A stretch of DNA of 37,535 nt from Bacteroidales bacterium (GTDB taxonomy: Bacteria; Bacteroidota; Bacteroidia; Bacteroidales; F082). Below are positions 1 to 37,535 of this stretch, in pieces. Positions within the stretch are counted from its first letter, which is position 1. The number at the start of each line of letters is the position of its first letter. Where the stretch lies: NCBI GenBank assembly GCA_024709145.1, contig JANJXG010000099.1, positions 1 to 37,535 on the forward strand. Direction: 5' to 3'. The notes beneath the pieces are model-generated. The model was not told where the DNA came from and ran no database searches. It worked only from the letters and a program-made list of their open reading frames with translations. Made by a program: the position numbers and the translations under genes.

Positions 1-240
1 GGTGATGTGATTACTGTGCAACTGGCCGATCTTACAAAGACAATTCAGGTTAAACTAACAGCAACCAACAGGGTTTCTGCTAAACTTGTCGATGGCTTGA
101 TCGCCGACCTTACCCCGGAGGAAGAATATGAAAGGGTCATGTTTTTGAAAGAGTTTAAAGCTGAACGACGTGAACGGGGAACAGGACGTCCGACAAAAAA
201 AGACAGACGGGAAATAGATAACCTGAAAAATTCGGATTAA
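1..240 (+). CDS. S4-domain RNA-binding protein, Hsp15-like (5'-truncated)
   Basis: The frame is open from the first base, so only the C-terminal 79 residues are present and the true start lies outside the window. It opens with GDVITVQ, like the last strand of an S4 RNA-binding fold, followed by a basic tail (ERRERGTGRPTKKDRR). This layout, an S4 domain plus a charged C-terminal extension, is that of Hsp15/HslR. In well-studied bacteria Hsp15 binds stalled 50S subunits carrying peptidyl-tRNA and helps recycle them. The family call rests on the tail and a few S4 residues only, because the conserved N-terminal part is missing. A 44-bp gap separates it from the next gene on the same strand, with no clear terminator between them. 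Confidence 0.7.
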   Translation, partial: GDVITVQLADLTKTIQVKLTATNRVSAKLVDGLIADLTPEEEYERVMFLKEFKAERRERGTGRPTKKDRREIDNLKNSD

Positions 241-284
241 TTAATGCAGGATTGTAATTATTCTTGCGGCTTATACATCACAAT

Positions 285-1313
285 ATGAGACAGATTCACA
301 TATTTATTGCCATTATTTTGCTTGCCGGCTCAACGCTGTCCTGCAACAAGGGAATGAAAAAAGTCAGTTTTCCGGAACGTGGACTGACGGTTGGTTTTTA
401 CAACCTTGAGAATCTATTCGATACCATCAATGACCCTGACATCAACGATGAGGAATTTTTGCCCGGCTCTCAGGTAAAATGGAATACGGAAAAATACACA
501 AAAAAACTCGACAATATGTCGCGGGTTATTGCCGGTATGGACCCTGGTTCCTGGCCCCATTTGCTGGGTCTTGCTGAAATTGAAAATGAAACTGTTCTCA
601 ACGACCTCATTGAAAACGAGTTAATTAAAGCTGCCGGCTATCGGGTTGTTCATGTAGCCGGCCAGGATCCACGTGGCATAGAAGTGGCAGCTATTTACAG
701 AGCTGATTATTTTAAACCAATAAATATCAAATCTTTATCCCCAGTAATCGAAGGAGTAACTTATCGGCATATCCTTTATATCAAAGGTTTGGTCATGAAC
801 CGTGATACCATCCATTTTTTCGTTAATCACTGGACTTCGCGCTTCGGAGGCCTTGATGAAACCAAAGCTGCCCGTAATGGAACTGCCCGGTTTGTAAAGC
901 ATTTTACTGATTCGCTCCTCACCGTCAATAACACAAATCAACTGATTCTTGTAGGCGATTTCAACGATAACCCAAAGGATGAGAGCATGGTTAAGCATTT
1001 GAATGCCAAACCACTGATGAATGATGTTGAACATCCTTCACTGATTAATCTGGCGTTCAACAGTCATAAGGCAGGCAATGGAACCTTGTATTATAAAGGA
1101 TGGGATTTCTTTGATCAGGTGATTGTTTCATCTTCCTTGATCGAAGGTGGTAAATTGTTGACATCCGATATCGAAATTGTTAAGCACGATTGGATGCTTT
1201 TTAAGCCAAATCAAGGTGAAGCACGACCCAACCGAACCATGTCAGGCGGCAGATATTATGGCGGTTTCAGCGACCATTTGCCGGTTCTCATCCGTTTGCG
1301 ACAAGCAAAATAA
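285..1313 (+). CDS. Exported endonuclease/exonuclease/phosphatase-family lipoprotein
   Basis: The 342-residue product begins with a short basic start and a hydrophobic stretch ending in STLSC, a lipobox, so it is probably a lipoprotein exported across the inner membrane. The mature part carries endonuclease/exonuclease/phosphatase-fold (DNase I-like) motifs: FYNLENLFD near the N-terminus, an AEIEN metal-ligand segment, VNHWTSR, GDFNDNP and a terminal FSDHLPV containing the catalytic Asp-His pair. Family members cleave phosphodiester or phosphomonoester bonds with a divalent metal. Exported Bacteroidota forms are usually annotated only as endonuclease, and the substrate is unknown. The open frame extends upstream to a TTG at 264, but the ATG at 285 puts the signal peptide directly at the N-terminus and is preferred. 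Confidence 0.85.
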   Translation: MRQIHIFIAIILLAGSTLSCNKGMKKVSFPERGLTVGFYNLENLFDTINDPDINDEEFLPGSQVKWNTEKYTKKLDNMSRVIAGMDPGSWPHLLGLAEIENETVLNDLIENELIKAAGYRVVHVAGQDPRGIEVAAIYRADYFKPINIKSLSPVIEGVTYRHILYIKGLVMNRDTIHFFVNHWTSRFGGLDETKAARNGTARFVKHFTDSLLTVNNTNQLILVGDFNDNPKDESMVKHLNAKPLMNDVEHPSLINLAFNSHKAGNGTLYYKGWDFFDQVIVSSSLIEGGKLLTSDIEIVKHDWMLFKPNQGEARPNRTMSGGRYYGGFSDHLPVLIRLRQAK

Positions 1314-1389
1314 GCTGGAATTTCTAATCGACACATCCATGGAGGTTTCAACGCAATTTGTAACTTCGCAATCGCTTTTACCTTAAAAA

Positions 1390-2052
1390 ATGAACAGTAT
1401 CCGTGTAGCATTCATCGATGAGCATCCCATTGTTAGTGAAGGATTGGCTTCACTCATCTCTGATGTGCCTGACATTGAAATTGTGCTGCATGCAACAGAT
1501 GCCGAACAAGCTGCACAGCGCCTATACCAGACTCCAGCCCATATTGCCATCCTTGTTTTGTACAAGCCAGATCCTGATGATGCCGCTGCCATTGCTTTTT
1601 TGACCGGCAAGCATCCACGCTGTAATATACTGGTGTTGAGCATGTTTAAGATTGAAAACCTTATTTTCCGGATGATTAAGGCAGGGGCCAAAGGACATCT
1701 CACCAGCGAAACAAACAGAAGTGAAATGTTAGAAGCCATCTATTCTCTGAGAAATGGATACGACTTTTACGCCAAAACCATTACCAATATGATTCTGGCA
1801 AATTACCTAGCTGACAATGAAGAAACAGAGGCACGGAATGAAAGAGAAAAGAACCTGTCGACACGCGAGCTGGAAGTCTTGAAACTTTTTGCCCAAAGCC
1901 ATACCAACAAAGAAATTGCCGACAGACTTTTTATCTCTGTTCGTACAGTGGAATCACATAAAAATAACATCATGCGGAAAATAAATCTACGTACGTCAGT
2001 CGATATGGTCAAGTTTGCCATCAGAAACAATATGATAGATTTGTACTCGTAA
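1390..2052 (+). CDS. LuxR/NarL-type response regulator with degenerate receiver
   Basis: A 220-residue two-domain regulator. Residues 1-125 form a receiver-like domain: D10/E11 of the acidic pocket (FIDEHP) and the GAKGHL lysine are kept, but the position of the phospho-accepting Asp is Val56 (ILVLYKP). Residues 150-210 are a LuxR/NarL helix-turn-helix (STRELEVLKLFA, TNKEIADRLFISVRTVESHKNNI), which binds DNA as a dimer. Loss of the Asp implies it is not switched by ordinary aspartyl phosphorylation; it may be constitutive, ligand-controlled or controlled by partner binding. No histidine kinase is adjacent. The nearest in the window, at 24.6-27.5 kb, carries its own intact receiver. It lies 76 bp after the endonuclease gene on the same strand and is followed 27 bp later by the ThiS-like gene. 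Confidence 0.9.
   Translation: MNSIRVAFIDEHPIVSEGLASLISDVPDIEIVLHATDAEQAAQRLYQTPAHIAILVLYKPDPDDAAAIAFLTGKHPRCNILVLSMFKIENLIFRMIKAGAKGHLTSETNRSEMLEAIYSLRNGYDFYAKTITNMILANYLADNEETEARNEREKNLSTRELEVLKLFAQSHTNKEIADRLFISVRTVESHKNNIMRKINLRTSVDMVKFAIRNNMIDLYS
2014..2043 (+). promoter_or_regulatory. Candidate Bacteroidota promoter inside the regulator's 3' end
   Basis: TTTG at 2014-2017 and TAGATTTG at 2036-2043 are separated by 18 bp, close to the Bacteroidota primary-sigma pattern of a -33 TTTG and a -7 TAnnTTTG. Transcription would start near 2050 and give the ThiS-like gene at 2080 a leader of about 30 nt. The site lies inside the coding sequence of the preceding regulator, so chance occurrence is possible. 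Confidence 0.4.
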
Positions 2053-2079
2053 CAGGCCTAACCAGAAACACTTCAACGC

Positions 2080-2283
2080 ATGAGAATATTGTTAAACAAC
2101 CGGGAGGAAATAATTGAAGCAGAACAGCTTACGATGAATGAGCTCATTCAGCTGAAGCGATTTACTTTCAGATTGCTTGTGACAAAGGTGAACGACAGGC
2201 TTGTAAAAAGAGAGGATCGGGATCAGATCTTGGTGAAAGATGGCGACAAGGTGGAAATCATGCACCTGATCTCCGGCGGTTAA
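2080..2283 (+). CDS. thiS: ThiS-like sulfur-carrier protein
   Basis: The 67-residue protein has the length and beta-grasp pattern of ThiS/MoaD sulfur carriers and ends in Gly-Gly (HLISGG), the tail that is adenylated and thiocarboxylated to carry sulfur. In ThiS that sulfur goes to thiazole synthase ThiG in thiamine synthesis. KVNDRLVKREDRDQILVKDGD fits the ThiS core (a VNG-like segment, then the GD before the last strand). No thiF, thiG, thiE, thiC or thiH is nearby; the flanking genes are a LuxR regulator and an FtsE-like ATPase. It is therefore either a dispersed thiamine gene or a carrier for another sulfur pathway such as a MoaD-like role. The fold call is firm, the thiamine role is not. 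Confidence 0.75.
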   Translation: MRILLNNREEIIEAEQLTMNELIQLKRFTFRLLVTKVNDRLVKREDRDQILVKDGDKVEIMHLISGG

Positions 2284-2312
2284 ACATATTTTTTTCAAGT
2301 TATTTTGTAAAT

Positions 2313-2999
2313 ATGACAGCAGAACCCATTATACAGCTTCGGAGTCTTTCGGTTTTTCAGCGCAAAAATTTGGTGCTGTCAAATGTTAACCTTACCATTC
2401 ACAAAGGTGAATTCGCTTACCTGATCGGCAAAACCGGCAGTGGCAAATCAAGTCTGCTCAAGACATTGTATGCCGAGCTTCCTGTGCTTGAGGGAGAAGC
2501 AAGTGTTGCCGGTTTTAACTTAAAACAGTTGAAACAACAGGATGTGCCTTTTCTACGCCGTAGACTCGGGATTGTTTTCCAGGATTTTCAGCTTCTTGAA
2601 GATCGGACTGTTCATGAGAATCTCCTTTTTGTGTTAAAGGCAACATCCTGGAAAGACAAAAAACTCATGGATCAGCGCATTCATGAAGTGCTATTGCAGG
2701 TCGACCTGGTTTCGCGAAGCTTCAAAATGCCGCATCAATTGTCGGGTGGCGAACAACAACGGGTAGCCATTGCCCGGGCACTTCTTAACAATCCGGAGGT
2801 TATTCTGGCCGATGAGCCAACAGGTAACCTCGATCCGGAAACATCCAACGGCATTATGCGCTTACTGATGACAATCAGCGAAAACGGGCAGGCGGTTATC
2901 ATGGCAACGCATAACTACAACCTGATCAATAAGTTTCCGGCAAGAATCATTAAATGTGAAGAAGGAACCCTGGTTGTATCAGCCAATCAGTTCGATTAG
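2313..2999 (+). CDS. ftsE: ABC transporter ATPase, FtsE-like
   Basis: A 228-residue ABC ATPase with every motif intact: Walker A GKTGSGKS (residues 39-46), a Q-loop (VFQDFQLL), signature LSGGEQQ, Walker [12 protein letters not shown] and an H-loop histidine (ATHN). Size and sequence are closest to FtsE, which with the membrane protein FtsX couples ATP hydrolysis to activation of peptidoglycan hydrolases at the division site. No FtsX-like permease is adjacent, a usual arrangement in Bacteroidota where ftsE and ftsX are unlinked. A LolD/MacB-type export ATPase is the main alternative. The last 21 bp overlap the 3' end of the converging glycosyltransferase gene. The start lies 29 bp after the ThiS-like gene, so the two may be cotranscribed. 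Confidence 0.75.
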
Positions 3000-4106
3000 C
3001 AAATCAACGTTTTGCCCGTTGTGGTAAAGGATCTCAAGTTTTTTTCGACGCCTTTCTATCTCGCTCTTGCTAAAACTGCGTTTCATGAGTTTTTTGATTT
3101 GCATCTTAAACGAAGATGCGTCATTGGCTAAAATACACAATTCATCCAGGGCGCTACCACTGAGCATTTTATCATTCACGAGGCAGAATCTTCCGTTGTA
3201 TAAGGTGTTAAGCAGCTTGAGTTTAAGGCCCGTAGCCTGAAAAGTTAGTGAAACGTTGATATGTGCATGATAGATCAGATGCAGCAATTCTTCATCGGTA
3301 GGATTCGCAAAAAGCCGGATATGCGGATAGGCTTCAACAAGCTTAACAAGTGCAGGTGGCGGGTTTAGTCCGGCAATGAAGAATGGAATGTTGAGTTGAC
3401 TAAAAACCTCTTCAACGAGAAACCTGACAGCGGTTTTGTTTTCGGCTACCGAAAGATTTCCATGATAAAGTACATAATCACCCCTGCCTACCAACGATTT
3501 CACTGCCCGATGCGGGTGAAAGGCAGGAATGAAAGTTACATGCTCATAGTGAGATGCAAAATAGCGTTCATCCTTTTTTGAAATGGCAACGATGTGACTT
3601 GCTCTTTGTAAAACATTTTCAAAACGCTTTAATTTTTTTGCCTCATTGTGGTAGTAATACTTTTTGAAGATGTCGGTTTCAACCTGAGCCAGATGATGGT
3701 AGTATTCGTGCTCGATGTTGTGTGTTCTGACGATGATGTTACGTCCGGAAAAACGTAAATCATTCATTAGTAAACAGGTATGCAATCCTTCGAGCAAAAT
3801 CGGATGTTGATCTTTAAGCAGGTTTTCGATCAGGTCAGCCGAATTTCGTGAACTAACGATGTAAGGAAGATTGGTGAAAAGGTTCTTTTTTGAGAGGTCA
3901 CGTTTATAATATTTTACGCTTGCACAATATTCGTTCAGCGCTGTGGCTTCTTCCCGACCATATTCAAAAGCATGCAAATGAATTCGAATACCTTTGGCAG
4001 ATAATGCTTTGACCTTGTAAAAAACATCGATCACCCCGCCATAATTGGCAGGCCATGGCACATCAAAAGATACGATGTGAAGATGTTTTTCAGTTGAATT
4101 TTGCAT
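2979..4106 (-). CDS. Glycosyltransferase, GT4-like (GT-B fold)
   Basis: This 375-residue protein resembles family-4 retaining glycosyltransferases. The N-terminal half starts HLHIVSFDVPWPANYGGVIDVFYK, a glycine-rich acceptor-side loop, followed by VRTHNIEHEYYHHLA. The C-terminal half has VLYHGNLSVAENKTAVRFL and a GLKLKLLNTLYNG segment in the region that holds the EX7E motif, here degenerate (AT before GLKLKLL). The usual second Glu is not evident, so donor specificity or even activity is uncertain. The frame continues upstream of the chosen ATG, but that segment is the upstream gene in another frame. The first 17 bp overlap the upstream glycosyltransferase, suggesting coupled translation and a shared role in a surface glycan. 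No transport or polymerase genes are nearby to name the glycan. Confidence 0.75.
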   Translation of the reverse strand: MQNSTEKHLHIVSFDVPWPANYGGVIDVFYKVKALSAKGIRIHLHAFEYGREEATALNEYCASVKYYKRDLSKKNLFTNLPYIVSSRNSADLIENLLKDQHPILLEGLHTCLLMNDLRFSGRNIIVRTHNIEHEYYHHLAQVETDIFKKYYYHNEAKKLKRFENVLQRASHIVAISKKDERYFASHYEHVTFIPAFHPHRAVKSLVGRGDYVLYHGNLSVAENKTAVRFLVEEVFSQLNIPFFIAGLNPPPALVKLVEAYPHIRLFANPTDEELLHLIYHAHINVSLTFQATGLKLKLLNTLYNGRFCLVNDKMLSGSALDELCILANDASSFKMQIKKLMKRSFSKSEIERRRKKLEILYHNGQNVDLLIELIG

Positions 4107-5250
4107 AAATCTCCAACAATATTTTTTCCTCGTTTTCCCAACACAGCGATTCAGCTGCTGCAAGGCACTGGGTCTTCCATTCAGCCATCCTTTTTTCATC
4201 GCCTAACATTGACATAGCAGTACGGGCGATTTCAGCGGGTTCATGATTGACAATGCATAAACCTGTTTGGTATGTATCAAGGATTTTTTTTATTTCGGGC
4301 AGCGGACTTGCAAGCACAGGTATGCCGGCATGAATGTAGTCAAACAATTTGTTTGGCAGGCTAAATCTGTAGTTGAGGTTGGTGTCTTTGTCAAGGGATA
4401 AGCCGATATCAGCCAGTCGGGTATGTTGCATCATGGTGAAATAAGGCATTTTAGGAAGAAAAAGTACGCGATCTGCGAGCCCCAGATTCTGAACTTTTTG
4501 CTTCAAAAACGCAACAACATCTCCATCGCCAAGAAATAGCAATACACAATCAGACAGCAAGGTCATGGCTTCGACCATTTCTTCAGCACCACGATGCATA
4601 TTGATTCCGGCACCCTGAAAGATGAGCAGCTTTTTGTTTTCAGGAAGCCCAAGCTCTTTTCTTGTGATTTCCGACTGAGGAGTAAAGCGGGGCGGAATGT
4701 TGCGCACCACATGCACCTGAAGCTTGTATTCCTGCCTGAAAAGATGTGCAATCGATTCATTTACAGTGATCATTTGATCAAGACGGGGCACGACAAAACT
4801 TTCTATCCTTTTCCAGATCCACTGCACAAAGGGTCGGTTGATGAGCTCCGGAGTTTGTGTAAAATATTCGTGACTATCAAACAGCAAGGGTTTATTACGC
4901 ACTTTGGAAACAAGATAATTTGGAAGAAGCGTATCAAGATCGTTTGACAAAAGCAGGTTATTGTGCTTAAAAAGCAGGAAAAGCAGCAATCTGATATTGA
5001 ACTCGATATAAAAAAAAGGCCCTTTTGAAAAAATCAACCGCATCCGCTTACAGTTGTATGAGCGTGGAAGGAGGGGAGCGCTCGATTTCAGTTCCCGGCC
5101 GACTAAAAGCACTTCATAGCCCGACTTTTGCAAAGCCAAACAAGCTTTGTGTACGCGCTGATCAGTGGAAAGATCATTGATGACGGAAACGATGGCTTTT
5201 TTCAAGTAGATGTTTGCGATAACAATAATATGATGTTTTATAAAACTCAA
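4090..5250 (-). CDS. Glycosyltransferase, GT4-like
   Basis: A 386-residue GT-B glycosyltransferase. Conserved pieces are IVSVINDLSTDQRVHKACLAL near the N-terminus, SNDLDTLLPNYLVSK and LLFDSHEYFTQTPEL in the acceptor domain, LLIFQGAGINMHRGAEEMVEAM at the start of the nucleotide-sugar domain, and FSLPNKLFDYIHAGIPVLAS, where the EX7E region normally lies. Such enzymes transfer a sugar from a nucleotide donor to a lipid- or glycan-linked acceptor at the cytoplasmic face of the membrane. The ATG at 5250 gives 15 residues before the conserved LKKAIVSVI; a TTG at 5205 would start exactly there, so the N-terminus is uncertain. It is divergent from murB across about 58 bp and overlaps the next glycosyltransferase by 17 bp. 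Confidence 0.85.
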   Translation of the reverse strand: MSFIKHHIIVIANIYLKKAIVSVINDLSTDQRVHKACLALQKSGYEVLLVGRELKSSAPLLPRSYNCKRMRLIFSKGPFFYIEFNIRLLLFLLFKHNNLLLSNDLDTLLPNYLVSKVRNKPLLFDSHEYFTQTPELINRPFVQWIWKRIESFVVPRLDQMITVNESIAHLFRQEYKLQVHVVRNIPPRFTPQSEITRKELGLPENKKLLIFQGAGINMHRGAEEMVEAMTLLSDCVLLFLGDGDVVAFLKQKVQNLGLADRVLFLPKMPYFTMMQHTRLADIGLSLDKDTNLNYRFSLPNKLFDYIHAGIPVLASPLPEIKKILDTYQTGLCIVNHEPAEIARTAMSMLGDEKRMAEWKTQCLAAAESLCWENEEKILLEIYAKFN

Positions 5251-5253
5251 AAG

Positions 5254-5286
5254 TTGCAGGCAATATTGTCGAATAGCCTATCTTTG
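5254..5286 (+). promoter_or_regulatory. Candidate promoter of murB
   Basis: TATCTTTG at 5279-5286 matches the -7 element TAnnTTTG, with TTG at 5254-5256 22 bp upstream, slightly wide for a -33 element. The predicted start near 5293 leaves a leader of about 16 nt before the murB ATG at 5309. The site lies in the intergenic gap to the divergent glycosyltransferase. Confidence 0.55.
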
Positions 5287-5308
5287 GCAAAATTTTTAGC
5301 TGGCTGGG

Positions 5309-6322
5309 ATGCGCCGCAATTTTACGCTTAAAACCTTTAATACCTTCGGCCTCGATGTGATGGCTGCTTATGTCGTAACGGTAAATGACCTGAGTGATAT
5401 TGAGCGGTTGCGCAAATCAGGTTATTGGCAACTCGATAAGAAAATGATCCTTGGAGGCGGTAGTAATTGTCTCTTTCTGGATGATTATTACGAGGGAATT
5501 GTGCTTTTGATGAACAATAAAGGGGTCAGCATTCAGGATTATGACGCCGATTTTGTTAAGGTAAGCGTCGCCGCCGGAGAAGATTGGACGCCCTTTGTGC
5601 AAAGGATGGTTGCTGCCGGTTACGGTGGGATTGAAAACTTAACATTGATTCCGGGTAAAGTGGGTGCCTCCCCCATGCAAAACATTGGGGCCTATGGCGT
5701 TGAAATCAAAGATGTGTTTCTGCGACTTCAGGCTTTCGATTTGGAGAATGGTAAACTTGTTGATTTTGAAGCTGCTGACTGTGAGTTTGGATATAGATCG
5801 AGTGTTTTTAAGACAACACTCAAAGGTAAGTTTGTCATTCTTTCTGTAGATTTTCTGCTTCATAAACATCCTCAAGCCAATTTTCAGTATGGATCCATCC
5901 GCGAGGAGCTCAGCAGACTGGGAGTAAGCCAACCTGAAATTGTTGATGTTAGCGTGGCAATCACTAATATACGCAGAAGTAAGCTTCCTGATCCGTTGCA
6001 GTTGGGCAATGCCGGCAGTTTCTTTAAAAATCCAGTGGTTCATCGACTTGTTTTTGATGACCTCAAACGTGAGTTCCCCGACATAGTCGGCTATCCCGAA
6101 AAGACAAACACCGTAAAACTAGCCGCCGCCTGGCTTATCGAAAAGGCAGGGTGGAAAGGCAGAAGAGTCGGTGATGTTGGCGTTCATAAAAATCAAGCTC
6201 TTGTGATTGTTAATTATGGTGGTGCTACAGGAAGAGATATCTTTAGCTTTGCAATGGAGATTCAGCAATCAGTCCGCGAGACCTTTGGCATTCACCTCGA
6301 GCCTGAAGTAAATATCATTTGA
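5309..6322 (+). CDS. murB: UDP-N-acetylenolpyruvoylglucosamine reductase
   Basis: MurB reduces UDP-GlcNAc-enolpyruvate to UDP-MurNAc with NADPH and bound FAD, the second committed step of peptidoglycan synthesis, in the cytosol. The 337-residue product has the type I architecture. The N-terminus NFTLKTFNTFGLD is followed by the FAD-binding segments LGGGSNCLF (48-56) and LIPGKVGASPMQNIGAYG (113-130). Catalytic residues can be placed on all three expected motifs: Arg163 in YRSSVFK, Ser237 in GNAGSFFKNP and Glu333 in LEPEVN. Length and spacing match the E. coli enzyme closely. The gene stands alone, outside a dcw cell-wall cluster, and has its own promoter candidate 23 bp upstream. Confidence 0.97.
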   Translation: MRRNFTLKTFNTFGLDVMAAYVVTVNDLSDIERLRKSGYWQLDKKMILGGGSNCLFLDDYYEGIVLLMNNKGVSIQDYDADFVKVSVAAGEDWTPFVQRMVAAGYGGIENLTLIPGKVGASPMQNIGAYGVEIKDVFLRLQAFDLENGKLVDFEAADCEFGYRSSVFKTTLKGKFVILSVDFLLHKHPQANFQYGSIREELSRLGVSQPEIVDVSVAITNIRRSKLPDPLQLGNAGSFFKNPVVHRLVFDDLKREFPDIVGYPEKTNTVKLAAAWLIEKAGWKGRRVGDVGVHKNQALVIVNYGGATGRDIFSFAMEIQQSVRETFGIHLEPEVNII

Positions 6323-6436
6323 ACCTTTGGTAGTAAATCAGTTTGGGTTAACATCTGCCTTTTCATCCTTTTTTTAACCTCGAGAATAAAACAATACCAA
6401 ATTATTTTACCTTCGCCTGAATTATTCATAAACAAG

Positions 6437-6757
6437 GTGGAATACAAGCGTTTCATTCGATTTGTTACCCGAAATTTTGAAGCCTGGATTTGGCTGGGCG
6501 CCTTGATTTCTATTGCGTTTCTTTCACCTGAGTCAACTCAAACAACCTTGTGTGTCTGGCACCATTTGGGCGTCGAATCATGTCCGGGCTGTGGACTGGG
6601 TCATTCGATGTCGGCAGCCTTTAACGGTCAGTTTTTAAAGTCGTGGGAGCTTCATCCCCTTGGCATGGCTGCCATTGTGATTTTAACCTTCAGAATTGCA
6701 AAGATTTTTATAGAGTATCGACAGTTTGTTTTATTTAATTCCAAAGAAAATGCATAA
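6437..6757 (+). CDS. DUF2752 membrane protein
   Basis: A 106-residue protein with two likely membrane helices (about 17-31 and 77-93) flanking the family hallmark CPGCG (within VESCPGCGLGHSMSAAF) and a following WELHPLG. DUF2752 proteins are small inner-membrane proteins of unknown biochemical role; the CxxC could be redox-active or bind metal, which is inference. The start is GTG at 6437, since no ATG precedes the conserved part. The stop overlaps the next gene's ATG by 8 bp, so the two are probably cotranslated. The 114-bp gap after murB holds T-rich sequence but no clear hairpin. TACCTTCG near 6411 is a one-mismatch -7 box. Confidence 0.8.
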   Translation: MEYKRFIRFVTRNFEAWIWLGALISIAFLSPESTQTTLCVWHHLGVESCPGCGLGHSMSAAFNGQFLKSWELHPLGMAAIVILTFRIAKIFIEYRQFVLFNSKENA

Positions 6758-7103
6758 AATTTATGAGTTAATGCCTGATATTCAAGGCGAAGAGATGTTG
6801 TTGCTTCAGAAGCTTACACAAGATTACAGCGAAGAATCCCTGCGAAGTTTTGCGGCTATTTACAGGGCACGACGCAAAGATCCGATGCTCATTCTTTTGC
6901 TCACCTTGCTGGGTTTATTGGGTGTTGCCGGTGTTCATCGCATCTTGCTGAACCAGATTGGCATGGGAATCCTGTACTTCTTTACCGGAGGTTTGTGCCT
7001 GATAGGTACCATTGTTGATGCCGTAAACTATCAAAATCTAAGTCTGAATTACAACAGACAGATGGCCATGGAGGTCCATCACCTGTTGAATGTTGGGAAA
7101 TAG
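6750..7103 (+). CDS. TM2-domain membrane protein
   Basis: A 117-residue protein. Residues 1-45 are a hydrophilic, partly helical N-terminus. The remainder is a TM2 domain: two hydrophobic helices (PMLILLLTLLGLLGVAGVHR and GILYFFTGGLCLIGTIVDAV) joined by a short turn containing a GVHRILL-type motif that corresponds to the family's GxHRFYLG. TM2 proteins are widespread and functionally uncharacterised. The ATG at 6750 overlaps the DUF2752 stop by 8 bp; an upstream TTG at 6726 would add residues that are already coding in the other frame. The 3' end lies 5 bp from the converging pyrD stop, with no visible terminator in between. Confidence 0.8.
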   Translation: MHKIYELMPDIQGEEMLLLQKLTQDYSEESLRSFAAIYRARRKDPMLILLLTLLGLLGVAGVHRILLNQIGMGILYFFTGGLCLIGTIVDAVNYQNLSLNYNRQMAMEVHHLLNVGK

Positions 7104-7108
7104 ACTTT

Positions 7109-8146
7109 TCAATCAACATTTTTAAGCAGTAATTTGTTGATTCTTCGGGCGATCAGCGGACCTTCGTAGATAAAGCCGGTATAAACCTGAACAAGGTCAG
7201 CTCCTGCTTTGATTTTTTCAAGGGCATCTTCCGGCGTAAAAATTCCACCAACACCGATGATTGGAAATGCTTTGCCCGATTTTTGTGCTAAATAGCGTAT
7301 CACCTCTGTCGAACGGTCACGCAAGGGCATGCCGCTGAGTCCTCCATTGCCAATGGCTATGGCTTTGTCCTTTTCGAGTTTGATGGTATGGCGCGTGATG
7401 GAGGTGTTGGTAGCAACCACGCCGTCAATTTTTGTTTGACTGACAATTTCAATCACTTCATCCAATTGACCTTCGTTCAGATCGGGCGATACTTTGAGTA
7501 AGATAGGTTTGCGCCTGGCTTTGGTTTGGTTCATCTCCTGCAGTCGGCTCAGAATGGCAGTAAGCGCTTCCTGATCCTGTAATTCATGTAAATCGCTGAT
7601 ATTTGGGCAGCTGACATTCACAACAAAATAATCGACGACGTCAAACAATCCCTCAAAAGTCTTTTCATAATCATGGATGGCCAACTGATTGGGTGTGGCA
7701 GTATTTTTGCCAATGTTACCACCAATAATCGTGTGGTGTTTCTGATTCAGGCGCTGTACAGCAGCTGCCAGACCTTTGTTGTTGAAGCCCATTCTGTTGA
7801 TGATGCCACGATCCTTGATCAGCCTGAACAGACGCGGACGTTTATTGCCAGGCTGCCCCAGTGGGGTAACGGTTCCAATTTCGATGTGAGAAAAACCAAA
7901 GGCTGAAAGCGGATGGAATACTTCAGCATTTTTATCGAATCCGGCAGCGATCCCAACAGGGTTTTTAAACCTGATTCCAAAAAGCTCACGTTCCAGTTTT
8001 GGATGATCAACTTTTGTCAGGAATCTGATCAGTGACAACAATCCTGGAACATACATCGATAACTTCAACCATCTGACAACCGTATGATGAATGGTTTCGG
8101 CATCAAATAAAAACAAAACCGGTCGTATCAGCGATTTGTAAATCAT
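7109..8146 (-). CDS. pyrD: Dihydroorotate dehydrogenase (quinone), class 2
   Basis: PyrD oxidises dihydroorotate to orotate, the fourth step of UMP synthesis, and passes electrons through FMN to quinone. The 345-residue length and the N-terminal amphipathic segment (residues 1-45, before FGIRFKNPVGIAAGFDKNAE) define the membrane-associated class 2 enzyme. FMN and substrate motifs are clear: GTVTPLGQPGN, RLINRMGFNN-like (IINRMGFNNKG), VVNVSCPN with catalytic Ser179, LLKVSPDL, ATNTS, GGLSG and IIGVGGIF. No other pyr genes are nearby. The upstream gene on the same strand ends in a strong terminator at 8161-8187, so pyrD is probably expressed from its own promoter, which I cannot place confidently. 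Confidence 0.97.
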   Translation of the reverse strand: MIYKSLIRPVLFLFDAETIHHTVVRWLKLSMYVPGLLSLIRFLTKVDHPKLERELFGIRFKNPVGIAAGFDKNAEVFHPLSAFGFSHIEIGTVTPLGQPGNKRPRLFRLIKDRGIINRMGFNNKGLAAAVQRLNQKHHTIIGGNIGKNTATPNQLAIHDYEKTFEGLFDVVDYFVVNVSCPNISDLHELQDQEALTAILSRLQEMNQTKARRKPILLKVSPDLNEGQLDEVIEIVSQTKIDGVVATNTSITRHTIKLEKDKAIAIGNGGLSGMPLRDRSTEVIRYLAQKSGKAFPIIGVGGIFTPEDALEKIKAGADLVQVYTGFIYEGPLIARRINKLLLKNVD

Positions 8147-8160
8147 GGCTAACTGGATTA

Positions 8161-8187
8161 AAAAAATAGTCCCGGATGGGACTATTT
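8161..8187 (-). terminator. Rho-independent terminator after the DUF5606 gene
   Basis: A perfect 10-bp inverted repeat, AAATAGTCCC at 8164-8173 and GGGACTATTT at 8178-8187, encloses a 4-nt loop. Read on the minus strand the stem runs into a T-tract (8161-8166), as in an intrinsic terminator. It sits 2 bp after the DUF5606 stop and separates that gene from pyrD. Confidence 0.85.
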
Positions 8188-8188
8188 G

Positions 8189-8629
8189 TTATTCTTTATT
8201 TTCATTGTCGGTTTCTGTTTCGTTGGTCTCTGAGGTATCAAGACTGTAATCAAGGAGGTTTTTCTTGCTCAACAGAATATACCATGAGAACAGTTTTTTC
8301 ATATCCGAAGGATAAACGGAGGCTTCAGCATAATCAGGAACTGCGATCCTGAACTTTTCGGCTAGCTCATAATTGGTTAGCTTTTTCGGGTCGAAATCCA
8401 GCTCGTCACCCATCACTTCATGAATGTGTTTGAAAACCTCCTTCAGCGGACGATCTTCACCGGTAGTGAAAATACTTATTTCTTCCAGTGAGCTTATTTT
8501 CTCATGCGAAAAAGCAGCGATGCGCTTGCCATCGATCAATGATTCTATCAATACACTATTTTTACCCTGACCGGTCACGAGAAAAAGACCGGGTTTGCCT
8601 CCGACGGCAACGATTTTACTCAAATCCAT
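8189..8629 (-). CDS. DUF5606 family protein
   Basis: A 146-residue cytosolic protein that matches the Bacteroidota-restricted DUF5606 family in its N-terminus (MDLSKIVAVGGKPGLFLVTGQGKNSVLIESL, split by short loops) and in the ISSLEEISIFTTGEDRPLKEVF segment. The C-terminus is a low-complexity acidic tail rich in Thr, Glu and Asn. The function is unknown; the N-terminal part looks like a small beta-rich domain. The open frame reaches upstream to 8683, but the ATG at 8629 gives the conserved start and lies 15 nt from the -7 promoter box at 8644-8651. It is transcribed divergently from the DUF2279 gene and ends in a strong terminator. Confidence 0.85.
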   Translation of the reverse strand: MDLSKIVAVGGKPGLFLVTGQGKNSVLIESLIDGKRIAAFSHEKISSLEEISIFTTGEDRPLKEVFKHIHEVMGDELDFDPKKLTNYELAEKFRIAVPDYAEASVYPSDMKKLFSWYILLSKKNLLDYSLDTSETNETETDNENKE

Positions 8630-8643
8630 GCTTAATTTTTTTG

Positions 8644-8651
8644 CAAAAATA
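8644..8651 (-). promoter_or_regulatory. -7 promoter box of the DUF5606 gene
   Basis: On the minus strand this reads TATTTTTG, an exact TAnnTTTG. A start about 7 nt downstream would leave a leader of only about 8 nt before the ATG at 8629, which supports that start. No convincing -33 element is seen. Confidence 0.5.
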
Positions 8652-8726
8652 GTCAATTTCGACATTGAGAAAATATTAAGCACGCTTCAAGTTTTCGATT
8701 GGAGGCTTTCGGTGCAGCAATAGTTG

Positions 8727-8734
8727 TATTTTTG
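8727..8734 (+). promoter_or_regulatory. -7 promoter box of the DUF2279 gene
   Basis: TATTTTTG matches TAnnTTTG exactly and lies 22 bp before the ATG at 8756. A TTG at 8699-8701 is 25 bp upstream, wider than usual for a -33 element. Together with the minus-strand box at 8644-8651 it makes this a divergent promoter region. Confidence 0.5.
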
Positions 8735-8755
8735 AGGTGTTTTCACCCTTCATAC

Positions 8756-9733
8756 ATGAAAAACAACTTTTTATACGGAATTCTTGCTGCTGTTATGTTT
8801 TCGGGTATTCTGCATCTGCCAATGATGTCGCAGAACGACAGCGTCAGGCTGTTGCGTTCACATCCGGCATGGCTCGTTCCAGCTTCCAAGTTCAATAAAA
8901 ACCGCTTTACAGGTGTTGCAACTTCCTTGGGTGCAGGTTATACTGCCGCCCTGGTTGGCCTTAACGAGCTATGGTACAAGGGCTTTCCACGATCCTCATT
9001 TCATTTTATCAATGATCTGGGCGAATGGCAGCAGATTGATAAAGCAGGACATATCGTTACACCATATCTGGAATCCCGTTATATTATGCAGATTTATGAG
9101 TGGACCGGTATGAACCATCAAAAGGCAGCCATCTGGGGTGGTTTTACTGCTTTTATGTTTCAAAATACCATCGAACTCTTCGATGGATTTTCGGCAGAAT
9201 GGGGTGCTTCAGCCAGTGATATCGGTGCCAATTTTGTAGGAGCAGCGCTCATGACTGCCCAGGAATTAAGCTGGGGTGAGCAACGGATTTCCCTCAAAGT
9301 GATGCCTCATTTTGTTCGTTATGACGATCCTGAACTGCAACAACGGGCGAATGAATTGTTTGGTGAAAACCTGATCGTACGTTTTGTGAAGGATTACAAT
9401 GCCATCAATGTGTGGATGAGCATCAATCCGGCATCCTTTAATCCGCAGCAGCAGCGGTTAAAATGGCTGAACGTTGCCGTTGGTTACGGAGCCGGAGGTA
9501 TGTTTGGTGGCTATGACAACATCTGGACTGATGAGCAGGGTGTTTTACACAACCGGAATGATGTGGTCAGATACAGAAAATTTTTCCTTTCGCTCGACAT
9601 TGATTTTCATCGCATACCCACCCGTTCGCGCTATATGCGTGTCTTGCTGGATGCCCTTAACATCTTGAAAGTACCTGCACCGGCGCTCGAAATCAATACA
9701 AAGGGACAGTTGATTTTTCACCCGTTCATATAG
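8756..9733 (+). CDS. DUF2279 putative periplasmic or outer-membrane protein
   Basis: A 325-residue exported protein. Residues 1-24 are a signal peptide (basic start, hydrophobic core, then MMSQND). The mature part carries the DUF2279 hallmarks, including DKAGHIVTPYLESRY (corresponding to DKxGHxxxSYxxSR) and a glycine-rich hydrophobic segment AEWGASASDIGANFVGAAL. Family members in Bacteroidota are predicted envelope proteins of unknown role. The longer open frame begins at 8699, but the ATG at 8756 gives a normal signal peptide and lies downstream of the promoter box. The stop lies inside the 3' end of the converging amidotransferase gene, overlapping by 16 bp. Confidence 0.75.
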   Translation: MKNNFLYGILAAVMFSGILHLPMMSQNDSVRLLRSHPAWLVPASKFNKNRFTGVATSLGAGYTAALVGLNELWYKGFPRSSFHFINDLGEWQQIDKAGHIVTPYLESRYIMQIYEWTGMNHQKAAIWGGFTAFMFQNTIELFDGFSAEWGASASDIGANFVGAALMTAQELSWGEQRISLKVMPHFVRYDDPELQQRANELFGENLIVRFVKDYNAINVWMSINPASFNPQQQRLKWLNVAVGYGAGGMFGGYDNIWTDEQGVLHNRNDVVRYRKFFLSLDIDFHRIPTRSRYMRVLLDALNILKVPAPALEINTKGQLIFHPFI

Positions 9734-10305
9734 CTGTTTGTAAGCCAATTTTGAATCATCCTGTCACCTCCCTCGGTCATAAATGATTCTGGGTGAAATT
9801 GTAATCCAATGATATCCTTGTGTTTATGACGAAAAGCCATAATTTCGCCTTTTTCATCCAACACAGTGGGTATCAGTTCGGCCGGCAGATCGGTTTGATC
9901 GATTACCCATGAATGATACCTGCCACATTGCAGAAGAGATCCGAAACCATGAAAGAGTTTTTCGTGCTTGTCAATGATCGTGCAGCTTGATTGATAGCCA
10001 TGATAGCTTTGATGCATCTGTTTCAGTTTCGCTCCAAAGTGTTGAGCCAGAGCCTGATGTCCCAGGCAAACACCCAGGATAGGATAATTGGCAGCAAGCA
10101 GGCGGATGTGCTCCATGAGAAATCCTGACTCAAAGGGCAAGCCGGGACCTGGAGAAATCAACACTTTATCGAAAGGGAAAGGCAGCGAATCAGGAGGTGT
10201 ATCATTGGGAATAATTATCAGCTGATGCGGCACACCCGATTCCCTGAGCAATTGCACCAGGTTGTAGGTAAAAGAATCATAATTGTCGATCAGCAGAATT
10301 CGCAC
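9718..10305 (-). CDS. pabA: Glutamine amidotransferase, PabA/TrpG type
   Basis: Component II of aminodeoxychorismate or anthranilate synthase hydrolyses glutamine and channels ammonia to the chorismate-binding partner (PabB or TrpE). The 195-residue protein has the class I triad: nucleophile Cys in GVCLGHQAL, and His and Glu in LQFHPESFMTEGG. RILLIDNYDSFTYNLVQ is the classic N-terminus. Start choice: a GTG at 10305 begins exactly at VRILLIDNYDSF and lies about 8 nt past a predicted transcription start; an ATG at 10362 would add 19 unconserved residues upstream of that start. With no pabB or trp genes adjacent, folate versus tryptophan cannot be decided. Bacteroidota often share one subunit for both. 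Confidence 0.88.
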   Translation of the reverse strand: MRILLIDNYDSFTYNLVQLLRESGVPHQLIIIPNDTPPDSLPFPFDKVLISPGPGLPFESGFLMEHIRLLAANYPILGVCLGHQALAQHFGAKLKQMHQSYHGYQSSCTIIDKHEKLFHGFGSLLQCGRYHSWVIDQTDLPAELIPTVLDEKGEIMAFRHKHKDIIGLQFHPESFMTEGGDRMIQNWLTNSYMNG

Positions 10306-10319
10306 GCTACATTTTGTTG

Positions 10320-10327
10320 CAAATTTA
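10320..10327 (-). promoter_or_regulatory. -7 promoter box that sets the pabA-type start
   Basis: On the minus strand this reads TAAATTTG, an exact TAnnTTTG. Transcription would begin near 10313, downstream of the alternative ATG at 10362, so only the GTG at 10305 would be in the message. TTG lies about 23 bp upstream, a loose -33 match. Confidence 0.55.
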
Positions 10328-10438
10328 AAAAACTCAACATACGGATTAATCAAGACTTTCATTTCTTTGGGCTTATTTGGAATGTGAATAAATTAACAGA
10401 AACACAAGCTGGGCCTGCTGGCAATCCTTCGAAAGGCG

Positions 10439-10446
10439 TAATTTTG
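10439..10446 (+). promoter_or_regulatory. -7 promoter box of the porin gene
   Basis: TAATTTTG matches TAnnTTTG and lies 40 bp before the porin ATG at 10487. No clear -33 element accompanies it. Confidence 0.45.
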
Positions 10447-10486
10447 CATGATAGTTGACTGTTGTTGAAAGAAGTGTGATTTACCA

Positions 10487-11731
10487 ATGAAAAAATGGAA
10501 AGGCCGGGGCAGATTGTGGCTCTTTGTTGTTTTACAAATAATTGTTTTACAAGGATATACCCAAGATATTACCACATTAAAGCAACATTTTAAGCTTTCA
10601 GGTTTTATTAAAAGTAATTATTGGTTTGATACGCGAAAAGTGGATGGTTCACGGGATGATTTGTTTCTCTATTATCCGAAGAAGCCGGTTTACGATGTTC
10701 AGGGCCTTGACATAAATAATGGATTCAATGCCAATTACAGTGCAATTAACACGCGGCTTACGCTCACCATCACAGGGCCTGAGCTATTGAATGCCAAAGT
10801 TACCGGGCTCATCGAAAGTGATTATACTGGTGTCACCAATGCCGACATCGATGGATTGCGGCTCAGACATGCTTACATTTTGATGAAATGGAAAAAAGAT
10901 GAATTGCTCCTGGGGCAAACCTGGCATCCGATGTTTGTTCCGGATGTTTTTCCGGAGGTTCAGGCTTTTAACACGGGGGCGCCCTTTCAACCCTTTATCC
11001 GCAATCCCATGGCAAGTTATAAGCATCATTTTGGCAAGCTTTCATTTCAGCTGGCTTTTATCATGCAACGGGATAACAACAGCGATGGTCCGTCAGGCCG
11101 AAGCCATCTTTATATGCAGGAAGCCGGAATTCCCAATAGTCATATACAGCTTCAATACAGGTTTGGAAATCATGTGATAGGCGGAGCTTTTGATCACAAA
11201 GTACTTCAACCCATGTCAGTTACCGCAAACAGGTTTAAAACAAATGAGCTGCTAAGCTCATTGTCGGGAATGGCTTATTGGAAGTACACCAAATCTAAAC
11301 TCACAGTGCAAATGAAATCTATTTTTGGACAAAACCTCACCGAACACCTGATGTTGGGAGGCTATGCCGTTGCATCGCGCGATTCTGTGTCGCTAATCGA
11401 AACATATACCCCGACAAACCATTTGTTTGTCTGGACAGGCATTCATTATGGCGAAAAATACAGATTTGGATTGTTTGGGGGTTTCGCAAAAAATTTTGGT
11501 ACTACTGACCGAAACATCAATATCTATTACGGTAAAGGGAGCGATATTGACTATATGTACCGTTTGGCACCGGGTTTTTGTTACCGGACAGGCCCGCTGC
11601 GGCTGGCTGCTGAACTCGAATATACTGCTGCAGCTTTTGGTAAAGCTGATGACCATGGGCGCGTAAAAGAAACAAGCCTGACGGGAGTCGCCAGGCTTTT
11701 ACTTGTTGCCGTATATCACTTCAACAATTAA
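10487..11731 (+). CDS. Outer-membrane porin-like beta-barrel protein (DcaP-like)
   Basis: A 414-residue exported protein with an N-terminal signal peptide (basic MKKWKGRGR, a hydrophobic core, cleavage around GYTQD). A short helical segment (ITTLKQHF) precedes a run of alternating beta-strands, ending with an aromatic-rich strand (LLLVAVYHFNN) typical of barrel termini. Motifs such as LSGFIKSNYWFDTRK, NTRLTLTITGPE, GLRLRHAYILMKW and LLLGQTWHPMF recur in Bacteroidota porins related to the DcaP family, trimeric channels that pass small anionic or dicarboxylic compounds in the organisms studied. The substrate here is not readable. It converges on the symporter/CoA-transferase/oxidoreductase operon, leaving only 8 bp between stops, so a shared role in carboxylate uptake is plausible but unproven. 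Confidence 0.7.
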   Translation: MKKWKGRGRLWLFVVLQIIVLQGYTQDITTLKQHFKLSGFIKSNYWFDTRKVDGSRDDLFLYYPKKPVYDVQGLDINNGFNANYSAINTRLTLTITGPELLNAKVTGLIESDYTGVTNADIDGLRLRHAYILMKWKKDELLLGQTWHPMFVPDVFPEVQAFNTGAPFQPFIRNPMASYKHHFGKLSFQLAFIMQRDNNSDGPSGRSHLYMQEAGIPNSHIQLQYRFGNHVIGGAFDHKVLQPMSVTANRFKTNELLSSLSGMAYWKYTKSKLTVQMKSIFGQNLTEHLMLGGYAVASRDSVSLIETYTPTNHLFVWTGIHYGEKYRFGLFGGFAKNFGTTDRNINIYYGKGSDIDYMYRLAPGFCYRTGPLRLAAELEYTAAAFGKADDHGRVKETSLTGVARLLLVAVYHFNN

Positions 11732-11736
11732 ACTTC

Positions 11737-11753
11737 CTGCTAAATGTTAGCAG
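11737..11753. terminator. Small hairpin between converging genes
   Basis: CTGCTAA (11737-11743) and TTAGCAG (11747-11753) form a perfect 7-bp stem with a 3-nt loop. It lies just after the porin stop and overlaps the last codons of the converging KorB-gamma gene. There is no strong T-tract on either side, so a bidirectional terminator is only a possibility. Confidence 0.35.
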
Positions 11754-13014
11754 TAAAAGTTTCAACAGGCACTTTTGCTGAAAGCTTATTCCGGCTGTAG
11801 GCCGTCAGGAGTGATTCTTCCGATAAAATTTGATAATCTTTAATCAGCTTAAAAACGCTGATCATGGCAGCATTGCGTGAGCCTGCCTTGCCCCGCATAT
11901 CAGTGGCAACCACGCTCGAAGTTGTTTGCGGTGCCGGGAGTGAGGCATCGAGCAAAATTACTGCTTTGTCGCTGTTTTTGATCTTTGGCATGGAATAATC
12001 AAGCCCATCCTGAGAGGTGATCAGCATGAAATCGGGTTTTGTTGAACCGGTATAGAAGATCGGCTTATCGGAAATGATCACTTCAGCAGCAGAAAATCCG
12101 ACACCAACTGTAACCGGGTAATGGCCTTTTTTTGTAGCATAAAGTCCTGAAAGCATGGCTGTTTTGGCCAGAAACTCAGCTGCACTCTGGGTGCCCTCGC
12201 CAGCCGATCCGGCCAGCAAAATACGCACTGTTCCTGACCTGACAGCCTGAAACTCCTGCTTTACCAATAACTTTTCAGTAATCAGGCTCTGGATAAATCC
12301 GGTGTAAGATTCTTTTTCGATTGCCTGTCTTGGGGTGGTATTTTTATGCAGCTGAAGGCCTGAAGTCTCAATCACTTGCTTGAGTTTCATCCCCGGGTTG
12401 GATTTTACACCATAGCTTGGGCATATTTCCATGACCTCTACGAGCGAAAAACCAGGGTGGGCAAAAGCTTCTGCCAATTCATCAGAGAAATCCCCAATGC
12501 CCGAAATTCGGCTTACATAGGAAGCTCCCACCCCTTCCATCAGGTGAACCATGTCGATGGCTCCTACTGCTGAACGGTTTGGTGCTGTGGGTGTATTGAA
12601 TCCACAGGGTGTAAACTCACTTGGCTGACCACCTGTCATACCATAAAGCATGTTGTTGTGAATAACCACTGTCATCGGAAAATTGTGATGGGCAGCCACG
12701 AGCAGGTGTTGCATTCCAATGGTGGCACCACCATCGCCGATAAACACAACGACTTTTTTGTTGCTGTTGTGCGGCAAACCCGCAGCAATACCTCCCGCAA
12801 GTGCAACCGAACGGCCGTGAAGGCCATGCACGGTGTGCGAACGCAACGATTTATCGATGATACCATGACATCCGATGTCGGTTACAAAAATTACATCGAG
12901 TGGATGGTAACCCAATTTTTGTAGGGCTTTTTCGGTGTTTTGGGCAACGCCGGCATGGCCACAGCCTTTGCAGAAAGGCAAATCTTTGCTATCAATCAAA
13001 AAACGATTATCCAT
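11740..13014 (-). CDS. 2-oxoacid:ferredoxin oxidoreductase, beta subunit fused to gamma domain
   Basis: The 424-residue protein joins two normally separate parts. Residues 1-215 are a KorB-like thiamine-diphosphate domain: CKGCGH (Cys15, Cys18), DIGC (Cys49) and EICPSYG (Cys198) supply the four expected 4Fe-4S ligands, and GDGGATIGMQH (93-103) to HNN (119-121) is the ThDP/Mg motif. Residues 262-424 are a gamma domain (VRILLAGSAGEGTQSAAEFLAK, then VTVGVGFSAAEVIIS), which closes the CoA-binding part of the enzyme. With the KorA-like subunit upstream it should decarboxylate a 2-oxoacid oxidatively to acyl-CoA and reduce ferredoxin, or run in reverse. No ferredoxin-type delta domain is present. 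The start overlaps the KorA stop by 8 bp. The substrate is unknown. Confidence 0.85.
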   Translation of the reverse strand: MDNRFLIDSKDLPFCKGCGHAGVAQNTEKALQKLGYHPLDVIFVTDIGCHGIIDKSLRSHTVHGLHGRSVALAGGIAAGLPHNSNKKVVVFIGDGGATIGMQHLLVAAHHNFPMTVVIHNNMLYGMTGGQPSEFTPCGFNTPTAPNRSAVGAIDMVHLMEGVGASYVSRISGIGDFSDELAEAFAHPGFSLVEVMEICPSYGVKSNPGMKLKQVIETSGLQLHKNTTPRQAIEKESYTGFIQSLITEKLLVKQEFQAVRSGTVRILLAGSAGEGTQSAAEFLAKTAMLSGLYATKKGHYPVTVGVGFSAAEVIISDKPIFYTGSTKPDFMLITSQDGLDYSMPKIKNSDKAVILLDASLPAPQTTSSVVATDMRGKAGSRNAAMISVFKLIKDYQILSEESLLTAYSRNKLSAKVPVETFTANI

Positions 13015-14134
13015 TTTTTCTAACCTCCTTCATGATTTCTTCTGGTTGAATCATTCTGCCAATGGCATTAATTCCGACGACATGACCCGCGTGATGGCTG
13101 CCAAAAAGCAGGTGACGGTATTGTCCGTCAAGGTTTTCTTCGGCAATAATGATGTGTTTGTACTTTGACAATATAGTGTGGTACATTGAAGGGATTGGAA
13201 AAATTGTCCTGGCAATCAGCAAGGATACTTTTTGGTTCTCTTCCCTGAGCCGCTGAACTGCTTCGCGGCTGGCCTGAGCTGTTACGTCAAAACTAAAGAT
13301 GATCGCATCAGACCCTTCCTGTGGATCATACTCGTATTCGAGAAAATCATTCGCATGCAAATCCAACTTGGCTTTCAGTCTGCGGGTGTTATCAAGTGCC
13401 TCAGGTGTTGTGTTTTGAAGAATCCCTTCTTTGTTGTGTGTACTTGCCGTAAACCTGACCTGATGTTCACTTTGGGTAACAGGTAAAAAACCAGGAACAA
13501 GGTCCCCTCCGGCACCATAGGACTGATAAGGCATTTCGTTATTAAATAACTTCCAGGCTTGTTTTGAAACCGGCTTCAACTTTTCAAGGTCGAAACTCAT
13601 TTGAGTCATTACCATTTCCTTGGAAGTAAGCAATACCACGGGTGTACGGAGTTTCAAAGCTGTTTCAACGGCTTTTACACTCATATCCCAGCAATCCTGC
13701 AAATTGGAAATGCAAAAAGTTGGTAACTGGAATCCGCCGGAAACCGTACCATACACAACATTCAGATCGCCCTGTGCGCCGTTTGTTGCAGTTCCGGTTG
13801 CTGGTCCGAGACGTTGAACAAGGATGATAACCATAGGCAGTTCCATCATCATGGCCATGTTGATGGATTCGATCATCAAGGCATAACCGGGAAATGAAGT
13901 TGCCGTAACCGGAAGTTTTCCCAGACTTGCGTAACCTGTCATCCACTGCAGGGTAGTGATTTCGTCGGGTGCAGCCATCATGGCCGGATAACGTTGATTG
14001 GCATAAGAATAGAGCAGGTTGGCAGGGGTAATGGGATAACCCACGAAAACTTCGGCACCGGCTTGCACACAGGCTTCTGTAATCAGGCGCGACCCATCAA
14101 TAAAAGCCATCTGCTTATGGGTTGTTTCTGTCAT
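13007..14134 (-). CDS. 2-oxoacid:ferredoxin oxidoreductase, alpha subunit (KorA-like)
   Basis: A 375-residue alpha subunit holding the pyrimidine-binding domain of the ThDP site (FIDGSRLITEACVQAGAEVFVGYPITPAN, with the YPITP motif that faces ThDP and substrate), a domain with VILVQRLGPATGTATNGAQGD, and a C-terminal transketolase-type domain (about 270-375). It lacks the N-terminal gamma domain seen in many bacterial KorA proteins; here that domain is fused to the beta subunit instead. Residues that distinguish pyruvate, 2-oxoglutarate, branched-chain and aryl 2-oxoacid enzymes cannot be judged by eye, so I give no specific symbol. The gene overlaps the CoA-transferase by 20 bp and the beta-gamma gene by 8 bp, as expected for subunits made in equal amounts. 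Confidence 0.85.
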   Translation of the reverse strand: MTETTHKQMAFIDGSRLITEACVQAGAEVFVGYPITPANLLYSYANQRYPAMMAAPDEITTLQWMTGYASLGKLPVTATSFPGYALMIESINMAMMMELPMVIILVQRLGPATGTATNGAQGDLNVVYGTVSGGFQLPTFCISNLQDCWDMSVKAVETALKLRTPVVLLTSKEMVMTQMSFDLEKLKPVSKQAWKLFNNEMPYQSYGAGGDLVPGFLPVTQSEHQVRFTASTHNKEGILQNTTPEALDNTRRLKAKLDLHANDFLEYEYDPQEGSDAIIFSFDVTAQASREAVQRLREENQKVSLLIARTIFPIPSMYHTILSKYKHIIIAEENLDGQYRHLLFGSHHAGHVVGINAIGRMIQPEEIMKEVRKNG

Positions 14135-15335
14135 AGATCACATTTTTTTCGATAAGTGACTGAATTTCTTTTTCTGATAATCCGAGTACTTCCGCAAGAA
14201 AACCTGCGGTGTGCTGGCCGTAATGCGGAGGTATTTCGGGAACGTTTGCAAAGGTATGACCTTTCATGGAGAACGCAATAGCGCTCACACCTTTTAATTG
14301 GTTGCCTTCATCGGTTGTTTTGGAATGGATAAGTGGCTGTGCTTCGGGTTGCTCGAAAACCTCTTTCATATTAAACACCCCACCGGCAGGAATTTTGTAT
14401 TTCTCCAGCTTTTCAAGTAAGGTATCTCTTTCCTGCATTTTTATCAGGTTTTTAAGCGTTGACTGCAAACTTTCCCTGTTTTGAACACGGCTGAGATTGT
14501 TGATATATCGGTCATCGGTTGCAAGGTGTTCTGCTTCCAGTACTTTACATAAATCCCTGAATTGGGAATCGGTGCCAATGGCCAGCACAAGGTGTTTCTT
14601 ATCAAGGGTATCATACACAGTGCCATAAGGAACAATGTTCGGGTGGTCGGAGCCCATTGCCTGCGGGATGCAGTTTCCGACAAGCCAGTTTGTTGCCTGG
14701 TTTGCCAGTGAGGTGACGCCGCTTCTGAAAAGAGACACATCGGTGAAGGTCCCTAAACCTGTTCGTTCGCGTTGGTAAAGTGCCAGCAGGATAGCTTCTT
14801 TCAGGTGATGCCCGGCCAGGATATCCATTAGTGCAACAGGCATTTTCACCGGTCTGCAACCGGCTTCCCCATTGATAAAGGTAAATCCGGTTTCCGCCTG
14901 AATGATAGCATCATAACCTGCACGTTTGTTTTCGAGACCATAACCGGTAAGATGGGCATAAATCAAGCGGGGGTTTAATGGCTGGAGGTTGGCATAATCG
15001 ACTTTAAGTTTTTCGGCATCACCTGGTTTGTAACTTGCCAAAACAATGTCGAAGTATTTTATTGATGCATGAATAAGATTGAGCCCTTCGGGGTGAATCA
15101 AATCGAGGGCAACGGATTTTTTGCCCCAGTTCACGCAGCTGAAATAAGCTGAGATGTCGGTTGAAGGATCTTCGCTTGGTAATTTCCACGTTCGGGTTAC
15201 ATCACCACTGGTCAGCAAATTTTCAATTTTGATAACTTCAGCGCCCAGCTCTGCAAGCATGGCGCCTACGCCCGGACCAGCCAAAACATTGGCTAGTTCC
15301 AATACCCTGATCCCGGATAAGATTCCTTTACTCAT
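14115..15335 (-). CDS. Class III CoA-transferase (CaiB/BaiF family)
   Basis: The 406-residue protein matches class III CoA-transferases such as formyl-CoA:oxalate, carnitine and 2-hydroxyacyl CoA-transferases, which form interlocked dimers and move CoA between two carboxylic acids. Visible family features are GIRVLELANVLAGPGVGAMLAELGAEVIKIE at the N-terminus, WGKKSVALDL, GYGLENKRAGYDAIIQAETG and MPVALMDILAG, where Asp171 fits the catalytic aspartate that forms the acyl-anhydride and CoA-thioester intermediates. Substrate specificity is unresolved. It sits between the symporter (8-bp overlap) and KorA (20-bp overlap). I infer that it either activates the imported acid or takes CoA from the acyl-CoA made by the oxidoreductase, saving ATP. 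Confidence 0.88.
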   Translation of the reverse strand: MSKGILSGIRVLELANVLAGPGVGAMLAELGAEVIKIENLLTSGDVTRTWKLPSEDPSTDISAYFSCVNWGKKSVALDLIHPEGLNLIHASIKYFDIVLASYKPGDAEKLKVDYANLQPLNPRLIYAHLTGYGLENKRAGYDAIIQAETGFTFINGEAGCRPVKMPVALMDILAGHHLKEAILLALYQRERTGLGTFTDVSLFRSGVTSLANQATNWLVGNCIPQAMGSDHPNIVPYGTVYDTLDKKHLVLAIGTDSQFRDLCKVLEAEHLATDDRYINNLSRVQNRESLQSTLKNLIKMQERDTLLEKLEKYKIPAGGVFNMKEVFEQPEAQPLIHSKTTDEGNQLKGVSAIAFSMKGHTFANVPEIPPHYGQHTAGFLAEVLGLSEKEIQSLIEKNVIYDRNNP

Positions 15336-16770
15336 TCCTGATAGCTTTTTTTCGTCTGAAGTTCTCGATCAGGTTGCCAATGATGATGAAAACAATGGCA
15401 AAAACAACCGCGCCATAAGTTTTGTCGATGTTGAACCACTTCATCTTTGCAGCGAGCATAAAAATGAAAATCGCGCTCGTGCCGCCGATGAAAGCCAGTT
15501 TAACGGCATAAGGACTGATCCAGTTTCGTTTGTAGATCCCCAACAGGATCACAATGGCACCAATAGCGCGGATAGCATAGCTTACATAAGCTGCGTCGAG
15601 GATGCCTTTTTGAAAGAAAATCGCCAATGGAAGGGTGATGATTGTCACAAGAATAACAAGTTTTTTGGCTACTCCAATCACTTGTTGTTCGTTGGCCTTC
15701 GGGTTGATAAAACCGTGATAGATATCTTTTGTGGCAATGGTAACAACGGCAAAATTCACCGGACCAACGGTTGAAAGTATCGCTGCCAAAATGCCGGATA
15801 GCGCGAGTCCTCCGAAAACGGGATGGATAAATTCGGGATTTGTGAGCAGGCTGGTTAACACCATTTTTGGATTAACAGTTTCCACATCAAGGAAATAGCC
15901 GGTTGCGCCTATCAAACCAAGCAGGGCAGTCATCACACCAAAAGGAGCAATCAATGCGCTGGAAAGAATGCTGGCTTTTTTGGCAGTGGCTGCATCCCTG
16001 GCAGCAAAGATAGGCTGGATACTGGCCTGAGCTGCCATGCCCCCCAGCACACCTCCCAGTAAGAGGCTGAAAGCCCCTGAGAGTCCGGCGCTGAAAGGAT
16101 TGTAAATATTACCGGGAGCTCCCTTGGCGGCAAGAATGTGTTGAAGTTCGGCAAAACCGCCAATTTTAATCATGCCAATGATCGTTGCAAGACCAACACC
16201 CAAAAACATCATGAGCGTATGAGCCACCGAGGTGATGGCCAGTGCATGCATCCCGCCAACATAAGTGTAAACGGTGATCACAATGGCTGAAATAACGATG
16301 GCACTCAGCCAGCTGATTTGAAAGATCGCACTTAACACACTGGCGGCTGTTTGCATCTGAACATAAGCCAAGGTGATGTAGGCAACAAGAAAGGCGATGG
16401 CAGAAATCTTTTTAGCATCACGGCCAAACAAAAAATCCAGCATTTCACTCACCGTATGGACGTTTTGCTCGCGATACCATTTGGCAACTGTAAACCCTAT
16501 AATGACCATGCCTATCGCAGTAGAAACATTGTAAAGAATTGGCTGAAAGGAGAGTGTATTGAAAGCTTTCTCGCTTACACCTATCGTACTCATTCCGCCC
16601 AGCCATTCCGCCGCCACCACAACAGCACAAAACGTCATGCCAAGGTTCCGGCCCGCCACAAGGTAATCAGCTACGCTTCGGCTGGCGATTTTGCGGGTCA
16701 GCAGCGATAATAATATGATGCCGGCAAAATAGGCTACCACAATCAAAAAGTAGGTGTTTGTAAAGATCAT
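15328..16770 (-). CDS. Sodium:solute symporter (SSS family)
   Basis: A 480-residue polytopic inner-membrane protein with about 13 hydrophobic helices and the family's typical opening (YFLIVVAYFAGIILLSLLTRK, then SVADYLVAGRNLG). AEWLGGMSTIGVSEKAF corresponds to the TM2 Na+/substrate region, and the conserved middle segment LSGILAAILSTVGPVNFAVVTIATKDIY matches the TM8 region that carries Na+ ligands in SSS transporters. Members take up sugars, amino acids, pantothenate or mono- and dicarboxylates with Na+. Cotranscription with a CoA-transferase and a 2-oxoacid oxidoreductase favours a carboxylate, but that is inference. The ATG at 16770 is preferred over an upstream in-frame start because it leads straight into TM1. 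It is the first gene of the operon, downstream of a -7 box at 16813-16820. Confidence 0.88.
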   Translation of the reverse strand: MIFTNTYFLIVVAYFAGIILLSLLTRKIASRSVADYLVAGRNLGMTFCAVVVAAEWLGGMSTIGVSEKAFNTLSFQPILYNVSTAIGMVIIGFTVAKWYREQNVHTVSEMLDFLFGRDAKKISAIAFLVAYITLAYVQMQTAASVLSAIFQISWLSAIVISAIVITVYTYVGGMHALAITSVAHTLMMFLGVGLATIIGMIKIGGFAELQHILAAKGAPGNIYNPFSAGLSGAFSLLLGGVLGGMAAQASIQPIFAARDAATAKKASILSSALIAPFGVMTALLGLIGATGYFLDVETVNPKMVLTSLLTNPEFIHPVFGGLALSGILAAILSTVGPVNFAVVTIATKDIYHGFINPKANEQQVIGVAKKLVILVTIITLPLAIFFQKGILDAAYVSYAIRAIGAIVILLGIYKRNWISPYAVKLAFIGGTSAIFIFMLAAKMKWFNIDKTYGAVVFAIVFIIIGNLIENFRRKKAIRNE

Positions 16771-16812
16771 TTTATTTAAATTAAGGTGTAAAACTTTACA
16801 GAAAATATGCGG

Positions 16813-16820
16813 CAAAACTA
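16813..16820 (-). promoter_or_regulatory. -7 promoter box of the symporter operon
   Basis: On the minus strand this reads TAGTTTTG, an exact TAnnTTTG, 42 bp before the symporter ATG. It would give a leader of about 36 nt for the four-gene transcript. No -33 element with good spacing is visible. Confidence 0.5.
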
Positions 16821-17050
16821 TGAAATTATTGTATTGTTAATGGAATAACACAAGCCTAAAATACTTGTCTTTATTCAAACTTATAAAGATTCTAAATAGC
16901 TGTTTCCGGATTCGCTTATCTATGAGTGTGCGAAATTGTACACTGACATTCTCTGGCTTTCATACAATCAATAATTACACTTTCAAGGTTAGAGATACAG
17001 CTTTTTTAGTGTATCCTAAAAACACTGAAACCAGATCTCAAAATTTCTTC

Positions 17051-17058
17051 TACATTTG
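17051..17058 (+). promoter_or_regulatory. -7 promoter box of the CDF transporter gene
   Basis: TACATTTG matches TAnnTTTG and lies 34 bp before the ATG at 17093. No clear -33 TTG is seen at the usual distance. Confidence 0.45.
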
Positions 17059-17092
17059 CCTTCGCCGTTGCCGGCATTAACAGGCTCTACCT

Positions 17093-18061
17093 ATGACAAC
17101 AGTTTTAACCCCTCGTCAGAAAAAGATTATCAAGGCATCCAACATCAGCTTGTTGGGCAATGCAAGCCTTGCGGTAATCAAAATCATCGCAGGCTATCTG
17201 TCAGGAAGTCTGGCTGTTGTTGCAGACGGGATTGATTCACTGAGTGATGTATTCACTTCATTCATCACACTTTTCACTGCAAAAATTATTACGCGTCCGC
17301 CAAACCGTCGCCACCCATACGGTTACGACAAAGCTGATACAGTTGCTTCAAAACTGGTTGCTTTTGTCATTTTCTTTGCCGGGGCACAGCTGGCCATTTC
17401 CACGGTGCACAACCTGATGGAGGAAACAGTGCGTGAAATTCCATCGCCTTATGCCATCATCGTAATCCTTGTTTCAATTGTTGGTAAGCAATTGCTGGCT
17501 GGTTATTTGCGCAAAACAGGCAACCAAATCGACAGCCCTATGCTTCGTGCCAATGCCCGGAACATGCAAAACGACGTCATCATTTCAGTTTCGGTGCTGA
17601 CGGGTCTCGTGATGACCCACATGCTCAAAATGCCTGTGCTAGATACGATTACTGCCTTGGCTGTGAGTGTCTGGATAATGTTTATCGCCATCAGAATGAT
17701 CATCACCACAAGCCGGGAATTAATGGATGGCGTTGAAGATCAGACGATTTATTCCACGATCATTCAAGCTGCCGGCTCGGTTGAAAAAGCCAGAAACCCA
17801 CACAGGATCAGAGCCAGAAAAATGGCTCATTATTATATGATCGCTCTGGATGTAGAAGTGGATGGTAACCTAAGTTTGTTTGAAGCCCATACAGTTGGTC
17901 ATCAGGTGGAAGACATGATTCGAAAAGCGATTCCCAGCACCTATGATGTGGTAGTGCATATGGAGCCATTTGGTGTGCAGCATCCCGCCGAGGCATTTGG
18001 TATCTCAGAGAAAAACCTCCATACTGATGAGTCCCGGCCATTGAATTCAGCTGACAAATAA
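17093..18061 (+). CDS. Cation diffusion facilitator metal exporter
   Basis: The 322-residue product is a CDF antiporter that exports a divalent metal for protons across the inner membrane: six helices (about 18-225) and a cytosolic ferredoxin-like C-terminal domain (about 226-300, YYMIALDVEVDGNLSLFEAHTVGHQVEDMIRKAIP). Aligned by eye to FieF/YiiP, the intramembrane site A is Asp48, Asp52 (GIDSLSDV) and Asn157, Asp161 (ARNMQNDV). The usual TM5 His is therefore Asn, and the cytosolic-loop His is Tyr78 (HPYGYDKAD). This DD-ND site suggests a preference other than Zn, for example Mn or Fe, as inference. No metal regulator is adjacent. The next gene starts 54 bp downstream behind its own promoter. 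Confidence 0.92.
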   Translation: MTTVLTPRQKKIIKASNISLLGNASLAVIKIIAGYLSGSLAVVADGIDSLSDVFTSFITLFTAKIITRPPNRRHPYGYDKADTVASKLVAFVIFFAGAQLAISTVHNLMEETVREIPSPYAIIVILVSIVGKQLLAGYLRKTGNQIDSPMLRANARNMQNDVIISVSVLTGLVMTHMLKMPVLDTITALAVSVWIMFIAIRMIITTSRELMDGVEDQTIYSTIIQAAGSVEKARNPHRIRARKMAHYYMIALDVEVDGNLSLFEAHTVGHQVEDMIRKAIPSTYDVVVHMEPFGVQHPAEAFGISEKNLHTDESRPLNSADK

Positions 18062-18071
18062 CTTCATGCTG

Positions 18072-18100
18072 TTGCCTTAACAGTGGATTGTGTATTTTTG
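18072..18100 (+). promoter_or_regulatory. Candidate promoter of the secreted unknown protein gene
   Basis: TTG at 18072-18074 and TATTTTTG at 18093-18100 are 18 bp apart, matching the Bacteroidota -33/-7 pattern. Transcription would start near 18107, so the GTG at 18083 cannot be the start and the ATG at 18116 is chosen. Confidence 0.6.
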
Positions 18101-18115
18101 TCCAAACGATTGCGC

Positions 18116-19681
18116 ATGTCAGCCCGCTTTTTGATGTTTTTTGTCATTCTCCTTTCCTTGCCATTCAACTCTGAATCGCAGGTGCTCGAGCCTGTGCGTA
18201 CCGAGATTCCGGCAAGAATCGATGCTCCTGGTTATTACAAATTGTTGTTGGGTGAAAGGGGGATGCTCCATTATTATGAAAGTACCGATTTCAACGAGGA
18301 TGGAAAACGTAAATGGTTTTTCAGTTTGTACGATACCGGGTTCAGAGAGCAATGGACCCAAAGCCTCGGATTGATGGATGGCTATGGACTCGCTGGTTCG
18401 GTGGTAACTTCGAAATATGCTTTTATGCTGTTTTCGACAAACACTTCGCGAAAAAGCAACCAAAGAGGATATGAATTGCTGCGTTTCGATGCCGGAAGCG
18501 GAACTTTTCAACTTATGGGCAGCTTACTTCCCGAAAAGGCCGAAATTCAAGGATTTACGGCCCTGCTCAACCTGGCATTTATTGGCGTGAATCTCCCAGA
18601 TTACCAAAGTGATTTGCTCATGATTAACATGGATCAGCTCATCACAACCAGCCTTTCACACGGCATCAGCGGACAAAACATCATTCAGGCGGTGCAGGCC
18701 GATGAGAAAAGTGGTAAATTTATTGTGGGGTTTAAACGTTTTACCAACAATCGTTTTGAGGAGGAAGTGTTTCAAATTTATAACAATGAAGGAATTCAGC
18801 GGCAGACATTTAGCTATAAACTTGATCCAAACTACCTTCATTCTTATTTGTTGAACTTCGACACTGTTGGTAACCTGATTGTGGCAGGAAGCTACGACAA
18901 CAACGCCGGTGGCCGGAATGCTGCCAAAGATGCTGCAAATCAGGATGCCCTGACTTTTGAATCGAAAGGATTGTTTTTTTTGAGATTCACCGAACAAGGG
19001 ATTGAAACCCAGCGTTTTTATCCGTTTGAGAGTTTTGGAAATATTTACAGGGCACTCCCTACTGACGAACTCATGCGGGCCCGACAGCGACAAGCCCGGT
19101 CGAAGGAAGGAGCACGACAGCCGGCTGATATTTCCTTTCAGTTCTTTAAACCAAGGTTGATTCAGCACCATGATTTCATGGTTTTTGCTGCCGAGGCATT
19201 CAAACCCCAATACCGGCTCGAAACACGCATGGATTATGATTTTTATGGCCGGATGGTTCCCTATACCTATTCAATATTTGAAGGCTACAACTATTTTTCA
19301 GCTTTGATTGTCGCTTTCGATCAGCAGGGAAACCTCATCTGGAGCAATGATGTGGAGCTGCGTGATATACTGCTTCCCTACCTTCAAAATGTTGTAACTG
19401 TTCAGCTCGATGGCATCGACGTGGTTGCATCATATGTGACGGAAGGTGTTATCACTTCAAAAGTTGTTGGACCTGACGGTAAAGAAAAAGGTCAGACTGA
19501 ACAGGTGAAAATAGAAAGTACTTTTGCCAATGACCGACTGCTTGAAGAAAATTTTACGGATGTCACTTATTGGTATGATAAGTACTTCCTCGTCTCAGGA
19601 TATCAAAAAATTTCCAATAATAAGCTTCGGACTGACAATCCAAGAACTGTCTATTTTTTGCAAAAGCTTGTTTTTGAATGA
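18116..19681 (+). CDS. Secreted protein of unknown function, 521 residues
   Basis: I do not recognise a family. The protein has a cleavable signal peptide (SARFLMFFVILLSLPFNSESQ) and no further membrane segment, so it should be periplasmic or surface-exposed. Its body is rich in short beta-strand-like stretches separated by polar turns, with recurring hydrophobic pairs before Phe/Asp/Gly such as LLNFDTVGNLIVAGSYD, LLRFDAGSGTF and ALIVAFDQQGNLIWSND. These resemble the FDxxGN turns of propeller or WD-like repeat proteins; a beta-propeller is a guess. A basic low-complexity stretch (RARQRQARSKEGARQPAD) lies around residue 330. There is no Por-secretion C-terminal domain. It has its own promoter, and its neighbours give no functional hint. 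Confidence 0.8.
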   Translation: MSARFLMFFVILLSLPFNSESQVLEPVRTEIPARIDAPGYYKLLLGERGMLHYYESTDFNEDGKRKWFFSLYDTGFREQWTQSLGLMDGYGLAGSVVTSKYAFMLFSTNTSRKSNQRGYELLRFDAGSGTFQLMGSLLPEKAEIQGFTALLNLAFIGVNLPDYQSDLLMINMDQLITTSLSHGISGQNIIQAVQADEKSGKFIVGFKRFTNNRFEEEVFQIYNNEGIQRQTFSYKLDPNYLHSYLLNFDTVGNLIVAGSYDNNAGGRNAAKDAANQDALTFESKGLFFLRFTEQGIETQRFYPFESFGNIYRALPTDELMRARQRQARSKEGARQPADISFQFFKPRLIQHHDFMVFAAEAFKPQYRLETRMDYDFYGRMVPYTYSIFEGYNYFSALIVAFDQQGNLIWSNDVELRDILLPYLQNVVTVQLDGIDVVASYVTEGVITSKVVGPDGKEKGQTEQVKIESTFANDRLLEENFTDVTYWYDKYFLVSGYQKISNNKLRTDNPRTVYFLQKLVFE

Positions 19682-19727
19682 GATGTGAACGTAATTATCG
19701 TATCTTTTTTAAATGGTACGATTTTTG

Positions 19728-19735
19728 TAATTTTG
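19728..19735 (+). promoter_or_regulatory. -7 promoter box of the methyltransferase gene
   Basis: TAATTTTG matches TAnnTTTG and lies 64 bp before the ATG at 19800. Its position argues against translation of the short frame starting at 19685. Confidence 0.4.
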
Positions 19736-19799
19736 GCGGCTTATCTTTTTAGTTTAACCGGTGACTTTTTTTTAGAGAAAATTCACCAAATACAGATTT

Positions 19800-20594
19800 A
19801 TGCAAAAGAGGTTTCACAGAATGGGTGCTTTTCTGAACTATCTGCTCGAAAAAAAGGGCCCGCACAGCATTCACTCACCTTTTATATATGACTTTTCAAC
19901 GAAAGTTTTGCAAAACCACACAAACCTTAAGGGTTATGCAAAGATTGAAAAAGCGAGGAAAGAAATGTTTTCAAACCGCAATGTAATCGAGACCGTTGAT
20001 TTTGGTTCAGGTGCAGGAGAGAAGCAATTCTCGACATACAGGGCTCGGGTTAGCCAACTAGCCAAGGCGCGCAGCTCGCACATCAGGTATTACAAACTGC
20101 TTCACCGCATTACTGAATATTTTAAACCCGAGACGATGCTTGAGTTTGGCACATCAACCGGATTGAGCGCCATAAGCCTTGCTACGGGCAATCCCACCGG
20201 ACGACTGATTACGATGGAGGGCTGTGCTTCGGTGTCGCATGTGGCCAGCAGCCTGCTTTCTCGCTTAAAGGTCGACAATGTTGAATATGCAATCGGTAAT
20301 TTCAATCATGTGCTATCGGCCAACCTTGAAACTGTCAAACAACTTGATCTTGTGTTTTTTGATGGCAACCACCGTAAAGAGCCAACACTGAATTATTTCC
20401 ATCATTGCCTCACCAAAGCCGGTGAAAACAGTATCTTTATTTTCGATGATATCCATTGGTCGGCCGATATGGAAGAAGCATGGATTGCCATTCAAAAACA
20501 CGAACAGGTTACCTTGTCGGTTGACTTGTTTCAGTTTGGCATTGTTTTTTTTAGGAAGGGTGTCGAAAAACAGCATTTTGTACTGAGTATGTAA
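19800..20594 (+). CDS. Class I SAM-dependent methyltransferase (O-methyltransferase-like)
   Basis: A 264-residue cytosolic protein. After an N-terminal [22 protein letters not shown], typical of a Bacteroidota subgroup, it has a Rossmann methyltransferase core: [16 protein letters not shown] is motif I (the SAM-binding loop, Gly-rich), LITMEGC follows as the acidic strand-2 region, and [19 protein letters not shown] matches motif IV of metal-dependent O-methyltransferases (the D-x-x-H region), followed by FIFDDIHW. This suggests a caffeoyl-CoA-type (cation-dependent) O-methyltransferase fold. The acceptor is unknown. The gene ends just before the MacB-type ATPase gene, whose promoter box abuts this stop, so the two are probably separate units. 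Confidence 0.8.
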
Positions 20595-20602
20595 TACCTT
20601 TG
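20595..20602 (+). promoter_or_regulatory. -7 promoter box of the MacB/LolD-type ATPase gene
   Basis: TACCTTTG matches TAnnTTTG and begins on the base after the preceding stop codon. The ATG at 20627 follows 24 bp later, preceded by GAAGGA, one of the few Shine-Dalgarno-like sequences in the window. Confidence 0.45.
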
Positions 20603-20626
20603 CAGGCTACAAAAGTTGAAGGAAGC

Positions 20627-21334
20627 ATGGAAAACAGCGTCATTAGTATCACAGGGATTTCACGTCATTACAAAGTAGGTTCCGAAACCGTCAAGGCATT
20701 GCGCAATGTTGATCTCGAAATCAAGCGAAATGAATATGTGGCATTGATGGGGCCTTCGGGTTCGGGCAAGTCAACCCTGATGAACATCCTTGGCTGCCTT
20801 GACACACCCACCTCCGGTAAATACCTCCTGAATGGGCACGATGTAAGCAGCATGAACGACAATCAGCTGGCTGAAATCAGGAACAAAGAGATCGGATTTA
20901 TTTTCCAAACATTCAATTTGCTGCCCCGGTCAACCGCTCTGGAGAATGTGATGCTGCCGCTTGTTTATGCCGGAATAAACAAAGCCACTCGTGTTGAAAT
21001 GGCTGAGAAGGTGATTTCAGATGTTCAACTCACCGACCGTATGACACATAAGCCCAATGAGTTATCAGGAGGTCAACGCCAGCGTGTGGCCATTGCAAGG
21101 GCATTGGTTAACAATCCTTCCATATTGCTGGCTGATGAGCCGACGGGTAACCTTGACTCAAAAACATCGATCGAAATCATGGGGCTGCTACAGGAGATTC
21201 ACCGCAAAGGCAACACCATCATAGTGGTTACACACGAAGAAGACATCGCCAAGCACGCTCACCGCATCATCAGGCTCAAGGACGGGCTGATCGAATCGGA
21301 TGAGATCAACCAACACATTAGTTTCATTTCCTGA
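20627..21334 (+). CDS. ABC transporter ATPase, MacB/LolD type
   Basis: A 235-residue ATPase with Walker A GPSGSGKS (42-49), Q-loop [10 protein letters not shown], signature LSGGQRQ, Walker [13 protein letters not shown] and H-loop VTHE. The sequence belongs to the MacB/LolD/FtsE branch, which powers lipoprotein extraction, macrolide or peptide export, or mechanotransmission through a partner with a large periplasmic domain, not substrate import. No permease gene is next to it, so the partner must be encoded elsewhere. The frame can be extended to a TTG at 20600, inside the promoter box, so the ATG at 20627 is chosen. The 87 bp to the next gene hold no obvious terminator. Confidence 0.88.
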
Positions 21335-21421
21335 TTTTTATTCGCAGAAAAGAACATTTCACCTTCAGAAGTGTTGATAGATTGAAAAATCTGTCATTGT
21401 TGCTTTCATCTTCTATATCAA

Positions 21422-21976
21422 ATGAAAATTTATACCAAAACCGGTGATTCCGGAAAGACTTCGCTTATTGGTGGAACGCGGGTACCGAAATATCATGCAA
21501 GAATTGAAGCCTATGGCACGGTGGATGAGTTGAATGCGTTTGTCGGACTTTTGCGCGATCACCTTGCTGAAGACGACGATAACCGCGATGTTTTACTCGG
21601 CATACAGGAAAAGCTTTTCAGGCTTGAATCGCATCTGGCCGAAGATCAGGAAGGTTTGTTAACCAAGTGGTTGCCGGAGCTCACCGATGAACATGTGAGT
21701 TTTCTTGAGTTGGAAATGGATCGCATGAATGAACAGCTCCCGGAACTAACAAATTTCATCTTGCCCGGAGGACATCCAATCGTTTCGTATTGTCATGTGG
21801 CACGCACTGTTTGCCGCAGGGCTGAGAGGATTTCGACACAGCTTTCGGAAAACTATCCCGTCCGATCCATTGACCTGAAATACCTTAACCGCCTTTCTGA
21901 TTACTTTTTTGTGCTTGGACGCCACTACTCTTACACCACAGGTAGCAGCGAAATTCTCTGGAACCCACAGCAGTAG
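21422..21976 (+). CDS. Cob(I)alamin adenosyltransferase, PduO type
   Basis: The 184-residue enzyme moves the adenosyl group of ATP to reduced cobalamin, making adenosylcobalamin. The PduO family is recognised by the N-terminal ATP-binding stretch MKIYTKTGDSGKTSLIGG, by EAYGTVDELNAFVGLLR, by LPGG followed by CHVARTVCRRAERI, and by the C-terminal YLNRLSDYFFVLGR. The protein is a five-helix bundle that works as a trimer. Length and motifs are complete. No other cobalamin gene or cobalamin riboswitch is visible; only 87 bp separate it from the upstream gene. It implies that the organism uses B12-dependent enzymes such as methylmalonyl-CoA mutase, encoded elsewhere. Confidence 0.95.
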   Translation: MKIYTKTGDSGKTSLIGGTRVPKYHARIEAYGTVDELNAFVGLLRDHLAEDDDNRDVLLGIQEKLFRLESHLAEDQEGLLTKWLPELTDEHVSFLELEMDRMNEQLPELTNFILPGGHPIVSYCHVARTVCRRAERISTQLSENYPVRSIDLKYLNRLSDYFFVLGRHYSYTTGSSEILWNPQQ

Positions 21977-22003
21977 AGCCATTGAGCTATGTTTCGTTTT
22001 TTC

Positions 22004-22033
22004 TTGACAAAGGCTGAAAAAAAATTACTTTTG
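22004..22033 (+). promoter_or_regulatory. Strong candidate promoter of the DUF2795 gene
   Basis: TTG at 22004-22006 (within TTGACA) and TACTTTTG at 22026-22033 are 19 bp apart, the best -33/-7 match in the window. The start near 22040 gives a leader of about 22 nt before the ATG at 22062. Confidence 0.65.
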
Positions 22034-22061
22034 CAAAAAATTTCACTAACACCATAAAACG

Positions 22062-22283
22062 ATGTACTGGACACTAGAATTGGCCTCAAAACTTGAAGAT
22101 GCACCCTGGCCTGCCACCAAGGAAGAGTTGCTCGAATGGGCAACAAGAACAGGTGCTCCCCAGGAAGTTATTGAGAATTTGATGGAGATGGAGGATGAAG
22201 GCGAGATATACGAGCGCATCGAAGATATTTGGCCGGATTATCCGACAAAAGAAGACTTCTTCTTTCATGAAGATGAATACTAA
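22062..22283 (+). CDS. DUF2795 small acidic protein
   Basis: A 73-residue highly acidic cytosolic protein. It starts MYWTLELASKLEDAPWPATKEELL, continues with TRTGAPQEVIENLMEMEDEGEIYE and ends DYPTKEDFFFHEDEY, which I recognise as the very conserved small DUF2795 protein of Bacteroidota. Function is unknown; other DUF2795 domains are small helical domains, sometimes proposed to bind nucleic acid, but the negative charge here argues against simple DNA binding. A strong promoter upstream and a strong terminator immediately downstream mark it as an independent, probably well-expressed monocistronic gene. Confidence 0.88.
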   Translation: MYWTLELASKLEDAPWPATKEELLEWATRTGAPQEVIENLMEMEDEGEIYERIEDIWPDYPTKEDFFFHEDEY

Positions 22284-22285
22284 AC

Positions 22286-22313
22286 AAAAAACCGGCTCAG
22301 TCCGGTTTTTTTT
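22286..22313. terminator. Bidirectional rho-independent terminator
   Basis: AAAAAACCGG (22286-22295) and CCGGTTTTTT (22302-22311) form a 10-bp stem around a 6-nt loop, with T-tracts on the 3' side in both directions. It ends the DUF2795 gene from the left and the rsmD operon from the right. The rsmD stop codon lies at the edge of the stem. Confidence 0.88.
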
Positions 22314-22860
22314 ATAGAGGTTCTTTCCCGAAGAAGCTAAAATGTACTTTACCGTATCTCCTCGTGTCGAAAATATTCGGATGATCGATGAACCGGATGT
22401 TTTTGGAGTGTTCAAGCACAAGGATTCCTTCCTCCTTCAAGAGATTCTTTTCCAGCACAGTAGAGAGCATTTCGTCGTACTGTTCCTTAGGTAAATCATA
22501 AGGAGGGTCGGCAAAAATCAAGTCGAAGGGTGAAGAAAGGGATTTGAGAAACCTGAAAACATCCGCACGTATAACTTGTAAACTACTCATTTGTAACAGT
22601 TTGGCCGTTTCTGTTATAAATTGAGTGCATTTAGGATGTTGATCAACAGCAACGATCTTGCCACATCCACGGGAGGCCATTTCATAAGCAATGCTTCCTG
22701 TCCCCGAAAAAAGGTCGAGGGCAGCCAGTCCTTCAAAGTCGATTTCGTTGGAAAGGATGTTAAACAAGCTTTCTTTGGCCATGTCGGTTGTGGGCCTTAC
22801 CGGCAAACCGGCCGGCACGTGGATTAAGCGCCTTTGGTGGCTACCTTTTATAATTCGCAT
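22312..22860 (-). CDS. rsmD: 16S rRNA (guanine(966)-N(2))-methyltransferase
   Basis: RsmD methylates N2 of G966 in helix 31 of 16S rRNA, using SAM, on assembled 30S subunits. The 182-residue product has the family layout: MRIIKGSHQRRLIHVP with VRPTTDMAKESLFNIL at the N-terminus, motif I ALDLFSGTGSIAYEMASRGC, the acidic strand-2 motif IVAVDQHP, and motif IV FADPPYDLP, the N2-guanine DPPY catalytic loop. It is the last gene of an operon with the DUF3822 protein (13-bp overlap). The rsmD-DUF3822 pairing is common in Bacteroidota. Confidence 0.95.
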   Translation of the reverse strand: MRIIKGSHQRRLIHVPAGLPVRPTTDMAKESLFNILSNEIDFEGLAALDLFSGTGSIAYEMASRGCGKIVAVDQHPKCTQFITETAKLLQMSSLQVIRADVFRFLKSLSSPFDLIFADPPYDLPKEQYDEMLSTVLEKNLLKEEGILVLEHSKNIRFIDHPNIFDTRRYGKVHFSFFGKEPL

Positions 22861-23720
22861 TGAAGGGCGTTAAAGAGGACAAAGTGCTGATGAACTGACA
22901 GTTCTTCAAGTATATAACTGTACTCAAAGGCATTGTTTCGTTCGGCAAAACGAATATTTCGCACATATTGAAACAAAATTTCATAGATAGACATTCCTTT
23001 TTCGATGGAGCCACTTAAAACAATGTTTGTTGATTCGGGGTTTAACCGCAGCTGATCCATGCTAAAAAGCAGGAAGTAAATGAAGTCTTCAGGAGTTGTA
23101 AATTTGAAGTTATTGGCAAACAGCAACTTGTCGTTGCGAAGCACAACCATGTCGAAACCGGCATTGCGCACATGGACGTAAGCGGTCGGCTCACTGGTTT
23201 TGTTTCGCTGTGTAATCAGCAGACTTTCGATGAGCACAGATTGCAGGTGAGCTATCCGGGCATTGGCCCAGATGTCTTTAATCTTTTCGACCAAAGGGTT
23301 TGAAAGATAATAGACATTGAAAGCTTCGGCAGCCTTCAATGAATCGGACTGAATCCGGCTGTTGTCCTGAAAGGTTTGGTTGAAGGCAAGAAACAGCCCT
23401 TTTTCCTTTTCATCAAACAGCGGTGCAGGCACAAGGGTGTTGAACACATGATCGATGATAACCAAAACACTGTGAAAAGGATAAGTGATCCATTGCCTGA
23501 TCATTGCAATTTCGTCGAGCGTGGCGGCTAGTTTGGCAGAGTTATCCAACTGCTTGATGCTGAAGGTCTCCAATCCCAGGTAGCGGTTTTTGTCGAGAGA
23601 GAAAACGACAAAAGAAAAACCATCCGGAGAAAGCCGGATGGTGAGATGATAATTTCTTGTATGGTCTTCTCTGAAAGCTTTGTCGTAACGACTGATAACA
23701 GGTTTGGAAGCAGTAATCAT
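22848..23720 (-). CDS. DUF3822 family protein
   Basis: The 290-residue protein belongs to DUF3822, a Bacteroidota family usually encoded next to rsmD. It shows an actin/ASKHA-like layout in two halves: an N-terminal LTIRLSPDGFSFVVFSLDKNRYLGLETF strand pair and a later FDMVVLRNDKLLFANNFKFTTPEDFIYFLLF, with NIVLSGSIEKGMSIYEIL further on. This resembles PilM/FtsA-type folds, but the classic phosphate-binding glycine motifs are not obvious, so nucleotide binding is uncertain. The role is unknown. It overlaps rsmD by 13 bp and begins 16 bp after the preceding gene in the same operon. Confidence 0.85.
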   Translation of the reverse strand: MITASKPVISRYDKAFREDHTRNYHLTIRLSPDGFSFVVFSLDKNRYLGLETFSIKQLDNSAKLAATLDEIAMIRQWITYPFHSVLVIIDHVFNTLVPAPLFDEKEKGLFLAFNQTFQDNSRIQSDSLKAAEAFNVYYLSNPLVEKIKDIWANARIAHLQSVLIESLLITQRNKTSEPTAYVHVRNAGFDMVVLRNDKLLFANNFKFTTPEDFIYFLLFSMDQLRLNPESTNIVLSGSIEKGMSIYEILFQYVRNIRFAERNNAFEYSYILEELSVHQHFVLFNALQCEL

Positions 23721-23736
23721 GACAATAGATCAGATC

Positions 23737-24336
23737 TTACTCCCAGTTGCCGTCGGTAGAAGGTTCGGTTAAGGAACCCACTTTCAGACCTGGAAACCTT
23801 TCGATGGCTTCTTCACTGGCAATCAGGTTAAGAATCATTTGCTGATCCAATCCGGCCAAATAAACCTTAAAAGGAGCTTTTGCTTCAAAAACACTCACTT
23901 TCACTCCGCCGCGATCGATCTCACCGGCACCTAATTCAAAGGGAATACCATTGGAATAGGGGATAATTTTTAAATCTTCGAGTCTGAAGTTTTGATGATG
24001 CTTGAAAAGGGTGTCCAAAACCTTAACATATCCCAAAGTGTCGTTGATGGTCTTGGTAAAAGTTGTGTCACTTGGGTCAGGAATTACATTCACCACCGGA
24101 ATTTCTCCTTCCTTAATGTATTGCATGAGTGAATCAAAACTGGCTGTGTATTTCCCCCTGGCATTTTTATAGAGCGCCTGCACACTTCTGATGTCTTTTA
24201 AACGCTGTACAACTTCTGCCTCACGGTGTTTCTTCTCTTTAATGAAGTTAAGTGGTTGTGTAATGCTGTGGTACACCAAATAACCCAGCAAAATGATTAC
24301 CGCAAACAGGACCGCTTTAATGATGTTACTTTTCAT
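23737..24336 (-). CDS. Membrane-anchored protein of unknown function
   Basis: A 199-residue protein with one N-terminal transmembrane segment (about 7-24, AVLFAVIILLGYLVYHSI), then a helical stretch (FIKEKKHREAEVVQRLKDIRSVQALYKNARGKYTASFDSLMQYI) and a soluble C-terminal domain, probably on the outer face of the inner membrane. The helix followed by KYTASFDSLMQYI resembles the start of type II secretion/pilin-like pseudopilins, without the processed GFTLIE motif. Together with the PilM-like look of the downstream DUF3822 protein this hints, as inference only, at a filament- or secretion-related pair. The ATG at 24336 is chosen because it starts just before the membrane segment, 25 nt from a -7 box. 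Confidence 0.7.
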   Translation of the reverse strand: MKSNIIKAVLFAVIILLGYLVYHSITQPLNFIKEKKHREAEVVQRLKDIRSVQALYKNARGKYTASFDSLMQYIKEGEIPVVNVIPDPSDTTFTKTINDTLGYVKVLDTLFKHHQNFRLEDLKIIPYSNGIPFELGAGEIDRGGVKVSVFEAKAPFKVYLAGLDQQMILNLIASEEAIERFPGLKVGSLTEPSTDGNWE

Positions 24337-24360
24337 ATCCAATGATAATTTTTTCACCTG

Positions 24361-24368
24361 CAAATGTA
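24361..24368 (-). promoter_or_regulatory. -7 promoter box of the rsmD operon
   Basis: On the minus strand this reads TACATTTG, an exact TAnnTTTG, with transcription expected near 24354 and a leader of about 18 nt. No matching -33 element is seen. Confidence 0.5.
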
Positions 24369-24437
24369 TAGTTTTATTTGTAAACCATTTTAAATAATCG
24401 CAATTGATCTGAACATTTTCTTTGATGCGTTAACGGT

Positions 24438-24472
24438 TTTGTTTTCAAACAAAGCGGATTTGTGCCGGCACA
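24438..24472. repeat. Two neighbouring short palindromes in an intergenic gap
   Basis: TTTGTTT (24438-24444) and AAACAAA (24447-24453) form a 7-bp stem with a 2-nt loop. TGTGCCGGCACA (24461-24472) is a perfect 12-bp palindrome. They lie between the hybrid kinase stop and the rsmD-operon promoter, about 70-100 bp upstream of that promoter. They could be an operator or a weak terminator structure; there is no T-tract. Confidence 0.35.
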
Positions 24473-24567
24473 TGAATGAATCAAAGGGAGGCGCTTTTGT
24501 TAAGCAAGCTGTTTTTGTTGATGTCAGCTGATGGGTAAAAAACGGGTTAACACTGACAGCATGCGCT

Positions 24568-27501
24568 TTATGAGAAGTTCCTGCCCAGTACTTCGAGCAG
24601 CACCGGCAGCAAGAGCTGTGATTTGATGGGCTTGGCAATGTAGCCGTCGCAACCTGCCGAGAAACAGGCATCTTTTTCTTCGGTCATCGCAAAAGCAGTT
24701 TGTGCAATAACCGGCAGCTTAGGCCTGATCTTTTTAATTTCTTTTGTTGCTTCATAGCCGTTTATGCCCGGAAGCTGAATGTCCATCAGCACAAGATCGA
24801 GGTCAGGATGAGTCTGGCAAAGTTCGATGGCTTGCCTGCCTTCAATGGCTCTGAAAACAATCATGCCTACCGATTCGAGGATGATCTTGAGAAGGTCGAA
24901 ATTGGATTCGACATCCTCTACAACCAGCACTTTTTTACCTTGAAGCTGTTCGTTGGCTTCCTGGAGGCTTCGCTTTGTGATCTCAGTCAACTTTGCTTCA
25001 AGTGCGGGCAGCATGATAGAGACATAGGTGCCGGTGGCAGGTTGTGATTCAATGTGAATTGTACCGTTGAATTGATTTACAATCTGCTCAACAATGCTTA
25101 AACCGAGACCAGCGCCCGGATAAACCATCCCACTGCTTTCGTGTATTTTTGTAAATCGTTTGAAGAGCAGGTGTTTTTTACTGTTGGGTATGCCAATACC
25201 CGAATCTTTTACAAACAGCTGAAGCCAAAGTCCGGTGGAAACATCCTGTTTCATCGCAAAGCCGAATGTTATCTGGCCTTCTCCCGTAAATTTGAGTGCA
25301 TTGTCGTAAAGATTGATCATCAGCTGTTTGATTCGCTGTTTATCTGTTTTCACTACAACATCCTCGGCAGGTGTGGAGAGAATAATACGCAGATGGTTTT
25401 TGTTTTTCTGTGATGCCAGTTGGAGAAAGTCGGTGTGTAATTGTTGAAAGAATTCATTGAGGTGAACAGCTTCCTGTTTGAGTTTTATGGTGCCTGATTC
25501 GATGCGTGAAAGTTCGAGGATGTCGGCAATAAGGGCCATCAATGTGTTACCGTTGTCGCGGATATGCCGCAGATAGGTTCGCATTGTTTCTCTGCTGATT
25601 TTTTCATCTTCAAGCAGTTCGCTGAAACCGATCACGGCATTGAGGGGTGTGCGGATTTCATGCGACATATTCGATAGAAAGGCCGATTTGAGTTTGTCAG
25701 ATTCTTCGGCTAGCTTGAGTGCTTCGCTGAGTCTTGTTTCGGTTTGTTTCCTTTCGGTAATATCCCGGCCAATCACAATCAATGCCTTACGTGCACCGTT
25801 GGCGTAAAACAAGGGGATTTTAATAACGTCATACACATGCTCGAAGCCTTGGGGATCGGTGATGATTTCGTCGCTGCGGGTCATTTTCCGTTGTTGCCAG
25901 GCTTCCTCGTCCGACACGATGCAGGCTCTGAAAGCCAGGTCGTTATGGGGGCTCAACGGAATAAGGTCGAGATCGGTTTTGCCTTTGTAGTCCTGATCTT
26001 TCAGGCCAAACAGGCTGAGGTCGGCTTCATTGGCGATAACCCAACGACCCAGCCCGTCTTTGAAACAGACGATATCGGGCAGGGCGTTGATGAGCATGAG
26101 CAGTTTTTCTTCTTGCTCGGCAATGGTGGCATTACGTTCGGCAAGCAGGTCGCGGGCTTCTTGCATCAGATTGTTTTGCTGGTGAAGCTGGTTGTTGGCT
26201 TTTTTAAGCTTCCTGTACATGGCAAAATACAAGCCCAGGGTAATCAGCAGGATAATAACAGCAAGCAGGCTGAAATAAAGAAGAAGGATATTGGTTTTGT
26301 TTTTTTCTTTCTCATACACAATCACTTTGGTTTGCTCAACTTTTTCGTTTTCAAGTTCGGCAACTTCCTCCATCTTTTTTTCAACCTCAAAACGGGCCTG
26401 AAGATTTTCGACCGAGGCGGAATCGAAAAGTTGCTTGACTGAATCAAAGATTTCGTGATAGGTCTTAAGGGTCTTAAAAGCTTCAGCCTGATTGCCCAGA
26501 ATGTCCCAGGTTTGGTAAAGTTCTTTCAACACCTGAATGCGAAATTCGGGATCGGAATGGATGATCAGGTCGGCATCTGCTTTTTGAAAGGCATTGAGTG
26601 CCTGCCTTTTGTTGTTGTTTAGCTGATGGGCTTTGCCGATGCCAAACCAGGCTCGGGCCGTGGATTTGTTATTGTCCTCAAACAGGTGTAACGACTGTGT
26701 CAGGTAGTGGAAAGCACTGTCGGTTTGTCCGATTTCGAGATAGATGTTGCCAATATTCAACATGGCATTGGCTTTTCCCAGATGATCGTTCAGGGATGCA
26801 GCCAAAGGGAGACATTCCCTGAACAGCTGTATCGATTCGTAGTGTTTTCCTTCGGCCTGCCTGATCAATCCAAGGTTGTTGCGCGTTGAAAGCATTGAGG
26901 GCTGATCCTGTATTGATAGCGCGATCTGGAAGGCTTCCTCAAAATAAGCTGCTGCCTGATCGTAGGCCTGCAATTTATAATAAAGTGAACCGATGTTATT
27001 GTTGTTATAGCCGATGCTTTTTTTATTTCCAGTTAAGCGGTTTATTTCCAGCGCGTGATTGTAATAATCAATGGCTTTGAGGTAATGTCCCATATCACTG
27101 TAAACCAGCCCGTAATTATTGAGTATTTTGGCCATTTCCAAGCTATCGCCCAGTGCCTGAGCATGTTTATAGGCGGTATCGTAATACAGTATGGCCTGGC
27201 TGAATTGACTCAAACCATAGGAAGCCAGGCCGGCGTATTTATAGGCCCGCGGGAGACTGGTTTTTTGTTTTGCCGAGGCTGCAAGCCTGATGGCTTTTTG
27301 ACTTAAATCCAAGGCTTTGGCAGGGTTTGTAATGCTGAAGGTTTTTGCCAGGAAAAGGTAATCCTGCATGCCGGAGCTGTCCTGTGATACTTGCCGGGGT
27401 TGGTGCAGGCTGGTATCAGCTCCGGATTCATTCCGTGAGAATGCTGTCGTTGAAAGGATAAAAAAGCAGCAGTTGAGTATGAGTTTAAGCGTTGTTTTCA
27501 T
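24568..27501 (-). CDS. TPR-containing hybrid sensor histidine kinase
   Basis: A 977-residue membrane kinase. Order of parts: signal-type N-terminus (1-22); a periplasmic block of about 7-8 tetratricopeptide repeats (about 45-350; for example GHYLKAIDYYNHALEIN, QAYDQAAAYFEEAFQIA); a coiled coil (about 365-405); one transmembrane helix (ILLLYFSLLAVIILLITLGL); a second coiled coil; a PAS domain (DIVCFKDGLGRWVIAN to IGRDITERKQ); HisKA with the phospho-His (FLSNMSHEIRTPLNAVIGF); HATPase (NLYDNALKFTG, DSGIGIP, GAGLGLSI); and a C-terminal receiver with phospho-Asp in LVLMDIQLPG and Lys in AKPIK. No DNA-binding domain is present, so output must pass to a partner. The start overlaps the upstream gene by 17 bp. 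The signal sensed by the TPRs is unknown. Confidence 0.93.
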   Translation of the reverse strand: MKTTLKLILNCCFFILSTTAFSRNESGADTSLHQPRQVSQDSSGMQDYLFLAKTFSITNPAKALDLSQKAIRLAASAKQKTSLPRAYKYAGLASYGLSQFSQAILYYDTAYKHAQALGDSLEMAKILNNYGLVYSDMGHYLKAIDYYNHALEINRLTGNKKSIGYNNNNIGSLYYKLQAYDQAAAYFEEAFQIALSIQDQPSMLSTRNNLGLIRQAEGKHYESIQLFRECLPLAASLNDHLGKANAMLNIGNIYLEIGQTDSAFHYLTQSLHLFEDNNKSTARAWFGIGKAHQLNNNKRQALNAFQKADADLIIHSDPEFRIQVLKELYQTWDILGNQAEAFKTLKTYHEIFDSVKQLFDSASVENLQARFEVEKKMEEVAELENEKVEQTKVIVYEKEKNKTNILLLYFSLLAVIILLITLGLYFAMYRKLKKANNQLHQQNNLMQEARDLLAERNATIAEQEEKLLMLINALPDIVCFKDGLGRWVIANEADLSLFGLKDQDYKGKTDLDLIPLSPHNDLAFRACIVSDEEAWQQRKMTRSDEIITDPQGFEHVYDVIKIPLFYANGARKALIVIGRDITERKQTETRLSEALKLAEESDKLKSAFLSNMSHEIRTPLNAVIGFSELLEDEKISRETMRTYLRHIRDNGNTLMALIADILELSRIESGTIKLKQEAVHLNEFFQQLHTDFLQLASQKNKNHLRIILSTPAEDVVVKTDKQRIKQLMINLYDNALKFTGEGQITFGFAMKQDVSTGLWLQLFVKDSGIGIPNSKKHLLFKRFTKIHESSGMVYPGAGLGLSIVEQIVNQFNGTIHIESQPATGTYVSIMLPALEAKLTEITKRSLQEANEQLQGKKVLVVEDVESNFDLLKIILESVGMIVFRAIEGRQAIELCQTHPDLDLVLMDIQLPGINGYEATKEIKKIRPKLPVIAQTAFAMTEEKDACFSAGCDGYIAKPIKSQLLLPVLLEVLGRNFS

Positions 27502-27964
27502 CGGAAATATCACTGGCCGGGAATTGAAAGTTTTCTTGAAGCTGGGAATAAACGGGGATATAATCCAGAAAATCAATTTGGTTGTTAAGGAAATCGCAAC
27601 GAACGCAATAACTTGTTTTGCTGTTGGTTAGCAGAAGGTATTCAACCTGCAGGGCCTGGTTGTAGCGGGTGGCCTGATCGAGCACCTGCTGGCTGATGGG
27701 AATGTGAGCAGCTTTGCATTCCACAATCATCAAGGGACGGCCTTCGGTTGAAAAAACCACGATGTCGCAGCGTTTATCCAATTGATTGAGGCGTAATGAA
27801 TGCTCTACGGAGATTAAACCGGAAGGCATTCCTAGCTCTGTAATGAGGTGATATAAGGTTGTTTGCCTGACTTCCTCCTCAGGGGTAAGCGCAACAAACT
27901 TTCTCCTTACAGGATCAAAGACTTCTTTCTTGCCTTCGTTATCGCGTGTTTTAAACCATTGCAT
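27485..27964 (-). CDS. HsdR N-terminal-like PD-(D/E)xK protein
   Basis: The 159-residue protein is a stand-alone version of the nuclease domain at the N-terminus of type I restriction subunit HsdR. FDPVRRKFVALTPEEEVRQ leads into the PD-(D/E)xK core, with Asp67 in CDIVVF and Glu82 and Lys84 in IVECKA. No hsdM, hsdS or helicase part exists nearby, so this is not a restriction system. It is a conserved Bacteroidota gene often found beside holA, perhaps acting in DNA repair or processing, which is inference. The frame begins at a GTG (27967), but the next codon is ATG (27964), taken as the start. Its 3' end overlaps the hybrid kinase start by 17 bp, tying two otherwise unrelated genes together. 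Confidence 0.85.
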   Translation of the reverse strand: MQWFKTRDNEGKKEVFDPVRRKFVALTPEEEVRQTTLYHLITELGMPSGLISVEHSLRLNQLDKRCDIVVFSTEGRPLMIVECKAAHIPISQQVLDQATRYNQALQVEYLLLTNSKTSYCVRCDFLNNQIDFLDYIPVYSQLQENFQFPASDISDENNA

Positions 27965-27990
27965 CACCCGTATGGAATTGATTTGCTGTT

Positions 27991-27998
27991 CAAAAGTA
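27991..27998 (-). promoter_or_regulatory. -7 promoter box of the HsdR-N gene
   Basis: On the minus strand this reads TACTTTTG, an exact TAnnTTTG, 27 bp before the ATG at 27964. It would drive the HsdR-N gene and possibly the overlapping hybrid kinase. Confidence 0.5.
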
Positions 27999-28169
27999 CA
28001 GCATTCCTTTGCCTTGCACCATGTTTTTTAGGGATTTTTTTTCAATACGGGAATGATGTCTTATCACAGGCATCCACACAGCAGGCTGAAAGCGCCGGCA
28101 AGGATCGCTGAGGAAGACGGAAGGGTAGTCCGGCTTTTGACGGCAACAGAAAGATAAACAATAGTTTTG

Positions 28170-28177
28170 TATATTTG
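28170..28177 (+). promoter_or_regulatory. -7 promoter box of the AMP nucleosidase gene
   Basis: TATATTTG matches TAnnTTTG and lies 81 bp before the ATG at 28259, giving a leader of about 75 nt, the longest inferred in the window. No -33 element with the right spacing is seen. Confidence 0.45.
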
Positions 28178-28258
28178 TCGGAACCAAAGATTTTGGGAAA
28201 ATCACGGCCTTCGATCAGCAATTGTTTGATTGAAAGCACCGTAAATAAAGGTTCAACT

Positions 28259-29029
28259 ATGAAGACCAAGAAAGAAATCATCGAGAACTGGTTGCCCCGC
28301 TACACAGGACAGCCTTTGAGTGCGTTTGGACAGTATATCCTGCTTACCAATTTCAATCATTATCTTGAGTTGTTCGCCGAATGGCACAATGTGCCGATTA
28401 TGGGACAAGATAGTCCGATGCCTTGCGCCACAGCCGACGATATCACTATCATCAATTTCAGTATGGGTAGTGCCAATGCAGCCACCATCATGGATTTACT
28501 GGGTGCGATTCATCCCAAAGCTGTATTGTTTCTCGGCAAATGTGGTGGCTTAAAAAAGAAGAACAATGTCGGTGATTTTATCCTGCCCATTGCAGCCATC
28601 AGGGGTGAAGGAACCTCCAACGATTATCTGCCGGTGGAGGTGCCTGCCTTGCCGGCTTTCAGCCTTCAAAAGGCCATCTCGACAACCATCAGGGAGCATG
28701 GACGTGATTACTGGACTGGCACAGTTTACACCACCAACCGCAGGGTGTGGGAACATGACGATGAGTTTAAAGAATACCTGATTAAAACACGAAGTATGGC
28801 CGTTGACATGGAAACCGCCACGATTTTTGTTGTCGGCTTTGCCAATGAAATCCCTACAGGAGCTTTACTCCTTGTTTCGGATCAACCGATGGTTCCCGAA
28901 GGGGTGAAGACCTCCGAAAGCGATAAAAAAGTGAATCAGCGTTTTGTGCATGAACACCTGAAAATCGGGATTGAATCGCTTCACATGCTGATCAACAACG
29001 GACAAACTGTGAAACACCTCCGTTTTTAA
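28259..29029 (+). CDS. amn: AMP nucleosidase
   Basis: This 256-residue enzyme of the nucleoside phosphorylase superfamily cleaves AMP to adenine and ribose 5-phosphate, adjusting the adenylate pool. It is the short Bacteroidota form without the N-terminal regulatory domain of E. coli Amn. Seen in the sequence are INFSMGSANAATIMDLL, FLGKCGGLKKKNNVGDFILPIAAIRGEGTSNDYLP (the phosphate- and base-site loops of the fold) and the ribose-binding SMAVDMETATIF with its conserved Met-Glu. A further SDQPMVPEGVKTSESDKKVN matches the family. The ATG at 28259 starts the conserved part; an upstream frame is open but lies in the leader. The stop overlaps the holA start by one base (TAATG). Confidence 0.92.
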   Translation: MKTKKEIIENWLPRYTGQPLSAFGQYILLTNFNHYLELFAEWHNVPIMGQDSPMPCATADDITIINFSMGSANAATIMDLLGAIHPKAVLFLGKCGGLKKKNNVGDFILPIAAIRGEGTSNDYLPVEVPALPAFSLQKAISTTIREHGRDYWTGTVYTTNRRVWEHDDEFKEYLIKTRSMAVDMETATIFVVGFANEIPTGALLLVSDQPMVPEGVKTSESDKKVNQRFVHEHLKIGIESLHMLINNGQTVKHLRF

Positions 29030-30033
29030 TGGCTGCCACCTACGAACAGATTCTTGCTGAAATAAGAAATAAGGTGTTCAGACCCATTTATTTTTTGATG
29101 GGAGAAGAACCTTATTTTATCGACTCCATCACCGAAATGCTTGAGGAGCATGTGCTCGAAGAGGCTTATAAGGCTTTCAATCTGCTCATTATGTATGGCC
29201 GTGATGTGGATGCTGTGACGATAGCCAATCAGGCACGCACTTTTCCCATGTCGGGCAATTATCAGCTGTTGATAGTCAAGGAAGCGCAGGATGTGAAAGA
29301 CCTGGAAAAAATAGAACCTTATCTGGGTACTTTTCCCGAAAGTACGATTCTGGTCATCAACTACAAGTATAAAAAAATTGACGGACGCCGGAGTCTGGCC
29401 AAAACTCTCGACAAGATGGGGGTGTTGTTTGAATCGAAGAAGCTGTATGATAACAACATACCTGAGTGGATCAATAAATACCTGCAGCAGCGCAACTACA
29501 GCATGACACCCAAGGCCACACAGATTATGGCTGATTTTTTGGGTAACGACCTGCACAAGGTTCGCAATGAACTGGAAAAACTGATGATCTCGCTGCCGCC
29601 CGGCACAAAAATCACTGATGCCGAAGTGGAGTCGAAAATTGGCATCTCGAAGGATTTCAATGTTTTTGAGCTTCAAAAGGCGCTGGGTAAAAAGGATATT
29701 TTTAAGGCCAACCAAATTGTCAATTATTTCGGAGCCAACAAAAAGGATAATCCCGTGACGATGGTTGTGATCATCCTTTACGGTTTTTTTGCCAAGGTGC
29801 TGAAGTACCATTATGCGGCTGATAAGTCGAAGAACAACATTGCCACCGTTTTAGGCGTTAACCCATTCTTTGTGACTGACTACCAGGAGGCTGCCTCAAA
29901 TTATACCATTGCCGAAGCAGTGAAGAACATTGCTTTGCTGCGTGAATATGATTTGAAGTCGAAGGGTTATGGCAGCAATGGCCTCGACGAAGCCGACCTT
30001 TATCAGGAGTTGATCTACAAAATTCTGCACTGA
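29029..30033 (+). CDS. holA: DNA polymerase III subunit delta
   Basis: The delta subunit is the wrench of the clamp loader: it opens the beta clamp during loading. The 334-residue protein has the HolA layout of an N-terminal AAA+-like domain with a degenerate P-loop (IYFLMGEEPYFIDSITEML), a lid with FLGNDLHKVRNELEKLMI, and a C-terminal helical domain with ISKDFNVFELQKALGKKD and a final DLYQELIYKIL. Position in the family is clear despite low general sequence conservation. The start codon overlaps the AMP nucleosidase stop in a TAATG, so the two are cotranscribed. It converges with the acyl-CoA synthetase gene, 20 bp away, without a clear hairpin between them. Confidence 0.93.
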   Translation: MAATYEQILAEIRNKVFRPIYFLMGEEPYFIDSITEMLEEHVLEEAYKAFNLLIMYGRDVDAVTIANQARTFPMSGNYQLLIVKEAQDVKDLEKIEPYLGTFPESTILVINYKYKKIDGRRSLAKTLDKMGVLFESKKLYDNNIPEWINKYLQQRNYSMTPKATQIMADFLGNDLHKVRNELEKLMISLPPGTKITDAEVESKIGISKDFNVFELQKALGKKDIFKANQIVNYFGANKKDNPVTMVVIILYGFFAKVLKYHYAADKSKNNIATVLGVNPFFVTDYQEAASNYTIAEAVKNIALLREYDLKSKGYGSNGLDEADLYQELIYKILH

Positions 30034-30053
30034 GCGCAGCTTATGCCCGCCCT

Positions 30054-31838
30054 TTAGTCAGCTGTCGCTCCGAAAAGTGCGGCAATTTTTACCTGATATT
30101 TTTCGCAGATGAAGGCCCTTTTCAATTTGAGATTGGCGGTAAGTTCTCCGGTTGCAACCGACCATTCATGGTCGATGAGATCAAATTTTTTAATTTGTTC
30201 GAAGTCGCCGAAATGTTTGTTAAGCTGGTCGATTTCGCGTTTGATGCACAGCTTCACTTCTTTGGTCTGAATCATTTCGGTGTCGGTTGAATAGGTCAGG
30301 CCTTGCTTGCGACACCAGCTCCGGAGGTGATCAAAATCCGGAACGATGAGTGCAGCAGCAAACTTTTGGTTTTCGCCCACCACAAATATACCATCGATGA
30401 AAGGTGATTCCTTGAACTTGTTTTCGATCAGGGCAGGGCTGATGTATTTGCCCATCGAGGTTTTAAAGATCTCTTTGATTCTTCCTGTGATGCGGAGGTA
30501 ACCTTGTTCCAACACGCCTTTGTCGCCGGTGTGAAACCAGCCCTGATCATCCATCACGGCAGCTGTCAGTTCGGGGCTTTTGAAATAGCCTTGCATAACA
30601 TTCGGCCCTTTGACAAGAATTTCGCCCTCTTCCGAGATGTTAACCTGTACATTGCTGATTACTTGTCCGACGGTTCCGGGCTTGATACCTTTTTTGTCGA
30701 GGGTATTCACGGCAATTACCGGCGATGTTTCGGTGAGTCCGTACCCTTCGAGCACGGGGATGCCTGCTGCCGTAAAAATCCGGATAAGCCGGGGCTGCAG
30801 GGCAGCGCCACCCGACACAATCACACGCATCCTGCCCCCCAAGGCTTCACGCCATTTGTTAAAAACAAGGCGGTTGGCAAGCCAAAGCTGTGCCTTATAG
30901 ATAAAACCATTGCCGTCAAAAGGTTCAAAACGATGACCCAGATTCAAAGCCCAAAGGAAGATCTTTCTTTTTAACCCGCTGGTCTTCATACCTTTCGACA
31001 AGATTTTATCATACACCTTTTCGAGAAGCCTTGGCACTGTCGTCAGAATCTCGGGCGAAACCTCCCGGATGTTGTCAGCGATGGTTCCCATATTTTCAGC
31101 ATAATAAATGGATACACCCAGATAATGATAGGTGTAGATGTTCATTCTTTCATACACATGGCAGAGGGGGAGGTAGCTCAGCGCCCGGCAATGCTCATCC
31201 ACGGGAAAGATGTGATGAACAGCGGCCACATTGCTGAGTAAATTGTTGTGTGAAAGCATGACCCCTTTTGGATTACCGGTTGTGCCGGAAGTATATATCA
31301 AGGTGGCTGTGTCGGTAGCCTTGACGGAATCTTTGCGTTGTTGCAACAAAACCGGATCGGCATGCGCAAGACCCATTTCGATCAGGCTGTCAAGTTTTTT
31401 CACACCTTCGATTTCTCTGAAGGCATACCAGTCGGCGATGTGTCCGATGCCGGGTAAAATGTCTTTTACCTTTCGGTAGAGGTCAGCGCCGGAGATAAAA
31501 ACGTATTTTACACCGGAATGATTCAAAATATACTGATAGTCCGACTCGCTGATTGTTGGGTAAATGGGAACATGAACAGCCCCTGTCTGAAGGATGCCCA
31601 TATCCATGAAATTCCATTCGGGCATATTGACAGAGATGGTTGCAATTTTATCACCGGGTCCGACACCCAGCCTCAGCAGGGCATAGCTGATGGCATCCAC
31701 TTTGGTACGATAGTCCTGAATGGAATAGCCTGTCCACCGGCCATTTTCCTTTCCTGACAGCACATCGCTCTTGGGTTGAAATGTTTGTTCATAATAAGGC
31801 AGTAAATCAAAGATACGGGTTACTGATTTGTTCATCAT
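30054..31838 (-). CDS. Long-chain-fatty-acid--CoA ligase (acyl-CoA synthetase)
   Basis: The 594-residue enzyme activates a fatty acid with ATP to an acyl-adenylate and then to acyl-CoA, at the membrane or in the cytosol. It belongs to the adenylate-forming superfamily. Motif A3 is TLIYTSGTTGNPKGVMLSHNN, A5 is LEGYGLTETSP, A7 is GWFHTGDKGV, A8 is ITGRIKEIFKTSMGKYISP, and a late-domain lysine lies near the C-terminus (TANLKLKR). Length and A8 sequence match the FadD15-like long-chain group common in Bacteroidota. The chosen ATG at 31838 is followed by a second ATG; an upstream TTG at 31868 is less likely. A good promoter lies 59 bp upstream. It is separate from the SDR/purL unit. Confidence 0.92.
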   Translation of the reverse strand: MMNKSVTRIFDLLPYYEQTFQPKSDVLSGKENGRWTGYSIQDYRTKVDAISYALLRLGVGPGDKIATISVNMPEWNFMDMGILQTGAVHVPIYPTISESDYQYILNHSGVKYVFISGADLYRKVKDILPGIGHIADWYAFREIEGVKKLDSLIEMGLAHADPVLLQQRKDSVKATDTATLIYTSGTTGNPKGVMLSHNNLLSNVAAVHHIFPVDEHCRALSYLPLCHVYERMNIYTYHYLGVSIYYAENMGTIADNIREVSPEILTTVPRLLEKVYDKILSKGMKTSGLKRKIFLWALNLGHRFEPFDGNGFIYKAQLWLANRLVFNKWREALGGRMRVIVSGGAALQPRLIRIFTAAGIPVLEGYGLTETSPVIAVNTLDKKGIKPGTVGQVISNVQVNISEEGEILVKGPNVMQGYFKSPELTAAVMDDQGWFHTGDKGVLEQGYLRITGRIKEIFKTSMGKYISPALIENKFKESPFIDGIFVVGENQKFAAALIVPDFDHLRSWCRKQGLTYSTDTEMIQTKEVKLCIKREIDQLNKHFGDFEQIKKFDLIDHEWSVATGELTANLKLKRAFICEKYQVKIAALFGATAD

Positions 31839-31896
31839 GCTTTTTAGTATGTGTGTGTTATCGACCAACCGACTGTTTCACAGTTGAATGCGGCGG

Positions 31897-31926
31897 CAAA
31901 CATACACAAACAAATTCAGTTTCAAA
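31897..31926 (-). promoter_or_regulatory. Candidate promoter of the acyl-CoA synthetase gene
   Basis: On the minus strand TTTG (31923-31926) and TATGTTTG (31897-31904) are 18 bp apart, a good -33/-7 match. The inferred start near 31890 gives a leader of about 52 nt. Confidence 0.6.
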
Positions 31927-32011
31927 AATATTCAGTCAAGACAGACGGGCTGAATTCAAAAAAAATTTCCCTTTTGCGTTGTCATGCTGATTTCAGCAAC
32001 GGACTGGCTGA

Positions 32012-32779
32012 TTATATCACTTTGTGGATCATGGCCGCAGCGGCCTGGGCTGTCGGCATGATTACCAGATCGTGAATGCTGACGTGCGGGGGTACATTGG
32101 CGCAGTACCAGATGGCATCGGCTACATCTTTGGCATCCAAAGGTTTAAAACCTTTGTAAACGTTTTTAGCCCGGTTGATGTCGCCATGAAAGCGCACTTC
32201 GGAAAAAGCTGTTTCCACAGCGCCGGGTGCTATTTGTGTAACCCTGATACCAAAAGTGTAGAGGTCCATCCGCATGGCTTTTGTTAAGCCGTCGACGGCA
32301 AATTTGGTTGCATTGTACACATTGCCGTTGGGATACGCTTCTTTTCCTGCAATCGATCCCAGGTTGATGATGTGTCCTGCACCTTGTTCAACCATCAGGG
32401 GTGTGATGGCCCGGCTCACATACAGCAAGCCTTTGAGGTTGGTGTCAATCATAACTTCCCAGTCGTCGACCAGCGCCTGATGAACGGGCTCGAGTCCTGA
32501 AGCCAGGCCGGCGTTGTTGACGAGCAGATCAATCCGAAGCCCGTTGGTTTTGATGTAATCTGCGATGTTGTTGCCTGCGTTGCGGTCGCGGACGTCGATG
32601 TTGAGAACATCAACCCTGACAGGGTAGGAAGCTTTCACTTCCAGTAGTTTTTCCATTCTTCTGGCCACAAGAACCAGGTTCCAGCCTTCGCCGGCAAATT
32701 TTTCGGCTGTTGCGAGTCCGATGCCACTGCTGGCACCGGTTATCAAAGCCGTGCGGGGGGTGTTTTGGCTGTTATTCAT
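32012..32779 (-). CDS. Short-chain dehydrogenase/reductase (SDR)
   Basis: A 255-residue classical SDR oxidoreductase, probably NADP-dependent. The nucleotide-binding motif TGASSGIG is at 14-21, followed by LVLVARR (Arg39, Arg40 favouring NADP). NNAG is at 88-91, and the catalytic Ser142, Tyr155 and Lys159 occur in the NATKF context. The closest relatives by look are YdfG-type 3-hydroxy acid/serine dehydrogenases, but the substrate cannot be set. The ATG at 32779 overlaps the purL stop by 8 bp, so it is translated from the purL message although no purine role is evident. The alternative start at 32815 would lie inside purL. The 173 bp after the stop hold the acyl-CoA synthetase promoter. Confidence 0.9.
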
Positions 32780-35700
32780 TGTCGTGCAACATGCTGTCGA
32801 TCCAGTTACGGGCATTCACAAAGGCTTCTATCCAGGGCGTTACCTCATCCTGACGTCGGTTTTCGGGGTAATAAGCCCACTGCCAGGGCAGGAAGGCGCG
32901 CTCGAGGTGAGGCATCATGGCCAGGTGACGGCCGTTGTTGGAGCAGATGGCTGCCGTGGCCCAGTCGCTGCCATTGGGATTACCCGGATATTCTTCCTGT
33001 CCGTAGTGCATCACAATTTTGTAATTATCCTTGTAGCAAGGGAAATAAAACTTTCCTTCACCGTGGGCAACCCACACGCCAAGACGTTTGCCGGAGAGGC
33101 TGCCAAGCATCACCGAGTTGTTTTCGGGTATGTCGACATTCAGGAAGGCAGACTCGAATTTGCCCGAGTCGTTGTGCAGCATCCTGATGCGCTCGGGGTG
33201 TTCGGGATAGATGAGGTTGAGCTCAACCATCAGCTGGCAACCGTTGCAGACACCTAGGCTGAGGGTGTCTTCGCGGGCATAAAAGTCGTCGAGGGCTTTT
33301 TTTGCTTTCTCATTAAAGAGGAAAGCGCCTGCCCAACCCTTTGCCGAGCCCAGGACGTCGGAATTGGAAAATCCGCCAACGAAAACGATCATGTTTACAT
33401 CCTGCAGGTTCTCCCTGCCGGTGATCAGATCGGTCATGTGGACATCTTTCACGTCGAAACCTGCCAGGTGAAGGGCGTAGGCCATTTCGCGGTCGCCGTT
33501 CACACCTTTTTCCCTGATGATGGCCGCCCGGATGCCCGAGGCATGACGTCTTTTCAGGTCAAGCTGATACTGCGCGGCCTTTCCGGTGAAAGTGTGGTTG
33601 AAACTGAAGACGAGGTCTTGCTTTTTGAAGTTTTTATAACGCTGAAGTGCCAGTTGTTCGCCACTTTGACGGCGGTCGAGCAGGTAGGACGACTTGAACC
33701 AGGTGTCGCGCAACTGGTTGATGTCGAACACATAACGCTCGTTGTTGTGGTGGAGGTGAATAAACCTTTCGGCAATAAGCTGTCCGATGGCAACAAAGGT
33801 GATTCCCGCATCGGAAAGAAGTTTTTGAGCCGCATCACCCGAAGGTACCTGCACAACAATGGCCGGTTGCTCGCTGAACAGCAGCTTGACCAGCTGGATT
33901 TCGTTCCAGTGGTCGAGGTTGATTTTCATGCCATAGTCGGTGTTGGCAAAATTCATTTCGAGCAAGGTGGTGATAAGCCCTCCGGCTGATACATCATGAC
34001 CGCTGAGCACCAGGCCTTTGCCGATCAGTTGCTGCACTGCATCAAAGGCTTTGGCGAAGTAGGCAGGATCGGTGACATCGGGTGCTTCGTGACCAATTTT
34101 TTGCTGTGATTGTGCCAGACTCGAACCGCCAAGATGGAACACATCCTGCGAAAGATCGATGTAAAGCAATTGCGACTGGAGGTCGGGTCTGAGCAGGGGC
34201 GACACGGTTTTCCTGATATCCGCCACCTCTCCCACGGCAGTCACGATCACCGTTCCGGGAGCCAGCACCTTGTGCCCGTCGGGATATTTCTGCGTCATCG
34301 ACAGGGAGTCTTTGCCTGTAGGCACATTGATGCCCAGTTCGATGCAGAAGTCGCTCAAGGCTTTCACTGCTTTGTAAAGCCGGGCATTTTCGCCTTCGTT
34401 TTTGGCAGGCCACATCCAGTTGGCGCTGAGTGAGATGCCCCGGAGTCCATCTTCGATCGGTGCCCAGATGATGTTGGTGAGGGCTTCGGCAACAGCCAGA
34501 CGTGAGCCTTTGCGTTCGTCGATGAGGGCTGCCACGGGTGCATGTCCGAGGGCGGTGGCAATGCCTTTGATGCCTTGATAGTCGAGGGTCACCACGCCCA
34601 GGTTGTTGAGCGGCAGCTGCACCGGTCCGATGGTTTGCTGTGTGGCCACCCTGCCTGTGACGGAGCGGTCCACTTTGTTGGTCAGCCAGTCTTTGCAGGC
34701 AACGGCCTCGAGCTGCAAAACGCTCTGCAGGTTGGCATGCACATGCTCTGAGGAGGTTTTCAGGGGAGCAAAGCTGTATTTTTTCGATTTGTCGGTAAGC
34801 ACCGTTTTGGGCGGCTTACCAAAGAGGTGATCCATTTTGAGGTCGATGGGGCAGCTGCCATCAGCACTCATAAAACGCAGCTGATGGTCGCCGGTGGCTT
34901 CGCCTGCCACATACATGGGCGAGCGCTCCCTTTCAGCGGTTTGTTGCAACAGATTCAGGTGAACAGGGTCGATGACCAATCCCATTCTTTCCTGCGACTC
35001 ATTGCCGATAATTTCTTTTTCTGAGAGCGTCGGGTCGCCCACGGGAAGCTTGTCGATGTGGATGATGCCCCCTGTTTCTTCGATGAGTTCCGAAAGGCTG
35101 TTGAGGTGTCCGCCTGCTCCGTGGTCATGGATGGAGCGGAGGGGATTCTGACCGCTTTCGGCCATGGCTCTGATGACGTTGCAGACCCTTTTTTGCATCT
35201 CGGGATTGGCACGCTGCACGGCATTGAGCTCGATGGCATGACTGAACTGACCGGTATCGACACTCGAAACGGCGCCGCCACCCATGCCGATGCGGTAGTT
35301 GTCGCCGCCAAGCACCACCACCTGATCGCCCGGCTTCGGACTGTCCTTGAGGCTGCCGGAGGCTGGTGCAAAACCCACGCCACCGGCCAGCATGATCACT
35401 TTGTCGTAACCGAAATGTGTCTCTTCGGCCTGTTCAAAGGTGAGCAGACTGCCATTGATCAGGGGCTGACCAAATTTGTTGCCAAAGTCGGAGGCGCCGT
35501 TGGAGGCTTTGATGAGGATGGATTCGGGTGACTGGTAAAGCCATTTGCGGGGAGGCTGTTGTTCCCAGGGTCTGTTTTCGATGCTTCGCGGGTAGGAGGT
35601 CATGTAAACGGCAGTGCCCGCAAGCGGGATGCTGCCTTTGCCACCGGCCATCCTGTCGCGTATCTCACCACCGGTGCCGGTGGCTGCGCCGTTGAAGGGT

Positions 35701-36467
35701 TCAACAGTGGTGGGAAAATTGTGTGTCTCGGCCTTGAGCGAGATCACGGTTTCGAGGTCCCGGGTTTCAAAGAAGTCGGGCTGATGCTGGGTGCGCGGAG
35801 CAAATTGCTCAACAACAGGCCCTTTGATGAAAGCTACATTGTCCTTGTAGGCCGAAACAAGTCTGTTGGGATGGGTAGAAGCAGTTTTTTTGATGAGTCC
35901 GAAGAGTGTTTCGGGCATTGTTTTGTTGTCGATGACAAAGGTGCCGTTGAAGATTTTATGCCGGCAGTGTTCGGAGTTTACCTGGGCAAAGCCATAGAGC
36001 TCACTGTCGGTAAGTTTCCGGCCTATGCTTTGTGAAATCTCCTGCAGATAGGTGATTTCATCGTCGCTGAGCGCCAGTCCGTGCTCCTTGTTATATTGTT
36101 GGATGTCGTCGACATAGCTCAGTTTTTCGGGTTCGATGTGCACTTCAAAAATATGCTGATCGAGCTGTGGGTATTGTTGTTGAAGCATGGGGTCGAAAGT
36201 GCCGGCAGCTTTTTCTCTGGCAACAAATTCTTCGATTCGGCTTATGCCGCTCAGCCCCATGGTGCGCGTGATCTCCACGGCGTTGGTGCTCCAGGGGGTG
36301 ATCATCTCGCGACGCGGTCCGGTGAAGGGCGCTTTGATTGTTTTTTCGCTGAGTAAGACGGCATTGCCGAAGAGCCAGCAAAGTTTCTGAATGGATTCTT
36401 TCGATTGCTTCTGGTTGGTTTCCAGTGCTATGATTCCGTTTTCCGAGGCTTTAAAAAAAAGTATCAT
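32772..36467 (-). CDS. purL: Phosphoribosylformylglycinamidine synthase, single-chain
   Basis: PurL converts FGAR, ATP and glutamine to FGAM, the fourth step of purine synthesis. At 1231 residues this is the large single-polypeptide form, not the split PurS/PurL/PurQ form. Order: an N-terminal PurS-like part (about 1-150), an AIRS-type synthase core with [45 protein letters not shown] and [14 protein letters not shown], a second AIRS-like half (STNWMWP-like [20 protein letters not shown]), and a C-terminal class I glutaminase with nucleophile Cys in LGVCNGCQL and a HGEGKF segment. The region is visibly more GC-rich than its neighbours. ATG 36467 is chosen over 36494 because it begins the conserved MILFFKA. 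It heads the SDR operon. Confidence 0.97.
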
Positions 36468-36507
36468 ACGGTGGTTCTTTGTATGGCAATCCACAGGAAA
36501 GCCGGCA

Positions 36508-36515
36508 CAAAGATA
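36508..36515 (-). promoter_or_regulatory. -7 promoter box of purL
   Basis: On the minus strand this reads TATCTTTG, an exact TAnnTTTG, 40 bp before the ATG at 36467. No clear -33 element is present. It lies about 190 bp from the repeat array. Confidence 0.5.
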
Positions 36516-36707
36516 GAAAATGATGCTTATCCGCAGCCTGTTTTTTTGAGGTTTTGAAGGAGGGGGGGTGTGGAAAATTCAATGATTCGGGATTCAAAGA
36601 TTCAAGAATCTATCCGAAAGCTTTCGTATTTGCTCCGGGATGAGGTTGAAGGGCTATTCACTTCGGCTGTGTTGCCAAAAGCCAATATCCAATAGCCAAA
36701 AGCATCC

Positions 36708-37127
36708 TTTTGCCAGAAGGAGGAATCGTTTTGCCAGAAGCACGAATCGTTTTGCCAGAAGCACGAATCGTTTTGCCAGAAGCAGGATTCATTTTGCCAG
36801 AAGGAGGAATCCTTTTGCCAGAAGCACGAATCGTTTTGCCAGAAGCACGAATCGTTTTGCCGGAAGGAGAAATCGTTTTGCCAGAAGCACGATTCATTTT
36901 GCCAGAAGGAGGTATCGTTTTGCCAGAAGGAGGTATCGTTTTGCCAGAAGCACGAATCGTTTTGCCAGAAGGAGGAATCGTTTTGCCAGAAGGAAGAATC
37001 GTTTTGCCAGAAGCACGAATCGTTTTGCCAGAAGCACGAATCATTTTGCCAGAAGGAGGAATCGTTTTGCCTGAAGGAGGAATCGTTTTGCCTGAAGCAG
37101 GATTCATTTTGCCAGAAGCCCGCTGCG
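36708..37127. repeat. Tandem array A: 20 units of 21 bp
   Basis: Twenty head-to-tail units without any indel: every unit starts 21 bp after the previous one. The unit is TTTTGCCAGAAG followed by a nine-base variable half, mainly CACGAATCG or GAGGAATCG, less often CAGGATTCA, GAGGTATCG or CACGATTCA. The first 12 bases are almost invariant; changes are A8 to G in unit 8 and to T in units 18 and 19. The last unit ends in CCCGCTGCG. Since 21 bp is two helical turns, the T4 tracts all face the same side of the DNA. Confidence 0.95.
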
Positions 37128-37130
37128 TAA

Positions 37131-37234
37131 GCCCTAAACCGCTCAAGCTCTCAACTCCTAAACCCTTACGCAGTTTGCCAAAAGCCAATAGCCAGGCGCC
37201 AAAAGCCTCATTTTACCAGAAGCACGAATCTTTT
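37131..37234. repeat. 104-bp direct repeat, copy 1
   Basis: The module starts GCCCTAAACC, runs through CTCAAGCTCTCAACTC and GCCAGGCGCCAAAAGCC, and ends with a lone array-A-like unit (TTTTACCAGAAGCACGAATC) and TTTT. By eye it differs from copy 2 at five positions. It directly follows tandem array A. Confidence 0.93.
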
Positions 37235-37302
37235 AGCCGGAAGCTATATCGGAAGACAGGGATCAGTGGTCGGTGGTCGGTCACTTCAACAGAAAGGAAA
37301 TT

Positions 37303-37407
37303 GCGTCGGTAAGGTTGGAGAAGACGTCGGTAAGGTTGGAGAAGGCGTCAGCAAGGTTGGAGAACGCGTCAGCAAGGTTGGAGAAGGCGTCGGTAAGGTT
37401 GAACAAA
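37303..37407. repeat. Tandem array B: 5 units of 21 bp, different sequence
   Basis: Five head-to-tail units of GCGTCGGTAAGG plus TTGGAGAAG with small changes (GTCAGCAAGG in units 3 and 4, ACGTCGG in unit 2, a diverged end TTGAACAAA in unit 5). A sixth, decayed unit may follow (37408-37428). The sequence is unrelated to array A, but the 21-bp period is the same. Confidence 0.9.
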
Positions 37408-37431
37408 ATGTCAGTGACTTTTAAAACGTCA

Positions 37432-37535
37432 GCCCTAAACCACTCAAGCTCTCAACTCTTAAACCCTTAAGCAATTTGCCAAAAGCCAGTAGCCAGGCGC
37501 CAAAAGCCTCATTTTACCAGAAGCACGAATCTTTT
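37432..37535. repeat. 104-bp direct repeat, copy 2 (cut by the window edge)
   Basis: This near-identical copy of the module at 37131-37234 lies exactly 301 bp downstream. It directly follows array B and runs into the end of the window with the array-A-like unit and CTTTT, so its full length is unknown and the island probably continues. Confidence 0.92.

Follow-up and report, generated by a model that had tools for sequence, protein, structure and literature searches.

The saccharopine route of lysine degradation in mammals leads to glutaryl-CoA and comprises AASS, the DHTKD1 complex, GCDH and SUGCT. The operon described here lies in a window of 37,535 nucleotides (the whole stretch of DNA that was analysed) from the genome of an uncultured Bacteroidales bacterium, and resembles this route in that saccharopine-type genes, a glutaryl-CoA dehydrogenase (GCDH) and a SUGCT-like CoA-transferase can be placed around glutaryl-CoA. 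It differs in that the 2-oxoadipate step would be performed by a ferredoxin-dependent 2-oxoacid oxidoreductase (OFOR) and not by a lipoamide dehydrogenase complex, and in that the transferase, the OFOR and a Na+ symporter are encoded in one operon. The SUGCT (succinate-hydroxymethylglutarate CoA-transferase) of PDB entries 9br6 and 9br7 is the human enzyme; the transferase of the operon shares with 9br7 the class III family, the catalytic Asp and an alignment over residues 6-400, but is closer to other solved structures, as detailed below.

StOFOR (5b46-48), MmOGOR (6n2n) and the Oor of H. pylori (8ys5) have in common with the present OFOR the TPP beta core, four aligned cysteines, YPITP and an Arg in alpha, and a gamma domain. 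In these enzymes gamma stands before alpha or is free, whereas here it is fused behind beta; moreover, Ile replaces Lys49/Arg, Gly replaces Lys125, and the enzyme falls in a clade of its own. A further described system, HpdDEFG-HpdJ-HpdK of tyrosine fermentation, consists of an OFOR, an acyltransferase and a kinase (PMC13285125). The two systems are alike in that an OFOR is tied to enzymes that use acyl-CoA and make a free acid, and differ in that CoA transfer here takes the place of phosphotransfer and a kinase, and a transporter is included. A passage of PMC12622518 states that no microbial glutarate uptake carrier had been reported before KgtP. Among the matches listed in a literature search on the operon, no title describes it, and the matches listed for 2-oxoadipate, ferredoxin oxidoreductase and glutaryl-CoA together include just a docking study.

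Genes of the operon and their products

Table 1. Genes of the operon and the convergent porin-like gene, in window coordinates.
Feature	Position	Strand	Length and domains
SSS Na+/solute symporter	16770..15328	minus	480 aa from ATG at 16770; SSF (PF00474)
Class III (CaiB/BaiF) CoA-transferase, SUGCT-like	15335..14115	minus	406 aa; CoA_transf_3 (PF02515)
KorA-like OFOR alpha subunit	14134..13007	minus	375 aa; POR_N (PF01855)
KorB-gamma fusion	13014..11740	minus	424 aa; TPP_enzyme_C + POR
Porin-like protein, outer-membrane	10487..11731	plus, convergent	414 aa; no Pfam match

An earlier note on this DNA had described four same-strand genes that overlap by 8, 20 and 8 bp and encode a symporter, a CoA-transferase, KorA and KorB-gamma; the ORF coordinates agree with the overlaps, and Pfam domains found in all four proteins agree with the identities (Table 1). 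The symporter, for which an upstream TTG would give an alternative product of 495 aa, matches PF00474 at 114 bits and thus belongs to the SSS family. It reaches no curated cut-off for SSS proteins of known solute (PutP, ActP, MctP, PanF), the best score being 94 bits for PutP against 515.5, and its solute may be glutarate, a dicarboxylate. The porin-like ORF ends 8 bp from the KorB-gamma stop, as had been noted together with a possible outer-membrane role; the convergent position stands, and some link to the operon is supported. Of the four same-genus genomes whose flank can be read, two (G004 and G001) have an orthologue adjoining the operon and two (G005 and G002) do not; G, L and C numbers denote genomes, loci and contigs of the source genome. 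In G063, the porin orthologue and the CoA-transferase lie in one row. The structural model of the porin is poor (pLDDT 54), DcaP ranking first with many other porins of similar score, and hints weakly at a DcaP-like dicarboxylate porin.

The CoA-transferase matches PF02515 at 310 bits over model positions 1-366 of 366, which places it in class III, and Asp171, earlier named as the catalytic residue of this CaiB-type enzyme, is invariant across 22 aligned homologues. Its best NCBIfam match, top of seven families, is NF052585 (succinate-glutarate CoA-transferase) at 278 bits, compared with 192 bits for the oxalate and 177 bits for the mesaconate family; because this score is below the curated cut-off of 750 bits, the enzyme is called SUGCT-like and is not filed as a family member. 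Among solved structures, SUGCT 9br7 (202 bits) is the third match after 10uh (258 bits) and 4ed9 (CaiB/BaiF, 227 bits), and the greater closeness of these two, the first of which is named formyl-CoA transferase, counts against the SUGCT-like reading, as does the missed cut-off. CoA-transferases in plasmid records are all of <60% identity. The enzyme would exchange CoA between glutaryl-CoA and glutarate.

KorA aligns to solved OFORs and carries the motifs YPITP and QRLGPATG, and YPITP and QR[LM]GP[AS]TG are kept in 44/44 relatives checked. KorB-gamma, with the signature GCHGI[IV]D and MTGGQ, consists of a TPP beta part (about 1-210), a linker and a gamma/POR domain (about 260-424); in its model (mean pLDDT 84), the front part matches KorB chains and the rear part OFOR gamma subunits. 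Its residues C15, C18, C49 and C198 align with cysteines of solved OFOR beta chains, which we take to be the holders of the cluster. A POR_N alpha subunit with YPITP and the carboxylate Arg, a beta TPP domain with the four Cys and a gamma/POR domain place the two proteins in the OFOR superfamily. Oxidation of oxalate by this OFOR was considered and rejected, the match to oxalate oxidoreductase being just 22.7 bits.

The place of StOFOR1 Lys49 is occupied by Ile in KorB-gamma, and by Ile in 43 and Leu in one of 44 fusions. The K49I change abolished the 2-oxoglutarate activity of StOFOR1, and the pyruvate-using DaPFOR likewise has Ile at this place (both in passages of PMC5020499). Because of this Ile, the OFOR is not considered to be of the 2-oxoglutarate type; it lacks the basic residue of KGOR at this place and scores 113 bits against a cut-off of 364 (PRK09628). 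With the same Ile in place, however, no residue can be named that would hold the distal carboxylate of 2-oxoadipate, which counts against 2-oxoadipate as substrate. In a beta tree built without PFOR, the fusions form a clade of 28 rows (support 91/94), and the VOR-like and IOR-like OFORs of Bacteroidales, as we label them, form separate clades. Divergent L042 falls outside the fusion clade; it lies beside xanthine-dehydrogenase-type genes, relatives of some of which occur at L167, a context that counts against a role at glutaryl-CoA. Other OFORs of the source genome resemble KGOR, VOR and PFOR (again our own labels, by motif and size), the VOR-like gene set being separate, at L123. Tight grouping with characterised enzymes, which the earlier note would have taken as contrary evidence, is half seen for the CoA-transferase, which is SUGCT-like but below the cut-off, and is not seen for the OFOR. 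From the proximity of GCDH and the co-occurrence of saccharopine dehydrogenase described below, KorA/KorB-gamma is a candidate 2-oxoadipate:ferredoxin oxidoreductase.

Gene order and neighbours in relatives

Twenty-eight loci make up a close block (L043-L069 and L092, drawn after the neighbours had been seen), in which the symporter lies directly upstream of the CoA-transferase in 26/26 readable cases, L047 and L054, where no KorA was seen, also showing this order, and KorA lies directly downstream in 20/23. One of these loci, L046, is that of the named strain Perlabentimonas gracilis, which thus carries the cassette. At 51 more distant loci, neither gene is directly adjacent; L082, which gave no transferase ORF, is excluded from the counts. 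In the sample of 344 Bacteroidales genomes, 27 contain the beta-gamma fusion OFOR. A close CoA-transferase occurs in 17 (30 at E<=1e-40, with 13 weak-only genomes of best identity 30-36% set aside), 14 of which also have the OFOR where 1.3 would be expected, and in all 14 the two genes are separated by about one KorA length. Because the gene order recurs in distant genomes and co-occurrence is far above expectation, the association goes beyond chance, and the earlier proposal of a co-inherited module linking transport, ATP-free CoA exchange and ferredoxin is supported; a lack of co-conservation in relatives, which the earlier note named as contrary evidence, is clearly not what is seen, with exceptions. 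In G133 and G233 the symporter lies directly upstream of the CoA-transferase, while neither this OFOR nor GCDH is matched at the thresholds used, and the symporter is absent upstream of the CoA-transferase in same-genus G001 and G002; both observations count against the favoured role at glutaryl-CoA. Distances among the four proteins correlate at 0.71-0.92 over 23 loci (0/2000 permutations), a result also to be expected from shared ancestry alone. The CoA-transferase context changes six times and the GCDH context three times on one OFOR tree; L037, whose transferase is divided between two contigs, and L173, at the end of a contig, were scored as "none", which may inflate these counts.

Among the 16 OFOR loci that have no CoA-transferase, GCDH adjoins KorA in 10, and in an eleventh, L040, one TetR-like gene lies between. 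The ten best solved matches of the L040 protein (464-384 bits) all bear the name glutaryl-CoA dehydrogenase except 4w9u, which is named acyl-CoA dehydrogenase; the score then drops to 260 bits for the next solved match, and isovaleryl-CoA dehydrogenases are at <=217 bits. RS.ASVQ and TYEGT, which we take to be motifs of GCDH, are present in 24/24 copies checked, and by its best solved matches and both motifs the neighbour in relatives is identified as GCDH. For NF045552 (glutaryl-CoA dehydrogenase Acd), the GCDH model of NCBIfam that matched, the L040 protein reaches 267 bits and the L041 protein 258 bits; this is below the cut-off of 470 and level with acryloyl-CoA reductase, and counts against the favoured role. 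Solved 3mpi is low as well (242 bits). A single run at L183 in G173 contains a 380-aa acyl-CoA dehydrogenase, GCDH, SSS, CoA-transferase, KorA and KorB-gamma. In the source genome, GCDH is unlinked, on C94, and is 83% identical to that of L040. The overall GCDH count is 65 (including two partial genes), and GCDH is present in 49/317 genomes that lack the OFOR and in 31/37 genomes of the same family; owing to this frequency in OFOR-less genomes, GCDH alone is not diagnostic. Where GCDH stands apart from the OFOR, no lysine genes were found among the ten neighbours identified in 12 genomes.

A PF16653 saccharopine-dehydrogenase-like gene (E<=1e-55, a threshold chosen after two size classes had appeared) is present in 26/27 OFOR genomes and 25/53 controls (p 5.6e-6; no OFOR genome was left out, and the controls were the first 53 of a random draw of 90), or in 15/16 versus 23/46 when counted by genus (p 0.002). 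The source genome carries on C55 a gene with Sacchrp_dh_C and NADP domains and, alongside, an AlaDh_PNT_N partner, a pair that by these domains is of saccharopine type; because neither has an NCBIfam match, the genes are termed LKR-like and saccharopine-dehydrogenase-like. Several observations count against the link. Enrichment of LKR with the OFOR is not significant (12/27 versus 86/317, p 0.07; 98 genomes kept of 106/344 at E<=1e-60, eight with 35-38% identity being set aside), and in same-genus G003, G006 and G007 the saccharopine-dehydrogenase-like gene and GCDH occur with neither OFOR nor CoA-transferase. A SucA-type E1, which could do the same step, is present in these three and in 8/8 relatives with the CoA-transferase; no pattern of replacement between OFOR and E1 was found, E1 occurring in 32/37 family members whether the OFOR is present or not.

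Proposed role and rival readings

The genes, their motifs, their co-conservation, the proximity of GCDH and the co-occurrence are observed directly, and on balance we lean towards an operon that moves glutarate, exchanges its CoA and makes glutaryl-CoA from a lysine product with reduction of ferredoxin; substrates, direction and the symporter solute are what we infer. The OFOR would serve saccharopine-route lysine degradation (2-oxoadipate + CoA + 2 Fd_ox <-> glutaryl-CoA + CO2 + 2 Fd_red), the CoA-transferase would catalyse glutarate + succinyl-CoA <-> glutaryl-CoA + succinate, and the Na+ symporter would carry glutarate, the convergent porin being a possible outer-membrane step. In the source genome, glutaryl-CoA from both inputs would proceed to crotonyl-CoA via the GCDH at another locus. 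Judging from relatives, the two enzymes meet at a single acyl-CoA, which is probably glutaryl-CoA; use in the known lysine/glutarate route is therefore likely, and the earlier designation "unknown substrate" is not supported as it stands. Donation of CoA from the acyl-CoA of the OFOR to an incoming acid, as also suggested earlier, is possible but not simplest, since both enzymes seem to share one thioester. The operon is probably a variant of known lysine/glutarate catabolism.

No GCDH was found at E<=1e-110 in 10/14 cassette genomes; of the exits identified there, this would leave just the transferase, which would give glutarate and a CoA ester able to make ATP. A full ferredoxin-reducing lysine-to-glutarate fermentation is a tentative and rather doubtful extension: lysine would pass via saccharopine to 2-oxoadipate, a dedicated OFOR would yield glutaryl-CoA, and the SUGCT-like transferase would free glutarate and pass CoA to succinate for ATP, glutarate leaving with Na+ by way of the symporter. 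If the favoured role at glutaryl-CoA is true, anoxic bacteria have a lysine route of the mammalian type that is linked to ferredoxin, the beta-gamma fusion clade gains a function, the symporter becomes a candidate for glutarate, and the lysine and glutarate entries in anaerobic digester and sediment models would change.

The Ile shared with DaPFOR, and MTGGQ, which is common to VOR-like and IOR-like proteins, would also suit a symporter importing isobutyrate, isovalerate, propionate or an aromatic acid, a transferase making the CoA ester and an OFOR carboxylating it to a 2-oxoacid for amino acid synthesis, or working in reverse in fermentation. This reading is unlikely, although ilvC is not found over the cut-off in 7/8 genomes of the relatives set with the CoA-transferase and a class IV aminotransferase and an amidase lie just upstream of the symporter in L043. 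With ilvC over the cut-off in just 17/61 relatives, genomes that have no cassette often lack it too; 5/8 CoA-transferase genomes have prephenate dehydratase, and scavenging of phenylalanine or branched-chain acids was rejected because neither gene tracks the cassette. Furthermore, the OFOR-side dehydrogenase matches GCDH and not a branched-chain enzyme, the nearest curated family of the transferase is a dicarboxylate enzyme, and the source genome has its separate VOR-like set. The GCDH finding weakens the pocket reading of a neutral 2-oxoacid only, which is kept as a rival.

A different dicarboxylate or tricarboxylate route, with itaconate, mesaconate, citramalate or oxalate as the acid handled by the transferase and another 2-oxoacid used by the OFOR, is also improbable: enzymes for oxalate and mesaconate are among the class III relatives, 10uh is the closest solved structure, and the row in G063 contains citrate-lyase-like CitDE and CitF genes with the transferase and porin, but the gap in curated scores favours the glutarate family, GCDH proximity indicates glutaryl-CoA, and G063 also carries GCDH and an LKR-like gene. 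Use in reverse, with imported glutarate being activated and carboxylated to 2-oxoadipate and then to 2-aminoadipate, perhaps lysine, is very improbable. The gene order reads as uptake, activation and carboxylation, in principle the OFOR and the saccharopine enzymes can run either way, and the saccharopine-dehydrogenase-like gene is present in 13/14 cassette genomes, most of which show no GCDH at the above threshold. In GCDH-linked loci, however, the decarboxylating GCDH would pull glutaryl-CoA forward, and the OFOR is therefore expected to supply it there; in G026, DapB adjoins the OFOR, so that this genome has a DAP-route enzyme for lysine.

Conservation of the four-gene order

The minus-strand genes for the SSS symporter, the class III CoA-transferase, KorA and KorB-gamma overlap by 8, 20 and 8 bp, and the end of a convergent porin-like gene lies 8 bp from the end of KorB-gamma, the last gene of the operon; ORF coordinates bear out this arrangement, which an earlier note had read from the sequence. 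Domain searches match the names proposed there, and the predicted catalytic Asp171 of the transferase is present and invariant in 22 homologues.

The operon is real and conserved among close relatives. The window comes from an assembly of 3.8 Mb, with Bacteroidales as its relatives. A transferase search returned 80 loci, of which 79 are counted because L082 lacks a transferase ORF. Near relatives of the window transferase occur at 28 loci (25 from records of Bacteroidales or Bacteroidetes, the other three labelled Brocadiia, Cloacimonadota and Fermentibacteria), where the symporter immediately precedes the transferase in 26/26 readable cases and KorA immediately follows it in 20/23; no KorA is seen at the transferase locus in L047, L054 and L069. 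At the 51 more distant loci, largely Cytophagales, the corresponding counts are 0/49 and 0/51, and in the same-genus genomes G001 and G002 the symporter is not upstream of the transferase. Of 344 Bacteroidales genomes, 27 carry the KorB-gamma fusion, 17 the close transferase and 14 both (expected 1.3, p 4e-15; this and the other co-occurrence p values ignore phylogeny, except the genus-level count for saccharopine dehydrogenase). In 14/14 of these genomes, coordinates separate the two genes by about 1.1 kb, the length of one KorA. For the four proteins, correlations between distance matrices are 0.71-0.92 in 23 complete loci, which fits joint inheritance, and common descent of the hosts would give the same. 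Contigs labelled as other phyla also carry the transferase: L050 (Brocadiia, all four genes), L069 (Cloacimonadota) and L092 (Fermentibacteria, with the symporter before the contig end), which suggests either transfer between phyla or binning errors. The cation diffusion facilitator gene listed in the table adjoins the operon or the CoA-transferase, on the symporter side, in all five loci of the same genus whose flank can be read (L032, L033, L034, L038 and L039), with one small ORF intervening in L038.

Coordinates of neighbouring and related features
Locus	Positions	Feature
Window	17093-18061	Cation diffusion facilitator gene, on symporter side of operon
L043	4737-6343	Class IV aminotransferase and amidase (NF007757, over cut-off) just upstream of cassette symporter; a possible glutamine-transaminase/omega-amidase pair
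L121 (Bacteroidota MAG)	7914-13375	More distant transferase (48%) near KGOR-like subunits: alpha of 631 aa, beta of 318 aa
L042 (G028)	1-17245	Divergent KorA/KorB-gamma pair with GCCGLVD instead of GCHGIID; neighbours: ADP-forming acyl-CoA ligase, xanthine-dehydrogenase-type subunits, short-chain dehydrogenase, thiolase, aldehyde ferredoxin oxidoreductase-like gene; substrate may differ
L070 and L179 (G063)	7899-13282 (L070)	Related CoA-transferase (54%), then porin orthologue, CitD-CitE fusion and CitF on one strand

Sequence signatures of the oxidoreductase and best matches of the transferase

Aligned to solved 2-oxoacid:ferredoxin oxidoreductases (OFORs), KorA retains YPITP and the arginine motif, which binds the substrate carboxylate in StOFOR (PMC5020499). 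KorB-gamma retains four cysteines that align with solved beta chains. The model of this protein has a mean pLDDT of 84; its front portion matches KorB chains and its rear portion matches OFOR gamma subunits. In the beta-subunit tree the fusions stand apart from their KGOR-like, VOR-like and IOR-like counterparts in related genomes, where the names VOR and IOR are assigned here by motifs and sizes; the fusion clade of 28 rows has support of 91/94, below the starred level, and the divergent L042 fusion falls outside it.

GCHGI[IV]D is found in 43/44 fusions (GCCGLVD in the other one) and MTGGQ in 44/44, at the places where canonical KGOR-like proteins have GCSSRFP and LTKGQ. The fusion Ile thereby aligns with Lys49 of StOFOR1 and the fusion Gly with Lys125. 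In StOFOR1, replacement of Lys49 by Ile abolishes 2-oxoglutarate activity and leaves pyruvate activity, and Lys125 is tied to CoA binding (PMC5020499). Judged from its sequence, the window OFOR is thus unlikely to be a 2-oxoglutarate enzyme. The Ile residue alone does not tell which acid is used. A point against the route proposed below is that no OFOR residue was identified to bind the distal carboxylate of 2-oxoadipate.

The best curated match of the transferase is succinate-glutarate CoA-transferase (SUGCT; 278 bits, below the cut-off of 750), against 192 for oxalate and 177 for mesaconate; among solved structures, 10uh (named formyl-CoA transferase, 258) and 4ed9 (227) score above SUGCT (202). 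The CitD-CitE fusion and CitF of G063 are citrate-lyase-like, and this genome also has glutaryl-CoA dehydrogenase (GCDH) and a gene resembling lysine-ketoglutarate reductase (LKR).

Glutaryl-CoA dehydrogenase and saccharopine-type genes

At 16 OFOR loci without the CoA-transferase (13 from the order sample, 3 from relatives), an acyl-CoA dehydrogenase directly adjoins KorA in 10; in L040 one TetR-like gene lies between. Nine of the ten best solved matches of the L040 dehydrogenase (464 to 384 bits, the next being 260) are named glutaryl-CoA dehydrogenase and one acyl-CoA dehydrogenase, and the L040 and L041 proteins reach 267 and 258 bits with the NCBIfam GCDH model (Acd), below its cut-off of 470. 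RS.ASVQ and TYEGT, taken to mark the Arg that binds glutarate and the Tyr-Glu pair in decarboxylating GCDH, are present in 24/24 GCDH copies; the 380-aa dehydrogenase of L183 lacks RS.ASVQ. Five loci remain: L173 stops at a contig end, and a further contig of its genome starts with GCDH; the genomes of L172 and L178 carry GCDH elsewhere; L042 lies among xanthine-dehydrogenase-type genes, and L167 has relatives of some L042 genes. L183 (G173) unites both arrangements, with acyl-CoA dehydrogenase, GCDH, symporter, transferase, KorA and KorB-gamma in one run.

Because GCDH (E<=1e-110) is found in 12/13 OFOR genomes without the transferase versus 4/14 with it (p 0.0013), GCDH and the transferase behave as if they were alternative outlets of one thioester. 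The transferase context changes 6 times and the GCDH context 3 times in the joint KorA/KorB-gamma tree. The spread of GCDH without the OFOR counts against the route proposed below: GCDH occurs in 49/317 OFOR-less genomes of the order sample and in 31/37 same-family genomes, and the same-genus G003, G006 and G007 have GCDH and a saccharopine-dehydrogenase-like gene with neither OFOR nor transferase. Also against it, a SucA-type E1, present both with and without the OFOR, could be an alternative enzyme for the 2-oxoadipate step.

The source of 2-oxoadipate was assessed by saccharopine dehydrogenase and LKR. Hits to PF16653 (E<=1e-55), which mark a saccharopine-dehydrogenase-like gene, are present in 26/27 OFOR genomes versus 25/53 random controls (p 5.6e-6), or 15/16 versus 23/46 by genus (p 0.002); the one OFOR genome without the gene, G053, is 70% complete. 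On contig 55 of the window's genome this gene is paired with an AlaDh_PNT_N-domain gene, read from its domain as a putative LKR, and enoyl-CoA hydratase and 3-hydroxyacyl-CoA dehydrogenase lie 4-8 kb away; neither gene of the pair has an NCBIfam match, and GCDH is on contig 94. The two genes stand together in 6/8 fetched loci. GCDH and LKR co-occur (38/65, p 1.5e-8), and co-occurrence of OFOR and LKR is not significant (12/27, p 0.07).

Proposed route

The reaction chemistry follows from known families, we infer the substrates and direction, and the predicted function is likely. The OFOR most likely converts 2-oxoadipate to glutaryl-CoA with reduction of ferredoxin, the transferase most likely swaps CoA between glutaryl-CoA and succinate, and the symporter is most likely a glutarate carrier; the porin may provide an outer-membrane step. 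The symporter stays with the transferase where the OFOR is absent, as in G133 and G233, and none is seen at GCDH-OFOR loci without the transferase. At the applied cut-offs G133 and G233 match neither this OFOR nor GCDH, which speaks against the route. In the window's genome, glutaryl-CoA could proceed to crotonyl-CoA. Where GCDH has no match, as in ten of the cassette genomes, the product would be glutarate, with ATP gained via succinyl-CoA.

Mammalian-type lysine degradation uses a lipoamide complex at the 2-oxoadipate step; the route proposed here is alike, with a ferredoxin enzyme in its place. An OFOR with an acid-releasing partner is a scheme already known from HpdDEFG/J/K (PMC13285125). 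The operon would be a variation on a known lysine/glutarate-type route, and no paper on the four-gene operon is among the titles found in literature searches. An ilvC gene over cut-off is missing in 7/8 transferase genomes (the window's genome and 7 relatives) and is present in only 17/61 genomes searched, which suggests that branched-chain amino acids or acids have to come from outside.
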